Origin: Pseudomonas rhizophila
Lineage (GTDB): Bacteria > Pseudomonadota > Gammaproteobacteria > Pseudomonadales > Pseudomonadaceae
DNA: 64,000 nucleotides
Direction: 5' to 3'
NCBI RefSeq assembly: GCF_003033885.1
Contig: NZ_CP024081.1
Span: forward strand, 4,363,819 to 4,427,818
A program made the position numbers and the translations under genes. This document shows positions 1 to 64,000 of the stretch, piece by piece. How positions within the stretch are numbered: position 1 is the stretch's first letter; each line of letters opens with the position of its first letter. A model generated the notes under the pieces. That model saw nothing but the letters and a program-made list of their open reading frames with translations. It was not told the origin of the DNA and did no database searches.

Positions 1-1824
1 AGTGGGAAACCATTGGAGAGCAAACCCGATGGCGCGCTCGACAAGCGCGACATCCAGAATTGGTTGAAGGCCTCCAGCCCCAAAACCGCTGGAGACGCTC
101 TGCTGTTCATCAACCAGGTAGCGAATGCCAGTGGGGTCTCCGGCATTGATACCGGTGACCTGGGCAAGGACGTCTTTGAAAACCCTGGCAACTATTCCGC
201 CGAACAGCGGGCTGCGGTGTTACAGGATCTGCTCAAGGCGCGACAGTTGATCATCGACGGTGCGGCTGCCGGTCTGTGGAGTGATGACTACGGTAAGGTG
301 TCCATCGCCAACGCTGTGCGCAGCCATCCAAATCCCAACAAGCTGCTTGCCGATGTCAACAGCCACATTGAGCAGTTACAAAGTGATCCCGAGGTGGTCA
401 AGTTTCTTAATGAAACCACCTCGACGCAGATGGCCAATCTATTTGAGGCAGTTCCTGGGTTAAAGGATTCGGTGCAAAAAAACTACGATGACATCAAGTC
501 CGGTGCAGCTCTTGATGCGCTATGGGAAAAGCATACGAAAGACGGCAGCACCGACCAACAGGCGGTGCTGGCCGAATACTTCTCGACGGCAACGCTTTAT
601 CAGGAAGCGCTCGGCATCAATGATCGGGCAGAAATTCAGAAGGGGCTCGCTGCCTCTCAGCATGCCCAGGCGTTCCAGGATTATTACGAGCAGTCGCTTG
701 TTTCCGGGACGCGACTGGAAGAACTGATGAAAACGGGCACCTTCGAAGAAGCGGTCGGCACCTTCTCCGCGGAGGTCGCGCTCTACAACGCGGCGCTGGA
801 TCCCAACGTCACCGCAGGTTTAGACCCGCAGTTGAACGACAATTTCAGCCGGATCGGGCGCGACAACGCCATGAAAGACGGCACTTTCGAGGATGTCAAG
901 CAAGCCCTGGGTATCAATGGCGGTGACGAGCTTGACGAGGCAAAAGTCAGGACGATGGCCGAGACGCTTATCCAGTCCAATCCAGAACTCGTGACCAATC
1001 CGGATGGCACCGTTGCAACGGCCGATCAGATCGTCGCGGGTGTCCGTTCGAATTGGGACATCCTGCGCCAAGGCACAAAGTCGCTTGCGGAATTGAAGTC
1101 GTCCTGGCTCAACCCCGACCTCAAGAACTTGTCTGACAAAGGGGGACTGCATGGCGTTAGCGGCATCTTCATGGCTGGCGTGACGATCGCCAAAGGCGCT
1201 CAGAATGGCGCAAACCTGACCGAACGAAACATCATAGACATCACCACCGGATCGGTCATGACGACGACCCTGCTCACCGAGGGTGGTGCCAAGAACCTGA
1301 AAAGCTACCTGAAAAACAAAGGAAACATTGATCTTGATCCGAAAATCAGAGCCTTTTTCGACGACCCCATAAAATCTCTCACTGGCACTGCCGACAAGTT
1401 TGAAAGCGGTGCCAAGGGTATCGGCGGTTTGGCCGGCATGGTTGCGGGTGCGTACGGAATCTTTGATGGCGTTCAGTCGATTCGCAAGGGCGACCCCGTC
1501 AGTGGTGGTATCAGCATCACTTCAGGCGCACTGGCGTCATTGTCAGGCCTGGCATCAGCGATTGAGGGCGGCGCAGGCCTTTTTGGCCATCTGGCAGTCA
1601 GGGCGGCGATGGCCCCGCTGGCTGGAGTCCTAGGCACCGTGGCGGCGGGCGTCGGCGCGGTTGCCCTGTTGCTTCCGGGCCTTATTGCGGAGGGCAAACG
1701 GCAGACTCAGCAAGACCACTTCGGCGACCTGCTTGGCGACTATCTGACACAGTACGAAATCGATGGCGTGGAGGGCGGTGATTTCAGTGACGTTCCCGAC
1801 GAGGACTGGCCGCAAACCGATTGA
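1..1824 (+). CDS. HrpK-like type III secretion protein, 5'-truncated by the window edge
   Basis: The reading frame is open from base 1, so the true start lies outside; the first possible internal start is a TTG at 13. About 600 residues are visible. An EF-hand-like run (KPDGALDKRDI) opens the visible part. The middle is helical and hydrophilic. The end carries a long Gly/Ala-rich hydrophobic stretch (roughly residues 465-560) and then a short hydrophilic tail containing KRQTQQDHFGDLLGDYLTQY. This layout resembles HrpK, a putative translocator/effector of Hrp type III systems in Pseudomonas. The family call comes from overall layout and remembered C-terminal similarity, not from a search. No type III apparatus gene is visible downstream, so it may be an orphan or the edge of a cluster lying to the left. 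Confidence 0.5.
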   Translation, partial: SGKPLESKPDGALDKRDIQNWLKASSPKTAGDALLFINQVANASGVSGIDTGDLGKDVFENPGNYSAEQRAAVLQDLLKARQLIIDGAAAGLWSDDYGKVSIANAVRSHPNPNKLLADVNSHIEQLQSDPEVVKFLNETTSTQMANLFEAVPGLKDSVQKNYDDIKSGAALDALWEKHTKDGSTDQQAVLAEYFSTATLYQEALGINDRAEIQKGLAASQHAQAFQDYYEQSLVSGTRLEELMKTGTFEEAVGTFSAEVALYNAALDPNVTAGLDPQLNDNFSRIGRDNAMKDGTFEDVKQALGINGGDELDEAKVRTMAETLIQSNPELVTNPDGTVATADQIVAGVRSNWDILRQGTKSLAELKSSWLNPDLKNLSDKGGLHGVSGIFMAGVTIAKGAQNGANLTERNIIDITTGSVMTTTLLTEGGAKNLKSYLKNKGNIDLDPKIRAFFDDPIKSLTGTADKFESGAKGIGGLAGMVAGAYGIFDGVQSIRKGDPVSGGISITSGALASLSGLASAIEGGAGLFGHLAVRAAMAPLAGVLGTVAAGVGAVALLLPGLIAEGKRQTQQDHFGDLLGDYLTQYEIDGVEGGDFSDVPDEDWPQTD

Positions 1825-1835
1825 GGGCTGTGCTG

Positions 1836-1970
1836 GCTTGCGGTAATTCGCGGCATGATCGAGGCATCAGCGATGCGCAGTTTATCGATGCCATATACGC
1901 GCAGTTGATGGTCGACCACCGATATCGTGTCTCGGCCCATTTTCGCGGAGCAGGACTGGTGCCAGGGGGC
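1836..1970 (-). pseudogene. GMC oxidoreductase C-terminal remnant
   Basis: On the minus strand one frame reads HQSCSAKMGRDTISVVD, then LRVYGIDKLRIADASIMPRIT. This is the C-terminal signature of glucose-methanol-choline oxidoreductases: the His before the KMG segment, then the conserved VVD..LRV.G...LR..DASIMP block. Only about 45 residues survive. The FAD-binding N-terminus is absent, and after the DASIMP block the sequence no longer follows the family (the usual GNTNAPT is missing). The left boundary near 1836 and the right one near 1970 are estimates. It abuts the alpha/beta-hydrolase remnant on the same strand in another frame, so two unrelated decayed genes have been joined. Confidence 0.75.
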
Positions 1971-2373
1971 GTGGGCGCGCCTTTACCTTGTTCGCCGCTG
2001 GTTTGCCCGGTCTCTGGCGCGAAGGCGGCGACATACACCAGCGCGCTGACCTTCGGATCGCTACCGGCCTCGGTAATCACGGTGCCACCCCAAGAGTGCC
2101 CGACTAGAACCACCTTCCTGCTGGTTGTTCAAGGCGCGGCGCGTCGCGGCAACATCGTCGACAAGCGAGGTGAGCGGGTTTTGCACAACCGTAACGGCCA
2201 CTCCCTTGGGCTTGGAGCAGTGGCACCACTTTGGCCCAATCGGAGCCGTCGGCGAACGTGCCGTGTACGATCACCACGGAGGGCGTTGTATCCTGCGCGT
2301 GACTGGCGCTTGCGGTGAAGGTACCGGCCAGGGCAAAAGCGACGGTAGCGATTTTCGATTTGATTGTTTTCAT
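1971..2373 (-). pseudogene. Alpha/beta hydrolase remnant with two frameshifts and a lost C-terminus
   Basis: An ATG at 2373 follows an AGGAG and starts a good signal peptide ending in SASHAQ, then VVIVHGTFADGSDWAKVVPLLQAQG, the start of a secreted alpha/beta hydrolase. Near 2201-2205 a frame change is needed to continue (VAVTVVQNPLTSLVDDVAATRRALNNQQ). A second near 2117 is needed to reach VVLVGHSWGGTVITEAG, which holds the nucleophile elbow GHSWGG, and then KVSALVYVAAFAPETGQ. Each shift is explained by one extra base. Homology stops near 1971, so the catalytic His half is gone and a GMC-oxidoreductase tail follows. It cannot make an active enzyme as it stands. Confidence 0.8.
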
Positions 2374-2461
2374 TGGATGAGCTCCTGTTCGGGAGTTCAA
2401 ATTCCGCTGACCGGCCTGCGATGTGGGCCTCGGTCAATTAGCCGACCCCGGGACATTTTTC

Positions 2462-3901
2462 ATGGATAGTGAGTTGCAACTGGACATCTCCCTGGGTGGG
2501 GCACTGGCGACGATCGCCCAGGTCGGTGACCTCAGCATGGGACAACCTCTCGGTCATTCCCGGCGCGTTGCCGCACTGGCGCGGATGCTTGCGCAGGCCC
2601 AGCACGGCGACGGTGACCACCTGAGGGTAGCGGAACAGGTTGCCTTGCTGCGCTGGTCCGGTTGCACCGCCAATGCCGAAGGCTTTGCGGATCTGCTGGG
2701 CGACGACGTCGATGGCCGCCGCGCGATGCTCGATTTGACGCTGGGCAATGAGCAAATGAACGCGGTGCATCAGGCAACCCCGCTTGCCGTTGTGCACTGT
2801 GAGGTGTCTGGAGCCATTGCCAAAACCCTCCAGCTCGGTGCCACCGTCGAGGCGGGGTTGTGTCGCGTGTTCGAAACCTACGACGGCACTGGCCGGCCGC
2901 TGGGTCTGACCCATGAGCACATTCCGGAGGTCGCCTATCAGGTAGTACTTGCAGGCGATCTGGATATTCTCAGTCGTGCACACGGCCTGGATGCGGCGCT
3001 ACGCTGGATCAGAGAACAGTCGGATCGGCGCTATCCAGCGTCGCTGGTATCGTTGCTTCTGGAGAACGCAAAGGACTGGCTGGCGGATCTGGAAACGCTG
3101 TGGAAAACCGTTGACCACGGGCATGAGCAGCGTTGCGTCTCACTGACGTTGGTGGGAGACATAATCGACTTGAAGCTGCCGTGGTTGGCAGGGCATTCGC
3201 GGCAGGTCGCGCATGTCGCCGTGGAAGCTGCACGCCTGTGGGGGCTGCGTGAACCGACTTTGACAGACATTGGCAAGTCCGCGCTCATCTACGGTCTCGG
3301 CCGGGCAGCTGTTTCGAACCACCTGTGGAATACCGCAGGAGCGCTGCCATACAGCGCTGCGGAGCGGGTCCGCCTTGTCCCTTACTGGACGCAACAGGCG
3401 CTTAGACCTATCACTGAACTGGCTGTGCCCGCAGAGATTGCAGCCCATGCCTATGAACGGCTCAACGGCAGTGGCTATTTTCGGGGCGTGGCGGGTGATG
3501 CGCTGTGTGCCGAGCATCGCCTGTTCGCCACATCGGTAGCCTGGGTCGCGCTAAGGGAAGCCAGGCCATGGCGATCGGCTTACGGCGAAGCGGATGCAGC
3601 CAGGCTGCTCAAACAGGATGCTGGCAATGGCTTGTTCGACAACGATGTTTGCGAAGCAGTCATTGCCGCCGCAGGTGGCGAGCGGCGGATGCGGCAACCG
3701 AAGGCTTCGTTACTCACGTCTCGCGAGTGCCGCATCCTGCTGGAGATCAGCCGTGGCGCCAGCAACAAGGAGGTGGCGCGGCTGCTGGACATCAGTCCGA
3801 GCACGGTTCGCACGCACATGGAAAGCATCTTTCGCAAACTGGAATGCTCGACCCGGGCAGCCGCTACCTTGAAGGGGCTGACACTGGGGTTGATTGCCTG
3901 A
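2462..3901 (+). CDS. Degenerate tandem HD-GYP-like domain protein with C-terminal LuxR HTH
   Basis: The protein has 479 residues from the ATG at 2462; an in-frame GTG at 2423 is possible but neither start has a clear Shine-Dalgarno. Two HD-like halves are seen. The first has GHSRRVAALARMLAQ; the second has GHSRQVAHVAVEAARLWGL, ALIYGLGRAAV and AYERLNGSGYFRG. In true HD-GYP proteins the latter two segments read HDIGK and HHERxDGxGYP; here the metal-binding HD is YG and the HE is YE, so hydrolysis of cyclic di-GMP is unlikely. The last 65 residues (LTSRECRILLEISRGASNKEVA...) are a LuxR/FixJ helix-turn-helix. It is probably a transcription factor with a ligand- or protein-sensing HD fold. Its target is not evident from its neighbours. 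Confidence 0.75.
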   Translation: MDSELQLDISLGGALATIAQVGDLSMGQPLGHSRRVAALARMLAQAQHGDGDHLRVAEQVALLRWSGCTANAEGFADLLGDDVDGRRAMLDLTLGNEQMNAVHQATPLAVVHCEVSGAIAKTLQLGATVEAGLCRVFETYDGTGRPLGLTHEHIPEVAYQVVLAGDLDILSRAHGLDAALRWIREQSDRRYPASLVSLLLENAKDWLADLETLWKTVDHGHEQRCVSLTLVGDIIDLKLPWLAGHSRQVAHVAVEAARLWGLREPTLTDIGKSALIYGLGRAAVSNHLWNTAGALPYSAAERVRLVPYWTQQALRPITELAVPAEIAAHAYERLNGSGYFRGVAGDALCAEHRLFATSVAWVALREARPWRSAYGEADAARLLKQDAGNGLFDNDVCEAVIAAAGGERRMRQPKASLLTSRECRILLEISRGASNKEVARLLDISPSTVRTHMESIFRKLECSTRAAATLKGLTLGLIA

Positions 3902-3922
3902 GCCAGGTCGGGTTGGCTTGAA

Positions 3923-4840
3923 TCAGGCGAGCCCGTCCTGACCGGCTTGACTGGCGCGTGCCAGGTCGATGAATGCCTTGGCTGCCGCGCTGGGGTTGCG
4001 GCGGTTCGGGTAGTACAGGCACAGCTTGTCTCTGGGCGGTGTCCAGTCTTCGAGAGTCCGCACGAACTGTCCGGTGCGGATTTCGTTGTGAACGTCCTGC
4101 TCCATGAAAAAACCGAGCCCCATGCCTTCCTGCACCGCCACCTTGACCACGCTGGATTCATCCAGCGTAAGTGGCCCGTTCACATCGAGGCGAGTCACTT
4201 CCCCGTCCCGCTCGAAATGCCACGGGAAAATCGCTCCATTCGGTAGTCGAACGCGGATGCAGCGATGCTGGAGCAGCTCGGATGGCGTTCGCGGTTTACC
4301 GTGTTTTTCGAAGTACGCCGGCGAACCGACCACCGCGTACCGTTGCGGCTGGCCGAGCGGGACCACAATCACGTCGTTCGGAACGAGGCTTGCTGAGCGC
4401 ACGCCGAAATCGAAGCCGTCAGCCACGATATCCACCAGACGGCCTTCGGTGACGAGGTCGATGTGTACTTGCGGATGATGCTGCAAGAACTCCATCACCA
4501 GTGGCAGGAGCGCCGATCGGGCAGCGCTGGCGAACGCATTGATACGCAGCGTGCCTGAGGGCCCGGCGTTATGCGATCGCACTGCATCGAGTGCAGCACG
4601 CAGATCCTGCAAGGCTGGCCCCACCTGCTCCAGAAATATCCTGCCGGCTTCGGTGATGGCCACGCTACGGGTCGTGCGATTGAACAGCCGCGATTCGAGG
4701 CGGGTTTCCAGTTGCGCGATGGTGTTGCTCAGCGCGGTGGTGGAGACGTCGAGATCGATAGCGGCTTGCCGAAACGAGCCCCTGCGTGCGACCGCTATAA
4801 CAGCGTCCAGCTCACTGAGGCCTAAACGATCTTGTGGCAT
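3923..4840 (-). CDS. LysR-family transcriptional regulator
   Basis: The protein has 305 residues, the usual LysR length. The N-terminal winged helix ([36 protein letters not shown]) is intact, and the substrate-binding region spans about residues 90-295. The gene is divergent from the NTF2-like/SDR pair that begins at 4947, the common arrangement in which a LysR protein controls the neighbouring operon. A perfect dyad lies between them at 4874-4894 and is a plausible binding site. The effector cannot be told from sequence. The sub-type resembles the regulators found beside small dehydrogenases in pseudomonads. Confidence 0.9.
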
Positions 4841-4873
4841 GGATTGTCCTGAATTTCGGGATTGGTCATAAAT

Positions 4874-4894
4874 GTTTGTCCCAGTTGAACAAAC
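4874..4894. promoter_or_regulatory. Probable LysR operator in a divergent promoter
   Basis: The arms GTTTGT and ACAAAC form a perfect inverted repeat separated by nine bases. It lies between the LysR gene (start 4840) and the NTF2-like gene (start 4947). The position and the T...A dyad form suit a LysR site; the assignment is inference. Confidence 0.5.
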
Positions 4895-4946
4895 TATCCG
4901 TCAGGCAGCAAGATTGCTCCAGGACATTCATCCAGGAGATCGGCAA

Positions 4947-5279
4947 ATGACCCTTCAGCTTCCCGACGTCGTGCAGACGTACTTTGCAATCAGCAATGGT
5001 GGCGATACAGCGCAACTTGCGAGCTGCTTCCGCTCTGACGCCACGGTTTGCGATGAAAGAAAAACGTACGAAGGAACGGCTGCCATCGAAGCCTGGCAAC
5101 AGGAGGCACGCAGAGCCTTCATCTATCAGGTCCAGCCACTGCAAGCCCTGCAAGGGCAGGGCGAGCTGACGGTCATTGCGCGCCTTGTTGGGAATTTCCC
5201 CGGTAGCCCGGTTCAACTGAGTTACCTCTTCACACTGGAAGGCGGTCTAATCCGTTCCCTGGAGATCACGCCATGCTGA
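4947..5279 (+). CDS. NTF2-like (SnoaL-type) small protein
   Basis: The protein has 110 residues from an ATG preceded by CCAGGAG. A longer in-frame start at 4872 would fall inside the presumed LysR operator, so 4947 is preferred. The pattern ([29 protein letters not shown]..., then [10 protein letters not shown]) is the cone-shaped NTF2-like fold used by SnoaL cyclases, limonene-epoxide hydrolases and ketosteroid isomerases. It has no signal peptide, so it should be cytosolic. Its stop overlaps the start of the SDR gene by seven bases, implying translational coupling and a shared substrate. The chemistry is not predictable from the fold alone. Confidence 0.8.
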
Positions 5280-6049
5280 ATCTAGGTTTGACTGGCAAGC
5301 GGGTCCTCGTCACCGGTGGCACCAAAGGCATCGGCAAGGCTGTCGTCGAGTTGTTACTGGCCGAGGGTGCGAAGGTCATTACCTCGGCCAGGCAGGTGGA
5401 CGTGGAAATGCCGGGCGCTCTTCTGATTGCGGCTGATCTGTCGACCCGGGAAGGTTGTGATGTACTGATCGCCGCGATCCAACAGCGGCTGGGTGGCGTG
5501 GACATCATGATCCACGTCCTGGGTGGTTCGTCGGCACCCGGCGGCGGTTTTGCTGCGCTGGACGAGGAACAGTGGCAACGAGAGCTCAGCTTGAACCTGT
5601 TGCCGGCGGTGCGCCTCGATCGCGCTTTGCTCCCGGGGATGCTGGAGCGCAGGGAAGGGGTCGTCATCCACGTCACCTCCATCCAGAGTCGGCTGCCACT
5701 GCCGGAGGCTACAACAGCTTACGCGGCGGCCAAGGCCGCGCTTTCGACGTACAGCAAAAGTTTATCGAAAGAGGTTTCGCCCAGAGGCGTCCGCGTGGTT
5801 CGGGTTTCGCCGGGCTGGGTTGAAACCGAAGCGTCGGTCGCATTGGCCGAGCGACTCGCGCAGGAGGCAGGTACTGACTACCAAGGCGGCAAAGAGATCA
5901 TCATGAACGCACTTGGGGGTATCCCGCTCGGCCGCCCATCGACGCCTCGCGAAGTTGCTGACCTGATCGGTTTCCTGGCTTCGCCGCGAGCGGCATCTAT
6001 CACGGGAAGTGAGTTTGTGATCGACGGCGGAACAGTACCAACGGTTTAG
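5273..6049 (+). CDS. Short-chain dehydrogenase/reductase
   Basis: The protein has 258 residues, a classical SDR. The NAD(P) motif TGGTKGIG is at about residues 14-21. The catalytic Ser is in [10 protein letters not shown] and the Tyr-Lys pair in YAAAK. The C-terminus ends [14 protein letters not shown], typical of this family. The gene begins inside the last codons of the NTF2-like gene and forms one operon with it, probably under the divergent LysR gene. The preference for NADP or NAD and the substrate are unknown. It converges on the LacI gene, with about 75 bases between them. Confidence 0.9.
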
Positions 6050-6124
6050 CCGTGAGGTAGATCCGACAGGCATAAGCAGGAAGGCCGTGCCATCAAAGAC
6101 CGAGCAGGTTGTACCGCCAGCCCA

Positions 6125-7174
6125 TCAGCTTTGGGTATTTTCCGATGTCACAATCTGCAGCGGAATATGCACCCGGTGACGCACAGGATCGAACTGCTGC
6201 GCAGTCTGCAATTCCACCATCAGATTCACCAGCGCCGTTGCGGTCTGGCGCGGCTGAGAGTCGATCACCACGTCGACCAAACCTTGGGCCAGGGCTTGAC
6301 GTGACAGCTCGGTGGACTCCTGCAAAATGCAGCACAGCGTCGGGCGCTTGGGCAGTTGCGCCAACGCGTTGATGATCCCGTCGCCACCGCCGCCTACCAC
6401 GCATAACCCGCGCAAATCGCTATGCCGAACCAGCAGGTCGAGGGTTGCTTCCTCGGTGATGTCGCAGTTATCCAGATTGATCAGCGGCTCCAGCGGGCGC
6501 AACCCAGGTGCGTGTTCGGCCAAGTAACTGTGCAAGCCTTCGACCCGCTCCTGGTGGCCAAGAAAGCGATGGCCACCGAGCAGGATGCCGATGCTGCCTT
6601 TGCGCGCGCCACAGGTGCGGGCCAGCAGCCACCCCATCGTGCGCCCGACTACTTGATTGTCCTGGCCGACATAGGGCTCGGCCGCCGCCTCATGAATGCC
6701 CGACAGCAGTGCCACCACGGGCACTCCGGCCCCGCGAATCTGGGCAAGGGCGGCGTTGATCAGCGGGTGGGCGAAGCTGACCACCGCCAGGCCGTCGCAT
6801 TGCACTGCCAACTGTTCGATCTGGGCAATGATGGCGCTGGGGGCGCGATCAAAAACGTATTCGAATTGGCAGGTCAGGTTGGCTCCGGCCTGGCGCTGCG
6901 CGGCATCGGTGATGGCTTGGGCCAGGTTGGCGTAGAACGCCTGGGCGGTGCCCAGCAGCAGGATGCCGAAACGGTACGTGGGGCGACGTTCGAGAATGCG
7001 TTGGCCGATCAGCCGCGCGGCAAAATAACCCACGGCTTCGGCGGCCTGAAGCACCTGTTCGGCAGTGGCTGGATTAACCGGGGCGCGAGCGTTGAGCACG
7101 CGGTCGACGGTGGCGACACTTAAGCCTGCGTGTTCGGCGACCGTGGCGATGGTGGGGCGTTTATTGTTATTCAT
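6125..7174 (-). CDS. LacI-family regulator of the moc-like operon
   Basis: The protein has 349 residues. The N-terminal LacI headpiece (PTIATVAEHAGLSVATVDRVLN) is followed by a periplasmic-binding-protein-like sensor domain from about residue 65 (RFGILLLGTAQAFYANL...), of the ribose/galactose-binding type, so a sugar or cyclitol effector is likely. The gene is divergent from the oxygenase-ferredoxin-reductase-isomerase operon starting at 7337. A perfect LacI-style dyad stands 19 bases upstream of its start, and a second imperfect one lies nearer the operon. Autoregulation plus control of the operon is the simple reading. Confidence 0.9.
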   Translation of the reverse strand: MNNNKRPTIATVAEHAGLSVATVDRVLNARAPVNPATAEQVLQAAEAVGYFAARLIGQRILERRPTYRFGILLLGTAQAFYANLAQAITDAAQRQAGANLTCQFEYVFDRAPSAIIAQIEQLAVQCDGLAVVSFAHPLINAALAQIRGAGVPVVALLSGIHEAAAEPYVGQDNQVVGRTMGWLLARTCGARKGSIGILLGGHRFLGHQERVEGLHSYLAEHAPGLRPLEPLINLDNCDITEEATLDLLVRHSDLRGLCVVGGGGDGIINALAQLPKRPTLCCILQESTELSRQALAQGLVDVVIDSQPRQTATALVNLMVELQTAQQFDPVRHRVHIPLQIVTSENTQS

Positions 7175-7192
7175 GATGAACCTTCAAAGCGT

Positions 7193-7212
7193 CTTGATAG
7201 AAAACTATCAAG
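7193..7212. promoter_or_regulatory. LacI-type operator 1
   Basis: The arms CTTGATAG and CTATCAAG form a perfect palindrome around AAAA, 20 bases in all. It lies between the divergent LacI gene (start 7174) and the moc-like operon (start 7337). Its perfect symmetry and position make it the probable operator of the adjacent LacI protein. Confidence 0.7.
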
Positions 7213-7234
7213 CCCCGCAGGAGCTGGATGATAG

Positions 7235-7256
7235 CTTGATAGGGAATGTATTCAAG
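7235..7256. promoter_or_regulatory. LacI-type operator 2, imperfect
   Basis: The arm CTTGATAG is repeated here and faces TATTCAAG after a six-base spacer. It is a weaker copy of the 7193-7212 dyad, about 43 bases downstream centre to centre. A pair of sites would fit looping or dual control of the divergent promoters. Confidence 0.5.
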
Positions 7257-7336
7257 CCCTTGAGGGGGTCTTCCACGCTCTCTATATTTTCTTACGCAAA
7301 GCACCTGACATCTCACGCTTGCGGAGAACAATAACA

Positions 7337-8425
7337 ATGTCTCAAGACAACACCGCCTCTACTCGGGACTATCGCCTGACCGGCCCTGAAGCCGCACGCG
7401 CGGCTGAAAAAGGCCTTGTATCGGCCAGTTGGTACCAGTCGCCCATCTCCCGTCAACGCATGAAGCAACTGATGCAGCGCCGCGACGGTCCGGCCTTGCT
7501 CGACACCGCCATCTGGCTGCTGGCCCTGCTGATCACCGGCTTCGGCGGCTACTGGTTCTGGGGCACTTGGGCTTGTGTGCCGTTTTTTCTTGCGTATGGC
7601 GTTCTGTACGCCACCGCCTCCAACCCGCGCTGGCATGAAACCGGCCACGGCACAGCTTTCAAGACTCGCTGGATGAATGATGCGCTCTACCAGGTGGCGA
7701 GCTTCATGTGCATGTTCGAGCCCCATGTGTGGCGCTGGAGCCATGCCCGGCACCATACCGACACCATCGTCGTCGGCCGCGATCCGGAAATCGTCGAACC
7801 GCGTCCACCGAGCTTGTTCATGATGCTGCTGAGCCTGTTCCAGATCCCGTTGCTGCTGAAGACGATGGGGGGCGTGTGCCGGCACGCGGTTGGCAAAATG
7901 GATGCCCAGGAACAGACGTTCATCCCTGAGTCCGAATGGCCCAAGGTGTTCCTGGCGGCCCGTATCTGGCTCGTGATTTACGCGGTTATCTTTGGCGCGG
8001 CGCTTTACCTGCACAGCTGGTTGCCGCTGATGTATATCGGCCTGCCCATCCTGTATGGCGGCTGGTTGTCCTACCTGTTTGGCCTCACCCAACATGTAGG
8101 CCTGGCGGAAGACGTGCTGGACCACCGCAGCAACTGCCGCACCATCTATATGAACCGGGTACTGCGCTTTCTGTACATGAACATGAATTATCACCTTGAG
8201 CACCACATGTACCCGATGGTGCCGTACCACGCCCTGGCGCAACTCCATGAAGAGATCCGCCACGACTGCCCGCCGCCTTACGCCAACATAGGTGAGGCCT
8301 TCAAGGAAATCATTCCGACCCTCTTGAAGCAGCGCAAGGACCCGACGTATTTCGTGCGACGCCCCGTCGGTAGCTCAAGGCCTGCCACCGACGCTCATCC
8401 ACAGGCTGAAGCCACCCTGGGCTGA
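7337..8425 (+). CDS. MocD-like membrane di-iron oxygenase (fatty-acid-desaturase fold)
   Basis: The protein has 362 residues from the ATG at 7337, chosen because GCGGAGAAC lies just upstream. Three histidine clusters of the membrane desaturase/hydroxylase superfamily are present: HETGH at 100-104, HARHH at 136-140 and HLEHH at 286-290. Hydrophobic segments lie near 56-95 and 205-250. It is followed at once by a Rieske ferredoxin and a ferredoxin reductase, a full electron chain. The same trio, mocD-mocE-mocF, demethylates the rhizopine 3-O-methyl-scyllo-inosamine in Sinorhizobium. An O-demethylase or hydroxylase on a sugar-like compound is therefore more likely than fatty-acid desaturation. 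The exact substrate is inference. Confidence 0.8.
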   Translation: MSQDNTASTRDYRLTGPEAARAAEKGLVSASWYQSPISRQRMKQLMQRRDGPALLDTAIWLLALLITGFGGYWFWGTWACVPFFLAYGVLYATASNPRWHETGHGTAFKTRWMNDALYQVASFMCMFEPHVWRWSHARHHTDTIVVGRDPEIVEPRPPSLFMMLLSLFQIPLLLKTMGGVCRHAVGKMDAQEQTFIPESEWPKVFLAARIWLVIYAVIFGAALYLHSWLPLMYIGLPILYGGWLSYLFGLTQHVGLAEDVLDHRSNCRTIYMNRVLRFLYMNMNYHLEHHMYPMVPYHALAQLHEEIRHDCPPPYANIGEAFKEIIPTLLKQRKDPTYFVRRPVGSSRPATDAHPQAEATLG

Positions 8426-8461
8426 CACCCTCCGGCTGTATCCCGAACAAGAGAAAACGCC

Positions 8462-8782
8462 ATGAACGATCAATGGATCGATGTATGCGCCGTGGGCGAA
8501 ATCAATGAAGAAGATGTCATTCGCTTCGACCACGGTCCGCATACCTATGCCATCTACCGCTCTGCTGACAACGAGTTTTTTGCCACCGCTGGCCTGTGTA
8601 CTCATGAGTCGATCCGCCTGGCTGACGGCCTGGTGATGGACCACGTCATCGAGTGCCCCAAGCACAACGGGCGCTTTGACTATCGCACCGGCAAAGCCTT
8701 GGGGGCGCCAGTGTGCGTCAACCTCAAGACCTTTCCGGTACGGGTCGACGCGGGGCGGGTTCTGCTCGCCATTTCAGCTTGA
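8462..8782 (+). CDS. MocE-like Rieske [2Fe-2S] ferredoxin
   Basis: The protein has 106 residues. The Rieske ligands are clear: Cys46-x-His48 (CTH) and Cys65-x2-His68 (CPKH). The length and lack of a signal peptide or other domain indicate a soluble Rieske-type ferredoxin rather than a full oxygenase. It should pass electrons from the reductase encoded just downstream to the membrane di-iron enzyme encoded just upstream. The surrounding gene order matches the mocDEF set. The gene lies 36 bases after its upstream neighbour. Confidence 0.9.
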   Translation: MNDQWIDVCAVGEINEEDVIRFDHGPHTYAIYRSADNEFFATAGLCTHESIRLADGLVMDHVIECPKHNGRFDYRTGKALGAPVCVNLKTFPVRVDAGRVLLAISA

Positions 8783-8800
8783 CCGCCAGGAGTGCACGCC

Positions 8801-10033
8801 ATGAATGCTCCACTGATTATCGTCGGCGCCGGCCATGCCGGTGGCCGCGCGGCGCTGACCTTGCGCGAGCAGGGTTATACCGGTCGGCTGATCCTGATCG
8901 GCGATGAACTCCATTTGCCGTACGAGCGTCCTCCGCTGTCCAAGGGCTTGCTGCAGGGCACGATGGACCTGGACGATTGCCGCCTGTGGAGGGATAGCCG
9001 GCTCACTGAACTGAACATCGAACACCTGGCGGGCAACCCGGTAAAAAGCCTGGATCCGCAGCACCACCGCCTGCAATTGACCGACGGACGTTGGTTGCCC
9101 TACAGCCGATTACTGTTGGCGACCGGGGGCAGAGCGCGTCGCTTGTCCCTGGTGCCTGAACCTCTGGCCAACGTGCTTTACCTGCGCACCCATGACGAAG
9201 CCCTGGCCCTGCGCAGCGCATTGATCCCCGGCACGCGCCTGGTGATCATCGGCGGGGGCTTTATCGGCCTTGAGGTCGCGGCAACGGCCCGAACCTTAGG
9301 CTGTCAGGTGACGTTGCTGGAAGCCGGGCCACGACTGGCCGGGCGAGTCTTGCCTGAAGCTGTGTCCCAGGCCTTGTTGGAATTGCATCGGCAACAGGGC
9401 GTAGACGTGCGGCTGAACGTAGCGCTTGAAAGGGTACAAGGCATCGAACGCGCTGAGGCGGTGCAACTGGTGGACGGCCAGGTGCTGCCCTGTGACTGGG
9501 TGGTAGTCGGTATCGGCATGCAACCCAACGTCGAATTGGCCGCGGCGGCGGGGCTTGAGGTGGGCCAGGGTATTCGAGTCGATGCCCAGTTGCGCACCAG
9601 CGCGCCAGACATCTTTGCTGCCGGCGATGTGTGTGAGTTTCGCCTGCACGCCGACGCGTTATTCCAGCGCCAGGAAACCTGGCGCAATGCCGAGACCCAG
9701 GGCCGTCACGCGGCATTGAATCTGTTGGGTGGCGAGCTGCCGTTCGAGGGGGTTCCCGGCTTCTGGTCTGATCAGTACGACTGGGGCTTACAGACGGTGG
9801 GCGTGATCCCACCGACGCCACCTTCGGCCGTTCGCACCTTGGCAGGCGGTGGTCTGCTGCTGTTCTACCTGGACACCGAGCAACGTTTGCAAGGCGCCTG
9901 CGGCTGGGGGCAGGGCAACAGCGTTGCCAAGGACATCAAGTTGTGTGAACGGCTGATTGCCAACCTGACTCCACTCTCTGTGGACGCATTGGCCGACGCC
10001 GATGTCTCGCTCAAACATCTGCTAAGGCCCTGA
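8801..10033 (+). CDS. MocF-like FAD-dependent ferredoxin reductase
   Basis: The protein has 410 residues from the ATG at 8801, which follows CCAGGAG; a GTG at 8792 overlaps this ribosome site and is less likely. It belongs to the putidaredoxin-reductase/rhodocoxin-reductase class. The FAD motif IIVGAGHAGGRAA is at the N-terminus, the NAD(P) motif VIIGGGFIGLEVAA is mid-protein, and the second FAD contact is in APDIFAAGDVCEF. It should take electrons from NADH or NADPH to the Rieske ferredoxin encoded directly upstream. A single base separates its stop from the next ATG at 10035. Confidence 0.9.
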   Translation: MNAPLIIVGAGHAGGRAALTLREQGYTGRLILIGDELHLPYERPPLSKGLLQGTMDLDDCRLWRDSRLTELNIEHLAGNPVKSLDPQHHRLQLTDGRWLPYSRLLLATGGRARRLSLVPEPLANVLYLRTHDEALALRSALIPGTRLVIIGGGFIGLEVAATARTLGCQVTLLEAGPRLAGRVLPEAVSQALLELHRQQGVDVRLNVALERVQGIERAEAVQLVDGQVLPCDWVVVGIGMQPNVELAAAAGLEVGQGIRVDAQLRTSAPDIFAAGDVCEFRLHADALFQRQETWRNAETQGRHAALNLLGGELPFEGVPGFWSDQYDWGLQTVGVIPPTPPSAVRTLAGGGLLLFYLDTEQRLQGACGWGQGNSVAKDIKLCERLIANLTPLSVDALADADVSLKHLLRP

Positions 10034-10034
10034 C

Positions 10035-10901
10035 ATGCGTGAATTCCTGGTATTTCAGTCCCTGTGGGCCATGCAAGATCACCGTGGTCAATGCGATCTT
10101 TGCCTGGAGGCGCAGGTGGAGAAGATTGCCGCTGCTGGCTTCGATGGGGTCACCGACCATTTCTGGGTCGCGCCACAGGCCGAACGTCTGCATGCCGCTG
10201 CCAAGGCGCAAGGCCTGAAAATCGAAGGTCAGCTGTTTCCCCGCACCGTGAGTGACTTGGCGCAAGCGCTTGAGGTGGCCTCCCGCTACGGCTGCCACCA
10301 CCTCACGCTGCAAGCCGACGTCCGGCCGCGCACGCTGGCACAGGCGATCACCCTGATCGAAGGCTGGCAGCGTCTGGCCGAGCAGGTGGACTTTCCGATC
10401 CTGCTGGAAACCCACCGCTATCGTCTCACCAGTGACCTGTTGTTCACCCTCGACTTGCTCGCGCAGATGCCCGACCTCAAGTTGTTGGCTGACTTGTCCC
10501 ATTACGTTGTGGGCCGCGAATTGCCTGAGCCGGCCGCGGTCGAAGACGACGAACAGATTCACACCATCCTACGACACAGTTGGGGCTTTCACGGGCGAGT
10601 CGCTAATAGTGAGCAGGTCCAGGTGCCCTTGACCTTTGCCCAGCATCGCCCCTGGTTGGACCGGTTTCTGGGCTGGTGGCGCTACGGAATCAAGGATTGG
10701 CTGGCGCGACCGAACACACCCACGAGCCTGTCCTTCACCTGTGAACTTGGCCCGCCACCCTATGCGATCACAGGGAATGATGGGCGCGACATAACGGATC
10801 GCTGGGACGAGGCGCTGCTGCTGAAGGGCCTGATGCGGGGTGTTTGGGATGAGTGTCAGCAGGGACAAGGTGCGCCCATTCCTTCAGGGCATGATCGGTA
10901 G
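10035..10901 (+). CDS. TIM-barrel sugar isomerase/epimerase-like protein
   Basis: The protein has 288 residues of the xylose-isomerase-like/AP-endonuclease-2 TIM-barrel family. Likely metal ligands are the Glu in ILLETHRYRL, the Asp in LLADLSHYV, the His in WGFHGRVAN and the Glu in SFTCELGPPPY. The start follows the reductase stop by one base, so it is in the same operon. In rhizopine catabolism mocC is also of this fold, which strengthens the comparison. It probably isomerises or dehydrates the product left after oxygenation. The last 18 bases overlap the end of the convergent ThDP-enzyme gene. Confidence 0.75.
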   Translation: MREFLVFQSLWAMQDHRGQCDLCLEAQVEKIAAAGFDGVTDHFWVAPQAERLHAAAKAQGLKIEGQLFPRTVSDLAQALEVASRYGCHHLTLQADVRPRTLAQAITLIEGWQRLAEQVDFPILLETHRYRLTSDLLFTLDLLAQMPDLKLLADLSHYVVGRELPEPAAVEDDEQIHTILRHSWGFHGRVANSEQVQVPLTFAQHRPWLDRFLGWWRYGIKDWLARPNTPTSLSFTCELGPPPYAITGNDGRDITDRWDEALLLKGLMRGVWDECQQGQGAPIPSGHDR

Positions 10902-12590
10902 TTCAATGAGATTCGGGCAGCCTGAGCGAATACCTTCTTCGACAGCTCCTGCAATATCGCCGGCGCGCTCGATCCTGCGGGAAGGGATCCCCATGGAAGA
11001 GGCGAGGGCCAGGAAATCGATCGCCGGGTCGCAGAGGTCCATGCCGATGAACCGGTGAGTGCTTGCACTCAGATAGTGCGCCTGGCTACGAGCGTAACTC
11101 TTCAAAATATTGTATTCGCCGTTGTTCATGACAACGAACGTGATCGGCAGCCGTTCATGCGCCGCCGTCCAGAGTGCTTGCGGTGAGTACATTGCCGAGC
11201 CATCACCGACCAGACAGACTAGCGGGCTGCGGTCCAGGCCAAGCGACGTACCGACGGCCGCCGGCATGCCCCAGCCCAGGATGGCGCTGCGGGTAAAAAG
11301 ATACTGGCGGGCCGAATGGGAATCCAGGCAGGCACGGACATGAGGAATCGTGGCAGGTGCTTCGTCGACGATCCAGACGTCCGGCCCGATTGCCCGGATA
11401 GCCTCGTGGGCAGCCACGAAAGGCGTTGTCACCGGCGTGTTGAATTCGCGACTGACGCGAGCGACGACGTCGGCACGACGTGTATCGCGTTCTTGGCCTG
11501 CGACGTTTCGCAGCGTTGCGATTGCCTCGCTGTGTGGGACCAATTTCTTGTCCAGTATCGGCAACAGCGTTTGCAAGGAGAGTCTTAAATCTCCGATCAG
11601 CCCTAGCGCTGTCTCGTGGACTCTGCCTAATTGGTGTCCATCGCCGGTCAATTGGATAAGGCGACAGTGAGAGGGAATAGCGGGGCCCTGGGAATATTGA
11701 TAGCTGATCAACGAATGGCCGCCGAGCAGGAAGACTGCGTCGAAGTCAGAGAACGTCTCTCTGATATCGGAAGCCTTCGCAGGCAGCGTTCCCCGCCACT
11801 GCGGATGAGCCGTCGGAAACGGAATATGCCCGGGCCAGGATGGCCCGTAGACCGGCGCGCCGAGTGCTTCGGCGAGCTTCACGGCTTCAACTTCCGCGCT
11901 CGACTGGAACACTTCCTCTCCAACGATAATCGCCAGACAACCGGGGGTAATTGCCGCTAAGGCAGCGGCCAATTCCTCAATCGCCCCGGGCACGGCACCG
12001 CGCTCGATTCGCGATGGCGGGCCGGCCGTTACATCCGTGTGTTGCTCCATCACGTTTATCGGCAGGGAAAGGAAAACCGGGCCGGCCGGCCCCGTGCGAC
12101 AGTCCTGAAACGCACGACGCAGCAGCATCGGGATGTGTTCGGGATGATGAATTTCTTCCGCCCATTTGACGCTCGGTCGGGCGAGAGCGACGAGGTCTCC
12201 GTGGAGCAGCGGGTCGGTCACGCCATGTCGCGTGTCTTGTTGGCCCGCCGTGACGACAAGCGGCGTATTCGCCATCTTCGCGTTGAGAATTGCGCCCATT
12301 GCATTGCCGAGTCCACCGGCCGTATGGAGGTTGACGAAGCCGGGGCGACCGGATGCCTGCGCATAACCGTCGGCCATCGCTACGACTGAGGCCTCTTGGA
12401 GGCCGAGGATGTATTGGATGTCTGAGGCGCCTGAGAGGGCGTCGAGCAAAGGCAGTTCGGTTGTTCCCGGATTGCCGAAGACGTAACGTACCCCCTCGCT
12501 GCGAAGCACTTCTACGAACAGGTCCGCGCCGCGTTGCCCGCGGCTGTTGAAAAAAACATTGGATCCTGAAGGCATGGCGCAGAACCTCAT
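10884..12590 (-). CDS. Thiamine-diphosphate enzyme, benzoylformate-decarboxylase-like
   Basis: The protein has 568 residues (563 if it starts at the second Met, 12575). ThDP-enzyme marks are the catalytic Glu in FGNPGTTELPLLDA and the cofactor motif GDGSAMYSPQ...VVMNNGEYNIL. NLHTAGGLGNAMGA matches the active-site His segment of benzoylformate decarboxylases. The motif around the Ser of classical MdlC (GSNE) is GTTE here, so the substrate may not be benzoylformate. A 2-oxo acid decarboxylase or carboligase is the safe call. The next gene on the same strand, 12605-13357, is a molybdenum-hydroxylase fragment. Only 14 bases lie between them. Confidence 0.8.
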   Translation of the reverse strand: MRFCAMPSGSNVFFNSRGQRGADLFVEVLRSEGVRYVFGNPGTTELPLLDALSGASDIQYILGLQEASVVAMADGYAQASGRPGFVNLHTAGGLGNAMGAILNAKMANTPLVVTAGQQDTRHGVTDPLLHGDLVALARPSVKWAEEIHHPEHIPMLLRRAFQDCRTGPAGPVFLSLPINVMEQHTDVTAGPPSRIERGAVPGAIEELAAALAAITPGCLAIIVGEEVFQSSAEVEAVKLAEALGAPVYGPSWPGHIPFPTAHPQWRGTLPAKASDIRETFSDFDAVFLLGGHSLISYQYSQGPAIPSHCRLIQLTGDGHQLGRVHETALGLIGDLRLSLQTLLPILDKKLVPHSEAIATLRNVAGQERDTRRADVVARVSREFNTPVTTPFVAAHEAIRAIGPDVWIVDEAPATIPHVRACLDSHSARQYLFTRSAILGWGMPAAVGTSLGLDRSPLVCLVGDGSAMYSPQALWTAAHERLPITFVVMNNGEYNILKSYARSQAHYLSASTHRFIGMDLCDPAIDFLALASSMGIPSRRIERAGDIAGAVEEGIRSGCPNLIELPIMP

Positions 12591-12604
12591 CTGATCTGGA
12601 AGCT

Positions 12605-13357
12605 TTAATTTAGCTGGCTTGCTGTGGCGACGGTTAGCTGGCTCCGGACCGAACCGTTACCCGTGGCCTTCAAAATCGCATTGCACAAGGCCCGGGCGAC
12701 AGGTGCGTAACTGGTCTGGCTGGGCTGGCCGACTTCGGGAGCCCCGGTGGGATTGATCAGGTGCACCGCGATCTGTCCTGGCAGCCATGAGACGAGTGGC
12801 CAACGGGTGCGATAGGCAGGTTTAGCCCGGGTATCTCCGAGGGTCGGCTCAAAATCGCAGGATGTCACGAACGCTATCCCTATCAGGCAAGCGCCTTCGA
12901 GCTGCGAGCGCACGCGACCAGGATTTTTCAAGAAACCCAAGTCCGCGACAACGACCGCGTCATGAATGATCAAGCGGCCTTCGTCGCTCACTTCGATATC
13001 GAGAACGACCGCCATGCAGGTCTGCGCGTCATAGTGGGCAGCGATGCCTTGCGCCCGACCCTGTCTTGGGGGCTTGCCCCAATGAGCTTTCTTTGCCGCT
13101 TCGGTTATAACGCTCCGCATTCGATGGCCGTCGACGCTTGATGAGTGCCGAGTGCCATCGTTCACCGTCGATGCCGGATCAATCAGCGAAAGCAGATAGT
13201 CCCTGTGATCCAGCTTGCAGGTTCGCACCTGCGCGGCCATGAATCGCTGTTCGGCGAACAGGCGGAGCAACAGGCCTTTTCTGTCCAGATTGCTGTCGAG
13301 CGTCGATTGCCAAGTAAATGGATCAAGAGCACTAGCGTGCGCATCAGGATGGCTCAT
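12605..13357 (-). pseudogene. C-terminal third of a molybdenum hydroxylase large subunit (IorB/CoxL type)
   Basis: About 250 residues start at an ATG with a strong AAGGAG (a longer in-frame start exists at 13384). From residue 90 the sequence follows the end of aldehyde-oxidase/isoquinoline-oxidoreductase large subunits: AAKKAHWGKPP, GRAQGIAAHYDAQT, then VADLGFLKNPGRVRSQLEGACLIGIA and YAPVARALCNAILKATG. Those subunits normally have over 700 residues, so two thirds are missing, including most pterin-binding loops. At the catalytic GVGEPG position the residue is Gln (EVGQPS), which would abolish activity. I read it as a relic, though the good ribosome site leaves expression possible. Confidence 0.65.
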
Positions 13358-13505
13358 TGCGTTTCTCCTTCCGGCGGATGGCAAGAGGTCCAGCTAAAGC
13401 GATGTGTCCTTGGTGCCTGTAACGCTGGCACCGTAGGGCAGTCATTGGGGGTACTTTAGGGGCAAGGATCTGACGTCAGAGTGACCGGAGGCTGACAGGA
13501 ACATG

Positions 13506-13598
13506 TCAGGCGTTGGGCTGGTCGGCTTTGGTCCAGGCGTCGTTAGGAAACGCACGATAGACGTGCACCGGCGTCCCAGGTTCACGCACCAGGTCGAT
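13506..13598 (-). pseudogene. Short coding relic, family unknown
   Basis: One minus-strand frame of about 31 codons reads IDLVREPGTPVHVYRAFPND and ends ADQPNA-stop. It has normal pseudomonad codon use and looks like the C-terminus of a lost protein. A stop lies a few codons upstream, next to the 13599-13624 dyad. I do not recognise the family. The rest of 13358-13663 holds no other gene. Confidence 0.35.
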
Positions 13599-13624
13599 GT
13601 TAGTTCATGGATTTCTGAACTAAC
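13599..13624. promoter_or_regulatory. Perfect 9-bp-arm inverted repeat, possible operator
   Basis: The arms GTTAGTTCA and TGAACTAAC are separated by eight bases. The arms are AT-rich and no T-run follows, so a regulator site is more likely than a terminator. It lies downstream of the truncated MFS gene, away from any intact promoter; it may be a leftover operator. Confidence 0.45.
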
Positions 13625-13663
13625 TATTTGCTACAGCCTATTCAATCATTTGTCACGATGGCC

Positions 13664-14023
13664 TTAGGATCCTCCACATGGGCGTCCTGCAATCAGCGTA
13701 TCGAGGGTGTTGGCAAGGCCTGCGATGACGGTGCCCACCACGAAGATCGCGAGTCCGCCCAACACCAGCTTCTGGCGCCCATAGCGGTCAGCCAGTGGCC
13801 CGACCACCAACTGGCCCAGTGCGAAGGTGATGAAGAAGCTGGATAGCGTCAGGCCAAGCGCGCGGGCGTCCACTCCCAGGTCTTCACCGATGACGGGGAA
13901 TGCCGGGAGGATGATGTTGGTGGAGAGCATACCGATAGCAGCCAGGCCAGCGAGCAGTGCCACGATTTTTCCGGTCAATGGCTGGATGGCCTGGACGGGG
14001 GCATTCACAAAAGTTGTCGTCAT
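13664..14023 (-). pseudogene. N-terminal third of an MFS multidrug transporter (Bcr/CflA-like), truncated
   Basis: The ATG at 14023 follows AAGGGA and opens a typical drug-efflux MFS protein: helix 1 GKIVALLAGLAAIGMLSTNI, helix 2 LTLSSFFITFALGQLVVGP and the loop motif GPLADRYGRQK. After NTLDTLIAGR, where the family continues with helix 4, the frame reads PCGGS and stops. Only about 120 of some 400 residues remain, so it cannot transport. It is divergent from the TetR-MarR regulator gene, whose original target it probably was. Confidence 0.8.
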
Positions 14024-14136
14024 GGATTTACATCCCTTGGCGCTTATGGAAGCGGTAGTCGTGGAATTGGCCGTCAGGCGGAAGTCGGCCCGCACTCTGG
14101 CTACGGCGTATGATGGTTGTCATATTTTCAGCCAAG

Positions 14137-14152
14137 CATGATGATCATCATG
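14137..14152. promoter_or_regulatory. Perfect 16-bp palindrome, likely TetR/MarR operator
   Basis: CATGATGATCATCATG is a fully symmetric 16-mer between the MFS remnant (start 14023) and the TetR-MarR fusion (start 14186). A smaller dyad (TATGA...TCATA, 14109-14124) lies just upstream. The position fits autoregulation by the fused regulator. Confidence 0.55.
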
Positions 14153-14185
14153 TTATTCGTCAAGCATAAATATCGAGGTCCACCG

Positions 14186-15301
14186 ATGAGATATCCTGCA
14201 AGCCAGACTGCAGAACGGCGCGAGAAAATCCTTGAGGAGGCCTCCCGGTTGTTTCGCGGCAAGGGCATCGCAGGGGCGAGCATTGCGCAGGTCATGAAGG
14301 CATCGGGCCTGACTCATGGCGCGTTCTATGCGCACTTCGATTCGAAGGATGCGCTGGCTTGTGCCAGCCTTGAGCATGCGATGGACCAGCTGGCGCTACG
14401 TCTGCGCGACACTGTCTCCAGCAGCGATACGCCCAAGCAAGCCTTTCTGGACAGGTACCTGAGTCAGGGTCACCGCGACCACCCGGAAGCAGGCTGCGCA
14501 ATGCCTGCGTTGGCCATTGATGTCGCACGGGAACCGGGGATGCGGCGTTCGTTCACGGGCCGGGTCGCCGGAATGATCGAGTCGTTCAGCGCCAGTCTTC
14601 CCTGGCGGCGTGACCGATCCAGGGAAGACCAGGCGATCGGTTTCATGTCGGCGATAGTCGGCGCCATGGTGCTCGCCCGAGCGGTCGACGATCAACCGCT
14701 GTCCGACCGCATTCTTCAAGCGACACGTGACGAACTGCTTGCGGGTGAGCAGGCTGGGGCAGCAGCAGTACAGGCCTTGGACAATATCCCCGACATCAGC
14801 CGACCAGTAGCTCCGAAAATATCTAGTGAGCTAGATAATATTGGGCTAAAAAAGCGAGTTCCTGCCAAAAAGGCTGCAGTGCAGCGGGAAGTCGGAACCC
14901 AACTGTCCTTTGCTCTGTACGGTGCCGCCAATCGGATGATTCGCCTGCACAAACCCTTGCTGGAGCCCCTTGGGCTGACGTTCCCCCAGTACCTGGTCAT
15001 GCTGGAACTGTTCACGGACGCGCCCAGGACCGTGGGCGATCTGGGCGCTGCACTTGGGATGGATACCGGGACGATCACGCCCTTGCTCAAGCGTCTTGAA
15101 GTGTCGGGCATGGTGACTCGAGCCCGCGACAAAAGCGACGAACGCCGCGTGCTGATTGCGCTTACCGACGCTGGGGAAGGTCTGCGCGAAGAGCTTTGGG
15201 CCGTCACGGACAAGATCAAGACCGCCTGTCAACTGACTGAGGATGGGTTGGAAGCTCTTCGCGGCACGCTTAAGGCTTTTGCGCGTCCCGCTGGCGAATG
15301 A
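14186..15301 (+). CDS. TetR-MarR fusion transcriptional regulator
   Basis: The protein has 371 residues from the ATG at 14186, which follows GAGG; in-frame codons up to 14117 lie across the presumed operator. Residues 1-185 are a complete TetR protein (HTH REKILEEASRLFRGKGIAGASIAQVM...). After a linker of about 50 residues, residues 236-370 are a complete MarR protein of the OhrR group: QLSFALYGAANRMIRLHKPLL, LGLTFPQYLVMLELF, MDTGTITPLLKRLE, DERRVLIALTDAG. OhrR senses peroxides with a Cys in QLCFALY; that residue is Ser241 here. Two DNA-binding domains in one chain are unusual. No stop or frameshift separates the parts. Confidence 0.85.
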   Translation: MRYPASQTAERREKILEEASRLFRGKGIAGASIAQVMKASGLTHGAFYAHFDSKDALACASLEHAMDQLALRLRDTVSSSDTPKQAFLDRYLSQGHRDHPEAGCAMPALAIDVAREPGMRRSFTGRVAGMIESFSASLPWRRDRSREDQAIGFMSAIVGAMVLARAVDDQPLSDRILQATRDELLAGEQAGAAAVQALDNIPDISRPVAPKISSELDNIGLKKRVPAKKAAVQREVGTQLSFALYGAANRMIRLHKPLLEPLGLTFPQYLVMLELFTDAPRTVGDLGAALGMDTGTITPLLKRLEVSGMVTRARDKSDERRVLIALTDAGEGLREELWAVTDKIKTACQLTEDGLEALRGTLKAFARPAGE

Positions 15302-15318
15302 GGGCAGCCCTCCGAAGA

Positions 15319-15590
15319 TAGGCGTCGATGCGGCAAGTGCATTCTTCACGTCCAACCGTTTAGGCAACAGCTTGTTGGCATAAAACAGATCTGCTGTGGC
15401 CTGCTGCGCTTCGATGAGTTTTTCATCCATGGGCAGTACCGGTGACGGCTGCCGATTATCCACGTAACGAGCGATCACGGCTTCGGGCAGCCCCATGGAT
15501 TGAGTCAGCACCCGAAGGCTTGCTTCTCGTTGGCTGCGAGTCAGGGCTTCGGCTGCGGTAAGCTCATCGTTTCGCGGGTAACGCGATACC
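15319..15590 (-). pseudogene. C-terminal remnant of an aliphatic-sulfonate-binding protein (SsuA-like)
   Basis: A minus-strand frame of about 85 codons reads LTAAEALTRSQREASLRVL, then PEAVIARYVDNRQPSPVLP and IEAQQATADLFYANKLLPK. That is the helical C-terminus of SsuA-type periplasmic binding proteins (AQQ.ADLFY..KLLP). A stop lies just before it and there is no start or N-terminal domain. It overlaps nothing intact. The ends are estimates: the homology fades near 15330 and the frame opens near 15590. Confidence 0.65.
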
Positions 15591-15639
15591 TAATTCAATG
15601 TGTCAAGATTCGGCCACCAAGGATGAGTACCCATCGAAT

Positions 15640-15987
15640 ATGCCTACTCTGACCTCCAATGCCGATTTCATGCAGCTTGCCCTTGCCCAAGGGCGCTTGG
15701 CCTTACCTGACTGCCTTCCAAACCCGCCAGTAGGTTGCGTGCTGGTAAACAGCGGGGTCGATAAAGTTTTTGTTGGATTGCTTGATCCCGATCCAAGAAA
15801 CTCGGGAGCGGGCATAAGAATGCTACGAGATGCAGGCATTACAGTCGTTGTCGGCTTACTGGCGGAGGAAGCTGCTGAGGACTTAGCTGATTTTTTGGTA
15901 AGTAATTGCGGTGGATCTTTGGATCGCAATGATCAGCAAATCGTTAGTCCCTCAGCGCAAGGTGGGATGCTCGGACGGTTACATTGA
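15640..15987 (+). pseudogene. RibD-type deaminase with its zinc centre deleted
   Basis: The frame starts with DFMQLALAQGRLALPDCLPNPPVGCVLV, the N-terminus of RibD-like pyrimidine deaminases. It then jumps directly to VFVGLLDPDPRNSGAGIRMLRDAGITVVVG, the end of that domain. The stretch between them, which in this family carries the HAE and PCxxxG/C zinc ligands, is missing in frame. About 115 residues remain, so the product cannot bind zinc in the usual way. An internal deletion is the simplest explanation. The upstream ATG at 15598 is in frame but 15640 matches the family start better. Confidence 0.75.
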
Positions 15988-15992
15988 AAAGT

Positions 15993-16334
15993 ATGTGGCT
16001 GGCGACGATCGTTGCTTGCGTCATCAGTGTGAGCTTTTGGCTGGCGGCGTCATGGTTCGCCGGAGTGAATGAGCCTTGGGACGCGCAATGTTATTGGGCT
16101 GTTCTATATCCTGCGTCCCTGGCGCTGACATTGACGCTTGGTCTGCTGTTTCAAAAACGCGGATGGCTGGCAGGCCCTATCGTAATGTTCGGGCAGATTC
16201 CGTGTGTGATGATGACATCTGGAGCGGGGCCGCTACTGGCAGTTGGCATTTTGTATTGCATTTTGCTTTCGATCCCAGCAGTGATGCTGTCTTGGGGCAC
16301 GTGCGCGATCTATCGGCGGCTCGCCGCTAGCTGA
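15993..16334 (+). CDS. Small four-helix membrane protein of unknown function
   Basis: The protein has 113 residues from the ATG at 15993; an in-frame TTG at 15984 overlaps the end of the preceding deaminase relic. Four hydrophobic stretches are visible (about 3-20, 32-50, 57-72 and 80-100), with a short charged end (YRRLAAS). No conserved catalytic motif is seen. I do not recognise the family. The base composition is somewhat less GC-rich than the flanks. Confidence 0.55.
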   Translation: MWLATIVACVISVSFWLAASWFAGVNEPWDAQCYWAVLYPASLALTLTLGLLFQKRGWLAGPIVMFGQIPCVMMTSGAGPLLAVGILYCILLSIPAVMLSWGTCAIYRRLAAS

Positions 16335-16473
16335 TGCAGATCGAACCGTGGTGAGCGCGCGGGGCGCAATTGTCCAGACGAACCAGCGCATCCCCTTGTC
16401 TCGATTCTGCTGGGGAACGACCCCCTGTGCTTGTAAGTCTACCTGTATCTACTCATTGGTAAGGTACAGCGCA

Positions 16474-16773
16474 ATGGATAAGGCAATCACCGTGGATCAA
16501 CTGGCTACCACTGACCTTGGATCATTCAATGAGATATGGCTCGGCGGGACTCATACCCAGCTATGCCTGTGGCGTGGCGCCCAAGTCTTCACTCACGAAA
16601 TGCTCAGCGAAGGCACTCACGATCAGAATGTCCGACGCCTGTGCTTGCAGTTGGTCAACCCTGACGATCAGGCCGCAGTGGCCAGCGTTGAGCTGATTGC
16701 GCGCGAACGGCTGAAAAAGATGGGGAAGGAAGGCGAGTTTTATCCGGCTGAGGAGGCGGACACCCATCAATAG
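16474..16773 (+). CDS. Hypothetical protein, 99 residues
   Basis: The ATG at 16474 is preceded by AAGG about ten bases upstream; the frame is open to 16348 but the extra part is low-complexity and Cys-rich, unlike a coding N-terminus. The protein is soluble and slightly acidic, with FNEIWLGGTHTQLCLWRGAQ in the middle and a helical charged end (ARERLKKMGKEGEF). I do not recognise it and its neighbours give no hint. Confidence 0.5.
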   Translation: MDKAITVDQLATTDLGSFNEIWLGGTHTQLCLWRGAQVFTHEMLSEGTHDQNVRRLCLQLVNPDDQAAVASVELIARERLKKMGKEGEFYPAEEADTHQ

Positions 16774-16987
16774 TCGCTCTGCAGTTCTGATAAAAAAAAG
16801 GAATACCGGCTAGTCATGAGGGTCTCAGTACGTCACATGATTTAGTGGCTACTGCCCCAGCGACCATCGCTTCTGGCCTAGAGTGTGGTCTCTCAATAAC
16901 GATCCCTATCGTAGTCTCCCGATTGGTTGCCCCTGATTGTTCCACTGTTGGTCATAACCAACGAAATGTCGCAAACGCCTCATTAAT

Positions 16988-17012
16988 TGAAAGTCATTAT
17001 CATTTGAGATAA
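16988..17012. promoter_or_regulatory. Fur-box-like sequence before fecI
   Basis: The reverse strand reads AAATGATAATGACTTTC here, a close match to the TGATAATGA core of the Fur consensus. It ends about 33 bases before the sigma-factor start, as expected for an iron-repressed promoter. The rest of 16774-17044 holds no gene. Confidence 0.6.
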
Positions 17013-17044
17013 TCTCGCGGTTCTTCCTCGCTTGAGTCGCTTGC

Positions 17045-17551
17045 GTGTCCTGGCCACCTGATCCTCATTCCGCTGACGGCGAGTTCGAGAGCCATTCGAG
17101 CGAGCTGCTGCGCTTCCTCACGCGGCAGGTGAAGTGCGCAGAACTGGCAGCCGACCTGCGCCAGGAGACTTGGTTGCGCTTTCGCCGGCGCGAGTCCGGG
17201 AAGGAGATCGGCAATCTTCGTGCTTTCCTCTATCGCATCGCGCGCAACCTGATCATTGACTACCGCCGTCAGCAAAAATCGCGCCCTGTCGAAGAGGAGA
17301 TATCCGTCGAATTGGTCAGTGCCCAGCCTGGTCCGGAGCGAGCGGCAAGCGACGCCCAGCGCCTGGAGCTATTGCAGCGCGTAGTCCAGGATTTGCCACC
17401 GCATCTGCGTCAGGCGTTGTTGTGGAATCGCCTGGACGGGCTGACCCAGCGTGAGATCGGCGAGCGCCTGGGTGTCTCGGAAAGCATGGCCGGACGTTAT
17501 ATTTTGAAGGCCCTCGAACACTGCCAGCAGCAGATGGACCCGCAGCCGTGA
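17045..17551 (+). CDS. FecI-type ECF sigma factor
   Basis: The protein has 168 residues with a GTG start. Region 2 (ELLRFLTRQVKCAELAADLRQETWLRF...IGNLRAFLYRIARNLIIDYRR) and region 4 (LPPHLRQALLWNRLDGLTQREIGERLGVSESMAGRYILKALEHC) are complete, giving the size and layout of iron-starvation sigma factors. A Fur-box-like sequence precedes it. The stop overlaps the fecR GTG by four bases, and a TonB receptor follows, so this is a classical cell-surface-signalling set. It should direct RNA polymerase to the receptor promoter when ferric ligand is bound outside. Confidence 0.9.
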   Translation: MSWPPDPHSADGEFESHSSELLRFLTRQVKCAELAADLRQETWLRFRRRESGKEIGNLRAFLYRIARNLIIDYRRQQKSRPVEEEISVELVSAQPGPERAASDAQRLELLQRVVQDLPPHLRQALLWNRLDGLTQREIGERLGVSESMAGRYILKALEHCQQQMDPQP

Positions 17552-18474
17552 CTCATCCTTCGCTTCTCGATCAGGCCCGGCAATGGCAGGTGTTGCTGCA
17601 TTCTGGTCGCGCCACCGCTGCCGATCGCGAGGCCGCGCAGGCCTGGCGCCAGGCGGCGCCCGAGCACGAGCAAGCATTTCGTGAGGTGGAAGGGCTGTGG
17701 TCTTTGCTCGGCCAGATAGAACGTCCGGCCGAGCAGCCTCAGGTGCGCGTGGTGCGTCGCCATCGACGTTGGGCAACTCCACTGGTCTGCGCCGCGATGC
17801 TGTTGCTCGCTTTGTGGCTACCGCGTGGCACCTGGATTGGCCTGTATGCCGATATCAGCACCCAGCCGGGCGAGGTGCGCGAGTTGCGTCTGGCAGATGG
17901 TTCGCTGTTGACCCTCAACGGTGATTCGGCGCTGGACTGGCAGTTTGTCGACGGTCGCCGCGAGGTCAGGCTGTACCGCGGCGAGGCGGATTTCCAGGTA
18001 GCCCATGACCCGGCTCGGCCGTTCACTGTCACTGCCGGCGAGGCGCGTATACGCGTCACCGGCACGCGCTTTGATGTGCGTCTGGAGGAGGGCGGTGTCG
18101 ACCTCGCGGTCAGCGAGGGCCGAGTGTTGGCCTCCAGCGAGGGGCGCGACCCGCTGCCGGTGCTCGGCGGGCAACAGGTGCTGTGGCGCGGCGGCGAACT
18201 GCAGGTGCCGCAGGCATTGGATGCGCGCCAGCGCTTGGGCTGGCAGCGCGGCAAGCTGATATTCCGTGACAGGCCACTGGAGCAAGTGTTCGCCGAACTT
18301 GAGCGCAGCCAGTCTGCGCGCGTGCTGTTTGTTGACGAAGCCGCTCGCAGGGTACAGGTGACCGGTGTGTTCGCCCTCGACGATCCACAGGCGGTGTTAA
18401 GTGCTGTTGAAACCACCTTGCCTGTGCGTCTGGTGCGCTTGCCGGGGTTGATTCTGGTCACGTCACGCCGCTGA
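17548..18474 (+). CDS. FecR-type anti-sigma/sigma regulator
   Basis: The protein has 308 residues and starts with GTG inside the fecI stop. The cytoplasmic N-terminus (about 1-70) contains the WRQAAPEHEQAFREVEGLWS segment typical of FecR. One membrane helix spans about 75-92 (WATPLVCAAMLLLALWLP). The periplasmic FecR domain (EVRELRLADGSLLTLNGDSALD...) is followed by a C-terminal domain (IFRDRPLEQVFAELERS) that contacts the receptor's signalling domain. It holds FecI inactive until the receptor signals. Confidence 0.9.
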   Translation: MTHPSLLDQARQWQVLLHSGRATAADREAAQAWRQAAPEHEQAFREVEGLWSLLGQIERPAEQPQVRVVRRHRRWATPLVCAAMLLLALWLPRGTWIGLYADISTQPGEVRELRLADGSLLTLNGDSALDWQFVDGRREVRLYRGEADFQVAHDPARPFTVTAGEARIRVTGTRFDVRLEEGGVDLAVSEGRVLASSEGRDPLPVLGGQQVLWRGGELQVPQALDARQRLGWQRGKLIFRDRPLEQVFAELERSQSARVLFVDEAARRVQVTGVFALDDPQAVLSAVETTLPVRLVRLPGLILVTSRR

Positions 18475-18605
18475 GACTCGCGCCGCGCCTGGGCCTTCAA
18501 GAAAACAGAAAATATTTAGGCGGCGATGGTTCAGAAATCATCGGCCCCTTCGTCTTCTGTTCCTGCAAATGCGACTTCTTCGCATTGATAGCCAAGGACA
18601 TCAGC

Positions 18606-21005
18606 ATGCGGTCGACCCCCTTCCTCGCGGCGCTAGCCGTACTCCCCCTGGCCATGGCTGCCGCACAGGCGCAAGCCGTACAGCTCGACGTGCCCGCCCA
18701 GCGACTCGACGCGGCGCTCATCGACTTCGCCGAGCAGGCCGACGTGCGTCTGCTCTATGAGGCCGGCCTGACCCGTGGCAGTGGTGTGGCGCAGGCGCTC
18801 AAGGGCGACTATTCGGTGGTCGACGGCCTGCAGCGGTTGTTGGAGGGCAGTGGCCTGAGCTTCCAGACTGGCGACGACGGCACCATCACTCTGGTGCCGC
18901 TGCCCGAGCAAGGTGTGTTGGAGCTGGGCTCCACCACCATCAGCGGGATCGCCGACGGCCGTGTCGATCTGCCGGCCGAGTACGCCGGTGGGCAGACGGC
19001 GCGGGGTGCCCGCATCGGCGTGCTGGGCAACCAGGACATGCAAGATGTGCCCTTCGCCTTCTCCAGTTACACCTCCGAGCTGATTGAGACGCGCCAGGCG
19101 CAGACTCTGGCCGAGGTGCTGGCCAGCGATCCGGGCGTGCGTCAGTCATTCGGCTTCGGCAACTTCTCCCAGGTGTTCGTTGTGCGCGGGTTCCAGCTGT
19201 TCAGCGACGATATTGCCTTCAACGGGCTGTACGGTGTTCTGCCGCGACAGATCATCTCCACCGAGTCGGTCGAGCGGGTTGAGGTGTTCAAGGGGGCTAA
19301 CGCCTTTGTGAATGGCGTGTCGCCGTCGGGCAGCGGTGTCGGCGGGGCGATCAATGTGGTCTCCAAGCGTGCCGAGGACAGCCCCACGCGCCGCGCCACC
19401 TTGGACTATGCCAGCGACAGCCGAGTGGGTGGGCACCTCGATCTGGGCCAGCGCTTCGGCGAGGAAAACCGCTTCGGCGTGCGGGTGAACCTGGCCCAGC
19501 GCGAGGGCGAGACAGCGGTGGACGAGGAGCACTCGCGCTTCAGTCTCGCCACCCTCGGCCTGGACTACCGCGGCGACCGTCTGCGACTGTCTGCGGATCT
19601 CGGTTACCAGAAGCAACGGGTCAACGAAGGGCGCTCGGTGGTCTATCTGACCACGACGGGGCCTACCAGCACTCTCAACGGCAAGACGCCGTCGGCACCC
19701 GACTCCGACCACAACTACGCGCAACCCTGGAGCTGGTCGCAACTCGAAGACACCTATGGCATGTTCAGCGCCGAGTACGACCTGTCGCCCACTTGGACGG
19801 CATACCTAAGTGCAGGCGGCAAATACACGCGGGAGAACGGTATCTACGCCTCCAACTACGTCTACGGCGCGAACGGCGACGCACGTATCGGTCGCCTCTA
19901 TTCGCCGCTGGACCAGGAGACCCTGAGTGCCGTTACGGGGCTGCGCGGCGAACACACCACCGGGCCGGTCAGCCACCGCATCAACCTGGCCGCCAACGGC
20001 ATCTGGCAGGAGAAGCGCAACGCGTTCGAGTCCACCGCGGCGGGCAGTCGCGGCTTCGGCAATCTGTATGAGGGCCAGCCCATCGTCGAGCCGCCGGCCA
20101 CCAGCATCTCCGGCGATATTCACGACCCGGACACCACCGCCAAGGTGCAGAACCGCAGCCTGGCGGTGTCCGACACCCTGGGCTTGCTCGACGACCGCGT
20201 GCTGCTGACCCTGGGCGTACGTCGCCAATCCATCAGCTCCGATGCCTGGAGCACGGCCAGCGGTGCCCGCACCTCAAACTATCAGGAAAGCATCACCACG
20301 CCGGCCTATGGCCTTGTGATCAAGCCCACCGAGTTCCTGTCGCTCTATGCCAACCGCGTCGAGTCCCTGCAGCAGGGGCCGACCGCGCCGGGCGCCGCGC
20401 TCAACAGCGGCGAGATGTTCGCGCCCTATCGCTCCAAGCAGATCGAGATGGGCGCCAAGCTCGACTGGGGCACCTTCGGCGGCAGTCTCAGCCTGTTCCG
20501 CATCGAACAGCCGCAGGGCGTGCTCGGCGGCGACGGCTATTACCGGGTGGATGCCGAGCAGCGTAATCGCGGCGTGGAGCTGAGTCTGTTCGGCGAGCCG
20601 CTGGACGGCCTGCGCCTGCTGAGCGGCGCCACCTGGACCAAAGCCGAGCTGCGCGGCACAGCTGGCGGCCGCGACGATAGCAACCAGGCGGTGGGTGTGC
20701 CGCAGTTCCAGTTCAATCTGGGCGCCGACTGGGATGTGCCCGGCTTGCCCGGGTTGAGCCTGAACGGCCTGCTGCTGCGCACCGGCGGTCAGTTCGTCGA
20801 CAGCGCCAACGAATACAGCATCCCCGCCTGGACCCGTGTCGACCTGGGCGCGCGCTATCGGACGCAACTGGAGGGCCGCGCGCTGACCTTCAACGCGATG
20901 CTAGAGAACGTCGCCGACGAGAACTACTGGGCTTCTGCCAACGGAGGATATCTGACCCAAGGTGCGCCGCGCACGCTCAAAGTGTCGGCCACCGTTGATT
21001 TCTGA
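18606..21005 (+). CDS. TonB-dependent ferric-siderophore receptor with signalling domain
   Basis: The protein has 799 residues from the ATG at 18606, which follows AAGGA and starts a clean signal peptide (LAVLPLAMAAAQAQA); a TTG at 18585 is less likely. After the signal comes the STN signalling domain (about 25-100: LDVPAQRLDAALIDFAEQADVRLLYEAG). Then come a plug domain (about 130-250, with VFVVRGFQL and GVGGAINVVSKRA) and a 22-strand barrel ending in Phe (SATVDF). The STN domain marks it as the input to the FecIR pair encoded upstream. The sequence class is the FpvA/FoxA-like siderophore receptors. Whether it takes up the product of the NRPS cluster 22 kb away cannot be told. Confidence 0.9.
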   Translation: MRSTPFLAALAVLPLAMAAAQAQAVQLDVPAQRLDAALIDFAEQADVRLLYEAGLTRGSGVAQALKGDYSVVDGLQRLLEGSGLSFQTGDDGTITLVPLPEQGVLELGSTTISGIADGRVDLPAEYAGGQTARGARIGVLGNQDMQDVPFAFSSYTSELIETRQAQTLAEVLASDPGVRQSFGFGNFSQVFVVRGFQLFSDDIAFNGLYGVLPRQIISTESVERVEVFKGANAFVNGVSPSGSGVGGAINVVSKRAEDSPTRRATLDYASDSRVGGHLDLGQRFGEENRFGVRVNLAQREGETAVDEEHSRFSLATLGLDYRGDRLRLSADLGYQKQRVNEGRSVVYLTTTGPTSTLNGKTPSAPDSDHNYAQPWSWSQLEDTYGMFSAEYDLSPTWTAYLSAGGKYTRENGIYASNYVYGANGDARIGRLYSPLDQETLSAVTGLRGEHTTGPVSHRINLAANGIWQEKRNAFESTAAGSRGFGNLYEGQPIVEPPATSISGDIHDPDTTAKVQNRSLAVSDTLGLLDDRVLLTLGVRRQSISSDAWSTASGARTSNYQESITTPAYGLVIKPTEFLSLYANRVESLQQGPTAPGAALNSGEMFAPYRSKQIEMGAKLDWGTFGGSLSLFRIEQPQGVLGGDGYYRVDAEQRNRGVELSLFGEPLDGLRLLSGATWTKAELRGTAGGRDDSNQAVGVPQFQFNLGADWDVPGLPGLSLNGLLLRTGGQFVDSANEYSIPAWTRVDLGARYRTQLEGRALTFNAMLENVADENYWASANGGYLTQGAPRTLKVSATVDF

Positions 21006-21141
21006 AGTTACCCTCGATAAGGAGGGCGCCGTTTGCAAGCTGTGTGAATACGCTAAAGGCGATTTCACCTGACGCTCCGAGAGGCTGCATTCGCGGCCTC
21101 TGTCGTCGTTGCTGCGATCGCACCAGAACCAGTCATGGGTA

Positions 21142-21179
21142 GCGTCAAAGAGGGCGGTGAATTCGCCCTTGACGCTTTT
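21142..21179 (+). terminator. Hairpin and T-run after the receptor operon
   Basis: GCGTCAA pairs with TTGACGC, and inside it GGGCG pairs with CGCCC. TTTT follows directly. It lies 140 bases after the receptor stop. A GC-rich hairpin without a T-run (AGAGGC/GCCTCT, about 21080-21101) lies closer. The rest of the 350-base gap 21006-21356 shows no gene. Confidence 0.55.
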
Positions 21180-21322
21180 GACCTGCTTGGCCTGTTATCG
21201 TGGTTTTTTTTAAAAAAGCCTTCACTCATGGCCACAGGCTGCTTTCGGCTAGAAGCAGGCACTCGCTCCAGCCTGTGAAACCGCTGGCAATTCGAACTCC
21301 AAAATTATTCTAATCCCTCGTA

Positions 21323-21350
21323 TTGACATATCGGTAAATCTCGATATCCT
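21323..21350 (+). promoter_or_regulatory. arsR-type core promoter overlapped by operator 1
   Basis: TTGACA (21323-21328) and TATCCT (21345-21350) are spaced by 16 bases. The dyad CATATCGG/TCGATATC (21327-21348, six-base centre) covers the whole spacer. The expected transcription start falls at about the ATG (21357), and no Shine-Dalgarno precedes it. The regulator would block its own promoter directly. Confidence 0.65.
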
Positions 21351-21356
21351 GAGCGC

Positions 21357-21659
21357 ATGGAACTGATCGAAATATTCAAAGCCCTCTCGAACCCTACGCG
21401 TCTTCAAATCCTGAAAGGTTTGAAGGATCCCGTAAAGAACTTCCCTCCGCAGGATGAGGGTGACGTTCTCACGGTCGGCGTCTGCGTCAGTAGTATTCAA
21501 GAGGGTATCGGGCTGTCGCAGTCAACGGTGTCTGGCTATCTTGCCACGTTGCAACGAGTGGGCCTGGTCGAAGTCAGGCGTATCGGTCAGTGGACCTACT
21601 ACAAGCGCAATGAAGCAACCATCAGCGCGCTTGCCGAGATCATAGGGAAAGATTTGTAA
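21357..21659 (+). CDS. ArsR-family regulator
   Basis: The protein has 100 residues. The winged helix is intact (IEIFKALSNPTRLQILKGL..., recognition part GLSQSTVSGYLATLQRVGLVEVRRIGQWTYYKRNE). The usual metal ligands ELCVCD of ArsR/SmtB are absent; a single Cys lies in VGVCVSSIQ, so a thiol switch is possible. Near-identical operators stand before this gene and before the oxidoreductase gene at 21722. Together these suggest an electrophile- or quinone-responsive switch, though that is inference. The start is the ATG at 21357; the transcript may be leaderless. Confidence 0.85.
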   Translation: MELIEIFKALSNPTRLQILKGLKDPVKNFPPQDEGDVLTVGVCVSSIQEGIGLSQSTVSGYLATLQRVGLVEVRRIGQWTYYKRNEATISALAEIIGKDL

Positions 21660-21673
21660 TTTTTTTACCGCAA

Positions 21674-21695
21674 CATATCGATATATCTCGATATG
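21674..21695 (+). promoter_or_regulatory. ArsR-type operator 2
   Basis: CATATCGA and TCGATATG form a perfect inverted repeat with a six-base centre. It differs in only a few bases from operator 1 before arsR. It lies 27 bases before the ATG of the oxidoreductase gene. Confidence 0.75.
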
Positions 21696-21721
21696 CCATT
21701 TTATAGATATGAGGATTTACC

Positions 21722-22696
21722 ATGAAAGCGATGATACTGAAGTCATTTGGCGGTCCTGAGTCGTTCGAACTCCGCGACGTGCCCAAGCCCGTGCCGGGCG
21801 CGGGACAGGTCCTGGTCCGGGTACACGCAACCTCGATCAACCCGTTGGATTATCAGGTTCGACGTGGCGACTATGTCGACCTGGTGCCACTGCCGGCCAT
21901 TACCGGACACGACGTATCGGGCGTTGTCGAAGAAGTCGGGCCGGGTGTAACGAGCTTCGCTCCGGGAGACGAAGTCTGGTACACCCCGCAAATTTTCGAC
22001 GGCCCAGGCAGTTATGCCGAGTACCACGTTGCGGCCGAAGGCATCATCGGGCGTAAGCCGCAATCACTGAGCCACCTTGAGGCAGCAAGTCTGACCCTGG
22101 TTGGCGGGACGGTGTGGGAAGCACTGACCGTGCGAGCGGCGCTCAGAGTGGGGGAGAGCATTCTGATACACGGCGGCGCGGGAGGCGTAGGGCATGTCGC
22201 GATCCAGGTGGCAAAAGCCATTGGAGCGCGGGTCTTCACGACCGTGCGCGAAGCAAACTTTGAGTTCGCACGCAGCCTGGGTGCCGATGTGCTCATCGAC
22301 TACGAAAAGGAGGATTACGTCGACGCCATCATGCGCGAAACCGGTGGTCACGGCGTGGATGTGGTGTTCGACACCATCGGCGGCAACACACTGACGCGTA
22401 GCCCCGACGTGCTCGCCCAACTCGGCCGCCTAGTCTCGATTGTGGATATTGCCCAGCCGCAAAACCTTGTTCAGGCGTGGGGTAAGAACGCGAGTTATCA
22501 CTTCGTTTTTACCCGACAAAACCGCGGCAAACTTGATGAGCTGAGCGCATTGGTCGAGCGCGGCCAACTGCGCCCGCACGTTGGCGCGGTCTATTCGCTC
22601 GCCGACATTGGGCTTGCCCACGCTCGACTGGAGAGCCCCAACAACGGCCTTCAGGGAAAAATCGCGATTGCAGTCGAGCCATCGCTCATCTCGTGA
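21722..22696 (+). CDS. NADP-dependent quinone oxidoreductase / zinc-less alcohol dehydrogenase
   Basis: The protein has 324 residues of the medium-chain dehydrogenase family. The GroES-like N-terminus reads [20 protein letters not shown]...[16 protein letters not shown]. The nucleotide-binding part has [28 protein letters not shown], the AGGVG motif of quinone oxidoreductases. Zinc-ligand Cys residues are absent, so it is of the QOR type, reducing quinones or enones with NADPH. A ribosome site (GAGG) lies just before the ATG. It shares an ArsR-type operator with the regulator upstream and is followed after 40 bases by a small monooxygenase gene. Confidence 0.9.
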
Positions 22697-22736
22697 GTGC
22701 GTACTTTTAGTCAACTGAGCTTGTTGGAGGAATGCC

Positions 22737-23030
22737 ATGATTTATGAAATCGCTCTGCTCCCCGTTCACAAAGAACGCATTGAAGCGTTCAGACACGCAT
22801 TTGCCGAGGTCGCCCCTTTGCTCACCCGCGCAAAGGGTTACGGCGGCCACTTGCTAGCGCAAGGGATTGAAACCCCCCAGCAATTCAACCTGATCGTGCG
22901 CTGGGATTCACTCGAAGACCACACGCCGGGCTTCGAAGCGAGTGAAGACCATCGGCTATTCATGATGGGATTGGAGGAATATTTTTCAGAAGAACCGAAG
23001 GTCTACCATATTGAGGGGGGGAGCTTTTAG
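22737..23030 (+). CDS. Antibiotic-biosynthesis-monooxygenase (ABM) family protein
   Basis: The protein has 97 residues. The ABM ferredoxin-like fold is shown by KERIEAFRHAFAEVAPLLTRAKGYGGHLLAQGIETPQQFNLIVRWDSLEDHTPGFEASE. The family includes small cofactor-free quinol monooxygenases such as YgiN. Sitting after a quinone oxidoreductase it would form a quinone-cycling pair, as YgiN-type proteins do with MdaB. An AGGAGG-like site (TTGGAGGAATGCC) precedes the start. The 280 bases after it, to 23309, show no gene. Confidence 0.8.
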   Translation: MIYEIALLPVHKERIEAFRHAFAEVAPLLTRAKGYGGHLLAQGIETPQQFNLIVRWDSLEDHTPGFEASEDHRLFMMGLEEYFSEEPKVYHIEGGSF

Positions 23031-23309
23031 GACTGACGAACATGATGCTTCCAACAATGCCGTCGGCATGGATGCTGCCGGCGCCTTGAGGGGCTTGAAC
23101 TGGGACTAGGTGCCGGGTTTGAAGTCTTCTATGAAAGGCCCTAGATGTTTAGATCTAGACGTTTGAGCTGACTATCGTCCGCTTCTAGCCGAAAGTTGCC
23201 TCTCGCCAATCGCCACCGGCCAATCTCGGCTATAGCTCCCGATTGTTCCAGTCAGGTAAAACTCCCACAGCATTACGAGCATCCGGAAGGGGCAAGTGAC
23301 GTTACCCGT

Positions 23310-24203
23310 TTACATCCGGTGATGTTCCAGCAAGAAGTCCACGAATAACCGCACCCGCGCCGGCATTGCCGAACCACCTACGAACACCGCATGAATCGGC
23401 TCCCGGTCTCCGGGGTTCCAGGCTTCCAGCAGCGGTACCAGATCGCCGCGCCGCAGGTCCTCGGCTACGGTGAAATCGCCGATACGCGCGATGCCAGCGC
23501 CTACCCGTGCGAGTTGTGCCAGCGCTTCACCACTGCTGCATTCGATGTTGCCGCTAACCTTCAGGGAAAACTCATTTCCCTCGCGGATGAACGGCCAGTT
23601 GGGTTCGGCACGCCGGAAGTTGAAGCGCAGGCAGTTGTGCCGTAGCAGGTCTTCCGGTTCCCGGGGGATGCCGTGGCGCTGCAGATACTCGGGCGATGCC
23701 ACCACGACCTGGCCGGTGTCGCCGATCCTTCGTGCGGTCAGCGGGCTGTCGGGCAGATGGCCAAAGCGTACCGCCACGTCGGCCTGACCGCCGAGAATGT
23801 CGACCACTTCGTCGCCGAGGGTGAGGTCGACGACGATGTTCGGGTAGCGGGCGCTGAACGCTGCCACCAAGGGAACGATGGTCTGGCGCCCATGGCCGAG
23901 GGCGGCGCTGACCCGCAAACGGCCCCGGGGCACGCCCTGGTCGGCGATGGCTTCTTCGACCTCGGCCATGTCGGCCAGGATACGGCGGGCGCCGCGCAGG
24001 TAAGCCTCGCCCTCGGCGGTGAAGGTGATCGCTCGGGTGGTGCGCAACAACAGGCGAGTGCCAAGACGTTGTTCAGTACGCGCGATGATCCGACTGACCG
24101 CCGAGGGGGTCAGCCCCAATGCACGCGCGGCGGCTGACAGGCTGCCTTCCTGCGCCACGGTGGCGAACACGCTCATTTCACCTGATCTGCCGTTGAAGTC
24201 CAT
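23310..24203 (-). CDS. LysR-family transcriptional regulator
   Basis: The protein has 297 residues with a complete N-terminal HTH (MSVFATVAQEGSLSAAARALGLTPSAVSRIIARTEQRLG) and a substrate-binding domain ending LFVDFLLEHHRM. It is of the CrgA/PtxR-like branch by its layout. It is divergent from the MFS gene at 24298 and probably controls it. No clear dyad was picked out in the 94-base gap. Confidence 0.9.
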   Translation of the reverse strand: MDFNGRSGEMSVFATVAQEGSLSAAARALGLTPSAVSRIIARTEQRLGTRLLLRTTRAITFTAEGEAYLRGARRILADMAEVEEAIADQGVPRGRLRVSAALGHGRQTIVPLVAAFSARYPNIVVDLTLGDEVVDILGGQADVAVRFGHLPDSPLTARRIGDTGQVVVASPEYLQRHGIPREPEDLLRHNCLRFNFRRAEPNWPFIREGNEFSLKVSGNIECSSGEALAQLARVGAGIARIGDFTVAEDLRRGDLVPLLEAWNPGDREPIHAVFVGGSAMPARVRLFVDFLLEHHRM

Positions 24204-24297
24204 TTGTGCTCCGTACGCAAAGGTGATTGCCAGAAATGCTATCTACCGCCTGAAAAAGTTGGATCGTAGCATTGACGGCATAGATAAGGAGCCTTCC

Positions 24298-25464
24298 ATG
24301 CGTATCAATCCACCGCTTGTCGCACTCGCCATTGGTGCCTTTGGCATCGGCGTTACCGAGTTCGCCCCCATGGGCATGTTGCCGGGCATCGCTGCGGATC
24401 TCGGCGTATCCATTCCCGCCGCAGGTTTGTTGGTCAGTGCCTACGCCTTGGGCGTATTGCTCGGCGCGCCGCTGATGACCCTGACCACCGGCAGGATTCC
24501 CCGGCGCTATCTGCTGATCGGACTCATGGCGATTTTTACCCTGGGTAATCTGATGTCAGCCCTGGCTACCGATTACTACAGCCTCATGGTTGCCAGAGTG
24601 GTGACCTCACTGAACCACGGTGCGTTCTTTGGCGTCGGCTCCATCGTCGCCGCTAGCGTGGTCGCCCCGGAGAAACGCGCCGGGGCGGTTGCGGCCATGT
24701 TCTTGGGCCTGACCCTGGCCACCATCGGCGGTGTGCCGCTGGCCGCCTGGTTTGGCGAACTGTTCGGCTGGCGCACCGCATTCTGGGGTATTACCGGACT
24801 CGGCGTGGTAACCATGGCCGCGTTGTGGTACGCGCTACCGAACCTGCAGGCGCCACAAAGCGTCGGTGTACTGGCCGAAATTCGGGTGCTGGGTCGTGGA
24901 CCGGTGCTGGGGGCGTTGGCCCTGACCGTAGTCGGCTCGGGTGCAATGTTTACCGTCTTCACCTACATCGCGCCGATCCTCAGCAGCGAAACCCATGCAT
25001 CAACCGCCTACATCACCGCCATGCTGATGCTGTTCGGTGTGGGGTTGACGCTGGGCAACATGTGGGGCGGCAAGGCCGCCGACCGCTCGATAGATCGCAC
25101 CCTGATTGTTTCGCTGAGCGTGCTGATTCTGGTCTTGTTGGCATTCACCGTATTGATGCGTTGGCCGCTGGCTGCCGCTGTTGCCATCCTGATATGGGGT
25201 GTCGCCAGCTTCGCCCTGGTGCCGCCGCTACAGATGCGCGTCATGGAAGCCGCCAAGGACGCACCCAATCTGGCCTCGGCGGTGAACATCGGCGCCTTCA
25301 ACTTGGGTAACGCGATGGGTGCAGCGCTGGGCGGAGCGGTGATCAATACCGGGCTGGGTTATCCGGCGATTTCCCTGGCTGGAGCGGCAATGGCGGGTCT
25401 GGGGCTGTTGATGGTGTTGGCTTTTGCCTGGCGTTCCAGAACGGCTGCAACTGCGGTGGTGTGA
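24298..25464 (+). CDS. MFS efflux transporter (AraJ/YdhP-like)
   Basis: The protein has 388 residues with twelve likely membrane helices. The start is the ATG at 24298 after AAGGAGCC; upstream in-frame codons reach into the LysR gene and are not real. It opens INPPLVALAIGAFGIGVTEFAPMGMLPGIAADLG, the typical N-terminus of DHA1 drug:proton antiporters of the AraJ/YdhP group. The loop between helices 2 and 3 (LTTGRIPRRYLL) matches the MFS signature. The substrate is unknown. The divergent LysR gene is its likely regulator. Confidence 0.88.
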   Translation: MRINPPLVALAIGAFGIGVTEFAPMGMLPGIAADLGVSIPAAGLLVSAYALGVLLGAPLMTLTTGRIPRRYLLIGLMAIFTLGNLMSALATDYYSLMVARVVTSLNHGAFFGVGSIVAASVVAPEKRAGAVAAMFLGLTLATIGGVPLAAWFGELFGWRTAFWGITGLGVVTMAALWYALPNLQAPQSVGVLAEIRVLGRGPVLGALALTVVGSGAMFTVFTYIAPILSSETHASTAYITAMLMLFGVGLTLGNMWGGKAADRSIDRTLIVSLSVLILVLLAFTVLMRWPLAAAVAILIWGVASFALVPPLQMRVMEAAKDAPNLASAVNIGAFNLGNAMGAALGGAVINTGLGYPAISLAGAAMAGLGLLMVLAFAWRSRTAATAVV

Positions 25465-25524
25465 CGATGATGTGAGGGTGGCTCCCTTTAGCTGCGGGCC
25501 CTTTTAGCTGAAAGCAACTGGCGC

Positions 25525-25555
25525 TTGACTTAGAGCGCGCTCTAACCAATAGCCT
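25525..25555 (+). promoter_or_regulatory. MerR-type promoter with a 19-bp spacer
   Basis: TTGACT at 25525-25530 is followed by exactly 19 bases and then TAGCCT. The spacer contains the perfect palindrome TTAGAGCGCGCTCTAA (25530-25545). An overlong spacer with a central dyad is the hallmark of MerR-activated promoters. A MerR gene lies at 26135, after the gene this promoter serves. Confidence 0.8.
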
Positions 25556-25614
25556 CCTTGTTGCACCGCCAAAACGGCCAGGTCCGTTGCGCGGCTTAAA
25601 CAAGGAGACAGGTC

Positions 25615-26088
25615 ATGACATTAAAAAAACTGAGCGCTGTAACCGGGCTCGTGCTTTCAGCAATCGCAATTCCGGCGTCGGCAACTGAACCGGATAGTCG
25701 ACGAGTGAAAGGGGTCGAGACCCTGGAAAGAATCACCGGGACCGCCGGCAACAACGTGGTCAAGTCGCTTAGCGATATCTCGCCCGAGCTGGGTGAATGG
25801 ATAGTCGATTTCGCCTATGGTGATGTGTTTTCCAGGCCCGGTGTCGCCCTGTGTACGCGCGAGTTGGCAACCATCGCGGCCCTCACCGCATTGGGGAACG
25901 CGCAACCTCAACTCAAGGTGCATATAGAGGGGGCGCTGAATGTGGGTTGCAAACCTGAGGAGATCGTTGAAATCATCATCCAGATGGCGGTGTATGCTGG
26001 TTTTCCCAGCGCGTTGAATGGCATCAGCGCAGCGCGGGAAGTGTTTGCCAAACGAGGCATCAAAATCGTTGCCGCACCTTCCGAGTGA
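25615..26088 (+). CDS. Exported carboxymuconolactone-decarboxylase-family protein
   Basis: The protein has 157 residues with a signal peptide (VTGLVLSAIAIPASATE). The CMD fold is visible in the conserved helices GEWIVDFAYGDVFSRPGVALCTRELATIAALTALGNAQPQLKVHIEGALNVGCKPEEIVEIIIQMAVYAGFPSALNGI. The AhpD-type CxxC is not present; the single Cys in ALCTRE and another in NVGCKP are far apart. It is driven by a MerR-type promoter, and the MerR gene follows at 26135. A periplasmic role in stress or aromatic metabolism is possible; the substrate is unknown. Confidence 0.82.
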   Translation: MTLKKLSAVTGLVLSAIAIPASATEPDSRRVKGVETLERITGTAGNNVVKSLSDISPELGEWIVDFAYGDVFSRPGVALCTRELATIAALTALGNAQPQLKVHIEGALNVGCKPEEIVEIIIQMAVYAGFPSALNGISAAREVFAKRGIKIVAAPSE

Positions 26089-26134
26089 GCGGAACGGGTG
26101 CATTACCGAACACCGATGGCCAAGGATTGTGCTT

Positions 26135-26512
26135 ATGAACGCCTACCAGACGATTGACCAGGTCGCCAAGCGCACCGGCCTTACGGCCTATACCCTGCGC
26201 TACTACGAACGCATCGGCCTGTTGGCACCGGTCGCCCGTGCGGCCGGAGGGCAACGGCTTTATGCGCCGACTGATATGGCGTGGCTGGAGTTTCTGCTGC
26301 GTTTACGCACCACTCACATGACCATCGGCAAAATGCAAACATTCGCCAAGCTGCGCAGCGCTGGGGACTCAACGATTGCCGAACGCCGCCAGATGCTGGA
26401 GAGCCATTTACAGGATGTACAGGCCGAAGTTGCTGCCATGCAAAAGGCCGTTGCTGCACTGCAAGTCAAGATTGACCACTACCGTGCGCTTGAGGCCAAG
26501 GAGGAAGGTTAG
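26135..26512 (+). CDS. MerR-family transcriptional activator
   Basis: The protein has 125 residues from the ATG at 26135. The MerR HTH (TIDQVAKRTGLTAYTLRYYERIGLLAP) and the second helix pair (RLYAPTDMAWLEFLLRLRTTHMTIGKMQTFAKLRSAG) are followed by a dimerising coiled coil. It has no Cys in the effector region, so it is not a metal sensor of the MerR/CueR kind; it resembles the AdhR/NmlR-like aldehyde-responsive group. It should activate the 25525 promoter and so control the CMD-family gene. Confidence 0.88.
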   Translation: MNAYQTIDQVAKRTGLTAYTLRYYERIGLLAPVARAAGGQRLYAPTDMAWLEFLLRLRTTHMTIGKMQTFAKLRSAGDSTIAERRQMLESHLQDVQAEVAAMQKAVAALQVKIDHYRALEAKEEG

Positions 26513-26924
26513 GATCTGCTCTGTTGGTCGACTCCCGCCCATCACGACAAGCAGAGTCTCGCTGAAATCCTTCATGGCCGCGAGCGAAGTGGGCACCTTG
26601 AGACTATGCTCAGTGTCACTGCAGGCAATGTACTGATTTCGGTTTTCAGCCGCCAAGGAAAGGAGTCTGTATGTCTCTGGTTCTTCGTGCCCGGTTCTAT
26701 GATTGGAATGACCGAATGAGCAATCCGGTAACCGGTGCCCAGGGGCGCAGCTTGATCAATGGGCAATATCTCCTCAGTTCGTGAGCGTTTGGGCGCTTCA
26801 TTCACAGGGTCGACGATCTCCAATCTGAAGGCCGACTTCTCCAACCAGGTCGAGCAGTCGATCCAGACTGTCGGCAAATGCAGGTGGATTACTTTTGGTA
26901 AATCCCAAGGACATGGAGAGCCGC
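26513..26924. other. 412-base stretch without a convincing gene
   Basis: Minus-strand frames of 101 codons (26572-26877) and 82 codons (26408-26656) and a segment reading FADSLDRLLDLVGEVGLQIGDRR (about 26800-26880) look partly coding, but no single frame spans the region and I recognise no family. A decayed minus-strand gene is possible. GGAGAG at 26915-26920 is the ribosome site of the next gene. Confidence 0.4.
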
Positions 26925-28025
26925 ATGAACACTAAACCACTCCACAAAATCTTATGGCGCCTCGCCGGCTGCGTGACCGGGCTGGCGATGGTTGTCGCCA
27001 ATCCAGCCCAAGCTGCCGATGGCGGCATCGCCGGCGGCCCTACCTCAAGCTATAGCATTGCCTTCAGCAACTCCTACGCGGGCAGTGATTTCCGCAAAGT
27101 GATGGTGCGCAACTGGCAGGAGGTGGCGGCCCAAGCCCAAAAGGATGGCTTGATCCGCGAGGCTCCGGTGGTCAGCGCCAATAACTCCGCAGCGGAACAG
27201 GCGGCCCATATCCAGGACATGATCGTCAAAGGCGTGAACGCCATCGTCATCCTGGCCGCGTCCGACACGGCCCTCAACGGGGTGATTCGCGATGCATGCA
27301 ACGCTGGCATCGTGGTGGTCGTCATGGCCAGTCTGGTCACCGAAAGTTGCGTCTATACCGTGGACTACAACTGGTCCGCCATGGGCCGCGTGGAAATGGA
27401 TTATATCGCCGAGCGTCTCAAGGGGAACGGAACACTGCTGGAGATCCGCGGCATTGCCGGCGATGCCACCGATAAAAACATCAGCGACGGCATTCGCAAG
27501 GCCGCCAGCGACTACCCGGGCCTGAAGTTCGCCAAGACCGTGTACGGGAACTGGACGGCGTCCGTCGCACGCAAGGAGGTGGCGCTGGCACTGCCGTCGC
27601 TTCCCAGCATTGATGCCGTCGCGACTCAGGGGGGCGACGGCTACGGCGCGGCCATGGCGTTCAAGGCGGCGGGGCGCCCTTTGCCGATTATTGTGATGGG
27701 GAACCGTCAGGACGAACTTGCCCTGTGGAAGCAGGAGCGCGATGCCAATGGCTACGAGACCGTCTCGGTCTCCGCCTCCCCAAGCGTTTCCCAGGTGGGG
27801 TTCTGGGTGGCCCAGCAGATTCTGGCGGGCAAGCAAGTGCCGAAGTTCGTCGAGGTGCCGCTGGTACGCATCGATGCGAAGGACCTGGACGCGTGGCTCG
27901 CCACTATGCCGGTGGGCGGCGCCGCCAATCCTTTCTACAGCCAGGCTTCCGTTGCGGCGATGATCGACGCGGCCGTCAACCATACGGCGCCGCCGACGCC
28001 TTTGCCGGAGGTGACGAAGCAGTAG
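26925..28025 (+). CDS. Periplasmic sugar-binding-type protein, probable sensor partner
   Basis: The protein has 366 residues from the ATG at 26925, after GGAGAG. A signal peptide (about 1-31, ending NPAQAA) is followed by a Peripla_BP_4 type I fold: YSIAFSNSYAGSDFRKVMVRNWQEVAAQ, then IQDMIVKGVNAIVILAASDTALNGVI and IDAVATQGGDGYGAAMAFKAAG. No ABC permease or ATPase gene follows. Instead a giant hybrid kinase with a periplasmic helical domain begins 31 bases downstream. The TorT/TorS pair has this arrangement, so this protein probably feeds a signal to the kinase rather than a transporter. The ligand is unknown. Confidence 0.75.
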   Translation: MNTKPLHKILWRLAGCVTGLAMVVANPAQAADGGIAGGPTSSYSIAFSNSYAGSDFRKVMVRNWQEVAAQAQKDGLIREAPVVSANNSAAEQAAHIQDMIVKGVNAIVILAASDTALNGVIRDACNAGIVVVVMASLVTESCVYTVDYNWSAMGRVEMDYIAERLKGNGTLLEIRGIAGDATDKNISDGIRKAASDYPGLKFAKTVYGNWTASVARKEVALALPSLPSIDAVATQGGDGYGAAMAFKAAGRPLPIIVMGNRQDELALWKQERDANGYETVSVSASPSVSQVGFWVAQQILAGKQVPKFVEVPLVRIDAKDLDAWLATMPVGGAANPFYSQASVAAMIDAAVNHTAPPTPLPEVTKQ

Positions 28026-28056
28026 TGGTGGGCGGGGAGCGAGGAGGCGAGGCGCG

Positions 28057-31000
28057 GTGCTGACATTCAGGCCCACCACAGACAGGCCCATTGCCGTCAG
28101 GATCGGGCTGGCAGTCGCCGCACTGGTGTTTCTGATGCTGGCGGTATCGCTAGTGAACCTCTATGGCCTGCGAGGCATGGTTCGTTCGGTGGATTCGGCC
28201 AGCCATTCCGCAGAAATTCTGGCCTCGGTCAACGGGGCCACCGAGCGGGTGGAAAACTTCATCGCCACCCGCGACCAGGAAAGCCTCTCCCAAGCCGAGG
28301 GCATGGTGGCGACCGCTATTGCCGGCCTTACCGCCATTGCGGTGGCAGAGGCGCAATCGCTCAAGGGCGGTCTGGACAGGCTCGCCGCGGCGATCGCCGC
28401 TTTGCGGGCGGCGACCCTGACCATGGATGGCGAAACGGAGAACATGACAGCCCACTACGGTCGGATGCGAGAGGCGACGATCCTGGTCGAACAGGGCATC
28501 GCCGATGGGCTGAAGGGGCTTGACGCCCGCACCGCTGAGCACCAGGCACAGGTGAGCAACATTGAAGGCGCCCATCGCATCCTGGATATCCTGCGCAACG
28601 GCGAACGGATCATCATCGCCAATGTGGCCAAGATGCTGGTGACCGGTGATGGGGCGGCCGCAGCGCGCAACGCCTGCGCGGCACTCCCGCCGGTGGTCGA
28701 GCAATTGCGCGAGGTGATGGGGGAGCCGCAGGAGAGAGAGCCCCTCGACCAGTTGGCAACAGCGGTCGTTGCTACCTGCGTGACGGTAGAGCACCTTGGC
28801 GAGGCGCCCAAGTTGCGGGGAGGCGAGGCGTTGCGGCAGCTCGCCGTCGTCGGGGATGTGGTCGAGCACCTCGAGGCAATGTTGAGTGAGGTGGATGGGC
28901 GCGTTGCTCATGATGCAAGCGACATTCAGGCAGCCACCGGCTTGCTGCACAATGCCGCCGCGTTGTCCAAGCGTTTCGCCGAGCGTGTTGCCACCCTGGA
29001 GGCGCAGACCCTGTCGTTTCGCCTGTCACCGTCAGCGGAGGTCGCCAGCTCTGTCGGCCACATCCTTGATGAACTTTCCCGTCTCGCGCGCGTTCTGCCT
29101 TCGTCCGTGGGGCCGCAAGCCAAGGCTACGCCTCTGACGGTCAGCGATCAGATTGCCGGCTACCGGGCGGCATTCGCCAGGTTCCATCAGGCAAGCAACG
29201 CTTTGAGCGATGCACGCGATCAGGTTCGCGACGAGGCTCGCAGCGCCGGCCAGTTGGTTGCGCGCTTCGCTGGAGAGGCGCGCTCCGACGCCTTGGTCCA
29301 CAATGATCGCGGCATGCTTGCGACGATAATTGCAGGTACCGTCGCCATCCTGCTAGCCGGCGCCATCGCCTGGAGCACGTCGCGATTTATCGCACAGCCC
29401 ATCGTGGCCCTGGCCTCGGTCATGCGCAGGCTTGCGGCCGGCGACCTGAACGCCGAGATCGCCAGCGCCGGACGCGGCGACGAGATTGGAATCATGACCC
29501 GCGCCGTACGGGTGTTCCAGGAGAATGCCCTGCGCATCCGGGTGCTGGAGGCTGAGGCTGAAGCCGAACGACAGCAAGTCCAGGCCTCCTTGGAGAGAAT
29601 GGTCGCCGAACGGACCGACACGCTGCATCAACAGACCGAGGTGCTGGAGGCGCAGGCCGTCGAGCTCATTCAGGCGCGCAACCAGGCCGAGACGGCCAAC
29701 CAGGCAAAGAGCGATTTCGTCGCCACGGTCAGCCACGAACTGCGCACCCCCCTGACCCTCATTCTCGCCCCCCTGGAGCAGCTCTCGGCGGCGACCATCC
29801 CGCCGGCGGACTGGCATGTGCAAATCGACCGCGCCCAACGCAACGCACTGCGCTTGATGAACCGGGTGAATGACATTCTCGATTTCTCCAAAGCCGAAGC
29901 GGGCAAGTTTGAGGTGTGTCCGGCGCCAATTGACTTGAACAAGATGGTGGGTGTGCTGGCCGAGGATGCCGCCATGGTGGCCGAGGGCAAAGGCTGCACT
30001 CTGACCAGCAGCATCGATCCTGCGCTCGGCACGGTGTTCCTGGACCCCCGACACTTCGAGAAGATTCTTCTCAACCTGGTGAGCAATGCTATCAAGTTCA
30101 CGTCCGCTGGCGGCACCGTGCACCTGGCAGTGACGCTGATTGATGGCGAGCGTTTTGAACTCGCGGTGCAAGACTCGGGGATCGGCATTGCGCCTGACAA
30201 ACTGCCGTTGCTGTTCCAGCGTTTTTCCCAGATCGACAACTCCGCCACGCGCCACTACAGCGGCACAGGCATCGGTCTGGCCCTGGTCAAGGATCTGGCC
30301 GAACTGATGGGGGGCGAAGTGGGCGTGAACAGCGAGCCTGGACGGGGTTCGTGCTTCTTTGTTCGACTTCCGCTGGGGGCCGAGCAAAACACCGTGCCGA
30401 GCGAAGCCAGCAATATGCAGGAGCGATCGTCATCGAGCACAACAAGCACTATTGAGCAGCGCCACTTGCGTTTCGACGACGGCCACCAAGGCAGTCGCAA
30501 CGACCAAGTCGTGACGCAAGGCGCAGGTGACGAGCAGCACCCGGAACACGCCTTGCGATCCAGAGTGCTGGTGGTCGACGACAGCCCGGAAATGCTCAGC
30601 TATCTCAGAGAACTTTTGCAAAACGATTACATCGTCGCCACCGCAGTTGATGGCGAGCAGGCCTGGGCACTCCTGCAGCGTCGACCCATCGATGTGGTCG
30701 TTTCGGATGTGATGATGCCGAAACTCGATGGCTTTGGCCTGACAGCCAGAATCAAAGCCAGCGCCGGTTTTGCCCATTTACCGGTGATCCTGGTGACCGC
30801 CCGTGGCGGTAGCGAGGCCTGCGTCTCCGGGCTGGAGAGTGGCGCCGATGACTATATCGCCAAACCCTTCTCGCCGCTGGAGCTCATGGCTCGCGTGCGC
30901 GCGGCGCTCCGCATGAGTCACGTGCAAACCGAACTGCATGCAAAATCCCGTCAGGCGGGCATGGCCGAAATCGCTACGACTGTGCTGCACAACGTCGGCA

Positions 31001-31770
31001 ACGTCCTTAACAGTGTGAACGTATCGGCAGAACTGGTCAGCAGCCTGATGCGCACCTCCAAAGCCCAGGGGCTGGGCAAGGTGGCTCAGATGATGAACGA
31101 ACACGTCCATGACTTGAGCGATTTTCTCACCACAGACCACAAAGGAAAGATGCTGCCCGGCTACCTGCTCAAGCTGGCGGAGGTGGTGGCGATAGAGCAA
31201 CAGGGCATTATCGAAGAGCTCGGGCAACTCACCAAGGGCATTGACCACATCAAAACCATTGTCGCTGCCCAGCAGTCCTATGCCGTTGCTGTCAGTATCG
31301 TCGAGACAGTACCGGTCCCGGAGTTGATCGATGATGCCTTGCGCATGAGTGCTGGATCACTGGCGCGCCAGGAGGTGACGGTGGTCAAGGACATTGCCGA
31401 CTTGCCCTTGCTGCCGCTGGACCGGCACCGGATGCTGCTGATTCTGGTGAACCTGATCCGCAATGCCAAACAAGCAATGAACGGCGTGATCGATCGCAGC
31501 CCGTGCATCACGTTCAGCGCCTTGCTGGCTGACGGGCCAGCATTGCGTATCACGGTGACCGACAACGGCAATGGGATTGCACCAGAGCATCTGGCGCGGC
31601 TCTTTTCCCATGGCTTCACTACTCGCAAAGACGGTCACGGTTTCGGCCTGCACAGCTGCGCGCTGGCCGCACAGGAAATGGGGGGCAGCTTGACCGTGCA
31701 CAGCGACGGGGCTGGACAGGGTGCAACCTTCATCCTTGATGTTCCGCTCGATGGTCCGCAGACGCAGTGA
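28057..31770 (+). CDS. Hybrid sensor kinase with HK-REC-HK architecture (TorS-like)
   Basis: The protein has 1237 residues; the GTG start follows GAGGAGG. Membrane helices lie at about 15-37 and 420-440, bounding a long helical periplasmic domain. Then come HAMP (440-495), a coiled coil, HisKA with His560 (SHELRTPL) and its ATPase domain (about 660-775: NLVSNAIKF, DSGIGI, GTGIGLAL). A receiver follows with Asp884 (VVSDVMMP). A second kinase module follows, with His978 (TTVLHNVGNVLNSV) and its own ATPase domain (NLIRNAKQAM, DNGNGI, GFGLHSCALAAQEMGG). A second full kinase after the receiver is unusual. No separate response regulator is seen nearby. Confidence 0.85.
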   Translation: MLTFRPTTDRPIAVRIGLAVAALVFLMLAVSLVNLYGLRGMVRSVDSASHSAEILASVNGATERVENFIATRDQESLSQAEGMVATAIAGLTAIAVAEAQSLKGGLDRLAAAIAALRAATLTMDGETENMTAHYGRMREATILVEQGIADGLKGLDARTAEHQAQVSNIEGAHRILDILRNGERIIIANVAKMLVTGDGAAAARNACAALPPVVEQLREVMGEPQEREPLDQLATAVVATCVTVEHLGEAPKLRGGEALRQLAVVGDVVEHLEAMLSEVDGRVAHDASDIQAATGLLHNAAALSKRFAERVATLEAQTLSFRLSPSAEVASSVGHILDELSRLARVLPSSVGPQAKATPLTVSDQIAGYRAAFARFHQASNALSDARDQVRDEARSAGQLVARFAGEARSDALVHNDRGMLATIIAGTVAILLAGAIAWSTSRFIAQPIVALASVMRRLAAGDLNAEIASAGRGDEIGIMTRAVRVFQENALRIRVLEAEAEAERQQVQASLERMVAERTDTLHQQTEVLEAQAVELIQARNQAETANQAKSDFVATVSHELRTPLTLILAPLEQLSAATIPPADWHVQIDRAQRNALRLMNRVNDILDFSKAEAGKFEVCPAPIDLNKMVGVLAEDAAMVAEGKGCTLTSSIDPALGTVFLDPRHFEKILLNLVSNAIKFTSAGGTVHLAVTLIDGERFELAVQDSGIGIAPDKLPLLFQRFSQIDNSATRHYSGTGIGLALVKDLAELMGGEVGVNSEPGRGSCFFVRLPLGAEQNTVPSEASNMQERSSSSTTSTIEQRHLRFDDGHQGSRNDQVVTQGAGDEQHPEHALRSRVLVVDDSPEMLSYLRELLQNDYIVATAVDGEQAWALLQRRPIDVVVSDVMMPKLDGFGLTARIKASAGFAHLPVILVTARGGSEACVSGLESGADDYIAKPFSPLELMARVRAALRMSHVQTELHAKSRQAGMAEIATTVLHNVGNVLNSVNVSAELVSSLMRTSKAQGLGKVAQMMNEHVHDLSDFLTTDHKGKMLPGYLLKLAEVVAIEQQGIIEELGQLTKGIDHIKTIVAAQQSYAVAVSIVETVPVPELIDDALRMSAGSLARQEVTVVKDIADLPLLPLDRHRMLLILVNLIRNAKQAMNGVIDRSPCITFSALLADGPALRITVTDNGNGIAPEHLARLFSHGFTTRKDGHGFGLHSCALAAQEMGGSLTVHSDGAGQGATFILDVPLDGPQTQ

Positions 31771-31892
31771 TGAGCACCAGATGTCAGGAAATCATTTGGA
31801 AGCGAGTCCCAGATAGACCCAGTACAGCAGGGCAGTTGCGCCGATGGCAGCTCCTGACATGCAAACGGCTATCCAGCCAAATCGCCAGATAT

Positions 31893-31916
31893 GTGACTTA
31901 ATTACAATGTGGTCAC
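31893..31916. promoter_or_regulatory. TetR regulon operator, site A (before tetR)
   Basis: GTGAC at 31893-31897 and GTCAC at 31912-31916 are separated by 14 bases. The same form occurs at 32663, 37396 and 37520. It lies 39 bases before the TetR start, indicating autoregulation. A minus-strand frame with a hydrophobic 22-residue end (31792-31860) also lies beside it, but I cannot support a gene there. Confidence 0.8.
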
Positions 31917-31954
31917 AAGTTGTCAACCGCCTTTGAGGTGAGTAAGCTGACCGC

Positions 31955-32569
31955 ATGAACCAGCCAATATCCCCCAGCGTCCGTGGCCCAGTCGACCATG
32001 ACATCCGAGACCAGATTGTCGCGGCGGCCAATGAGCATTTCAGTCAATACGGTTACGGCAAGACCACGGTGTCCGACCTGGCCAAGGCCATCGGGTTTTC
32101 CAAGGCTTACATCTACAAGTTCTTTGATTCCAAGCAGGCAATCGGCGAAGCCATTTGCAAAAATTGTCTGGCGCAAATCGTTGCCGCCGTGGAGCAGGCC
32201 ATCAACGTGGAAGGCCTCTCACCTACGGAGCGCTTTAGACGCATGGTCAAAACACTGATGGTCACGGGCGCGGACCTGTTCTTCAACGACCGCAAGCTTT
32301 ATGACATCGCCGCGTTCTCGGCCTCGGAGCGTTGGCCAAGCTCGCAGGTTTATAATGCCCGGATCAAAGACTTTGTTCTGCAGATCGTACGAGAGGGGCG
32401 AGAACTCGGTGAGTTCGAGCGCAGGACGCCACTGGACGAGACGGTAGACGCGATACATCTGGCGCTCCAGCCTTTCGTCAATCCTTTGCTGTTGCAGTAC
32501 AACCTCGATCGCATCGAGGATGCCCCAACGCTCACCTCCAATCTCATCCTGCGTAGCCTCATGCCCTGA
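31955..32569 (+). CDS. TetR-family repressor of the thioesterase/FadL/RND regulon
   Basis: The protein has 204 residues. The N-terminal HTH (IRDQIVAAANEHFSQYGYGKTTVSDLAKAIGFSKAYIYKFFDSKQAIGEAI) is complete; the ligand-binding C-terminal domain (about 70-204) is of a generic AcrR type. The start follows GAGGTGAG. A GTGAC-N14-GTCAC site precedes the gene, and three more copies precede the neighbouring thioesterase and the divergent efflux operons. It is therefore the likely repressor of all of them, released by a lipid or hydrophobic ligand. The regulon is inferred from the shared sites. Confidence 0.88.
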   Translation: MNQPISPSVRGPVDHDIRDQIVAAANEHFSQYGYGKTTVSDLAKAIGFSKAYIYKFFDSKQAIGEAICKNCLAQIVAAVEQAINVEGLSPTERFRRMVKTLMVTGADLFFNDRKLYDIAAFSASERWPSSQVYNARIKDFVLQIVREGRELGEFERRTPLDETVDAIHLALQPFVNPLLLQYNLDRIEDAPTLTSNLILRSLMP

Positions 32570-32662
32570 GTTTCGGCTGAGGGCTGCATTGCCATTGCAA
32601 CCTATTCCCGCGTGGTCCCTGCGATTTTACCTTCTGAATGAAGGTATCTATTTGTCTGGATT

Positions 32663-32686
32663 GTGACTGTTGACACAAATGGTCAC
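32663..32686. promoter_or_regulatory. TetR regulon operator, site B (before the thioesterase-FadL operon)
   Basis: GTGAC at 32663-32667 and GTCAC at 32682-32686, again 14 bases apart, with TTGACA inside. It lies 164 bases before the thioesterase ATG, and the TTGACA suggests it overlaps the -35 region. Confidence 0.8.
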
Positions 32687-32849
32687 ATGAATAAGTATGG
32701 CGCATCTGTTCTCAAGAGATCGCCATGATCCAGCGCCGCCTTCAGCTTAGGTCTTCACCGATTCCATCCACCCGTTTCGATTGGGAGAGGGCGACGCCTG
32801 CGTGCTGCTTGGTGGGGATCACGACGGGTCAGTTCAGGGGAGCGTTGAT

Positions 32850-33629
32850 ATGACCAGCTTTGCCCAGATGCTGCAGCAATTCGATCCAGACTCACCTTTT
32901 ATTGCACCACCCAACTGGCTACAGGGGCGCACTGTCTTTGGGGGCCTGTCTGCGGCGCTGTCGCTGCAAGCGGTTTTGCGTGAGTGTCCGACAGATTTCC
33001 CGCCGTTCAGGTCAGCCCAGGTGTCGTTCATTGGCCCTGTCACACAGGCCCAGACATTCGAAACCAGCGTGTTGCGTCAAGGGCGGTCAGTCACCTCGGT
33101 AGCGGTCGACTGTATGTCGGGCGATGACCTGGCGCTGCGCACCACGCTGTTATTCGCTCAGCCGCGCGAAAGCAAAATCAGCCACAACTCCTGGGGAAGA
33201 CCGCTTGTAGAGGGGCCATCCAAATACTCCACGCTGGTTCTGGATAGCAACGTCGCACCGGCTTGCGCCCATAACTTCGAGATGCGCGCGGCGGGCGGTT
33301 CATTGCCAGTATCTGGCGCAGAAAATCCCGAACTGTTGATGTGGGTGCGCCACCTGGATGCACAGGGCGTGGACCCGGCCGTCGCCTTGGTTGCGCTCGC
33401 TGACAGTTTGCCGCCGGCCGCCATGACCTGCTTCACCGAGCCCGCCGCCATCAGCTCTGCGTCCTGGATGATTGATCTACCGCAGCCGGCCGTTGCTGGT
33501 GAATGGTTTCTCATCAGTTCTTTCAGCCAGCAGGCTCTGGAAGGTTACTCATTGCAAGATATGGAAATCTGGGACGAAAGCGGTCGACGAGTGCTTTGGG
33601 CGCGTCAGACCGTGGCAATTTTCACATAA
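32850..33629 (+). CDS. Acyl-CoA thioesterase-like protein (double hot-dog)
   Basis: The protein has 259 residues from the ATG at 32850, after GGGGAG; the frame is open to 32781 but without a ribosome site. The pattern WLQGRTVFGGLSAALSLQAVLRE followed by PFRSAQVSFIGPVTQAQTFETSVLRQGRSVTSVAVDCMSGD is that of TesB-type thioesterases with two hot-dog domains. Such proteins hydrolyse acyl-CoA to free acid. It is soluble. FadL follows after 50 bases in the same operon, so acyl chains and outer-membrane hydrophobic transport are linked, under site B. Confidence 0.82.
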   Translation: MTSFAQMLQQFDPDSPFIAPPNWLQGRTVFGGLSAALSLQAVLRECPTDFPPFRSAQVSFIGPVTQAQTFETSVLRQGRSVTSVAVDCMSGDDLALRTTLLFAQPRESKISHNSWGRPLVEGPSKYSTLVLDSNVAPACAHNFEMRAAGGSLPVSGAENPELLMWVRHLDAQGVDPAVALVALADSLPPAAMTCFTEPAAISSASWMIDLPQPAVAGEWFLISSFSQQALEGYSLQDMEIWDESGRRVLWARQTVAIFT

Positions 33630-33679
33630 CACAACCACCCGCTTCATTCACCTCAGCTACTGCTGTAAGAGTTCTAATA

Positions 33680-34951
33680 ATGAAAAAAATATGGCTCAAG
33701 ACCCCGCTAGGTCTCGCTGTTGCGCTCGCCACTTCTCATGTGCTGGCGAGCGGTTTCGCGCTCAATGAGCAAAGCATCAGTGGGATGGGATCCGGGTTTG
33801 CCGGTCGCTCGTCTTCTGCTGAAGATGCGAGCACCGTTTTTGGCAATCCGGCGGGCATGTCTCGCTTGAAGAGGGAGCAGGTCAGTCTGGGGGCGGCGAC
33901 GCTTTTCGCCAAGTCCGACATCAGCCAGACTCGCAGCACCTTCGGTGGCCAGCAGGACGGCGATATGGTGCCAGCGACCACGGTGCCGATGGGTTACTAC
34001 GTCAAACCCATTGATGAGCACTGGGCGTTCGGTGTTGGTTTTTATGTTCCTTTCGGCCTGATTACCGACTATGGCAGCGGTTTCGCCGGGCGTTATTACG
34101 CCAACAAAAGCGAGGTCACGACCCTTACGTTCCAGCCCACTGTAAGCTATGCCTTTAACGACAAAGTGTCGATCGGGTTCGGTCCTACCATCAACCGTAT
34201 CAGCGGTGAGTTGTCCGGGATGGTGCCCAACCCTCTCAGCCCTGGGCGCAATGATGGAAAACTCAAAAGCACCGGCGACGACACGGCCCTGGGTTTCAAC
34301 GCGGGGATCCTGGTGCAGGCTACTGACCGAACCCGTTTAGGTCTGACGTACCACTCCAAAGTCAGTTACCACTTGGACGCCAAGACTAAGGTTACTGGTG
34401 GAGTCTTCAGCTTGCTGGGCGTCAGCGGCCAGAGCTATGACGCTTCGCTGGATGTGGATACACCGGAGTCGGTGGACTTCTCGGTGACTCATCAGCTCAA
34501 CGATGACTGGACGCTTTATGCAGGGACCACCTGGACACGCTGGAGTCGCTTCAAGGAACTGGTCATCCAGAACTCGGGTTTGCCTCCTTTGCTCAGTGGC
34601 TCGCTGGGCACCGTTGCCGAAGAGCAGAACTGGCATGACACGTGGGCCCACGCCATCGGTACGGCGTACCGGTTGAACAACCAGTGGGTGCTTCGCGCAG
34701 GCTTGTCGGTCGACCAGTCGCCCGCCAACAACACCGACCGCGGGCCACGTATTCCTACGGGCGACCGGACGGTGATCAGCTTCGGTGCAGGCTGGACGCC
34801 GGTGGACGATGTCACGATCGACGTTGCCTATTCTTATCTGTGGGAAGAGAGCGTGCAGGTCAATCACACCTCAGCGACCCGGGGCGCCTACAGCTCCACG
34901 TATAAGAACAGTGCCAGCGGCCTCGGTGCTTCTGTCAGCTATCGCTTCTGA
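33680..34951 (+). CDS. FadL/OmpP1-type outer-membrane hydrophobic transporter
   Basis: The protein has 423 residues from the ATG at 33680; longer frames overlap the thioesterase. The signal peptide (MKKIWLKTPLGLAVALATSHVLA) is cut before SGFALNEQSISGMGSGFAGRSSSAEDASTVFGNPAGMSRL, the plug-like N-terminus of the FadL family. The rest is beta-rich and ends in Phe (GASVSYRF), as in outer-membrane barrels. FadL proteins admit long-chain fatty acids or aromatic hydrocarbons. Here it shares an operon with a thioesterase and the TetR operator. Confidence 0.92.
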   Translation: MKKIWLKTPLGLAVALATSHVLASGFALNEQSISGMGSGFAGRSSSAEDASTVFGNPAGMSRLKREQVSLGAATLFAKSDISQTRSTFGGQQDGDMVPATTVPMGYYVKPIDEHWAFGVGFYVPFGLITDYGSGFAGRYYANKSEVTTLTFQPTVSYAFNDKVSIGFGPTINRISGELSGMVPNPLSPGRNDGKLKSTGDDTALGFNAGILVQATDRTRLGLTYHSKVSYHLDAKTKVTGGVFSLLGVSGQSYDASLDVDTPESVDFSVTHQLNDDWTLYAGTTWTRWSRFKELVIQNSGLPPLLSGSLGTVAEEQNWHDTWAHAIGTAYRLNNQWVLRAGLSVDQSPANNTDRGPRIPTGDRTVISFGAGWTPVDDVTIDVAYSYLWEESVQVNHTSATRGAYSSTYKNSASGLGASVSYRF

Positions 34952-34974
34952 TTGATTGCCGCTTTACGATAACG

Positions 34975-35009
34975 AAAAGGCCGGGGCACAGGTTGCCTCC
35001 GGCCTTTTT
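34975..35009. terminator. Bidirectional terminator between fadL-like and SDR genes
   Basis: AAAAGGCCGG pairs with CCGGCCTTTTT around a 14-base loop. The A-run on one side and T-run on the other suit termination of both the FadL-like gene (plus) and the SDR gene (minus), which converge here. Confidence 0.9.
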
Positions 35010-35052
35010 GTAGGCATTCCTTTCCCTTCGGGAAGGCCTTCACCTCGCCCAC

Positions 35053-35838
35053 TCAGACGCCCATGACGTGCGCCATGATGCCTTGGTGAAACCGGCGAGG
35101 CGTGGCCCAGGTCAAGACCGTAATCGCTTTGTTGCCAAAGCCTGGCACGACACTCATGCGTCCGGCTTGCAGCGCACGGATTCCCGCAGCGACAACGGGC
35201 TGGGGCTGCATCATCACCATTTTCAGGGCCGGTGTGAGCTTTTGCCTGGCGCTTTGTGCAAATCCGGTGTCCGACATCCCGGGGCAAAGTGCGGTCACGA
35301 CGACGCCGTCGGTTTTGAGTTCACGATGAAGCGCGTCAGAGAAACGAAGCACATAGGCCTTTGCGGCAGAGTAAACGGCGAAATTCTTCACGCCCTGGAA
35401 GGCCAGCAGGCTGGCAACCATCAGGATATGTCCGCGTTTTCGGGCCCGCATGTCAGTCGCGAAGAGGCGCGTCAGGGCTGTCAGGCTGGCGATGTCCAAA
35501 TCGATCATGGCCAGGGATTGTTCCACGGATTGATCCAGAAAGGGCCCTTGCAAGCCATGACCGGCATTGTTGATGAGCACATCGATCACGACACCGCGCT
35601 CGCTCAGTCGCTGATACAGTTCGATGATCGCCGGAATCGAGGACAGGTCGACTTGCTCGACGAGCACCTCAACGCCGAAGCGTTCGCGCAACTGCGCCGA
35701 CAGCGCCTGAAGTTTATCCAATCGGCGTGCTACCAGGACCAGCGATTTCCCTTGTGCTGCGTACTGCCGGGCAAACTCCTCGCCAAATCCGCTCGACGCG
35801 CCCGTGATGAGCACCCAAGAGTTATCGTTCGTTTTCAT
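35053..35838 (-). CDS. Short-chain dehydrogenase/reductase of the efflux locus
   Basis: The protein has 261 residues from the ATG at 35838; the frame extends to 35898 but reaches almost to the stop of the upstream gene. The cofactor motif is TGASSGFG (about 11-18). The catalytic Ser is in ILMVASLLAF and the Tyr-Lys in YSAAKAY. The class is the ketoreductase-like DltE/YqjQ group, which acts on acyl or keto substrates. It is the second gene of the minus-strand operon behind the NodT-type gene, under site C. Confidence 0.88.
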   Translation of the reverse strand: MKTNDNSWVLITGASSGFGEEFARQYAAQGKSLVLVARRLDKLQALSAQLRERFGVEVLVEQVDLSSIPAIIELYQRLSERGVVIDVLINNAGHGLQGPFLDQSVEQSLAMIDLDIASLTALTRLFATDMRARKRGHILMVASLLAFQGVKNFAVYSAAKAYVLRFSDALHRELKTDGVVVTALCPGMSDTGFAQSARQKLTPALKMVMMQPQPVVAAGIRALQAGRMSVVPGFGNKAITVLTWATPRRFHQGIMAHVMGV

Positions 35839-35907
35839 ATTGCTGTTCTCTGCTGGTTTTAGCTGAAGGAGGAGGGCGCGCAGGTGGTGCCACGTCACCT
35901 GGTTACG

Positions 35908-37368
35908 TCATCGACTTGCCACAGGCTCGGCGTGAGCAGGCTGCCAGCCACCACCCAGTGCCCTGAACGCGGCGACCGCCGCTCGTGCCGATTCGGTTCG
36001 CGCTTGCGCTCGGGCATCGGAAGCTCGCAGCAGTGTTTCGTCGGCTTGCAGGACGTCGATGAGGCTGGCAGTGCCTTTCTCATAGGCAATGAACGAGGAT
36101 TGACGAGCCTGAGTCAGAGCTGTCTCTGCTGCGGTGAGGGTGGTTGCCTGGGCTTCGCGATTGACCAACGAGGAGAACGCGTTCTCGACATCCTCGCTGG
36201 CGCGCAGCGCGGACTGGCGATAAGCGGCCAGGGCCTCGGCTTCCTGCCCCTTGGCTTGATCGATCTGTGCGTTGATACGGCCAAAGTCGAAGAGCCTCCA
36301 GCGCAGTCCCAATACACCCGCCGACTGGCTGGCGCCGCCGGTAAAAAGGTTGCCGGCGGATACGGCGGTGGCGCTACCGAGCAGCGCGCTGAGGGAGAAT
36401 TTTGGATAGTACTCAGCAACGGCCTCTGCGATGCGTGCATTGGAGGCCGCTAGACGGCGCTCGGCCACGATGAGATCGGGCCGGCGGCGCAGCAGATCGG
36501 CAGGCGTTCCCATGGCGGTTATCTGGGGTGCCAGAGGAATGCTTCGCGCATTGGCCAGTTGTGTGCGATGCGTGCCGGGCGGCGTGCCGAGCATGATGTC
36601 CAGTGCGTTCATCGCAGCATCCAGGCCAATTTGCAGGACCGGCACTGTCGCTTGGACCTGTGCCAAGGCGCCCTCGGTCTGGCGAACCTGATAGCTGGCG
36701 GCGAGGCCCTTGCTGTAGAGCAGTTGGACCTTCTCCAGCAGTTCCTGTTGCGTTTTGACCTGTTGGTTCGCAATGCCCAAACGGGTCTGCAATCCGCGGA
36801 CAGTGATGTAGATGTCGGCGGTCTGCGCAGCGACGGCCAGGCGGGTGGCCGTGGCGCCCGCTGCGGACGCCTGGTATTCGGCCAGGGCGGCCTCGCGTGA
36901 CCGGCGCAGGCTGCCAAACAAATCGACCTCCCAGCTGGCCCCGAGGTTGAGTTCGTAAGCGCTTCCATACCGATCATAGCCAGGCGTTGAATTCAGCACC
37001 TGGCCGAGTGGGATTTCGACTGACTGATAGGCGCGCGCGGCCTGGCCGCTGATATTGCCCGAGGGCAGCAAAGCAGCATCGGCCGCACCCAGGCCGGCCC
37101 GCGCCTGCGCGACGCGCGCCGAGGCCTGCGCCAGGTCCAGGTTCTGCTCAAGTGCCTTGGCGACGAATTCGGTCAGCGCTGGGTCATCAAAGCCTTCCCA
37201 CCAAGCTACGAGACTGGCCGGCATCGTCGCGGGCCGCTGTTCGACAGAGGGCTGACCGAGGAAACGGTCCGATAGCGCAGTGTCCGGACGGTGATAGTCC
37301 GGACCAACGGCGCAGCCTGCCATCAAGCTGGCACTCAGTATCAGAGCAGCGGGGTGGAGTGGCGACAT
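35908..37368 (-). CDS. NodT/OprM-type outer-membrane efflux lipoprotein
   Basis: The protein has 486 residues. The lipobox is LMAGC with Cys19, followed by AVGPDYHRPDTALSDRFL, the usual NodT start. Two outer-membrane-efflux repeats follow: ALEQNLDLAQASARVAQARAGLGAADAALLPSG and LLRRRPDLIVAERRLAASNARIAEAVAEYYPKFSLSALLG. It is the outer-membrane channel of the tripartite pump encoded divergently (membrane-fusion protein at 37591, RND at 38697). The operator at 37396 lies 28 bases before its start. Confidence 0.93.
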   Translation of the reverse strand: MSPLHPAALILSASLMAGCAVGPDYHRPDTALSDRFLGQPSVEQRPATMPASLVAWWEGFDDPALTEFVAKALEQNLDLAQASARVAQARAGLGAADAALLPSGNISGQAARAYQSVEIPLGQVLNSTPGYDRYGSAYELNLGASWEVDLFGSLRRSREAALAEYQASAAGATATRLAVAAQTADIYITVRGLQTRLGIANQQVKTQQELLEKVQLLYSKGLAASYQVRQTEGALAQVQATVPVLQIGLDAAMNALDIMLGTPPGTHRTQLANARSIPLAPQITAMGTPADLLRRRPDLIVAERRLAASNARIAEAVAEYYPKFSLSALLGSATAVSAGNLFTGGASQSAGVLGLRWRLFDFGRINAQIDQAKGQEAEALAAYRQSALRASEDVENAFSSLVNREAQATTLTAAETALTQARQSSFIAYEKGTASLIDVLQADETLLRASDARAQARTESARAAVAAFRALGGGWQPAHAEPVASR

Positions 37369-37395
37369 GGAGATTCCTGAAGTGGAGATTGATGT

Positions 37396-37419
37396 GTGAC
37401 CATATTATATATTGGTCAC
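37396..37419. promoter_or_regulatory. TetR regulon operator, site C (before nodT-like gene)
   Basis: GTGAC at 37396-37400 and GTCAC at 37415-37419 with a 14-base, AT-only-but-two centre. It faces the minus-strand outer-membrane-factor/SDR operon. Confidence 0.8.
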
Positions 37420-37519
37420 TTTCTGTCAATGAACTCCTCATGGGTGGGTGCTCTCGCTGGGGGCTATGGTCGCAATAAGTGTTGAGAAAATTGTAATTTA
37501 GTCTCTGGTCGCAATAGTT

Positions 37520-37543
37520 GTGACCATTGACAGTAATGGTCAC
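37520..37543. promoter_or_regulatory. TetR regulon operator, site D (before the membrane-fusion/RND operon)
   Basis: GTGAC at 37520-37524 and GTCAC at 37539-37543, 14 bases apart, with TTGACA inside as at site B. It lies 47 bases before the membrane-fusion ATG. A short direct repeat GGTCGCAATA (about 37468 and 37507) lies beside it. Confidence 0.8.
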
Positions 37544-37590
37544 AAGCCAGAGAATGTGACACCTGTTTCTATTCTTCAAGTAGGGAATCT

Positions 37591-38700
37591 ATGCGCCGGC
37601 TTCGACCTGTCACCCTTGCCGCTTGCTTGTTGCCTCTCGTCCTGACGGCGTGTGGCGACTCTTCCACCGTCCAAGATCCGCGCACGCTCGCTCCTTTGGT
37701 GAGGGTCTCTGAAGTTCAGGATTCGTCCGGCCTCTGGCGTTCATTCACCGGAGTCGTGGCGGCTCGCGTCCAGAGTGACTTGGGTTTCCGAGTGTCGGGC
37801 AAAGTGCTTGAGCGTCTGGTCGATACCGGGCAGACCGTCAAGCGTGGTCAGCCGCTCATGCGTCTGGATCCCATCGACTTAGGCTTGCAAGCACGAGCGC
37901 AGCAAGAAGCGGTCACTGCCGCCAAAGCCCGTGCCAAACAGACCGCAGATGACGAGGCTCGTTATCGTGAGCTGGTGGCCGCAGGCGCCATTTCCGCATC
38001 GGGCTACGATCAGATCAAAGCCGCAGCCGATACCACGAAGGCACAACTCAGCGCCGCGCAAGCTCAGGCTGACGTGGCCCGGAATGCGTCGGGCTATGCC
38101 GTACTGCTGGCAGACGCCGATGGCGTTGTCATGGAGACGCTCGCCGAACCCGGGCAGGTGGTCAGCCCTGGGCAGCCGGTGGTTCGACTGGCACGGGCCG
38201 GTCAGCGCGAAGCCATCGTGCAATTGCCAGAAACCTTGCGTCCGGCCGCAGGGTCCACCGCTCAGGCGACGCTTTACGGCAACACCTCGGCTGCTGTCAC
38301 TGCCAAGCTGAGGCTGCTGTCGGATTCGGCTGACCCTGTGACACGCACCTTTGAGGCGCGGTATGTATTGGCGGGCGGGCTGGCCAATGCGCCGCTGGGT
38401 TCGACCGTCACCCTTCGGATCGCCGAAGACGCCGCGCAAGGGCCGGTCCTGCAAGTTCCGATCGCTGCCCTCTATGACCCGGGCAAGGGAACCGGTGTGT
38501 GGGTCATTGCCGGCGAACCGGCGAAAGTCAGCTGGCGGCCTGTTCAGGTCCTGGGCTTGAGTGACGACGCTGCCCGAGTTGCAGGTGAGCTCAAGGTTGG
38601 CGAGCGCATTGTCGCGCTGGGCGCGCATCTACTGCGCGATGGCGAGGAAGTGCGACTGAGCCCACAGGGTGACGTGAAGGTTGCCGGGGGCCGTCAATGA
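37591..38700 (+). CDS. RND efflux membrane-fusion lipoprotein
   Basis: The protein has 369 residues with a lipobox (VLTACGDSS, Cys21). The HlyD-type layout is clear: lipoyl half FRVSGKVLERLVDTGQTVKRGQPLMRLDPIDL, then a helical hairpin (about 95-150), the second lipoyl half (GVVMETLAEPGQVVSPGQPVVRLA), a barrel, and the membrane-proximal domain. It links the RND pump to the outer-membrane factor. Its stop overlaps the RND start by four bases (ATGA). Confidence 0.93.
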   Translation: MRRLRPVTLAACLLPLVLTACGDSSTVQDPRTLAPLVRVSEVQDSSGLWRSFTGVVAARVQSDLGFRVSGKVLERLVDTGQTVKRGQPLMRLDPIDLGLQARAQQEAVTAAKARAKQTADDEARYRELVAAGAISASGYDQIKAAADTTKAQLSAAQAQADVARNASGYAVLLADADGVVMETLAEPGQVVSPGQPVVRLARAGQREAIVQLPETLRPAAGSTAQATLYGNTSAAVTAKLRLLSDSADPVTRTFEARYVLAGGLANAPLGSTVTLRIAEDAAQGPVLQVPIAALYDPGKGTGVWVIAGEPAKVSWRPVQVLGLSDDAARVAGELKVGERIVALGAHLLRDGEEVRLSPQGDVKVAGGRQ

Positions 38701-41700
38701 GTCTCAATTTATCGGCACTCGCCGTTCGCGAGCGCTCCATTACCGTGTTCCTGATCTTTCTGATTGCCGTCGCGGGTACCTTGGCGTTCTTCCAGTTGGG
38801 GCGTGCCGAGGACCCGCCGTTTACGGTCAAGCAGTTGACCGTCATCACTGCATGGCCGGGCGCGACTGCCCAGGAGATGCAGGACCAAGTCGCCGAGCCG
38901 CTGGAAAAGCGCCTGCAAGAACTGAAGTGGTACGACCGCACGGAAACCTACACCCGTCCAGGTCTGGCTTTCACCATGGTCTCGCTGGTCGATCGCACGC
39001 CACCCTCGCAAGTGCAGGAGGAGTTCTATCAGGCGCGCAAGAAACTCGACGATGAGGCCACTCGGCTGCCGGCGGGCGTCATTGGGCCGATGGTCAATGA
39101 CGAGTATTCGGACGTTACCTTCGCGCTGTTCGCCCTGAAGGCCAAAGGCGAACCGCAGCGCCTGCTGGTGCGAGATGCCGAAGCGTTGCGCCAGCGCCTG
39201 TTGCATGTGGCGGGCGTGAAGAAGGTCAACATCATCGGTGAGCAGCCCGAGCGAATCTTTGTGTCGTTCTCCCATGATCGACTGGCGACCTTGGGCGTCT
39301 CGCCCCAGGATATCTTCGCCGCGCTGAACAGCCAGAATCTGCTCACGCCTGCTGGCTCGATCGAAACCAAAGGGCCGCAAGTCGTCCTGCGGGTGGACGG
39401 TGCCTTCGATAAATTGGCGAAAATTCGCGACACACCGCTTGCGATCCAGGGGCGCACGCTGAAGCTCTCGGACGTCGCGACAGTCGAGCGCGGATATGAA
39501 GATCCGGCCACTTTCCTGGTTCGCAATAACGGCGAAGAGGCGCTGCTGCTGGGGATCATAATGCGCGAGGGCTGGAACGGCCTGGACCTGGGCAAGGCAC
39601 TGGACGCCGAGACGACCAAGATCAATGAAGGCATGCCACTGGGCATGACGCTGACCAAGGTCACCGATCAAGCCGTGAACATCGACTCGGCCGTCGGTGA
39701 GTTCATGGTCAAGTTTTTTGTCGCGCTGCTGGTTGTCATGCTCGTTTGCTTTCTCAGCATGGGCTGGCGTGTAGGCGTTGTGGTCGCAGCCGCCGTACCG
39801 TTGACGCTGGCGATAGTGTTTGTGGTGATGGCGGCCACCGGAAAGAACTTCGACCGGATTACCCTGGGTTCGCTGATCCTGGCGCTTGGGCTGTTGGTGG
39901 ACGACGCGATCATCGCGATCGAAATGATGGTGGTAAAGATGGAGGAGGGCTACGACCGGATCAAAGCGTCCGCGTATGCCTGGAGCCACACCGCCGCGCC
40001 GATGCTGTCCGGTACGCTGGTGACGGCGATTGGCTTCATGCCCAACGGCTTTGCGCAATCGACCGCCGGCGAATACACCAGCAACATGTTCTGGATCGTC
40101 GGCATTGCCCTGATCGCCTCCTGGGTCGTCGCGGTGGCTTTTACCCCTTATCTTGGGGTGAAGCTATTGCCGGATATCAAGCCGGTCGAGGGCGGTCACG
40201 CGGCTATCTACAACACGCGTCATTACAATCGCTTTCGCCAGCTCCTGACCCGCGTCATCGCGCGCAAATGGTGGGTGGCCGGCACCGTGGTCGCGACATT
40301 TGTCGTGGCGATTCTCGGCATGAGCCTGGTCAAGAAGCAATTCTTCCCGACCTCAGACCGTCCCGAGGTATTGGTCGAGGTGCAGATGCCCTATGGAACC
40401 TCCATCGAGCAGACCAGTGCCGCCACGGCCAAGGTCGAGGCCTGGTTGCAAAAGCAGGATGAGGCGAAAATCGTCACCGCCTATATCGGTCAAGGTGCGC
40501 CACGCTTCTACCTGGCGATGGCGCCGGAACTCCCTGACCCGTCCTTCGCCAAGATTGTGGTGCTGACGACCAGCCAGGAGGCCCGTGAAACCCTCAAGTT
40601 CCGTCTTCGCGAAGCGGTCGCCGAAGGGCTTGCCCCGCAGGCGCGGGTGCGGGTGACTCAACTGGTGTTTGGTCCGTATTCGCCATTCCCCGTGGCTTAC
40701 CGGGTGATGGGCCCCGATCCGTCAACGTTGCGCGAGATCGCCGGTCGGGTACAGGACGTCATGCAAGCGAGCCCGATGATGCGGACCGTCAATACCGACT
40801 GGGGGCCACTGACGCCGACGCTGCATTTCAGTCTTGATCAAGATCGTTTGCAGGCGGTGGGCCTGACCTCGAATGCCGTCGCCCAGCAGTTGCAGTTCCT
40901 GCTCACGGGGGTGCCGATTACGGCGGTTCGCGAGGACATCCGTTCGGTGCAAGTGGTTGGTCGCGCCGCAGGTGATATTCGACTCGATCCCGCCAAGATC
41001 GAAGGTTTTACCCTGGTGGGCACGGCGGGACAGCGTATTCCGCTGTCCCAGGTCGGCGAGGTGGATGTGCGCATGGAGGACCCAATCCTGCGGCGGCGTG
41101 ATCGCACGCCGACCATTACCGTGCGCGGCGACATTGCCGAAGGCTTGCAGCCACCGGACGTATCGAGCGCAATCCTCAAACAACTGCAGCCGATCATGGA
41201 CACCCTTCCTGACGGGTACCGGATCGAGCAGGCGGGGGCCATCGAGGAGTCGGGCAAGGCCGGCCAGGCGATCGTGCCGCTGCTGCCGATCATGGTTGCC
41301 CTGACGCTGCTGATCATCATCCTCCAGGTACGCTCGATCTCGGCGATGGTCATGGTGTTCTTCACCGCGCCGCTGGGATTGATTGGCGTGGTGCCGACCT
41401 TGCTGATCTTCCAGCAGCCGTTTGGAATCAACGCCCTGGTCGGCCTGATCGCGCTCTCGGGTATTTTGATGCGCAATACGCTGATTTTGATTGGGCAAAT
41501 CCACCACAACGCGCAAGAAGGGCTGGACCCGTTCCACGCGGTGATCGAGGCCACCGTGCAACGGGCCCGGCCGGTGCTGCTGACGGCGCTGGCGGCCATC
41601 CTGGCATTCATCCCCCTGACACACTCCGTCTTCTGGGGGACGCTGGCCTACACGCTGATCGGAGGGACCTTCGTCGGCACCATCATGACGCTGGTATTTC

Positions 41701-41777
41701 TGCCGGCGATGTATTCCATCTGGTTCAAGATCCATCCTGACAAACAGGTCCAAACTGAAACGGCGAGGCTGGCGTAA
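38697..41777 (+). CDS. RND-family efflux pump, inner-membrane component
   Basis: The protein has 1026 residues, the full length of HAE1/MexB-type pumps, with twelve helices and two large periplasmic loops. N-terminal NLSALAVRERSITVFLIFLIAVAGTLAFFQLGRAEDPPFTVK is typical of the shorter-named MdtB/YegN-like branch. The proton-relay Asp pair is in LGLLVDDAIIAIEMM (about 400). It is translationally coupled to the membrane-fusion gene. The substrate class is not readable from sequence, but the lipid-type neighbours suggest amphipathic or acyl compounds. Confidence 0.93.
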   Translation: MSLNLSALAVRERSITVFLIFLIAVAGTLAFFQLGRAEDPPFTVKQLTVITAWPGATAQEMQDQVAEPLEKRLQELKWYDRTETYTRPGLAFTMVSLVDRTPPSQVQEEFYQARKKLDDEATRLPAGVIGPMVNDEYSDVTFALFALKAKGEPQRLLVRDAEALRQRLLHVAGVKKVNIIGEQPERIFVSFSHDRLATLGVSPQDIFAALNSQNLLTPAGSIETKGPQVVLRVDGAFDKLAKIRDTPLAIQGRTLKLSDVATVERGYEDPATFLVRNNGEEALLLGIIMREGWNGLDLGKALDAETTKINEGMPLGMTLTKVTDQAVNIDSAVGEFMVKFFVALLVVMLVCFLSMGWRVGVVVAAAVPLTLAIVFVVMAATGKNFDRITLGSLILALGLLVDDAIIAIEMMVVKMEEGYDRIKASAYAWSHTAAPMLSGTLVTAIGFMPNGFAQSTAGEYTSNMFWIVGIALIASWVVAVAFTPYLGVKLLPDIKPVEGGHAAIYNTRHYNRFRQLLTRVIARKWWVAGTVVATFVVAILGMSLVKKQFFPTSDRPEVLVEVQMPYGTSIEQTSAATAKVEAWLQKQDEAKIVTAYIGQGAPRFYLAMAPELPDPSFAKIVVLTTSQEARETLKFRLREAVAEGLAPQARVRVTQLVFGPYSPFPVAYRVMGPDPSTLREIAGRVQDVMQASPMMRTVNTDWGPLTPTLHFSLDQDRLQAVGLTSNAVAQQLQFLLTGVPITAVREDIRSVQVVGRAAGDIRLDPAKIEGFTLVGTAGQRIPLSQVGEVDVRMEDPILRRRDRTPTITVRGDIAEGLQPPDVSSAILKQLQPIMDTLPDGYRIEQAGAIEESGKAGQAIVPLLPIMVALTLLIIILQVRSISAMVMVFFTAPLGLIGVVPTLLIFQQPFGINALVGLIALSGILMRNTLILIGQIHHNAQEGLDPFHAVIEATVQRARPVLLTALAAILAFIPLTHSVFWGTLAYTLIGGTFVGTIMTLVFLPAMYSIWFKIHPDKQVQTETARLA

Positions 41778-41833
41778 GTCAGCAAACGCATGCTGCTGTC
41801 AGTGGATGTCGACTGAAAAATGAAGAGGTTTTT

Positions 41834-43123
41834 ATGATGACTGCCGAAGGTCAAAAGCGAATCGTCGTCACAGGCATGGGCATTGTCAGCCCCCTGGGTT
41901 GTGCAGTGGAAGAAGTCTGGCTGAGGTTGCTGGCAGGACGTTCCGGTATCCGTAACCTGTCTGGCGATATCACCGAGGGTACCGGCGTTGCGGTGGGCGG
42001 TCAGGTGCCGTCTCTGCAAGAGGATGCCGTTGCGGGGTATGACCCCGAGCGCTTCATCTCGGTCAAGGATCGCAAGAAGATGGACCGTTTCATCGAGTTC
42101 GCCCTCGTTGCTGCCGATGAAGCCCTGGCGCAGGCAGGCTGGCATCCGACGCAAGCCTCAGACCAGGAACGCACCGCGACAATCATTTCATCGGGCGTCG
42201 GTGGCTTTGGCGCAATTGCCGACGCTGTACGCACCACCGATGCGCGTGGCCCGCGCCGCTTGTCGCCATTCACCGCGCCGGCCTTTCTCGCCAACATGGC
42301 GGCCGGGCACGTTTCCATCCGGCATGCGCTCAAGGGGCCTCTCGGTGCGCCTGTAACGGCTTGTGCCGCCGGGGTGCAAGCCATTGGAGATGCGGCCAGG
42401 CTCATCAGAAGCGGTGAGGCGGATATCGCCATATGTGGCGGTACTGAAGCGGCGATAGACCGTGTGACCCTGGGCTGTTTTGCCGCCGCCCGCGCACTGT
42501 CCACGGGCTTTGCCGAGCACCCTCAGGAGGCCTCGCGTCCCTTTGATCGCGACCGTGACGGTTTCGTCATGGCCGAAGGGGCCGGGCTGCTGGTGATCGA
42601 GTCGCTGGAGCATGCCCTGGCCCGTGGTGCCAAGCCCCTGGCCGAACTGGTCGGCTATGGCACCAGCGCCGATGCCTATCACCTGACCGCAGGCCCGGAA
42701 GACGGCAGCGGCGCACGGCGCGCCATGCAGCAGGCTCTGCGCCAGGCGGGGGTCAGCCCTGCGGACGTGCAGCATATCAATGCCCACGCGACCTCCACAC
42801 AGGTGGGCGATAACGGGGAGTTGGCAGCGATTCGCTCGGTGTTCGGGGCTGACTCTGGCGTGGCTATCACCTCGACCAAGTCCGCCACCGGGCACCTTCT
42901 GGGGGCGGCGGGGGGCATTGAAGCGATCTTCACCGTGCTCGCGCTGCGTGATCAGGTCGTACCGCCGACGCTGAACCTGCTTCATCCCGATGAAGCCGCA
43001 GAAGGGCTCGATCTGGTCGCCCTGAATGCCCGGAAGATGTCGATCACCCATGCGCTCTCAAATGGATTCGGGTTCGGCGGCGTTAACGCCAGCGTCCTGT
43101 TTCGTCGTTGGGATGCTAAATAG
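41834..43123 (+). CDS. FabF-like beta-ketoacyl-ACP synthase (KAS II type)
   Basis: The protein has 429 residues (a second ATG at 41837 would be equal). The catalytic triad is complete: Cys177 in GAPVTACAAGV, His318 in INAHATST and His354 in ATGHLLGAAGG; Lys349 (STKS) is also conserved. It should condense an acyl thioester with malonyl-ACP. No acyl carrier protein, malonyl transferase or FabG/FabZ lies beside it, so it is not a housekeeping fab gene. It follows the RND gene by 56 bases on the same strand and is probably in that operon. It could make or extend an exported lipid, or be a drug-insensitive spare KAS. Confidence 0.88.
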   Translation: MMTAEGQKRIVVTGMGIVSPLGCAVEEVWLRLLAGRSGIRNLSGDITEGTGVAVGGQVPSLQEDAVAGYDPERFISVKDRKKMDRFIEFALVAADEALAQAGWHPTQASDQERTATIISSGVGGFGAIADAVRTTDARGPRRLSPFTAPAFLANMAAGHVSIRHALKGPLGAPVTACAAGVQAIGDAARLIRSGEADIAICGGTEAAIDRVTLGCFAAARALSTGFAEHPQEASRPFDRDRDGFVMAEGAGLLVIESLEHALARGAKPLAELVGYGTSADAYHLTAGPEDGSGARRAMQQALRQAGVSPADVQHINAHATSTQVGDNGELAAIRSVFGADSGVAITSTKSATGHLLGAAGGIEAIFTVLALRDQVVPPTLNLLHPDEAAEGLDLVALNARKMSITHALSNGFGFGGVNASVLFRRWDAK

Positions 43124-43134
43124 AGACGGCGAAC

Positions 43135-44838
43135 TCACACCGGTTGCTTCACCTTCCGATGCACCCATCGTGCTTCGCTTTGCAGCTCCAGGACCTGCCA
43201 ATGGAAGCGCTCAAGCGAAGCATTGTGGCCGACGCTGATCAGGATCGTTTCTGGCAGCGTCTCTTTGAGCAGTTGATAGCAGCGCGCCTCGTTGGTTGAA
43301 TCCAGTGCCGAACTGCTCTCGTCGAGGAACAGCACCGTCGGGCGGGCCAGCAGGGCCCTGACGAACGCACAGCGTTGCTGTTCGCCGACGCTGAGGGTCT
43401 GCGCCCAGTCCCGCTCTTGCTCCAACAGATCGCTCAGGTGCTGCAGGCCAACTTGCTCCATGGCCTGGCGCAGCGCGGCATCTTCTTCGCGACGGGGTGG
43501 GTTGGGGTACCACAGCGCTTCACGCAGACTGCCCAACGGCAGGTAGGGTTTCTGCGCAAGCGTCAGGGCACGCTCACGGTCATAACAGCTTGAGCCGCGA
43601 GCGTGATGCCAAAGCCCGGTAATCGTGCGGATCAGCGTTGATTTGCCGTAGCCGGACGGCGCGCGGATCATCAGGCTGTCACCGGGCTTGAGCGACAGAT
43701 TGAAGTCTTTGAACAACGGCCGGCCGTTCGGCAGCCAGATGTCCAGGTCCTTGATATCGAGACCGTGGGCCTGTTGTTCGAGCCTGACCTGGGACTTGAC
43801 CTCAACGTTATCCAGGCGCTCCTGGAAGCCGATCAAGCGGTCAATCACCGACTTCCATTCCGACAGCTCCGGGAACACGCTCACCAGGTAGGCGATGGCG
43901 GCGTGCACTTCGCCGAAGGCCGCGCTTATCTGTGTCAGGCGGCCGAGGGGAAAGGCGCCGGCAAAGAACTGTGGCGCCATGATGAACATCGGGATGACCG
44001 TCGCGCTGCGCAAGTAGAAGGTCGAGTAGCCCATGATCAGCTTCTGTTTTTTCACCAGCGCCCAGAAGTTTTCCAGCGCCGCCTCCAGGCGGTGGTTGAA
44101 GCGTTCGTTCTCTACGACTTCGCCGCGGTATTGCGCTACCGAGTCAGCGTTCTCCCGCAGGCGGATGAGCGAGAAACGAAAATCCGCTTCACGTCGCTGC
44201 TGCATGAAATTCAGGCTGGGCAGCGCGCGTCCCAGCCAGAAGGCCAGGCCGGTGCCCAGGAGCGCATACACCAGGGCGATCCACACCAGCAGTCCCGGAA
44301 TGATGATGGACTGGTCGTTGAACGGCACGCTGACCAGGCTTGAGGCCTGCCAGAGGATATGCAGGAAGGAAAACAGCGACACCACCGAAGTCAACAGGCC
44401 CAGGCTCAATTTGAGCGACTTGACGATGAACAGGTCGATGTCTTCGGCGATCCGCTGATCGGGGTTGTCGACCTCGGTTTCTGTCAGCTTCAGCTTCTGG
44501 TAGCGCTGGCTGTCCAGCCATTGATCAAGCATGTTGCGGGTCGCCCAGCGCCGCCAGCGGATGGTCAGCTTCTGCTGGAAGTGGAACGCGCCCACGGTGA
44601 AGGCGGCCGTGCCGATCTGCAGCAGGATGAACTGCAGGCTGCCGATCAGGAAACCGTGGTAGTCCAGGGCCTGCAAGGCATTATAGAAATGCAGGTTCCA
44701 GAAGTTGGTGAGGATGTTGACCCCGACCAGGCACAGGGTCATCAGCACGGTGGCCAACAGCAGCAACAGGGCCGGGTACTTTTCCTCGGATGCCCAGAAA
44801 GGCCGCGCGAGACGCCAGAAATTGCGGAGTGTGTGCAT
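43135..44838 (-). CDS. YddA/SbmA-type ABC transporter (fused membrane and ATPase domains)
   Basis: The protein has 567 residues. Membrane helices occupy about 20-330 (an ABC_membrane_2 domain like SbmA/BacA), followed by the ATPase: Walker A is APSGYGKST, signature LSVGEQQR, Walker B and D-loop PTVLFLDESSSALD. Such proteins import or export peptides and lipid-like molecules through the inner membrane; homologues stand in several Pseudomonas siderophore loci. A Fur-box-like sequence lies upstream at 44903, shared with the divergent FhuF gene. A role in moving the siderophore or its precursor is therefore likely but not shown. Confidence 0.82.
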   Translation of the reverse strand: MHTLRNFWRLARPFWASEEKYPALLLLLATVLMTLCLVGVNILTNFWNLHFYNALQALDYHGFLIGSLQFILLQIGTAAFTVGAFHFQQKLTIRWRRWATRNMLDQWLDSQRYQKLKLTETEVDNPDQRIAEDIDLFIVKSLKLSLGLLTSVVSLFSFLHILWQASSLVSVPFNDQSIIIPGLLVWIALVYALLGTGLAFWLGRALPSLNFMQQRREADFRFSLIRLRENADSVAQYRGEVVENERFNHRLEAALENFWALVKKQKLIMGYSTFYLRSATVIPMFIMAPQFFAGAFPLGRLTQISAAFGEVHAAIAYLVSVFPELSEWKSVIDRLIGFQERLDNVEVKSQVRLEQQAHGLDIKDLDIWLPNGRPLFKDFNLSLKPGDSLMIRAPSGYGKSTLIRTITGLWHHARGSSCYDRERALTLAQKPYLPLGSLREALWYPNPPRREEDAALRQAMEQVGLQHLSDLLEQERDWAQTLSVGEQQRCAFVRALLARPTVLFLDESSSALDSTNEARCYQLLKETLPETILISVGHNASLERFHWQVLELQSEARWVHRKVKQPV

Positions 44839-44902
44839 GTGGTCTTGGTGAGCCTGGTCGCTAACGACGTTGAGTTTGCAGGGGAGGGAGGATAGGATCA
44901 GC

Positions 44903-44923
44903 CAATGCTAATCGTTTGCATTA
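44903..44923. promoter_or_regulatory. Fur-box-like dyad between the ABC and FhuF genes
   Basis: AATGCTAATCGTTTGCATT is an imperfect dyad with the AATG..TAATC..TTGCATT form of Fur sites. It lies between divergent genes of a siderophore cluster, which supports iron control of both. Confidence 0.6.
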
Positions 44924-45037
44924 ATTAGGGAAAGCCACGGGAGCCCCGTTATCGAATTTCCAGAATGGCTTAACCAGGCCTGGCCGCCGATACAGCGGGT
45001 CATTCGGCAGGAACCTGGTGATCAGCCTGCCATCGCG

Positions 45038-45721
45038 TTGAGCCAGCTTGCCGACCCTGGCGTACTGCAACCCTTGCTGACCCGGTTTGCCTTGCGTTAC
45101 CCAGGGGTGAACCGCGCCGCCGTGGTTTCGCAGTGGTCGATGAACTACATGAGTATCGTCCTGCCGGCCACCCTGGCCTGTGTGCTGACGCGTCGCTGCG
45201 CGATCGAGTTCTGGGGCGAGGACGCATTGCTGTTGCACGACGACGGCCAACCTGCGGCGCTGGGCCTGGCCGCCGGACTGTCAGCCTTGGACGCGGATGG
45301 CCGTGCGGTGTACTGGTCGCGGTTGATCCACGAGCACCTGGCGCCGCTGTTCAGCACATTGGCCACCGCCGGTGGCCTGGCCCCGAAAATATTGTGGGGC
45401 AACTTCGTTGCTATCTGGGACGGTGCCTTTGCCAGAATGGACCCTGACCTGTCCAAAGACGGTTTTGCCGAGGCGCACCAGTGGCTGGAGCAGGTCACGG
45501 TGAACAACGGACGCTTGAAGCTGCGAGGCCTGCAACGCATGGTCGAATCACCGGCGCCGCAGATTTGCCCGTGCTTGCCATTGCGCCGGCATTGTTGCCT
45601 GCATTACCAACTGCACGAGCCGGTCGAAGGCCAACCGCCGGTGCTCTGCGAATCCTGCCCCAAGCTGCACCGTCTGCCGCTGGCGGAGCAGGTGAGCTAT
45701 TTGCATTACATCTATGAGTAG
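45038..45721 (+). CDS. fhuF: FhuF-type ferric-siderophore reductase
   Basis: The protein has at least 227 residues and ends with the FhuF [2Fe-2S] motif, Cys-Cys followed by Cys-x2-Cys (RRHCCLHY... and LCESCPKL). The central part WSMNYMSIVLPATLACVL and ILWGNFVAIWDGAFARM also fit FhuF, which reduces Fe(III) in imported siderophores. The frame is open to 44912 and reads family-like upstream (VIEFPEWLNQAWPPIQ) but contains no ATG or GTG there; 45038 is a TTG without a ribosome site. An ATC at 44951 after CGGGAG would give a more usual 256 residues. The true start is unresolved. Confidence 0.8.
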   Translation: MSQLADPGVLQPLLTRFALRYPGVNRAAVVSQWSMNYMSIVLPATLACVLTRRCAIEFWGEDALLLHDDGQPAALGLAAGLSALDADGRAVYWSRLIHEHLAPLFSTLATAGGLAPKILWGNFVAIWDGAFARMDPDLSKDGFAEAHQWLEQVTVNNGRLKLRGLQRMVESPAPQICPCLPLRRHCCLHYQLHEPVEGQPPVLCESCPKLHRLPLAEQVSYLHYIYE

Positions 45722-45774
45722 GGTTGGGCGCGCGTTCAATCCTTACCCCACTGGTTTCTGGCACAGCAAGTCCT

Positions 45775-45860
45775 TGTGGGAGCGAGCCTGCTCGCGATAG
45801 CGGCGGGTCAGCTTGCATCAATGCTGAATAGTCGACTTCATCGCGAGCAAGCTCACACAC
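45775..45860. repeat. Pseudomonas REP pair (REPIN-like)
   Basis: TGTGGGAGCGAGCCTGCTCG followed by CGATAGCGG is a classic pseudomonad REP unit. An inverted partner, ATCGCGAGCAAGCTCACACA, lies at 45840-45859. The two face each other around about 25 bases, as in a REPIN/BIME doublet. It sits in the 178-base gap between the convergent FhuF and exporter genes. Confidence 0.85.
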
Positions 45861-45899
45861 ATTTGGGTTGGGGGTTGCCCTGGAGTTGTGGGCGCATTC

Positions 45900-47549
45900 T
45901 CAAGTGGACAGCATTTGCGCCAGGGGCACGGCGTCAGCCTGGGGAGCGACTTCACTGAGCTTGCCATGTTCGATGCGGATCAGCCGGTCGGCCAGGCCGA
46001 AGTAGGCGTCGTCGTGGGAGATGACGATCAGTAGTTTGCCGCGTTCGCGCAGGTCCGGCAGGATCCGGGTGTAGAAGAAGTGCTTGAACACCGGGTCCTG
46101 GTCGGCCGCCCATTCGTCGAACAGGTAGCAGGGGCGATCATCCAGGTACGCACTGAGCAGCGCCAGGCGCTTGCGTTGCCCGGTGGACAACGCCAGCGTC
46201 GTCAGTTTGCCGTCCTCGATTTGCACCTTGTGGTCCAGCTGCAGGTGCACCAGGTAGTCCTGTGCCTGTTTCACCAGGTGCGGATCGTCGCCATCGAACA
46301 GGTTTTCGAACAGGCAGAAGTCGGTGAAGATCGCTGAGAAGTGCTGTCGGTAATGGTGATTGTCATTGCTCGAGGACACTTGTTCGTCGAGCATGACGTC
46401 GCCGCTTTCCGGCCGGTACAGCCCTGTCAGCAACAGCGCCAGGGTGGTCTTGCCGCTGCCGTTGCCGCCGGTGATGAACACCACTTCGCCGGCATTGAGG
46501 GTGAGGTTGATGGGGCCCAGGGTGAAGTGACCGTCCTCGCGCTCGCGGTAGTAAGTGTGGGTGACCTGGCGGCACACCAGGCTGCGAACCTGGGTCGGCG
46601 AGATCGTCTCGACGGTTTCGTCGGCGGTTTGCATCTCGCCTTCCAGGGCGCGGATCTTGTTCAGGGCCACGCTGGCCCGACCGAGGGTCGGCAAGGCGTG
46701 CATCAGCTCCGACAACGGCGTGATCATGTAGAGGATCGCCAGGATATAGCCGGTGACCAGGCTCGCGCTCAGGTCGATGAAATGCGGCGCGGCGAACAGC
46801 ACCACACCGATCAGCATGTAGAACACCGCATTGCCCCAGTTCAGGACCAGGGCGTAGATGCTCATGCCCCGTACAAAATCGCGGCGGTATTGCTGGCTCA
46901 CCGGTATCAGCAGGCGGGTGAAGAAGTGCTGCCGGCGCGGATGGTTGAGTTGCAGTTCCTTGCTGCCATCGGTGAGCAGGCGGTACTGATTGAACAACTG
47001 GTCCTTGAGCTCGCGAGCACGGGAGATCGAGGTCAGCGCCCGACGTTGCGGCCAGTGAAAGCTCAGGCTGCCCAGGACGATCAGCAGCAGCGTCAGGCCG
47101 AGCAATGGCATGCTGAGCCAACCCAGGTAGCCGAGGCACGCGGCGATGATCCCGACGTTGACCAGCAGGATCGGCACCAACTCCACCGCCTGGCTGATGG
47201 TCTGCGTATCGTCGGTGAGCATCGCCAGCAGGCGATGCTTGCCCAGGCGCTGCAATTGCGCGTAGGGCGTGTCGATCAGCTTGGCGCTCAGGTGCAGGCG
47301 CATGTCGTTGACCGCAGCCTGGCCCAGGCGCAACAGGCTGATGTCGGAGATGATCCGCGACACCGCGACCAACACCACCAGGCCAGCGAAGAGCAGGCCA
47401 TCCACCGGGCGCAGCTTGTCGAACACCTCCAGGCTGTGGTTGATGTTGGCGATCAGGCCGGCAGCCGCGAGGCCGCAGATCAACCCCGTCAGGGTCGCCA
47501 CCAGCAGTGCGCGCCAGGAGCGTTTAGCCATGAGTAACAACAGATCCAT
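45900..47549 (-). CDS. PvdE-type cyclic-peptide/siderophore export ABC transporter
   Basis: The protein has 549 residues from the ATG at 47549, the length of PvdE; the longer frame overlaps the NRPS end. Six membrane helices (about 1-300) precede the ATPase domain: Walker A GGNGSGKTT, signature LSTGQRKR and Walker B-like CYLFDEWAADQDP, the last being characteristic of PvdE/SyrD. PvdE moves the acylated pyoverdine precursor into the periplasm, so this protein should export the lipopeptide made by the NRPSs. Its start lies one base after the NRPS stop (TGAaATG), so the genes form one operon. Confidence 0.9.
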   Translation of the reverse strand: MDLLLLMAKRSWRALLVATLTGLICGLAAAGLIANINHSLEVFDKLRPVDGLLFAGLVVLVAVSRIISDISLLRLGQAAVNDMRLHLSAKLIDTPYAQLQRLGKHRLLAMLTDDTQTISQAVELVPILLVNVGIIAACLGYLGWLSMPLLGLTLLLIVLGSLSFHWPQRRALTSISRARELKDQLFNQYRLLTDGSKELQLNHPRRQHFFTRLLIPVSQQYRRDFVRGMSIYALVLNWGNAVFYMLIGVVLFAAPHFIDLSASLVTGYILAILYMITPLSELMHALPTLGRASVALNKIRALEGEMQTADETVETISPTQVRSLVCRQVTHTYYREREDGHFTLGPINLTLNAGEVVFITGGNGSGKTTLALLLTGLYRPESGDVMLDEQVSSSNDNHHYRQHFSAIFTDFCLFENLFDGDDPHLVKQAQDYLVHLQLDHKVQIEDGKLTTLALSTGQRKRLALLSAYLDDRPCYLFDEWAADQDPVFKHFFYTRILPDLRERGKLLIVISHDDAYFGLADRLIRIEHGKLSEVAPQADAVPLAQMLST

Positions 47550-47550
47550 T

Positions 47551-50500
47551 TCAAACCGCTCCGTGTGTAGCAATGGCCGTGAGACGCGCCGCCAATTGTT
47601 CGTGCAAGGCGCGTTGCTCAAGGATGGTCAGGTGTTGCGCCGTGATGACCTCGCGGGTCAACGGCCCGCTGCTCAGGTCTTCCCAATGCGGGTCGGCGAA
47701 GTCGGCCTGGGCCAGGGTGTCGCTGGCCCACCAGACTTGCACCGGGCAGCTTAGCCGGGCAGGCTTGAAGGTCGCCAGCAGATGCTGCGTGTGCTGCTGG
47801 TAGCGCAGCCGCGTTTGCAAATGCTCCCAACTGTCGCCATCGAGTTGCAGGCCTTGCTGGCGTGCCCACTGCACCAGCTCCGGCAGGCGTGCCGCTGGGG
47901 GCAGGGCGTCCAGTTGCTCCAGCAATGCGGCCATGATCGGTGGCGGCAACCGGCGCATCACGCTCTGGCTGTCCGGTGTCAGCGCTTGGGAGGCTGACTC
48001 CAGCAGCGCCTCGACACTGTCTTCTGGCGCTTGATGCTGGTACTGCGAGTCGATGATACCGAGAAACGCCACTGCTTGGCCCTGGCTTTCCAGGCGCGCG
48101 GCCGCAGCAATCGCCAGCAGACCACCAAGGGAGAAGCCCAGCAGGTGGTACGGCCCCTGGGGTTGCTGTTGGCGCAGGTGCTCGACATAGAGCGCGGCGA
48201 GGCTCTCGATATCGCCGCCCAGCGTTGTGCTGTCGTCGCTCAGGTACGCCGCCTGCAAGCCCCACAGATGCCAGGCCGACAGCGGCGCCAGCAGCGTGCG
48301 GTAATCCTGCACGTGGCCGGTGGAGGGGTGGAAGCAGAACAGGTTGGCGGCTTCGACAGCGCTTGGCGCCGACAACCGCACCAGCGGCGAGAGTTTGAGT
48401 TCGGCCTGCACCAATGCTGCAAATGCCGAGACGCTCGGGGCGTTGAACACCGCATTGACCGTCACTGGTGCCGACAGCGCGGTCTGCAGGCGACTGGCAA
48501 GCGTCACCGCCGCCAGGGAATGGCCGCCCAGCTCGAAGAAATCATCGTCGATGCCCACTCGCTCCAGGCCCAGCACCTGTGCCCAGACCTCGGCGAGCAA
48601 GGCTTCCAGCGGCGTGCGTGGCAAGGCACTGCCGACCGTGTCGAGGACTTTGTCAGCCCATTGCTGCAGGGTCTTGCGGTCGAGCTTGCCGTTGCCCATC
48701 AGGGGCAAGGCTTCGACGATCCGCAGGGTGGGCAGCATGTAGTCCGGCAAGCAATCCTGGGCCTGGCCATGCAGCCTGGCGACTGTGGTCGAATGCCCGG
48801 GCGCCAGGGTCATGAAGGCGAACAGTTGGTGGCCGAGCTCGCCGCGAGGGATGCATTCCACCGCGGCCTGGGCCACACCGGGAAGGCTGGTCAACTGCGC
48901 CTGGATCTCGTCGAGTTCCACGCGGAACCCACGGATTTTCACCTGACGGTCGGCCCGCCCGGTGATCTCCAGGCTGCCGTCATGGCGATAGCGGGCCATG
49001 TCGCCGGTGCGATAGAGGCGTTCGCCCGGCCGATGTGCCAGCTCGATAAAACGTCCGGCGCTTTGTTGCGTGTCCAGATACCCGCGGGCCAGTTGCGGGC
49101 CGGCGATATACAGCTCGGCGCTTTGCCCTGGGGCGGCCAACGCTTGCTGCTCGTCGAGCAGGTACAGGCGCATGCCGTCGAGGCGGTCGCTGAGGGGCAG
49201 GCGACGATAATCTACGCTCGGATCGGCTTTGTGCATCACCACCCCAACGGTGGTTTCGGTCGGGCCGTAATGGTTGAAGACCGTTAGCGCCGGAGCAAGG
49301 CTGCGAATGCTTTGCAGCAGGCGCCGCGAGCAGCTTTCGCCACCGAGAACCAATTGCTTGCGCGGCAACACGGCAGCGCTTTGGGCATGAATCAACCAGG
49401 CGTCGAGCAACGACGGCACGATCTTCAGGTGATCGATCGGGTACTGCGCCTGCCAGGCTGCCCAGGCCTGGGCGTCCATGGCCGTTTCCTTGTCCAGCAG
49501 GTGCAATTCGCCGCCGCTGAGCAGGGCCGGGAACAGCAACGTGTAGCCCAGGTCGGCCGCCAGTGAGGTGACCACTGCACTGTGTTCGCCTGCGGCCAGT
49601 TGCAAGCGCCGGGATACGCTGGCGACATAACTGGCCAGCTGTTGGTGCTCGACGATGACGCCTTTGGGTGTACCGGTGCTGCCGGAAGTGAACAGCACGT
49701 AGGCCGCGTCCTGTCCTTGGATCTCGACGTTGGTTGCAGTCGTTGGCGCTTGCTGCCAGGCCGCTTCCTCGCGCAGGTCGAGGCTGCCGATGCCCGGCAA
49801 CGCAGGGGCGCTGCCGGCCGAGCCGCTGAGTATGAAGGTCGGCTGGGCTTGTTGCAGGATCGCCAGCGAGCGTTGTGCCGGCTGATGCACATCCAGGGGA
49901 ACGAACGCCGCGCCGCTCTTGAGCACGGCGAGCATGGCCAGGACCATCTGTGCCGAGCGATCCAGGTACAGCGCCACGCGATCTTCGCGACCCACGCCCT
50001 GGGCGCGCAGGAAATGCGCCAGTTGGTTACTGCGGGCCTGCAGTTGGGCATAGCTCAACTGCCCATTGGGGTCGCGCAGGGCCAAATATTCGGGAAACTG
50101 CGCGGCACATTCATCGAAACTCGCCGGCACGCTGGTAAACGGCAGTGCCGCAGCGTCGGATGGCGCCTGCAGGGCGGTCAGCGTTGCGGTAAAACTCGGC
50201 GCCTGCACTGACAGTTCGGCCAGGGGCTTGCCTGGGTTGGCCAGGGCATCGAGCAGCAGCGATTGGAGTTGCTCCAGCAGGACCAGGGCGGCCTGTTCGC
50301 TATAGCGGCCCGGCAGGTGGCAGAGGTTCAGGCGATAGCCGCCAGCGGTCGTTTCGGCCACCAACAGCAGCTCCATACCGGCGGGGATGGCCTGTGCGTC
50401 CAGCACCGTGAGCGTCGACGCCATGCTGCCCAAGGTGTCGAGTCGATCGGGCAACTGCCCACCCCACTGGAAGCCGTACTGCAAAGTGTCGGCCGGCAGT

Positions 50501-51387
50501 GCAGCGCTGACGCCGCAGTATTCCTGCCATTCGGTGGCTTGCTCGCAGAGCACCTGCAGGTTCGCCAGCGCCTGGGCAAACTGGCTGTCCGCCGCCGCTT
50601 GCCAGCGCAGGGGCAAGGGCTTGGCGAACAATCCCCAGCAATCGGCGAGTTCTTCATAGTCGTCGCGGCAATCGTGGACCCAGTTCAAGGTCAGTGCCGG
50701 GCTGTCGCCGCTGCTCAGGCGCTGCAACAGCACGCCCCAGGCCGTCATCAGCACTTGTTCGGGCGATGCGTCGTGACGTTGGCAAAAGCTGTCCAGGGCC
50801 ATGCTCAACTGTGGGTTGGCGCTCAAGCGAGTGGTCACCGGGGCGTCGGAGCGGTCGCTGCGAACCTCACGGTAGAGCAACTCGCTGGCGGCCGCTTCGT
50901 CCAAGGCTTGGCTGGCCCAGAAACGCCGGCCAGGCTCGGCGTCTTCATCGGCCTGCAATTCGTAGAGCCAGGCGCTGTACTGGGTATAGGTCATCGCCTC
51001 GTCATCCACCGATGGCGCCTCTATCGAGCCCAATGCCTGCGCCAGGCGCAGCAAGGTCCCGCGATCCGCGCTCAGCGCCGGCAGTTGCAGCGTGACCCGC
51101 TGCCGATCGCCGTCGAGCGCTTGCACCTCGACGCTGATGGCGTCCGTGGCCGTGACCGTGGATTCAACCACTTGCAAGGGCATCAGCAAACCTGGCTCTG
51201 GCCGTACCCGCAGGCGCAGGGCCTCGTGACACACGCTCAGGGCGGCGAGTCGTTGGTGAAGACGCTCCAGGGCCAACGGGCCTTTTATTTCCAGTTCCAG
51301 GCGCGCCGCTGGCAATCCCGCCAACCACTGGCTGCGTTGTTGGGGCGAGAGGGCGAAGGCTTCTTCGCGAGTTTCAAAGGCGCTCAT
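47551..51387 (-). CDS. Terminal NRPS: degenerate C-like, A (Asp), T, TE
   Basis: The protein has 1278 residues; the ATG at 51387 overlaps the preceding NRPS stop (ATGA). Domains in order: a condensation-like domain without HHxxxDG (LPALSADRGTL at the equivalent place); an adenylation domain (TSGSTGTPKGV, NHYGPTETTVG); a carrier domain with Ser at 48517-48519 (LGGHSL); a thioesterase with GFSLGG (Ser at 48130-48132). The specificity residues read D-L-T-K-V-G-H-V-G-K, the pattern known for Asp. It adds the last residue and releases the peptide. The hydrolase for beta-hydroxylation of Asp is fused to the previous NRPS. Confidence 0.9.
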   Translation of the reverse strand: MSAFETREEAFALSPQQRSQWLAGLPAARLELEIKGPLALERLHQRLAALSVCHEALRLRVRPEPGLLMPLQVVESTVTATDAISVEVQALDGDRQRVTLQLPALSADRGTLLRLAQALGSIEAPSVDDEAMTYTQYSAWLYELQADEDAEPGRRFWASQALDEAAASELLYREVRSDRSDAPVTTRLSANPQLSMALDSFCQRHDASPEQVLMTAWGVLLQRLSSGDSPALTLNWVHDCRDDYEELADCWGLFAKPLPLRWQAAADSQFAQALANLQVLCEQATEWQEYCGVSAALPADTLQYGFQWGGQLPDRLDTLGSMASTLTVLDAQAIPAGMELLLVAETTAGGYRLNLCHLPGRYSEQAALVLLEQLQSLLLDALANPGKPLAELSVQAPSFTATLTALQAPSDAAALPFTSVPASFDECAAQFPEYLALRDPNGQLSYAQLQARSNQLAHFLRAQGVGREDRVALYLDRSAQMVLAMLAVLKSGAAFVPLDVHQPAQRSLAILQQAQPTFILSGSAGSAPALPGIGSLDLREEAAWQQAPTTATNVEIQGQDAAYVLFTSGSTGTPKGVIVEHQQLASYVASVSRRLQLAAGEHSAVVTSLAADLGYTLLFPALLSGGELHLLDKETAMDAQAWAAWQAQYPIDHLKIVPSLLDAWLIHAQSAAVLPRKQLVLGGESCSRRLLQSIRSLAPALTVFNHYGPTETTVGVVMHKADPSVDYRRLPLSDRLDGMRLYLLDEQQALAAPGQSAELYIAGPQLARGYLDTQQSAGRFIELAHRPGERLYRTGDMARYRHDGSLEITGRADRQVKIRGFRVELDEIQAQLTSLPGVAQAAVECIPRGELGHQLFAFMTLAPGHSTTVARLHGQAQDCLPDYMLPTLRIVEALPLMGNGKLDRKTLQQWADKVLDTVGSALPRTPLEALLAEVWAQVLGLERVGIDDDFFELGGHSLAAVTLASRLQTALSAPVTVNAVFNAPSVSAFAALVQAELKLSPLVRLSAPSAVEAANLFCFHPSTGHVQDYRTLLAPLSAWHLWGLQAAYLSDDSTTLGGDIESLAALYVEHLRQQQPQGPYHLLGFSLGGLLAIAAAARLESQGQAVAFLGIIDSQYQHQAPEDSVEALLESASQALTPDSQSVMRRLPPPIMAALLEQLDALPPAARLPELVQWARQQGLQLDGDSWEHLQTRLRYQQHTQHLLATFKPARLSCPVQVWWASDTLAQADFADPHWEDLSSGPLTREVITAQHLTILEQRALHEQLAARLTAIATHGAV

Positions 51388-54300
51388 GCCTGCACCTCCG
51401 CAGCCAGCGGCGGCTGTGCTTCGGGCAGGCAACCGGTCAATTGTTCGCGACGCATCATCTGGCCCATGGCGACACAGATCTTGCGCTCACCCTCGAAGGG
51501 ATCCCGAGCGTGGGCCACCAACATATTGTCCAGCATCACCATGTCACCCTTTTGCCAACTGAAACGTACCGCGCAGTCTTCATAAGCCTCGCCGATCACT
51601 TGCATCACTGCGTCTTCAATCACGCTGCCATCGCCGTAGTACACGTTGCGTGGCAAATGTCCGGGGCCGAACAGGCTGATCAGGTTGCTGCGCACTTCCG
51701 GCTCCAGGCAGGCGGTGTGGTGCAGTTGCACCTGGTTGAAGAACGACAGTTCCAAGGTCTCGGGATGCTCGACGATGGCCGGGCAGTGCTGGGCGATCCG
51801 CAGGTTGTCGGCCCCCAGCCATTCCCAGCGCATGCCCGACGCCAGGCATTGGCGCTCGACTTCCTCACGCTGTTCGGTCTTGAAGAAGTCCTGCCAGCGC
51901 ACATCCAGCTTGTCGGTGAAGTGCCGCACGTACAGCAGCCCCAGGGCCTTGAAGCGAGCGACGATGTCCTCGGGCAAGCGCGCCAGCACCTGCCGGCAAT
52001 CGACGATGGGCGTGCAACCGCCCCGCGGCGCCGGCGTTTCGCAATAGAACCACTGCTTGCGTGGCCACTGCGGCAGATGGGAGCTCTCGTTGTGGAAGAG
52101 AATCATGTGCTGTTCCGGGTACGGCGTGGAGTGGTAGATGTTCTTGCCGGACTTGTTTTTCGGCAGGTCACCGTAGGTCCCGTAGAGGTCGGGTTCGATG
52201 GCCTGGGCGAACTGTTCGAAAGCGCTGGCATCCGGCAGGTTGAAACCCCGGAACAGCAGGCCACCGTGGGTCAGCAGCTGTGCATTGATCCATTCCCGCG
52301 CTTGCAGCGCCCAGTGCACCGGGTCCAGGTCGCCGAGCAACGGCTCGATCACCAACGGCAAGGCTTGCCCGGCGCTGAGGGTGCGGGTCCGGACCTGCTC
52401 ATGGGCCACCTGGCTCACAGCGGTTGCACGGGTCTGCTTGAGCTTGCTCAATTTGGACTGCTTGCGCGCGCTGCGGGCCGTGGCTTCGTCGAGCGACGAA
52501 TTCGCCAGGGACGTTGCGCTGGCGTTGCCACCCTCAAGGCGCCACGACCAATTGTCCAGCGCTTGTCCCGGGGGCGAGACGATCTGCTCCAACAGGCTCT
52601 CGAAGCCTTGTTCGAGGCGCTGGATGGTCGGCTCGTGCAACACGCTGGTGCGATACACCCAGCGCACATTCAGGCCTTGATCTTCGTCCTCTTCGACAAA
52701 CACGGCGAGGTCGAACTTGCTGCTTTCCTGGCGTGATACCAGGTGTTCCACCTCAAGGTCCGGCAGGCTGGCATTGCCGCTGGGGGTGTTCTGCATGACG
52801 AACAGCACCTGGACCAGGGGATTGACCCCTGGTGTACGCGGCGGTTGCAGTTCCTCGACCAGTTTGTCAAACGGCACCTGCTGGTGCTGGAACGCCGACA
52901 GGCAATCCTCGCGCAAGCGTTGCAGACGGGCGTCAAAGCTTTCGCCCTCGCTCAGGCGGGCACGGATCGGCAGCACGTTGACGAAGAAGCCAATGAGATG
53001 CTCCAGGGCCGGATGTTCGCGGTTGGCCAGGTCGGTGCCGACGATAAAGTCGTTGGTCCCGGTGGCCCGTTGCAACAGGCTGTTGAAGGCATTGAGCAGG
53101 ACCATGAACAGCGTCGCCCGCTGCTGTTGAGCATAGGCCTTGAGCACCTGGGCCTGGGCCGGTGTGAAGCGTTGTTCCAGGGCCGCCCCCTGATAGTCGG
53201 GACGCGCCGGGCGTGGCTGGTCAAGCGGTAGCGGGATCAGCGTTGGCGCGCCGTCGAGTTGGCGGCGCCAGTAGTCGATGGCCCGTGCCAGCAGGCGCTG
53301 TTGGGTTTCGCTGCGTTGCCAGTAGGCATAGTCGGCGAACTGGATCGGCAACACCGGCAGCACCGGTGTCGAACCGCTGGTACGAGCCTGGTACCCGACG
53401 ATCAGCTCCTGCATGAGGATGCCCATGGACCACGCATCGGTGGCGATATGATGCAGCACCAATTGCAGCACATGATCGACGGCGCCCAGGCGCAGCAGAC
53501 TGGCGCGCAACATCGGCGCCTGTTGCAGATCGAACGGGCGTGCCGCCTGTTCATCAATCAAGCGTTGCAGGGTTTGCGCTTGTTCCTCGTGGTCGAGGTG
53601 ACTCAGCTCGGTCGGCGTCAGGTCAACCCGCGGTGCCGGGCTGATGACCTGGCAAGGCTGGTCGCCGTGGAGATGGAACGCCGTGCGCAAGGACTCATGG
53701 CGTTCGAACACGGCCTGCAACGCCGCTTGCAGCGCTGCGACGTCCAGCGCACCACGCAGCCTGATGGCGGTGGTCATGTTGTAGGCGGCGCTGGGGCCTT
53801 CGAAGCGATCCAGGAACCACAACCGTTGCTGGCTGTAGGACAGCGGCAATGGCTGGTTGCGTGGCGCCAGGGCAATCTCGCTGTTGCCGTCGGCCTCGGT
53901 CTGGGCGTCGCGTTGCTGATCGACCGCTTCGGCCAATTGTTCCAGGGTGCCACGCTCGAACAGCGTGCGCAGCGGCAGGTTCACGTTCAACCGTCGGCGA
54001 ATCCTCGACAACACCTGGGTGGCCAGCAACGAGTGACCGCCGATGGCGAAGAAGTCGTCGTGCACACCGACGGTGTCCAGGCCGAGAATTTCCTGCCACA
54101 GCTCGGCCAGGACCTGCTCGGTCGGCGTGCGCGGTGCCAAGCACTGCGCCTGCGCCGTTTCGTCCTGGGGCACACCCAGGGCGGCGAGGGCGCGACGGTC
54201 GACCTTGCCATTGGCGTTCAGCGGCAATTGCGCAAGGGCCAGCCAACGGGCTGGAACCATGTAGCTTGCCAGCTGCTGGCCCAGGTAAGCGCTCAAGACC

Positions 54301-57300
54301 TGTTGCGCGGACTCGCCGCCCAGGTTGGCCGTGTCGTCGAGCACATACCAGGCCACCAGTTGCAACGCCCCGCGGGCGTCGGGCAGTGCCAGCACCGCCG
54401 CGCTGTCCACCGCTGGGTGTTGCATCAGGCGGTTTTCGATCTCGCCCAGTTCGATGCGGTGGCCACGAATCTTCACTTGCTGGTCGCGCCGCCCGAGGTA
54501 TTCGATCACGCCATCGGCGCGCATCCGGCCGATATCACCGCTGCGATACAGCCGCGCATCGGCCTGGAACGGGTGCGGAACAAAGGCTTCGCGGGTGCGT
54601 TGCGGGTCGCGCAGGTAGCCGCGACCGACGCCGACACCACCGATGCACAATTCGCCGGGTACACCGACAGGGACCAGGCGCAGCGCCGAGTCGAGAACGA
54701 ACACCTGGTTATTGGCGGTCGGCTTGCCGATGGGCATGTGCAGGCAGTCGTCGGCGGGCGCTTCGGTGATGGGGTAGAAGGCAACGTCGTCCGAGCATTC
54801 GGCGGGACCGTAGGCGTTCATCAACGGGATCGCCGGGAAGCGGGCGAACCAGTCCCGCGCCAGGGCCGGCGGCAATGCCTCACCGGTGGGCAGGAGCCAG
54901 CGCAGGCTCGCCAAGGTGTGGTGCGCCTGGCTTTCCTGGAGCATGCCGCGAATCAGCGCCGGCACGGTTTCCAGCAGTGTCAGTTGCTGCTCTTGAACCG
55001 CATCGAGCAGAGCCACAGGGTCGTGGGCCTGGGCATCGGGAAGGATGTGCACGGTGGCGCCGAACAGCGGCGCGGCGAGGAACTGCCACACGCTGATATC
55101 GAACGCCGCCGAAGCCGTCTGGGCAATCCGGTCGTGCTCACCCAGGCCCAGGCTCGGGACCTTGCCGAACATGTTGTTGAGCATCCCGCGTTGTTCAACC
55201 ATCACGCCTTTTGGCGTGCCGGTGGAACCCGAGGTGAAGATCACGTAGGCCAGTTGATCCGGGTTGTGCGCATAGGTGACCGGCGGCTGTTCGCGGCCTT
55301 GCCAGAGCGCTTGGGCGATCAGGCAGGTGGGTTGCTGGCGCATCTGCGGCAGGACGTAGTCCAGCGTCGAGCTTGCGTGCTCGCAGACCAGCAACAGCGG
55401 TGCTTCGCCCAGGTCCAGCAGCTCCGCCAGACGAGCATGGGGCTGTTGGATGTCCAGGGCCTGGAACGCCGCGCCGACCTTGAGCGTGGCGATCATCATC
55501 GTCAGCAAGGCCAGGCCTCGCTCAGCGAACAGCGCCACCAGGGTTTCCGGGCCGGCACCGGCCGCTTGCAGCGCATGGGCGATGCTGTTGGCGCGGCGGT
55601 CCAGTTCGGCGTAGGTCAGCGATTGCCCCTGGCATACGGCAGCGAGGTGTTGCGCACGGTTGCGAACTTGTTCGGCGAACAGCGCCGCATAGCCGCGCTC
55701 CAGCGGGAAGTCGACGTCGCTGCGGTTGCAGTCGATCTGCAACTGCCGGCGTTCCGCCTCGGGCAGCATGTGCAGGCTGCCCAGTGGCGCTTGCGGCGTC
55801 TCCAGCATGCCCGAAAGCAGCTGCACCAGATGGCCGAGCATGCGCTGCACGGTGTCAGTGCTGAAACGCATGCTGTCGTAGGACAGGCGAATGCCCAGGC
55901 GGTCGCCGGGGTACAGCACCACCGTCATCGGGAAGTTGGTGTGCACCCGGTCTTCATAGATGTCGATGCTGAAGGCATCCAGTTTCACGCTGCTGATATC
56001 CAGCGGCGCGTTCTCGAACACCACCAGGCTGTCGAACAACTGCTGGCCGCGCGGCACTTGGCTGCAACGCTGGATGTCCACCAGCGAAGCGCTTTCGTGT
56101 TCGCGCAATTGCGCGTTGTGGGACAGCAGCGCCTGCAACCAGTCGGCCACTGGCACCTCGGGATCGACATCGATGCGCAGAGGCAAGCTGTTGATGAACA
56201 GCCCGACCATTTCTTCTACGCCGGCAAGGTCAGTCGGGCGGCCGGCGACGGTCACGCCGAACAGCACATCGCGGTTGCCGCTGTAGCGCGACAGCAACAG
56301 CGCCCAGGCGCCCTGGATCCAGGTGTTGGGGGTCAGTTGGTATTGCTGGCACAGCTGCTGCAGCCGCTGGGTCTGGGCGATGCTCAGGGTCTGGTCGAAA
56401 TCGCCAACCTGTTCCGGTGCCTGCTCCGGACGCGCCACGGGGCTGTCCACATGCAGCGGTGTCGGTTCGCTGAAACCGGCCATTTCGGCCTGCCAGAACG
56501 CATGGGCGGCGGCCATGTCATGGCGTTCCAGCCAGCTCATGTAGCCGCGGAAGGAGCGCAGGCGTGGACGGGCCACCGGCTCCTGGCGCACGATGGCCTG
56601 ATAGATCGCCAGCAGGTCTTCCATCAGCAGGCCGAAGCACCAGGCGTCGGTCAGGATGTGGTGGAAACTGCGCACCACGGCGAAGCGTCGCTCATCGAGT
56701 TGGAACACCCGCAGGTGGGTCAGCGGCGCACAGGCCATGTCGAAACCTTGCAGGCGCTGTGCTTCGAGGGCCTGGTCCATCGCCAGGCGCTGCTGTTCTT
56801 CATCGAGGTGGCGCAGGTCCTGCCAGTCGAACGCCCGATGAGTTTGGCGGTATACGCATTGCAGCGGCTCATGATCGTCCTGCCACCAGAAGGCAGTGCG
56901 CATCATGGGGTGGCGCTCAAGGAACAACTGCCAGGCCGCTTCCATCGCCGGGCGCTGCAGTACCCCGTCCCAGCTGTAGCGTTGCTGCATCAGGTAGATG
57001 CCGCTGTGGGGTTGCAGCAGGGTGTGCAACAGCATGCCCTGTTGCATGGACGACAGCGGGTAGACGTCTTCGATGTTCGCCCAGTCCAGCGGTTCGGATG
57101 CCAGGGTTTTCGCTTGCTTGTGGCACAGCGCAAATGCCTGGCTGGCGGGGCGCAGGTCGGCTGCGCTGGCCAATCCGGCGAGTTCGTTCAAGCGTTGTGC
57201 AAGGCGCGGTGCCCAGTCGGCGGCGAGGGCGCCGTGGCTGCGCAGGTGCAGGCAATCGTCCTGCCACCAGGCGTCCAGGGTCAGCGGGCAAGGCGAAGCT

Positions 57301-60300
57301 GTCGCGGGGCTTGCGGCTTCGACCTGGGCCAGGATGCCACGCTCTTCGCGATGGCTGTCGAGGTTGCCCAGCCAGCGAATGGCCACCGATGCCGCCGGCA
57401 GATCACGCAGCGGTTCTTGCAGGTAGGTGTTGTCCGACAGGAAACGCAGGGCGCCATAGTCGACGCCGTGCTGCGGGTAGGCGCGCATTTGCGCGGTCAG
57501 GGCCTGCAAGCGTTGCAGCAGGCTGTCGCCTTCGGGCTGGAGGAAGTACGGCACCGCCAGGGCCAATGGTCCCATGATGCGTGCCGGGTCGAGGTCGGCC
57601 ACGGCAATCGGCGCATTTACCGGCAGACGCTCGGCGCTTGGACGGGCATCGTGCACGCTCAGCGCAACCAGGCCATTGCCGCACAGTTCACGGCACTGTT
57701 CGACCACGGCAGCGGCCAACAGGCTGTTCCAGTCCAGTTGCAGCACTTCGCCCAAACGCTTGAGCTCACCTGAGGTGGCGGCCGGCAGGGTCTGCTCGAC
57801 CACGCTGGCCGGCTGCTGGCTGTCCGGCAGTTGCAGCGTTTCCGTGCCGGCGTATTGCAGCCAGTGTTCCCAGGCGTCGTCCAGGGCATCGCCCTGTGCA
57901 TGGGCCTGCTGGTGCCGCGTCCACTGGGTGAAATCGCCACCGGTGTAGGACAGGCGCACCGGCCGCTGATAGCGCAGTTGCGCCAAGGCCAGGTTGAGGT
58001 CGGTCAGCAGCAGCGCCCAGGATGCCTCGTCCAGACACAGCGGATGAGCGGCCAGCAGCAGGGCGTGTTTGCCGTCCACCTCCAGCAGGCGGGCATGCAG
58101 GGTTTGGCCGGCGTCCAGTGCCAGCGCGTCTACACCGGTCTGGGCCAGGGCTTGCAGTTGCGCCGGGGCGCAGGTCTCCAGTTTCTCGATGGCGATGACC
58201 GGGGCCTTGGCCGCGACTAGTACCCGTTGCTGCCACTGGCCCTCCGGCAGGGCCTTGAGCGCCAGGCGCAAGGCCTGGTGGTGTTGCTGCAAGGCGCAGA
58301 TGGCCTGGGTCAGCAGCTCGCTATCGAGCGTCTGGCTCAGCGCCACGCAACGCCAGGTGGCGTGCAACGGCCCTTGTTGCAGGCGCGCCAGTTGCCCGGC
58401 GGCCAGCGGCAGGTCATAGCCATCGGCAATCTCGTGTGCCACGCCATGGCTGGCATCGGCGCCCAGCACCCGGGCGATATCGGCGATGGTGCGGTTCTCG
58501 AAGAGCTGGCGGGGCGTGAGTTTCAGCCCTTGCTGGTTGGCGCGGGCGATGATCTGCAAGTTGATGATCGAATCGCCGCCCAGGGCGAAGAAGTTGTCGT
58601 GCACGCCGACACGTTCCAGCTTCAGGACTTCCTGCCAGATGGCGGCCAGCTGCGCTTCGACTTCATTGCGCGGCGCGACATGGGTGGCGCTGTCGTCCGT
58701 GGGTTTTTGCGGGAGCGGCAAGCGCTGGACATCGACCTTGCCGTTGCGGGTCAGGGGCAGTTCGTCGAGGGTGATGAAGTGCGCCGGCACCATGTAGTCC
58801 GGCACCCGCGCACCCAGGTCGTTACGCAGTTTCGTGGCGGACAGCGACTGGCTGGCGACCAGGTAGGCCACCAGGCGCAAACTGCCGTCCAGTTCCACGG
58901 CACGGACCAGCGCCTGTTCGATCAGCGGCGACAGGCGCTTGAGTTGCGCTTCGACTTCGCCCAGCTCCAGGCGGTTGCCGCGGATCTTGACCTGACTGTC
59001 GACCCGACCGAGGAACGCCAGTTGGCCGTCCACTTGCCAGCGCACGCGGTCGCCAGTGCGATACCAGCGTTGCTGATCGGCGTCGAGATGGAAGCGTTCG
59101 GCGGTCAGGTCCGGGCGGTGCAGGTAACCCCGGGCCAGGGCGCCGTTGATCAGCAGTTCGCCGGATACCCCGGTGGGCACCAGGCGGCCGTTGGCATCGA
59201 CCACTTGCAGTTGACGGTTCGGCAGTGGCCGGCCGAGGGCGATGCTGCGCAGGCCCGCCGGCAACTCGGTGGCAATCGCCCCGACTGTCGCTTCGCTCGG
59301 CCCATAGTGGTTGAACACCCTGAGCCCTGGCGCCAGGCGGTTGACCTGTTCCAGCAGCGCCGGGCTGAGGGCGTCGCCGCCGAAGACCAGCAGGGCGCGG
59401 GGCAGCAGGCGGGCATCGGGCAACGCCTGCAACAGGCCGGCCAGATGACTTGGGGTGATCTTCAGCACATCCACCGGGTGTTGGTCGAAGAATTCGGCCA
59501 GTGCCAGGGGGCTGAAACCGCTGTCTTCATCCACCAGCAACAAGCTGGCGCCGCTGCACAGGGCGCCGAACAGTTGGGTGTGGCCCAGGTCGGCGGCGAT
59601 GCTGGACAGCAAGCCGTAGCGAGCCGCCGATGGCGGGTTGAGCACTGCGTGCACCGCCGTCAGGTAATCGACGATGGACTGGTGCTCGACCACCACGCCC
59701 TTGGGGGTGCCGGTGGAGCCCGAGGTGTAGATCACGTAGGCAGCATCGGTCGGGCTGTGGACCACGACCGGTGGCGTGTCTGGCTGGGAGGCGATGGCGT
59801 CGGTCTGTTCCGCCAACCACAGCGTCGGCGTGTGCTCGGCCAGGTCTTTGAGCAGGGGTGAAGCGGCGGCACCGATCAGCAGTGCGGCGCGGCTGTCCAC
59901 CAGCACGTCGGCCAGGCGCCCGGCAGGCTGCTTGAGGTCCAGCGGCAGATAGGCGGCGCCGGCCTTGAGGGTGGCCAGCAGGGCGATCACGAACTCGGCG
60001 CTGCGTTCCAGGGCCAGTGCCACCACGCTGTCGTGGCCGATGCCCTGGGCACGCAAATACTGGCTGAGGCGGTTGGCCTGCTGATCCAGTTCACGGTAAG
60101 TCAGGGCGCTCTGGCGGTCGCGCACCGCCAGCTGTTGCGGGTGGGCGGCCACCTGTTGTTCGAAGCGCTGGTGCAGGCACGTAGCGGCTACCGGCAGTTG
60201 TACACCACGGCCCTGCACGAGCAATTGCTGGCGTTCTTCAGGGCTCAGCCATTCAAGCTCGCTGACCCGGCACTGCGCGTGCGCCGTCATCGCCAACAGG

Positions 60301-61604
60301 ATCGCGCGCAATTGGGCCGACAACACCGCGACCTCGGCATCGCTGAAGCGACTGCGGTCGTAGCTGATCAGGTAGTGCAGTTGTTTGTCCGGCACCACGA
60401 TCAGCGACAACGGGAAGTGGTTGCGGCCTTGGGTGTGGGTGATGCCATCGACCTGCTGGTCGCTGCTCGGGGCACTGAAACTCAAGCCACCGGTGTCCTG
60501 GTTAAGTGCGTCGGTGACCGGGAAGTTCTCGAACACCAGGATCGAGTCGAACAGCGCCTGTTCAGCGGCGATGCGCGTCATCGACTTGAGTTTGCCCAGG
60601 GGCAGGTAGGCGTGGTGGCGCAGATCGCTGTTGGCTTGCTGCAAGTGTTGCAGCCAGTCCACCAGGGTCGGCTCGTCGGCCCATTGCACGCGCAGCGGCA
60701 AGGTATTGATGAACAGCCCGACGGTGCTGTCTACCGCCGCCAGGTTCTCCGGACGCCCGGCGACGGTGACGCCATAGACCACGTCGTCACGCCCGGCGTG
60801 TTGACCCAGCAGCAGTGCCCAGGCGCCCTGGATCAGCGTGTTGATGGTCAGGTCATGCTGACGGGCGAAGTGCGCCAATTGCTCGGTTTCGCTGGCGGCC
60901 AGCAGGCTTTCCCGTTCGGCGAACGGTGCCCCCGCAGGCGCTGGCTGGCGTACGGCGAAGCTGGGCAGTGGGGTCGGCTCGCTCACGTCCTGCAACTGTT
61001 CGCGCCAGAAGCTTTCGGTGGCGGCCATGTCCTGTTCCGCCAGCCAGGCGATGTAGTCTCGATAAGGGCGGGTTGGCGCCAAGTGGGCGGGGCGGCCATG
61101 GGCTTGTTCGTAGTACAGCGCCAGCCATTCCTGCACGGCGATGCCGACGCTCCAGCCGTCCATGAGGATGTGATGGAAGGTCCAGATCAGGTGCCAGCGC
61201 TCGGGGGCCAGGCGCACCAGGCACACGCGCATCAGCGGTGAGTCATTCAGCTCCAGGGGTTGCGCCCGCTGTTCCAGTGCCAACTGTTCGAGCGCGGCCT
61301 GCGGCTCGGCGCGGTCCTGCCAGTCCAGTTCAGTCAAGGGCAACTCAACGTCCTGTTGCACCACCTGATAGGCATCGTCCAGTTCTTCCCAGAGAAACGC
61401 ACTGCGCAGCACCGCGTGACGCTGCATCAGCGCCTGCCAGGCACCACGAAAAGCGCTCAATTGCAGCGGGCCGTTCATGTCCAGGCTCAACTGCTGGTAA
61501 TACACCCGCGAATCCGGTTCGTAGACGCTGTGGAACAACAGGCCGTGCTGGGTCGGCGAAAGGGAGTAGATGTCTTCGATGTTGTTCATGCTTGTTTGGT
61601 CCAT
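51384..61604 (-). CDS. NRPS: C-A(Asp)-T-degenerate C/E-C-A(Dab-like)-T-C-TauD
   Basis: The protein has about 3,400 residues; the frame begins with TTG at 61625, ATGs at 61604 and 61589 are likelier, and none has a clear ribosome site. C1 has HHILMDG (61155-61175). A1 has code D-L-T-K-V-G-H-V-G: Asp. T1 Ser is at 58569-58571. A degenerate C/E-like domain follows, its HH motif being HPLCLDE (about 58044). C2 has HHILTDA. A2 code D-I-W-E-L-T-A-D-D resembles that recalled for diaminobutyrate in PvdL. T2 Ser is at 54030-54032. C3 has HHIATDA. Last is a SyrP/TauD-type Fe(II)/2-oxoglutarate hydroxylase with HNE (52086-52094) and His (51510-51512). It builds the Asp-Dab part of a siderophore and beta-hydroxylates Asp. 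Confidence 0.9.
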   Translation of the reverse strand: MDQTSMNNIEDIYSLSPTQHGLLFHSVYEPDSRVYYQQLSLDMNGPLQLSAFRGAWQALMQRHAVLRSAFLWEELDDAYQVVQQDVELPLTELDWQDRAEPQAALEQLALEQRAQPLELNDSPLMRVCLVRLAPERWHLIWTFHHILMDGWSVGIAVQEWLALYYEQAHGRPAHLAPTRPYRDYIAWLAEQDMAATESFWREQLQDVSEPTPLPSFAVRQPAPAGAPFAERESLLAASETEQLAHFARQHDLTINTLIQGAWALLLGQHAGRDDVVYGVTVAGRPENLAAVDSTVGLFINTLPLRVQWADEPTLVDWLQHLQQANSDLRHHAYLPLGKLKSMTRIAAEQALFDSILVFENFPVTDALNQDTGGLSFSAPSSDQQVDGITHTQGRNHFPLSLIVVPDKQLHYLISYDRSRFSDAEVAVLSAQLRAILLAMTAHAQCRVSELEWLSPEERQQLLVQGRGVQLPVAATCLHQRFEQQVAAHPQQLAVRDRQSALTYRELDQQANRLSQYLRAQGIGHDSVVALALERSAEFVIALLATLKAGAAYLPLDLKQPAGRLADVLVDSRAALLIGAAASPLLKDLAEHTPTLWLAEQTDAIASQPDTPPVVVHSPTDAAYVIYTSGSTGTPKGVVVEHQSIVDYLTAVHAVLNPPSAARYGLLSSIAADLGHTQLFGALCSGASLLLVDEDSGFSPLALAEFFDQHPVDVLKITPSHLAGLLQALPDARLLPRALLVFGGDALSPALLEQVNRLAPGLRVFNHYGPSEATVGAIATELPAGLRSIALGRPLPNRQLQVVDANGRLVPTGVSGELLINGALARGYLHRPDLTAERFHLDADQQRWYRTGDRVRWQVDGQLAFLGRVDSQVKIRGNRLELGEVEAQLKRLSPLIEQALVRAVELDGSLRLVAYLVASQSLSATKLRNDLGARVPDYMVPAHFITLDELPLTRNGKVDVQRLPLPQKPTDDSATHVAPRNEVEAQLAAIWQEVLKLERVGVHDNFFALGGDSIINLQIIARANQQGLKLTPRQLFENRTIADIARVLGADASHGVAHEIADGYDLPLAAGQLARLQQGPLHATWRCVALSQTLDSELLTQAICALQQHHQALRLALKALPEGQWQQRVLVAAKAPVIAIEKLETCAPAQLQALAQTGVDALALDAGQTLHARLLEVDGKHALLLAAHPLCLDEASWALLLTDLNLALAQLRYQRPVRLSYTGGDFTQWTRHQQAHAQGDALDDAWEHWLQYAGTETLQLPDSQQPASVVEQTLPAATSGELKRLGEVLQLDWNSLLAAAVVEQCRELCGNGLVALSVHDARPSAERLPVNAPIAVADLDPARIMGPLALAVPYFLQPEGDSLLQRLQALTAQMRAYPQHGVDYGALRFLSDNTYLQEPLRDLPAASVAIRWLGNLDSHREERGILAQVEAASPATASPCPLTLDAWWQDDCLHLRSHGALAADWAPRLAQRLNELAGLASAADLRPASQAFALCHKQAKTLASEPLDWANIEDVYPLSSMQQGMLLHTLLQPHSGIYLMQQRYSWDGVLQRPAMEAAWQLFLERHPMMRTAFWWQDDHEPLQCVYRQTHRAFDWQDLRHLDEEQQRLAMDQALEAQRLQGFDMACAPLTHLRVFQLDERRFAVVRSFHHILTDAWCFGLLMEDLLAIYQAIVRQEPVARPRLRSFRGYMSWLERHDMAAAHAFWQAEMAGFSEPTPLHVDSPVARPEQAPEQVGDFDQTLSIAQTQRLQQLCQQYQLTPNTWIQGAWALLLSRYSGNRDVLFGVTVAGRPTDLAGVEEMVGLFINSLPLRIDVDPEVPVADWLQALLSHNAQLREHESASLVDIQRCSQVPRGQQLFDSLVVFENAPLDISSVKLDAFSIDIYEDRVHTNFPMTVVLYPGDRLGIRLSYDSMRFSTDTVQRMLGHLVQLLSGMLETPQAPLGSLHMLPEAERRQLQIDCNRSDVDFPLERGYAALFAEQVRNRAQHLAAVCQGQSLTYAELDRRANSIAHALQAAGAGPETLVALFAERGLALLTMMIATLKVGAAFQALDIQQPHARLAELLDLGEAPLLLVCEHASSTLDYVLPQMRQQPTCLIAQALWQGREQPPVTYAHNPDQLAYVIFTSGSTGTPKGVMVEQRGMLNNMFGKVPSLGLGEHDRIAQTASAAFDISVWQFLAAPLFGATVHILPDAQAHDPVALLDAVQEQQLTLLETVPALIRGMLQESQAHHTLASLRWLLPTGEALPPALARDWFARFPAIPLMNAYGPAECSDDVAFYPITEAPADDCLHMPIGKPTANNQVFVLDSALRLVPVGVPGELCIGGVGVGRGYLRDPQRTREAFVPHPFQADARLYRSGDIGRMRADGVIEYLGRRDQQVKIRGHRIELGEIENRLMQHPAVDSAAVLALPDARGALQLVAWYVLDDTANLGGESAQQVLSAYLGQQLASYMVPARWLALAQLPLNANGKVDRRALAALGVPQDETAQAQCLAPRTPTEQVLAELWQEILGLDTVGVHDDFFAIGGHSLLATQVLSRIRRRLNVNLPLRTLFERGTLEQLAEAVDQQRDAQTEADGNSEIALAPRNQPLPLSYSQQRLWFLDRFEGPSAAYNMTTAIRLRGALDVAALQAALQAVFERHESLRTAFHLHGDQPCQVISPAPRVDLTPTELSHLDHEEQAQTLQRLIDEQAARPFDLQQAPMLRASLLRLGAVDHVLQLVLHHIATDAWSMGILMQELIVGYQARTSGSTPVLPVLPIQFADYAYWQRSETQQRLLARAIDYWRRQLDGAPTLIPLPLDQPRPARPDYQGAALEQRFTPAQAQVLKAYAQQQRATLFMVLLNAFNSLLQRATGTNDFIVGTDLANREHPALEHLIGFFVNVLPIRARLSEGESFDARLQRLREDCLSAFQHQQVPFDKLVEELQPPRTPGVNPLVQVLFVMQNTPSGNASLPDLEVEHLVSRQESSKFDLAVFVEEDEDQGLNVRWVYRTSVLHEPTIQRLEQGFESLLEQIVSPPGQALDNWSWRLEGGNASATSLANSSLDEATARSARKQSKLSKLKQTRATAVSQVAHEQVRTRTLSAGQALPLVIEPLLGDLDPVHWALQAREWINAQLLTHGGLLFRGFNLPDASAFEQFAQAIEPDLYGTYGDLPKNKSGKNIYHSTPYPEQHMILFHNESSHLPQWPRKQWFYCETPAPRGGCTPIVDCRQVLARLPEDIVARFKALGLLYVRHFTDKLDVRWQDFFKTEQREEVERQCLASGMRWEWLGADNLRIAQHCPAIVEHPETLELSFFNQVQLHHTACLEPEVRSNLISLFGPGHLPRNVYYGDGSVIEDAVMQVIGEAYEDCAVRFSWQKGDMVMLDNMLVAHARDPFEGERKICVAMGQMMRREQLTGCLPEAQPPLAAEVQA

Positions 61605-61682
61605 TTCAAAGTCTTGAAAACTCAAGTGAGTCGATCAGGGCGCCGCGCCGGTCCGAGACCTGCGCGGGCGCGGCGTCGCTCG

Positions 61683-64000
61683 CTAGCTTTGGGAATTGGG
61701 TTTGGTCTTGAGTTTGCCCAGCAGCTTGTCCAGGGACTTCTGGTTCAGCGCCTTGGCCAGAGGGAAATCCGCTGGCATCAGCGAACCGGCCTGCGGGTCG
61801 AGGCAGTGCTCGACCAGCGCCTGCAAGTGTTCCAGCAGGCGAGCGGGCAAACGGCTGTCGGCGTTCGGCGTGACGCTGTGCCATTCGACACGCAACACGC
61901 CGTCCTCCAGCCAGGCCACTACTTCACGGGCATGGGTCACTCGGTTCACCGGGGCCACCTCCGGCGGCGGGGTCAGGCTGCTGGCGCGCAACCAGCCCTC
62001 TGGCGTTTGCTCATGCCCCAGGTAGTTGAACAGCACATCACCGTGGCTGGCCGGCAACTCGCCGCGCTGACGCAGCAAGCCGTAGCCAAGGCCTTGGCCG
62101 GGTACGTCACGCAAGGCTTGCTTGGCGTTGCGCACCTGCTCGCCCGCGGCACCGCGGGCGTTCACCCGCAGTGGGTACAGCGTGGTGAACCAGCCGACGG
62201 TGCGGCCGACGTCCAGCCCGGCAAACGGTGCGTCACGTCCGTGGCGCTCAAGGTCCACCACGATATCGCTGCGCTGTTCGACCTCGGCCAGGGTCGCGGC
62301 GAGGGCGGCAATCAGCAGTTCTTCCGGTTGCGTGCGGTACGCCGCGTGGGACTCGGTCAGCCATTGCTGCGTGCGGCTGGCATCCCAGCGGGCCGCCAGT
62401 GTCTGGCGCTCGGCGACCGTGGCCATGGGCGGCCGGTTCGTGCCGACCTGGGCACTCCAGTAGCGATGCTCGGTAGCAGCCTTCGCGGCATGGGCTTGCA
62501 GGTGCTCGGCCCATTGACGATACGAGGTGGTTTTTGCCGGCAACGTCGGCTGCTCTCCACGTTCCAGGGCGGGGTAGAGCTGTTGGAAGTCTTCCAGCAG
62601 CGGCGTCCAGGACACCGCATCGACCACCAGGTGATGGGCCACCAGGTACAGGCGCTGCGGCGTGCCCTCCAACAGGGCTGCGGCAAACAACGGGCCGTGT
62701 TGCAGGTCCAGGCTCTGCGCGACGTGCAGCAGTTGTTCCGGGTGTTCGCAGCGGGTCAGTTGGGCCGGGGCCACCGGCGCGATGTGCGCCTGCCATTGCC
62801 CGTCGATGTTGCTGAAACGCAAGCGCAGGGCGTCGTGGTGGGCCACCAGCCGGTCCAGCGTGGCTTGCACGATGGCCGGTTCCAGGCGACGGTCGCTGTC
62901 GGCCAGCACCGCTTGGTTCCAGTGGGCGGCCTGGACCTGCTGCTGGTCGAAGAACCACTGGTGCAACGGCATCAGCGGCATCGGCCCGCTCACGTCGCCT
63001 TGCTCGGCCTGGGTCAACAGTGTCGTGGTCACGTGGGCCAGCGCCGCCGGGGTCGGCGAACGGAACAGGTCCCGTGGCGTGAGCGAATAGCCCTGTTCAC
63101 GCAGGCGCGAGATCAGTTTCAGGCCGAGGATCGAGTCACCACCCAGGGCAAAGAAACTGTCCGAGGTGCCGACTTCACGGCCGCCGGTCAAGGTGTCGCC
63201 GAGCAGTTCGCCGAACAACTGGCAGAGCAGGCGTTCCAGCTCGTTGCGCGGTGCCGCGTAGTCTTTCTGGGTGCTTGGCAGGGGCAGGGCAGCCAGGGCC
63301 TTGCGGTCGATCTTGCCGTTGGTGCTCAGGGGCAGGGCCGGGATTTGCACCCACACCGCCGGCACCATGTACGCCGGCAGTTCGGCCGCAAGCTGGGTGT
63401 CGAGGTCCGACTGCGCGGTGCTACTGCTGTAGAACGCCACCAGGCGGTTGTCGATGACCAGGGTGCAGGCGCCGGTGATGGCCGGCAGGTTAAGCAGCGC
63501 TGAGTCGATTTCCCCCAGCTCGATGCGCTGGCCGCGCAATTTCACCTGATGGTCGAGACGCCCCAGGTACTCGATGTTGCCATCAGCCAGGAAGCGGCAA
63601 CGGTCACCGGTGCGGTACAGGCGATCACCGGCCACGAATGGACTGGTGAGGAAGCGTTCCTCGGTCAGGTCCGGGCGTTTCAGATAACCCCGGGCCACGC
63701 CAACGCCACCGATGTACAGCTCGCCGATGCTGCCAATCGGCAACGGTTGCATGGCCTCGTCGAGGATGTACAAACGCAGGTTGGCAATGGGCTTGCCGAT
63801 CGGCACGATCACGTCGTTGGCCGAGCAACGCCAGACCGAGACGTCGATGGCCGCTTCGGTCGGGCCGTACAGGTTGATCAGGGCCGCTGGGTGCTGGCCC
63901 ATGAAACGCCGCACCAGATCCACCGGCAGGGCTTCACCGCTGGCGAACACCTGGCGCAGGCTATGGCAGTTGATCAGGCTCGGTTCTTCGACAAAGGCAC
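61683..64000 (-). CDS. NRPS, C-terminal part: A (Ser-like), T, E; N-terminus outside the window
   Basis: The minus-strand frame is open through base 64000, so at least 772 residues are the end of a longer NRPS. Visible are the last two thirds of an adenylation domain (INLYGPTEAAIDVSVW, TGDRCRFLADGNIEYLGR, KLRGQRIELGEI), a carrier domain with Ser at 63132-63134 (LGGDSI), and an epimerisation domain with HHLVVDAVSW (62631-62636 for the His pair) and DVLFNYLGHEQ. The readable specificity residues (F299, S301, L322, I330, D331) fit Ser, so D-Ser is predicted. The C-terminal KTKPNSQS tail and the next protein's C domain form a normal E-to-C handover. Confidence 0.9.
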   Translation of the reverse strand, partial: AFVEEPSLINCHSLRQVFASGEALPVDLVRRFMGQHPAALINLYGPTEAAIDVSVWRCSANDVIVPIGKPIANLRLYILDEAMQPLPIGSIGELYIGGVGVARGYLKRPDLTEERFLTSPFVAGDRLYRTGDRCRFLADGNIEYLGRLDHQVKLRGQRIELGEIDSALLNLPAITGACTLVIDNRLVAFYSSSTAQSDLDTQLAAELPAYMVPAVWVQIPALPLSTNGKIDRKALAALPLPSTQKDYAAPRNELERLLCQLFGELLGDTLTGGREVGTSDSFFALGGDSILGLKLISRLREQGYSLTPRDLFRSPTPAALAHVTTTLLTQAEQGDVSGPMPLMPLHQWFFDQQQVQAAHWNQAVLADSDRRLEPAIVQATLDRLVAHHDALRLRFSNIDGQWQAHIAPVAPAQLTRCEHPEQLLHVAQSLDLQHGPLFAAALLEGTPQRLYLVAHHLVVDAVSWTPLLEDFQQLYPALERGEQPTLPAKTTSYRQWAEHLQAHAAKAATEHRYWSAQVGTNRPPMATVAERQTLAARWDASRTQQWLTESHAAYRTQPEELLIAALAATLAEVEQRSDIVVDLERHGRDAPFAGLDVGRTVGWFTTLYPLRVNARGAAGEQVRNAKQALRDVPGQGLGYGLLRQRGELPASHGDVLFNYLGHEQTPEGWLRASSLTPPPEVAPVNRVTHAREVVAWLEDGVLRVEWHSVTPNADSRLPARLLEHLQALVEHCLDPQAGSLMPADFPLAKALNQKSLDKLLGKLKTKPNSQS

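What the first reader, a model, noticed from the sequence alone, without database searches (positions are those of the whole stretch)
31955..43123. Candidate undescribed lipid-handling efflux system: thioesterase, FadL, SDR, NodT, MFP, RND and a lone FabF-like ketosynthase
Efflux pumps usually travel with a regulator only. Here the regulon adds an acyl-CoA thioesterase, an outer-membrane FadL, a ketoreductase-like SDR and a KAS II enzyme with an intact Cys-His-His triad, but no carrier protein. Two readings fit: production and export of a modified fatty acyl compound, or defence against a fatty-acid-synthesis inhibitor by efflux plus a spare KAS. I cannot decide between them from sequence.
Basis: inference. 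Interest (0 to 1): 0.8.

Follow-up and report, generated by a model that had tools for sequence, protein, structure and literature searches.

The report
Inducible spare fatty-acid synthase with pump
A soil-type Pseudomonas keeps a drug-type pump, a fatty-acid channel and a reserve fatty-acid-building enzyme behind one shared switch, and relatives of the switch-plus-enzyme unit occur in other bacteria and on some plasmids, which suggests an untested defence against natural poisons that block fatty-acid synthesis.

Summary
All eight genes are present and form one regulon: four palindromes, GTGACY-N12-GGTCAC, stand before tetR, thioesterase-fadL, nodT-SDR and MFP-RND-fabF; they are four of the five copies in the 5.95-Mb genome. 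"Undescribed" is wrong for the core: by arrangement it is the P. putida fabF2 cluster, whose TetR represses it and whose FabF2 can replace E. coli FabB and FabF (PMC8319022). The eight-gene set is not conserved (5 of 80 loci). New here: the operator and its extent; a FabF2 clade in Alpha- and Gammaproteobacteria, mostly beside a TetR or HxlR regulator, with RND, MFS or MATE pumps or none, including HxlR-FabF pairs on multiresistance plasmids; catalytic residues kept, but 20 positions fixed differently from 30 housekeeping FabFs, including the gating loops. Best reading: inducible target replacement plus efflux against ketoacyl-synthase inhibitors, confidence 0.55. No inhibitor, inducer or pump substrate is known. 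Production and export of an acyl compound is disfavoured.

The parts
31893..31916 (+). operator 1 GTGACT-N12-GGTCAC before tetR
31955..32569 (+). TetR-family repressor (counterpart of Pput_2425 by arrangement)
32663..32686 (+). operator 2, contains TTGACA, before thioesterase-fadL
32781..33629 (+). two-domain hotdog acyl-CoA thioesterase (4HBT_3/4HBT_3C); start uncertain
33680..34951 (+). FadL/TodX outer-membrane channel (ORF opens at 33503; start chosen at the MKK that begins a signal-peptide-like stretch)
35053..35838 (-). short-chain dehydrogenase/reductase, second gene of the nodT-SDR pair (ORF opens at 35898)
35908..37368 (-). NodT-type outer-membrane efflux protein
37396..37419 (.). operator 3, on the nodT-SDR side; overlaps a promoter-like TTGACA-16-TAATAT (37429-37402, minus)
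37520..37543 (.). operator 4, inside perfect 11-bp arms (37518-37545), on the MFP-RND-fabF side; overlaps TTGACA-17-GAGAAT (37527-37555)
37591..38700 (+). periplasmic adaptor (MFP)
38697..41777 (+). RND permease
41834..43123 (+). FabF2-clade 3-ketoacyl-ACP synthase, triad C177/H318/H354

Best explanation
An inducible target-replacement and efflux island. At rest the TetR protein sits on four palindromes that overlap promoter boxes. A compound that blocks ketoacyl-ACP synthases (a KAS inhibitor such as a cerulenin- or thiolactomycin-like natural product), or a signal of blocked synthesis, releases it. Then MFP-RND-NodT pumps the compound out, and FabF2, a KAS that can do the work of both FabB and FabF and whose gating loops and acyl pocket differ from those of housekeeping enzymes, keeps fatty-acid synthesis going. 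FadL brings in outside fatty acids as a further bypass; thioesterase and SDR clear stalled or modified acyl groups. Shown here by sequence: the genes, the operators, their conservation, the FabF2 clade and its fixed differences. Shown by others for the P. putida cluster: repression by TetR, and replacement of FabB and FabF by FabF2. Inferred: that TetR binds these sites, the inducer, the pump substrate, inhibitor tolerance, and the roles of FadL, thioesterase and SDR.
For: (1) Four operators, four of the five in the whole genome; 75 of 75 loci with a window-type TetR have at least one, and only 2 of 62 other loci do, both cut off before tetR. (2) The constant unit is regulator + FabF2. Of 28 FabF2-clade genes from 299 Pseudomonadota genomes, 26 have a TetR or HxlR homologue in the cluster (24 within 6.5 kb; the window and G071 at 9.3 and 7.5 kb; one of the 24 is weak, 35% at 3.7 kb), and one more has a GntR gene; a pump was recognised beside only 10. 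Control: 0 of 30 housekeeping fabF loci have such a regulator within 1.5 kb, against 20 of 26 FabF2 genes. (3) On the FabF tree the regulator type changes at least 7 times (the regulator family at least 4) and the exporter at least 9: RND, EmrAB-like MFS, other MFS, MATE. (4) Minimal TetR-FabF (Pantoea, P. orientalis) and HxlR-FabF cassettes have no pump, thioesterase or SDR recognised beside them; HxlR-FabF sits in multiresistance islands with sul1, tet(G), floR. (5) Triad, K335 and F400 kept, but 20 positions fixed and never seen in 30 housekeeping FabFs, including F133T, P272G, G304A, S397G, T403V; P272 is a thiolactomycin contact in EcFabB (review passage). (6) P. putida FabF2 supports growth of an E. 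coli fabB(Ts) fabF strain and replaces FabB when derepressed. (7) Replacement of KAS enzymes by an insensitive one is the platensimycin producers' self-resistance.
Against: No inhibitor test exists. Deleting fabF2 in P. putida raised, not lowered, resistance to ampicillin, erythromycin and carbenicillin, though none of these is a KAS inhibitor; deleting the pump genes did not change the fabB-mutant phenotype. The pocket changes could serve substrate choice instead. The recurring SDRs and thioesterases are not needed for target replacement. The promoter scan was not above chance. The closest solved sequence (4ddo; entry 4f32 has the same sequence) shares the clade's fixed residues in the alignment; I recall, from no call, that 4f32 holds the KAS inhibitor platencin, which would mean that this member is not closed to that drug. 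Presence on multiresistance plasmids may be hitch-hiking.
Confidence: 0.55

Rival explanations
1. A back-up for membrane lipid balance (the published reading): FabF2 restores unsaturated fatty acids when FabB fails or when catabolic acyl-CoAs disturb the ratio; the pump is an unrelated passenger.
For: In P. putida F1 loss of FabB selects TetR mutants that derepress fabF2; the authors call the pump unrelated and propose UFA compensation. FadL and thioesterase fit lipid traffic.
Against: Pump and FabF2 relatives stay together from Pseudomonas to Rhizobiaceae with a different TetR and a different gene order (RND 64.5%, FabF 67%), and other pump families are recruited elsewhere. In the window pump and fabF2 share one operator. 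Drug-type regulators (HxlR, TetR) and plasmid islands fit lipid balance poorly.
Confidence: 0.22
2. Tolerance of toxic lipophilic chemicals (solvents, plant or microbial electrophiles, free fatty acids): the pump removes them, FabF2 resets membrane composition, SDR, thioesterase and, in Rhizobiaceae, GST detoxify.
For: SDR genes recur nearby; GST beside Agrobacterium clusters and one aldehyde-dehydrogenase-like gene in L077.
Against: Does not explain why regulator + FabF2 without a recognised pump is the commoner state (18 of 28) or why gating-loop residues are fixed.
Confidence: 0.13
3. Production and export of a modified fatty-acyl compound, with KAS elongating, SDR reducing, thioesterase releasing and the pump exporting.
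For: KAS, ketoreductase-like SDR, thioesterase and exporter share one operator set in the window; SDRs of several subfamilies and two thioesterase families recur.
Against: No homologue of E. coli AcpP, FabH or FabD at E<=1e-4 in the window or 139 fetched loci (for the first set); minimal TetR-FabF and HxlR-FabF cassettes have no SDR, thioesterase or pump recognised; P. putida FabF2 works in ordinary FAS II.
Confidence: 0.08

Closest known systems
Pseudomonas putida F1 Pput_2425-2424-2423-fabF2 cluster, PMC8319022 (KT2440 PP_3303 annotated as KAS II, PP_3302 as RND transporter)
   Same: TetR first, two efflux genes, fabF2 last; TetR represses its own and the pump promoter, which matches operators seen before tetR and MFP in L046, P. 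farsensis (that this species is of the P. putida group is recalled)
   Different: The window adds thioesterase, FadL, NodT and SDR under the same operator, and its tetR lies 9.3 kb from fabF. The Pput sequences themselves were not available here; orthology rests on arrangement
PtmP3/PtnP3 of Streptomyces platensis (platensimycin/platencin self-resistance by target replacement)
   Same: Extra FabF-type KAS that takes over housekeeping KAS functions
   Different: PtmP3 lies in a producer's biosynthetic cluster and replaces FabF and FabH; FabF2 is stand-alone, inducible, sometimes pump-linked, and replaces FabB and FabF; inhibitor insensitivity untested
RND operons with accessory enzymes, such as SmeU1VWU2X with two SDRs and BpeEF-OprC with LlpE (recalled, from no call)
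   Same: Metabolic enzymes co-transcribed with an RND pump
   Different: No KAS
Mobile extra fabI alleles in triclosan resistance (recalled, from no call)
   Same: Mobile spare copy of a fatty-acid-synthesis target
   Different: FabI, not FabF; resistance shown there, not here

Membership tests
FabF (KAS II) | Model score above curated cut-off and Cys-His-His triad | tested here: met
   TIGR03150 537 bits, cut-off 493.75; C177/H318/H354
P. putida fabF2 cluster | TetR, MFP, RND and FabF2 genes together | tested here: met
   published arrangement
P. putida fabF2 cluster | KAS in a clade distinct from housekeeping FabF | tested here: met
   110 rows in one clade, SH-aLRT 100 (quick tree, only three outgroup rows); the Pput protein itself was not in the tree
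P. putida fabF2 cluster | TetR represses its own and the pump-fabF2 promoter | tested here: inconclusive
   operators at both promoters; binding not tested; repression shown in P. putida
P. putida fabF2 cluster | FabF2 complements fabB and fabF | not testable with these tools
   shown for the P. putida protein
RND tripartite efflux | RND permease, adaptor and outer-membrane factor | tested here: met
   NodT is divergent to MFP with paired operators
Target-replacement resistance (PtmP3-like) | Extra copy of an essential target, functional in the host pathway | tested here: inconclusive
   extra copy shown; function only for the P. putida protein
Target-replacement resistance (PtmP3-like) | Insensitive to the inhibitor and confers resistance | not testable with these tools
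   only indirect: fixed changes in gating loops and pocket
Acyl-compound biosynthesis and export cluster | Dedicated carrier protein or other FAS genes | tested here: not met
   no AcpP, FabH or FabD homologue in 140 records incl. the window, E<=1e-4

The most novel reading that the evidence does not exclude
The FabF2 clade is a widespread, horizontally spread family of target-replacement resistance determinants against natural ketoacyl-synthase inhibitors: a KAS with rebuilt gating loops, nearly always beside a drug-type repressor, paired at need with whichever pump is at hand (RND, MFS or MATE), and already present as a two-gene HxlR-FabF cassette on multiresistance plasmids.
Probability: 0.42. 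Interest if true: 0.85.

Novelty: new variant of a known kind. Interest (0 to 1): 0.62.

Why it matters
FabF and FabB are studied as antibacterial targets (reviews). If FabF2 enzymes tolerate such inhibitors, an environmental and partly plasmid-borne resistance reservoir exists now, and its regulators could serve as reporters for unknown KAS inhibitors in soil. It would also join a 'cryptic' KAS and an 'unrelated' pump of P. putida into one explained system, with a defined operator that makes the inducer directly searchable.

Tried and rejected
Rejected: an eight-gene conserved system (5 of 80 loci); a lipid-export pathway (no carrier protein, minimal cassettes); a link to the neighbouring siderophore NRPS cluster (the adjoining ABC gene was found beside fabF only in L008 of the 80 loci, and L009, with FabF 98% identical, lacks it); a natural-product cluster beside the Kosakonia FabF (3142-aa ORF, no Pfam family at E<=1e-8).

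Led nowhere: AlphaFold model of FabF (15 rows, mean pLDDT 57), so no fold search was run; paper searches for FabF2 as a resistance gene, for PP_3303 induction and for plasmid-borne fabF: nothing on the point in the listings. The library holds only open-licence PMC papers, listings were short, and of the 449 papers fifteen were listed.

Dropped rows and limits: one search kept the best 80 of 187 relatives and favours close kin. In the tree L006 was dropped as a duplicate of L064. The 111 rows still hold duplicates (L006/L064, L091/L099). The 30 housekeeping FabFs are E. coli, one Sinorhizobium record and 28 of the 30 loci (L139 and L140 were not extracted). Own-genome hits L003-L005 were left out as other KAS genes; an L003 column was read on the wrong strand and is not used. 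The first change counts (8 and 11) rested on four wrong labels (L014, L051, L051b, L113) and on ten rows, the window among them, whose tetR lay beyond the distance limit; one search corrects them (7 and 9). Regulators and exporters were found by similarity to known examples, so their counts are lower bounds; in G390 an adaptor gene at the end of the stretch hints at a pump that was not counted. In G003 only a 264-aa FabF match was seen, and the RND of G109 is split over two matches; both are among the 16 linked pumps. Of the 50 plasmid records, 12 contexts were read (10, plus L088 and L089).
Full report
What is there. The window is from a Pseudomonas: its FabF is 99% identical to that of Pseudomonas sp. 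Q11 and 98% to P. tehranensis. The order is tetR, thioesterase, fadL on the plus strand; SDR and nodT on the minus strand, convergent to fadL; then MFP, RND, fabF on the plus strand, MFP and nodT being divergent. The own genome has four further matches to this FabF, the closest at 50% identity.

One regulon. Comparing the intergenic stretches of the window gave a perfect palindrome with 11-bp arms before MFP and a common pattern GTGACY-N12-GGTCAC at four places: 31893 (before tetR), 32663 (before the thioesterase), 37396 (before nodT) and 37520 (before MFP). The window holds 6 strand matches against 0.04 expected. The whole 5.95-Mb genome holds five such sites, four of them here; the reversed control pattern gave two matches. 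The fifth, at 896485, has an unlike interior and lies just before a minus-strand reading frame. Sites 32663 and 37520 contain TTGACA, a -35 box, and site 37396 overlaps a promoter-like pair on the minus strand; the scanner's own promoter count was not above chance (4 found, 3.5 expected), so the promoter assignment is suggestive only.

The operator is conserved. Of 75 loci (window included) with a TetR at least 50% identical to the window's, 75 have at least one site (last half-site allowed to begin with A or G) and 59 at least two; 69 of 70 testable MFP genes have one within 400 bp upstream. NodT has one in 46 of 57 and tetR in 51 of 76, so those sites are less constant or less strict. Of 62 loci without such a TetR, two have sites, and both (L014, L114) are cut off before tetR. 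Where the thioesterase lies upstream, 6 of 6 have the site before it; where it is missing, the site stands before fadL in L021, L022 and L031 (not in L010 or L016); in four pump-less Pantoea loci and in P. orientalis L024 it stands before fabF. In L008, a close relative, thioesterase, fadL and SDR are gone and an orphan site with a changed -35 box remains. In four other loci (L029, L035, L036, L037) thioesterase and fadL sit directly downstream of fabF instead (L032: fadL only). Two arrangements of the same two genes argue for a working link, but an optional one.

What is core. Among the 80 loci anchored on FabF (best 80 of 187 relatives, so biased to close kin), 62 have MFP and RND, 48 of those have NodT, 15 of 80 have FadL, 10 a window-type SDR (15 another SDR subfamily, c27, some of these in the same loci as other extras), 9 the thioesterase, and 5 all eight genes. 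From the pump's side: 22 of 198 genomes of the family have an RND at least 78% identical at E<=1e-300 (one split); in 16 a FabF match follows within about 3.1 kb (in G003 only a 264-aa match), in 5 none was found in the stretch fetched, and in one it lies 7 kb away beside its own HxlR gene. From the KAS side, sampled evenly over the phylum: 27 of 299 genomes carry 28 FabF2-clade genes (E<=1e-155). Of these 28, 24 have a TetR or HxlR homologue within 6.5 kb (one of them weak, G476), the window and G071 have their TetR at 9.3 and 7.5 kb in the same cluster, G030 has a GntR gene beside FabF, and in G361 no regulator was recognised; 10 have a recognised pump; 8 of the 26 examined have an SDR within 3 kb. 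None of 30 housekeeping fabF loci has such a regulator within 1.5 kb, against 20 of 26 FabF2 genes. So the constant unit is regulator plus FabF2.

Partners are swapped. FabF2 genes are found with RND pumps under a window-type TetR; with a related RND (64.5% identity in Agrobacterium) in another gene order under another TetR on Agrobacterium, Rhizobium, Bosea, Methylovirgula and Gemmobacter plasmids; with HxlR and an EmrAB-like HlyD-MFS pair in Pantoea, Erwinia and Enterobacter; with another TetR and a single-hotdog thioesterase and no recognised pump in Stutzerimonas; and with nothing recognised but TetR or HxlR. On the FabF tree the regulator type changes at least 7 times (regulator family 4) and the exporter 9 times (which corrects wrong labels behind the 8 and 11). 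SDRs of several subfamilies recur; c27 has 50-55% identical counterparts on a Methylovirgula and an Agrobacterium plasmid. In some alphaproteobacterial loci an ftsZ homologue follows fabF. HxlR-FabF pairs sit among tet(G) and floR genes (and sul1 in one) on plasmids of P. paraeruginosa, Enterobacter hormaechei and Klebsiella oxytoca; 8 of 72,556 plasmid records hold at least 80% of the pair at near identity and no E. coli genome of the collection matches.

The enzyme. The 110 FabF2 rows form one clade (SH-aLRT 100) on a long branch away from E. coli FabF, the own FabF1 and a Sinorhizobium FabF (quick tree, three outgroup rows, long branches). In E. coli FabF numbering C163, H303, H340, K335 and F400 are kept in all rows that cover them. 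Against 30 housekeeping FabFs, 20 positions are at least 95% fixed in FabF2 and its residue is never seen in the others, among them L111F, F133T, T/S165A, H168Q, L197V, P272G, G304A, S397G and T403V. P272 lines a thiolactomycin pocket in EcFabB (passage of review PMC10054515); Thr270-Pro273 belong to gating loop 2, and the GFGG residues 399-402 to the other gating loop (passages of PMC7138838). This is the pattern expected of an inhibitor-tolerant enzyme, but also of one with a different substrate range.

What is known. Dong et al. 2021 (PMC8319022; I read the abstract, sections 4, 9 and 10 of the outline, and passages) describe P. putida F1 Pput_2425 (TetR), two efflux genes and fabF2. The TetR represses its own and the Pput_2424 promoter; derepressed FabF2 replaces FabB; expressed in E. 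coli it supports growth of fabB(Ts) and fabB(Ts) fabF strains and has weak FabF activity. They call the pump unrelated, propose a back-up for unsaturated fatty acids, and state that all similar clusters contain a TetR; searches show HxlR and GntR too. KT2440 PP_3303 is listed as a putative KAS II in PMC2569920 and PP_3302 as an RND transporter in PMC10715066 (passages); that they are the counterparts of this cluster is my inference. Deleting PP_3302 in a strain lacking two other pumps had a minor growth effect under iron limitation. Target replacement by an insensitive KAS is the self-resistance of platensimycin producers (passage of PMC6332302), and use of outside fatty acids as a bypass of FAS II inhibitors such as cerulenin is argued in PMC11271967 (abstract and passages).

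Judgement. The most economical account of a KAS able to replace both elongating enzymes, kept silent behind drug-type repressors, altered in the gating loops, paired with changing pumps and carried on plasmids, is inducible target replacement plus efflux. The step from there to a named inhibitor is not shown by anything here. The result against it, that fabF2 deletion raised resistance to three unrelated antibiotics, and the recalled platencin-bound structure of a clade member keep the confidence at 0.55.

Noticed in passing
window 45038-63950: Siderophore-type NRPS cluster directly downstream: FhuF-like iron reductase, cyclic-peptide export ABC transporter, NRPS genes. Among the 80 loci the adjoining ABC gene was seen beside fabF only in L008.
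   Followed up: partly
window 43135-44838 (minus): ABC_membrane_2/SbmA_BacA domain fused to an ABC ATPase, between fabF and the siderophore genes.
   Followed up: no
window 26895-31770: A possible periplasmic substrate-binding protein (by eye; no NCBIfam match at 1e-20) followed by a 1237-aa hybrid sensor kinase with an extra C-terminal ATPase-like domain.
   Followed up: no
L088 9341-10348, L089 9362-10354, L096 9380-10372, L186 9421 on, L198 9465 on: An ftsZ homologue of about 330 aa (short or partial in L198) lies directly after fabF2 in rhizobial and related loci; perhaps a second spare target.
   Followed up: partly
L090, L091, L099 (about 7490-9263): Two-gene HxlR-FabF cassette inside multiresistance islands on plasmids; the records' resistance-gene predictions shown do not list it.
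   Followed up: partly
plasmid NC_004771, 1678-1890, and 61-bp matches in four plasmid records of Phaeobacter, Gemmobacter and Rhodobacter: Short matches to the 3' end of the same mobile fabF, perhaps remnants of a longer mobile segment.
   Followed up: no
G000:C1:896485-896508 (L122 1501-1524): Fifth operator-like site of the genome, just upstream of a minus-strand reading frame; chance or a further regulon member.
   Followed up: partly
family genomes: A second group of RND pumps at 50-59% identity to the window's pump is common in the family; it was not treated as orthologous.
   Followed up: no
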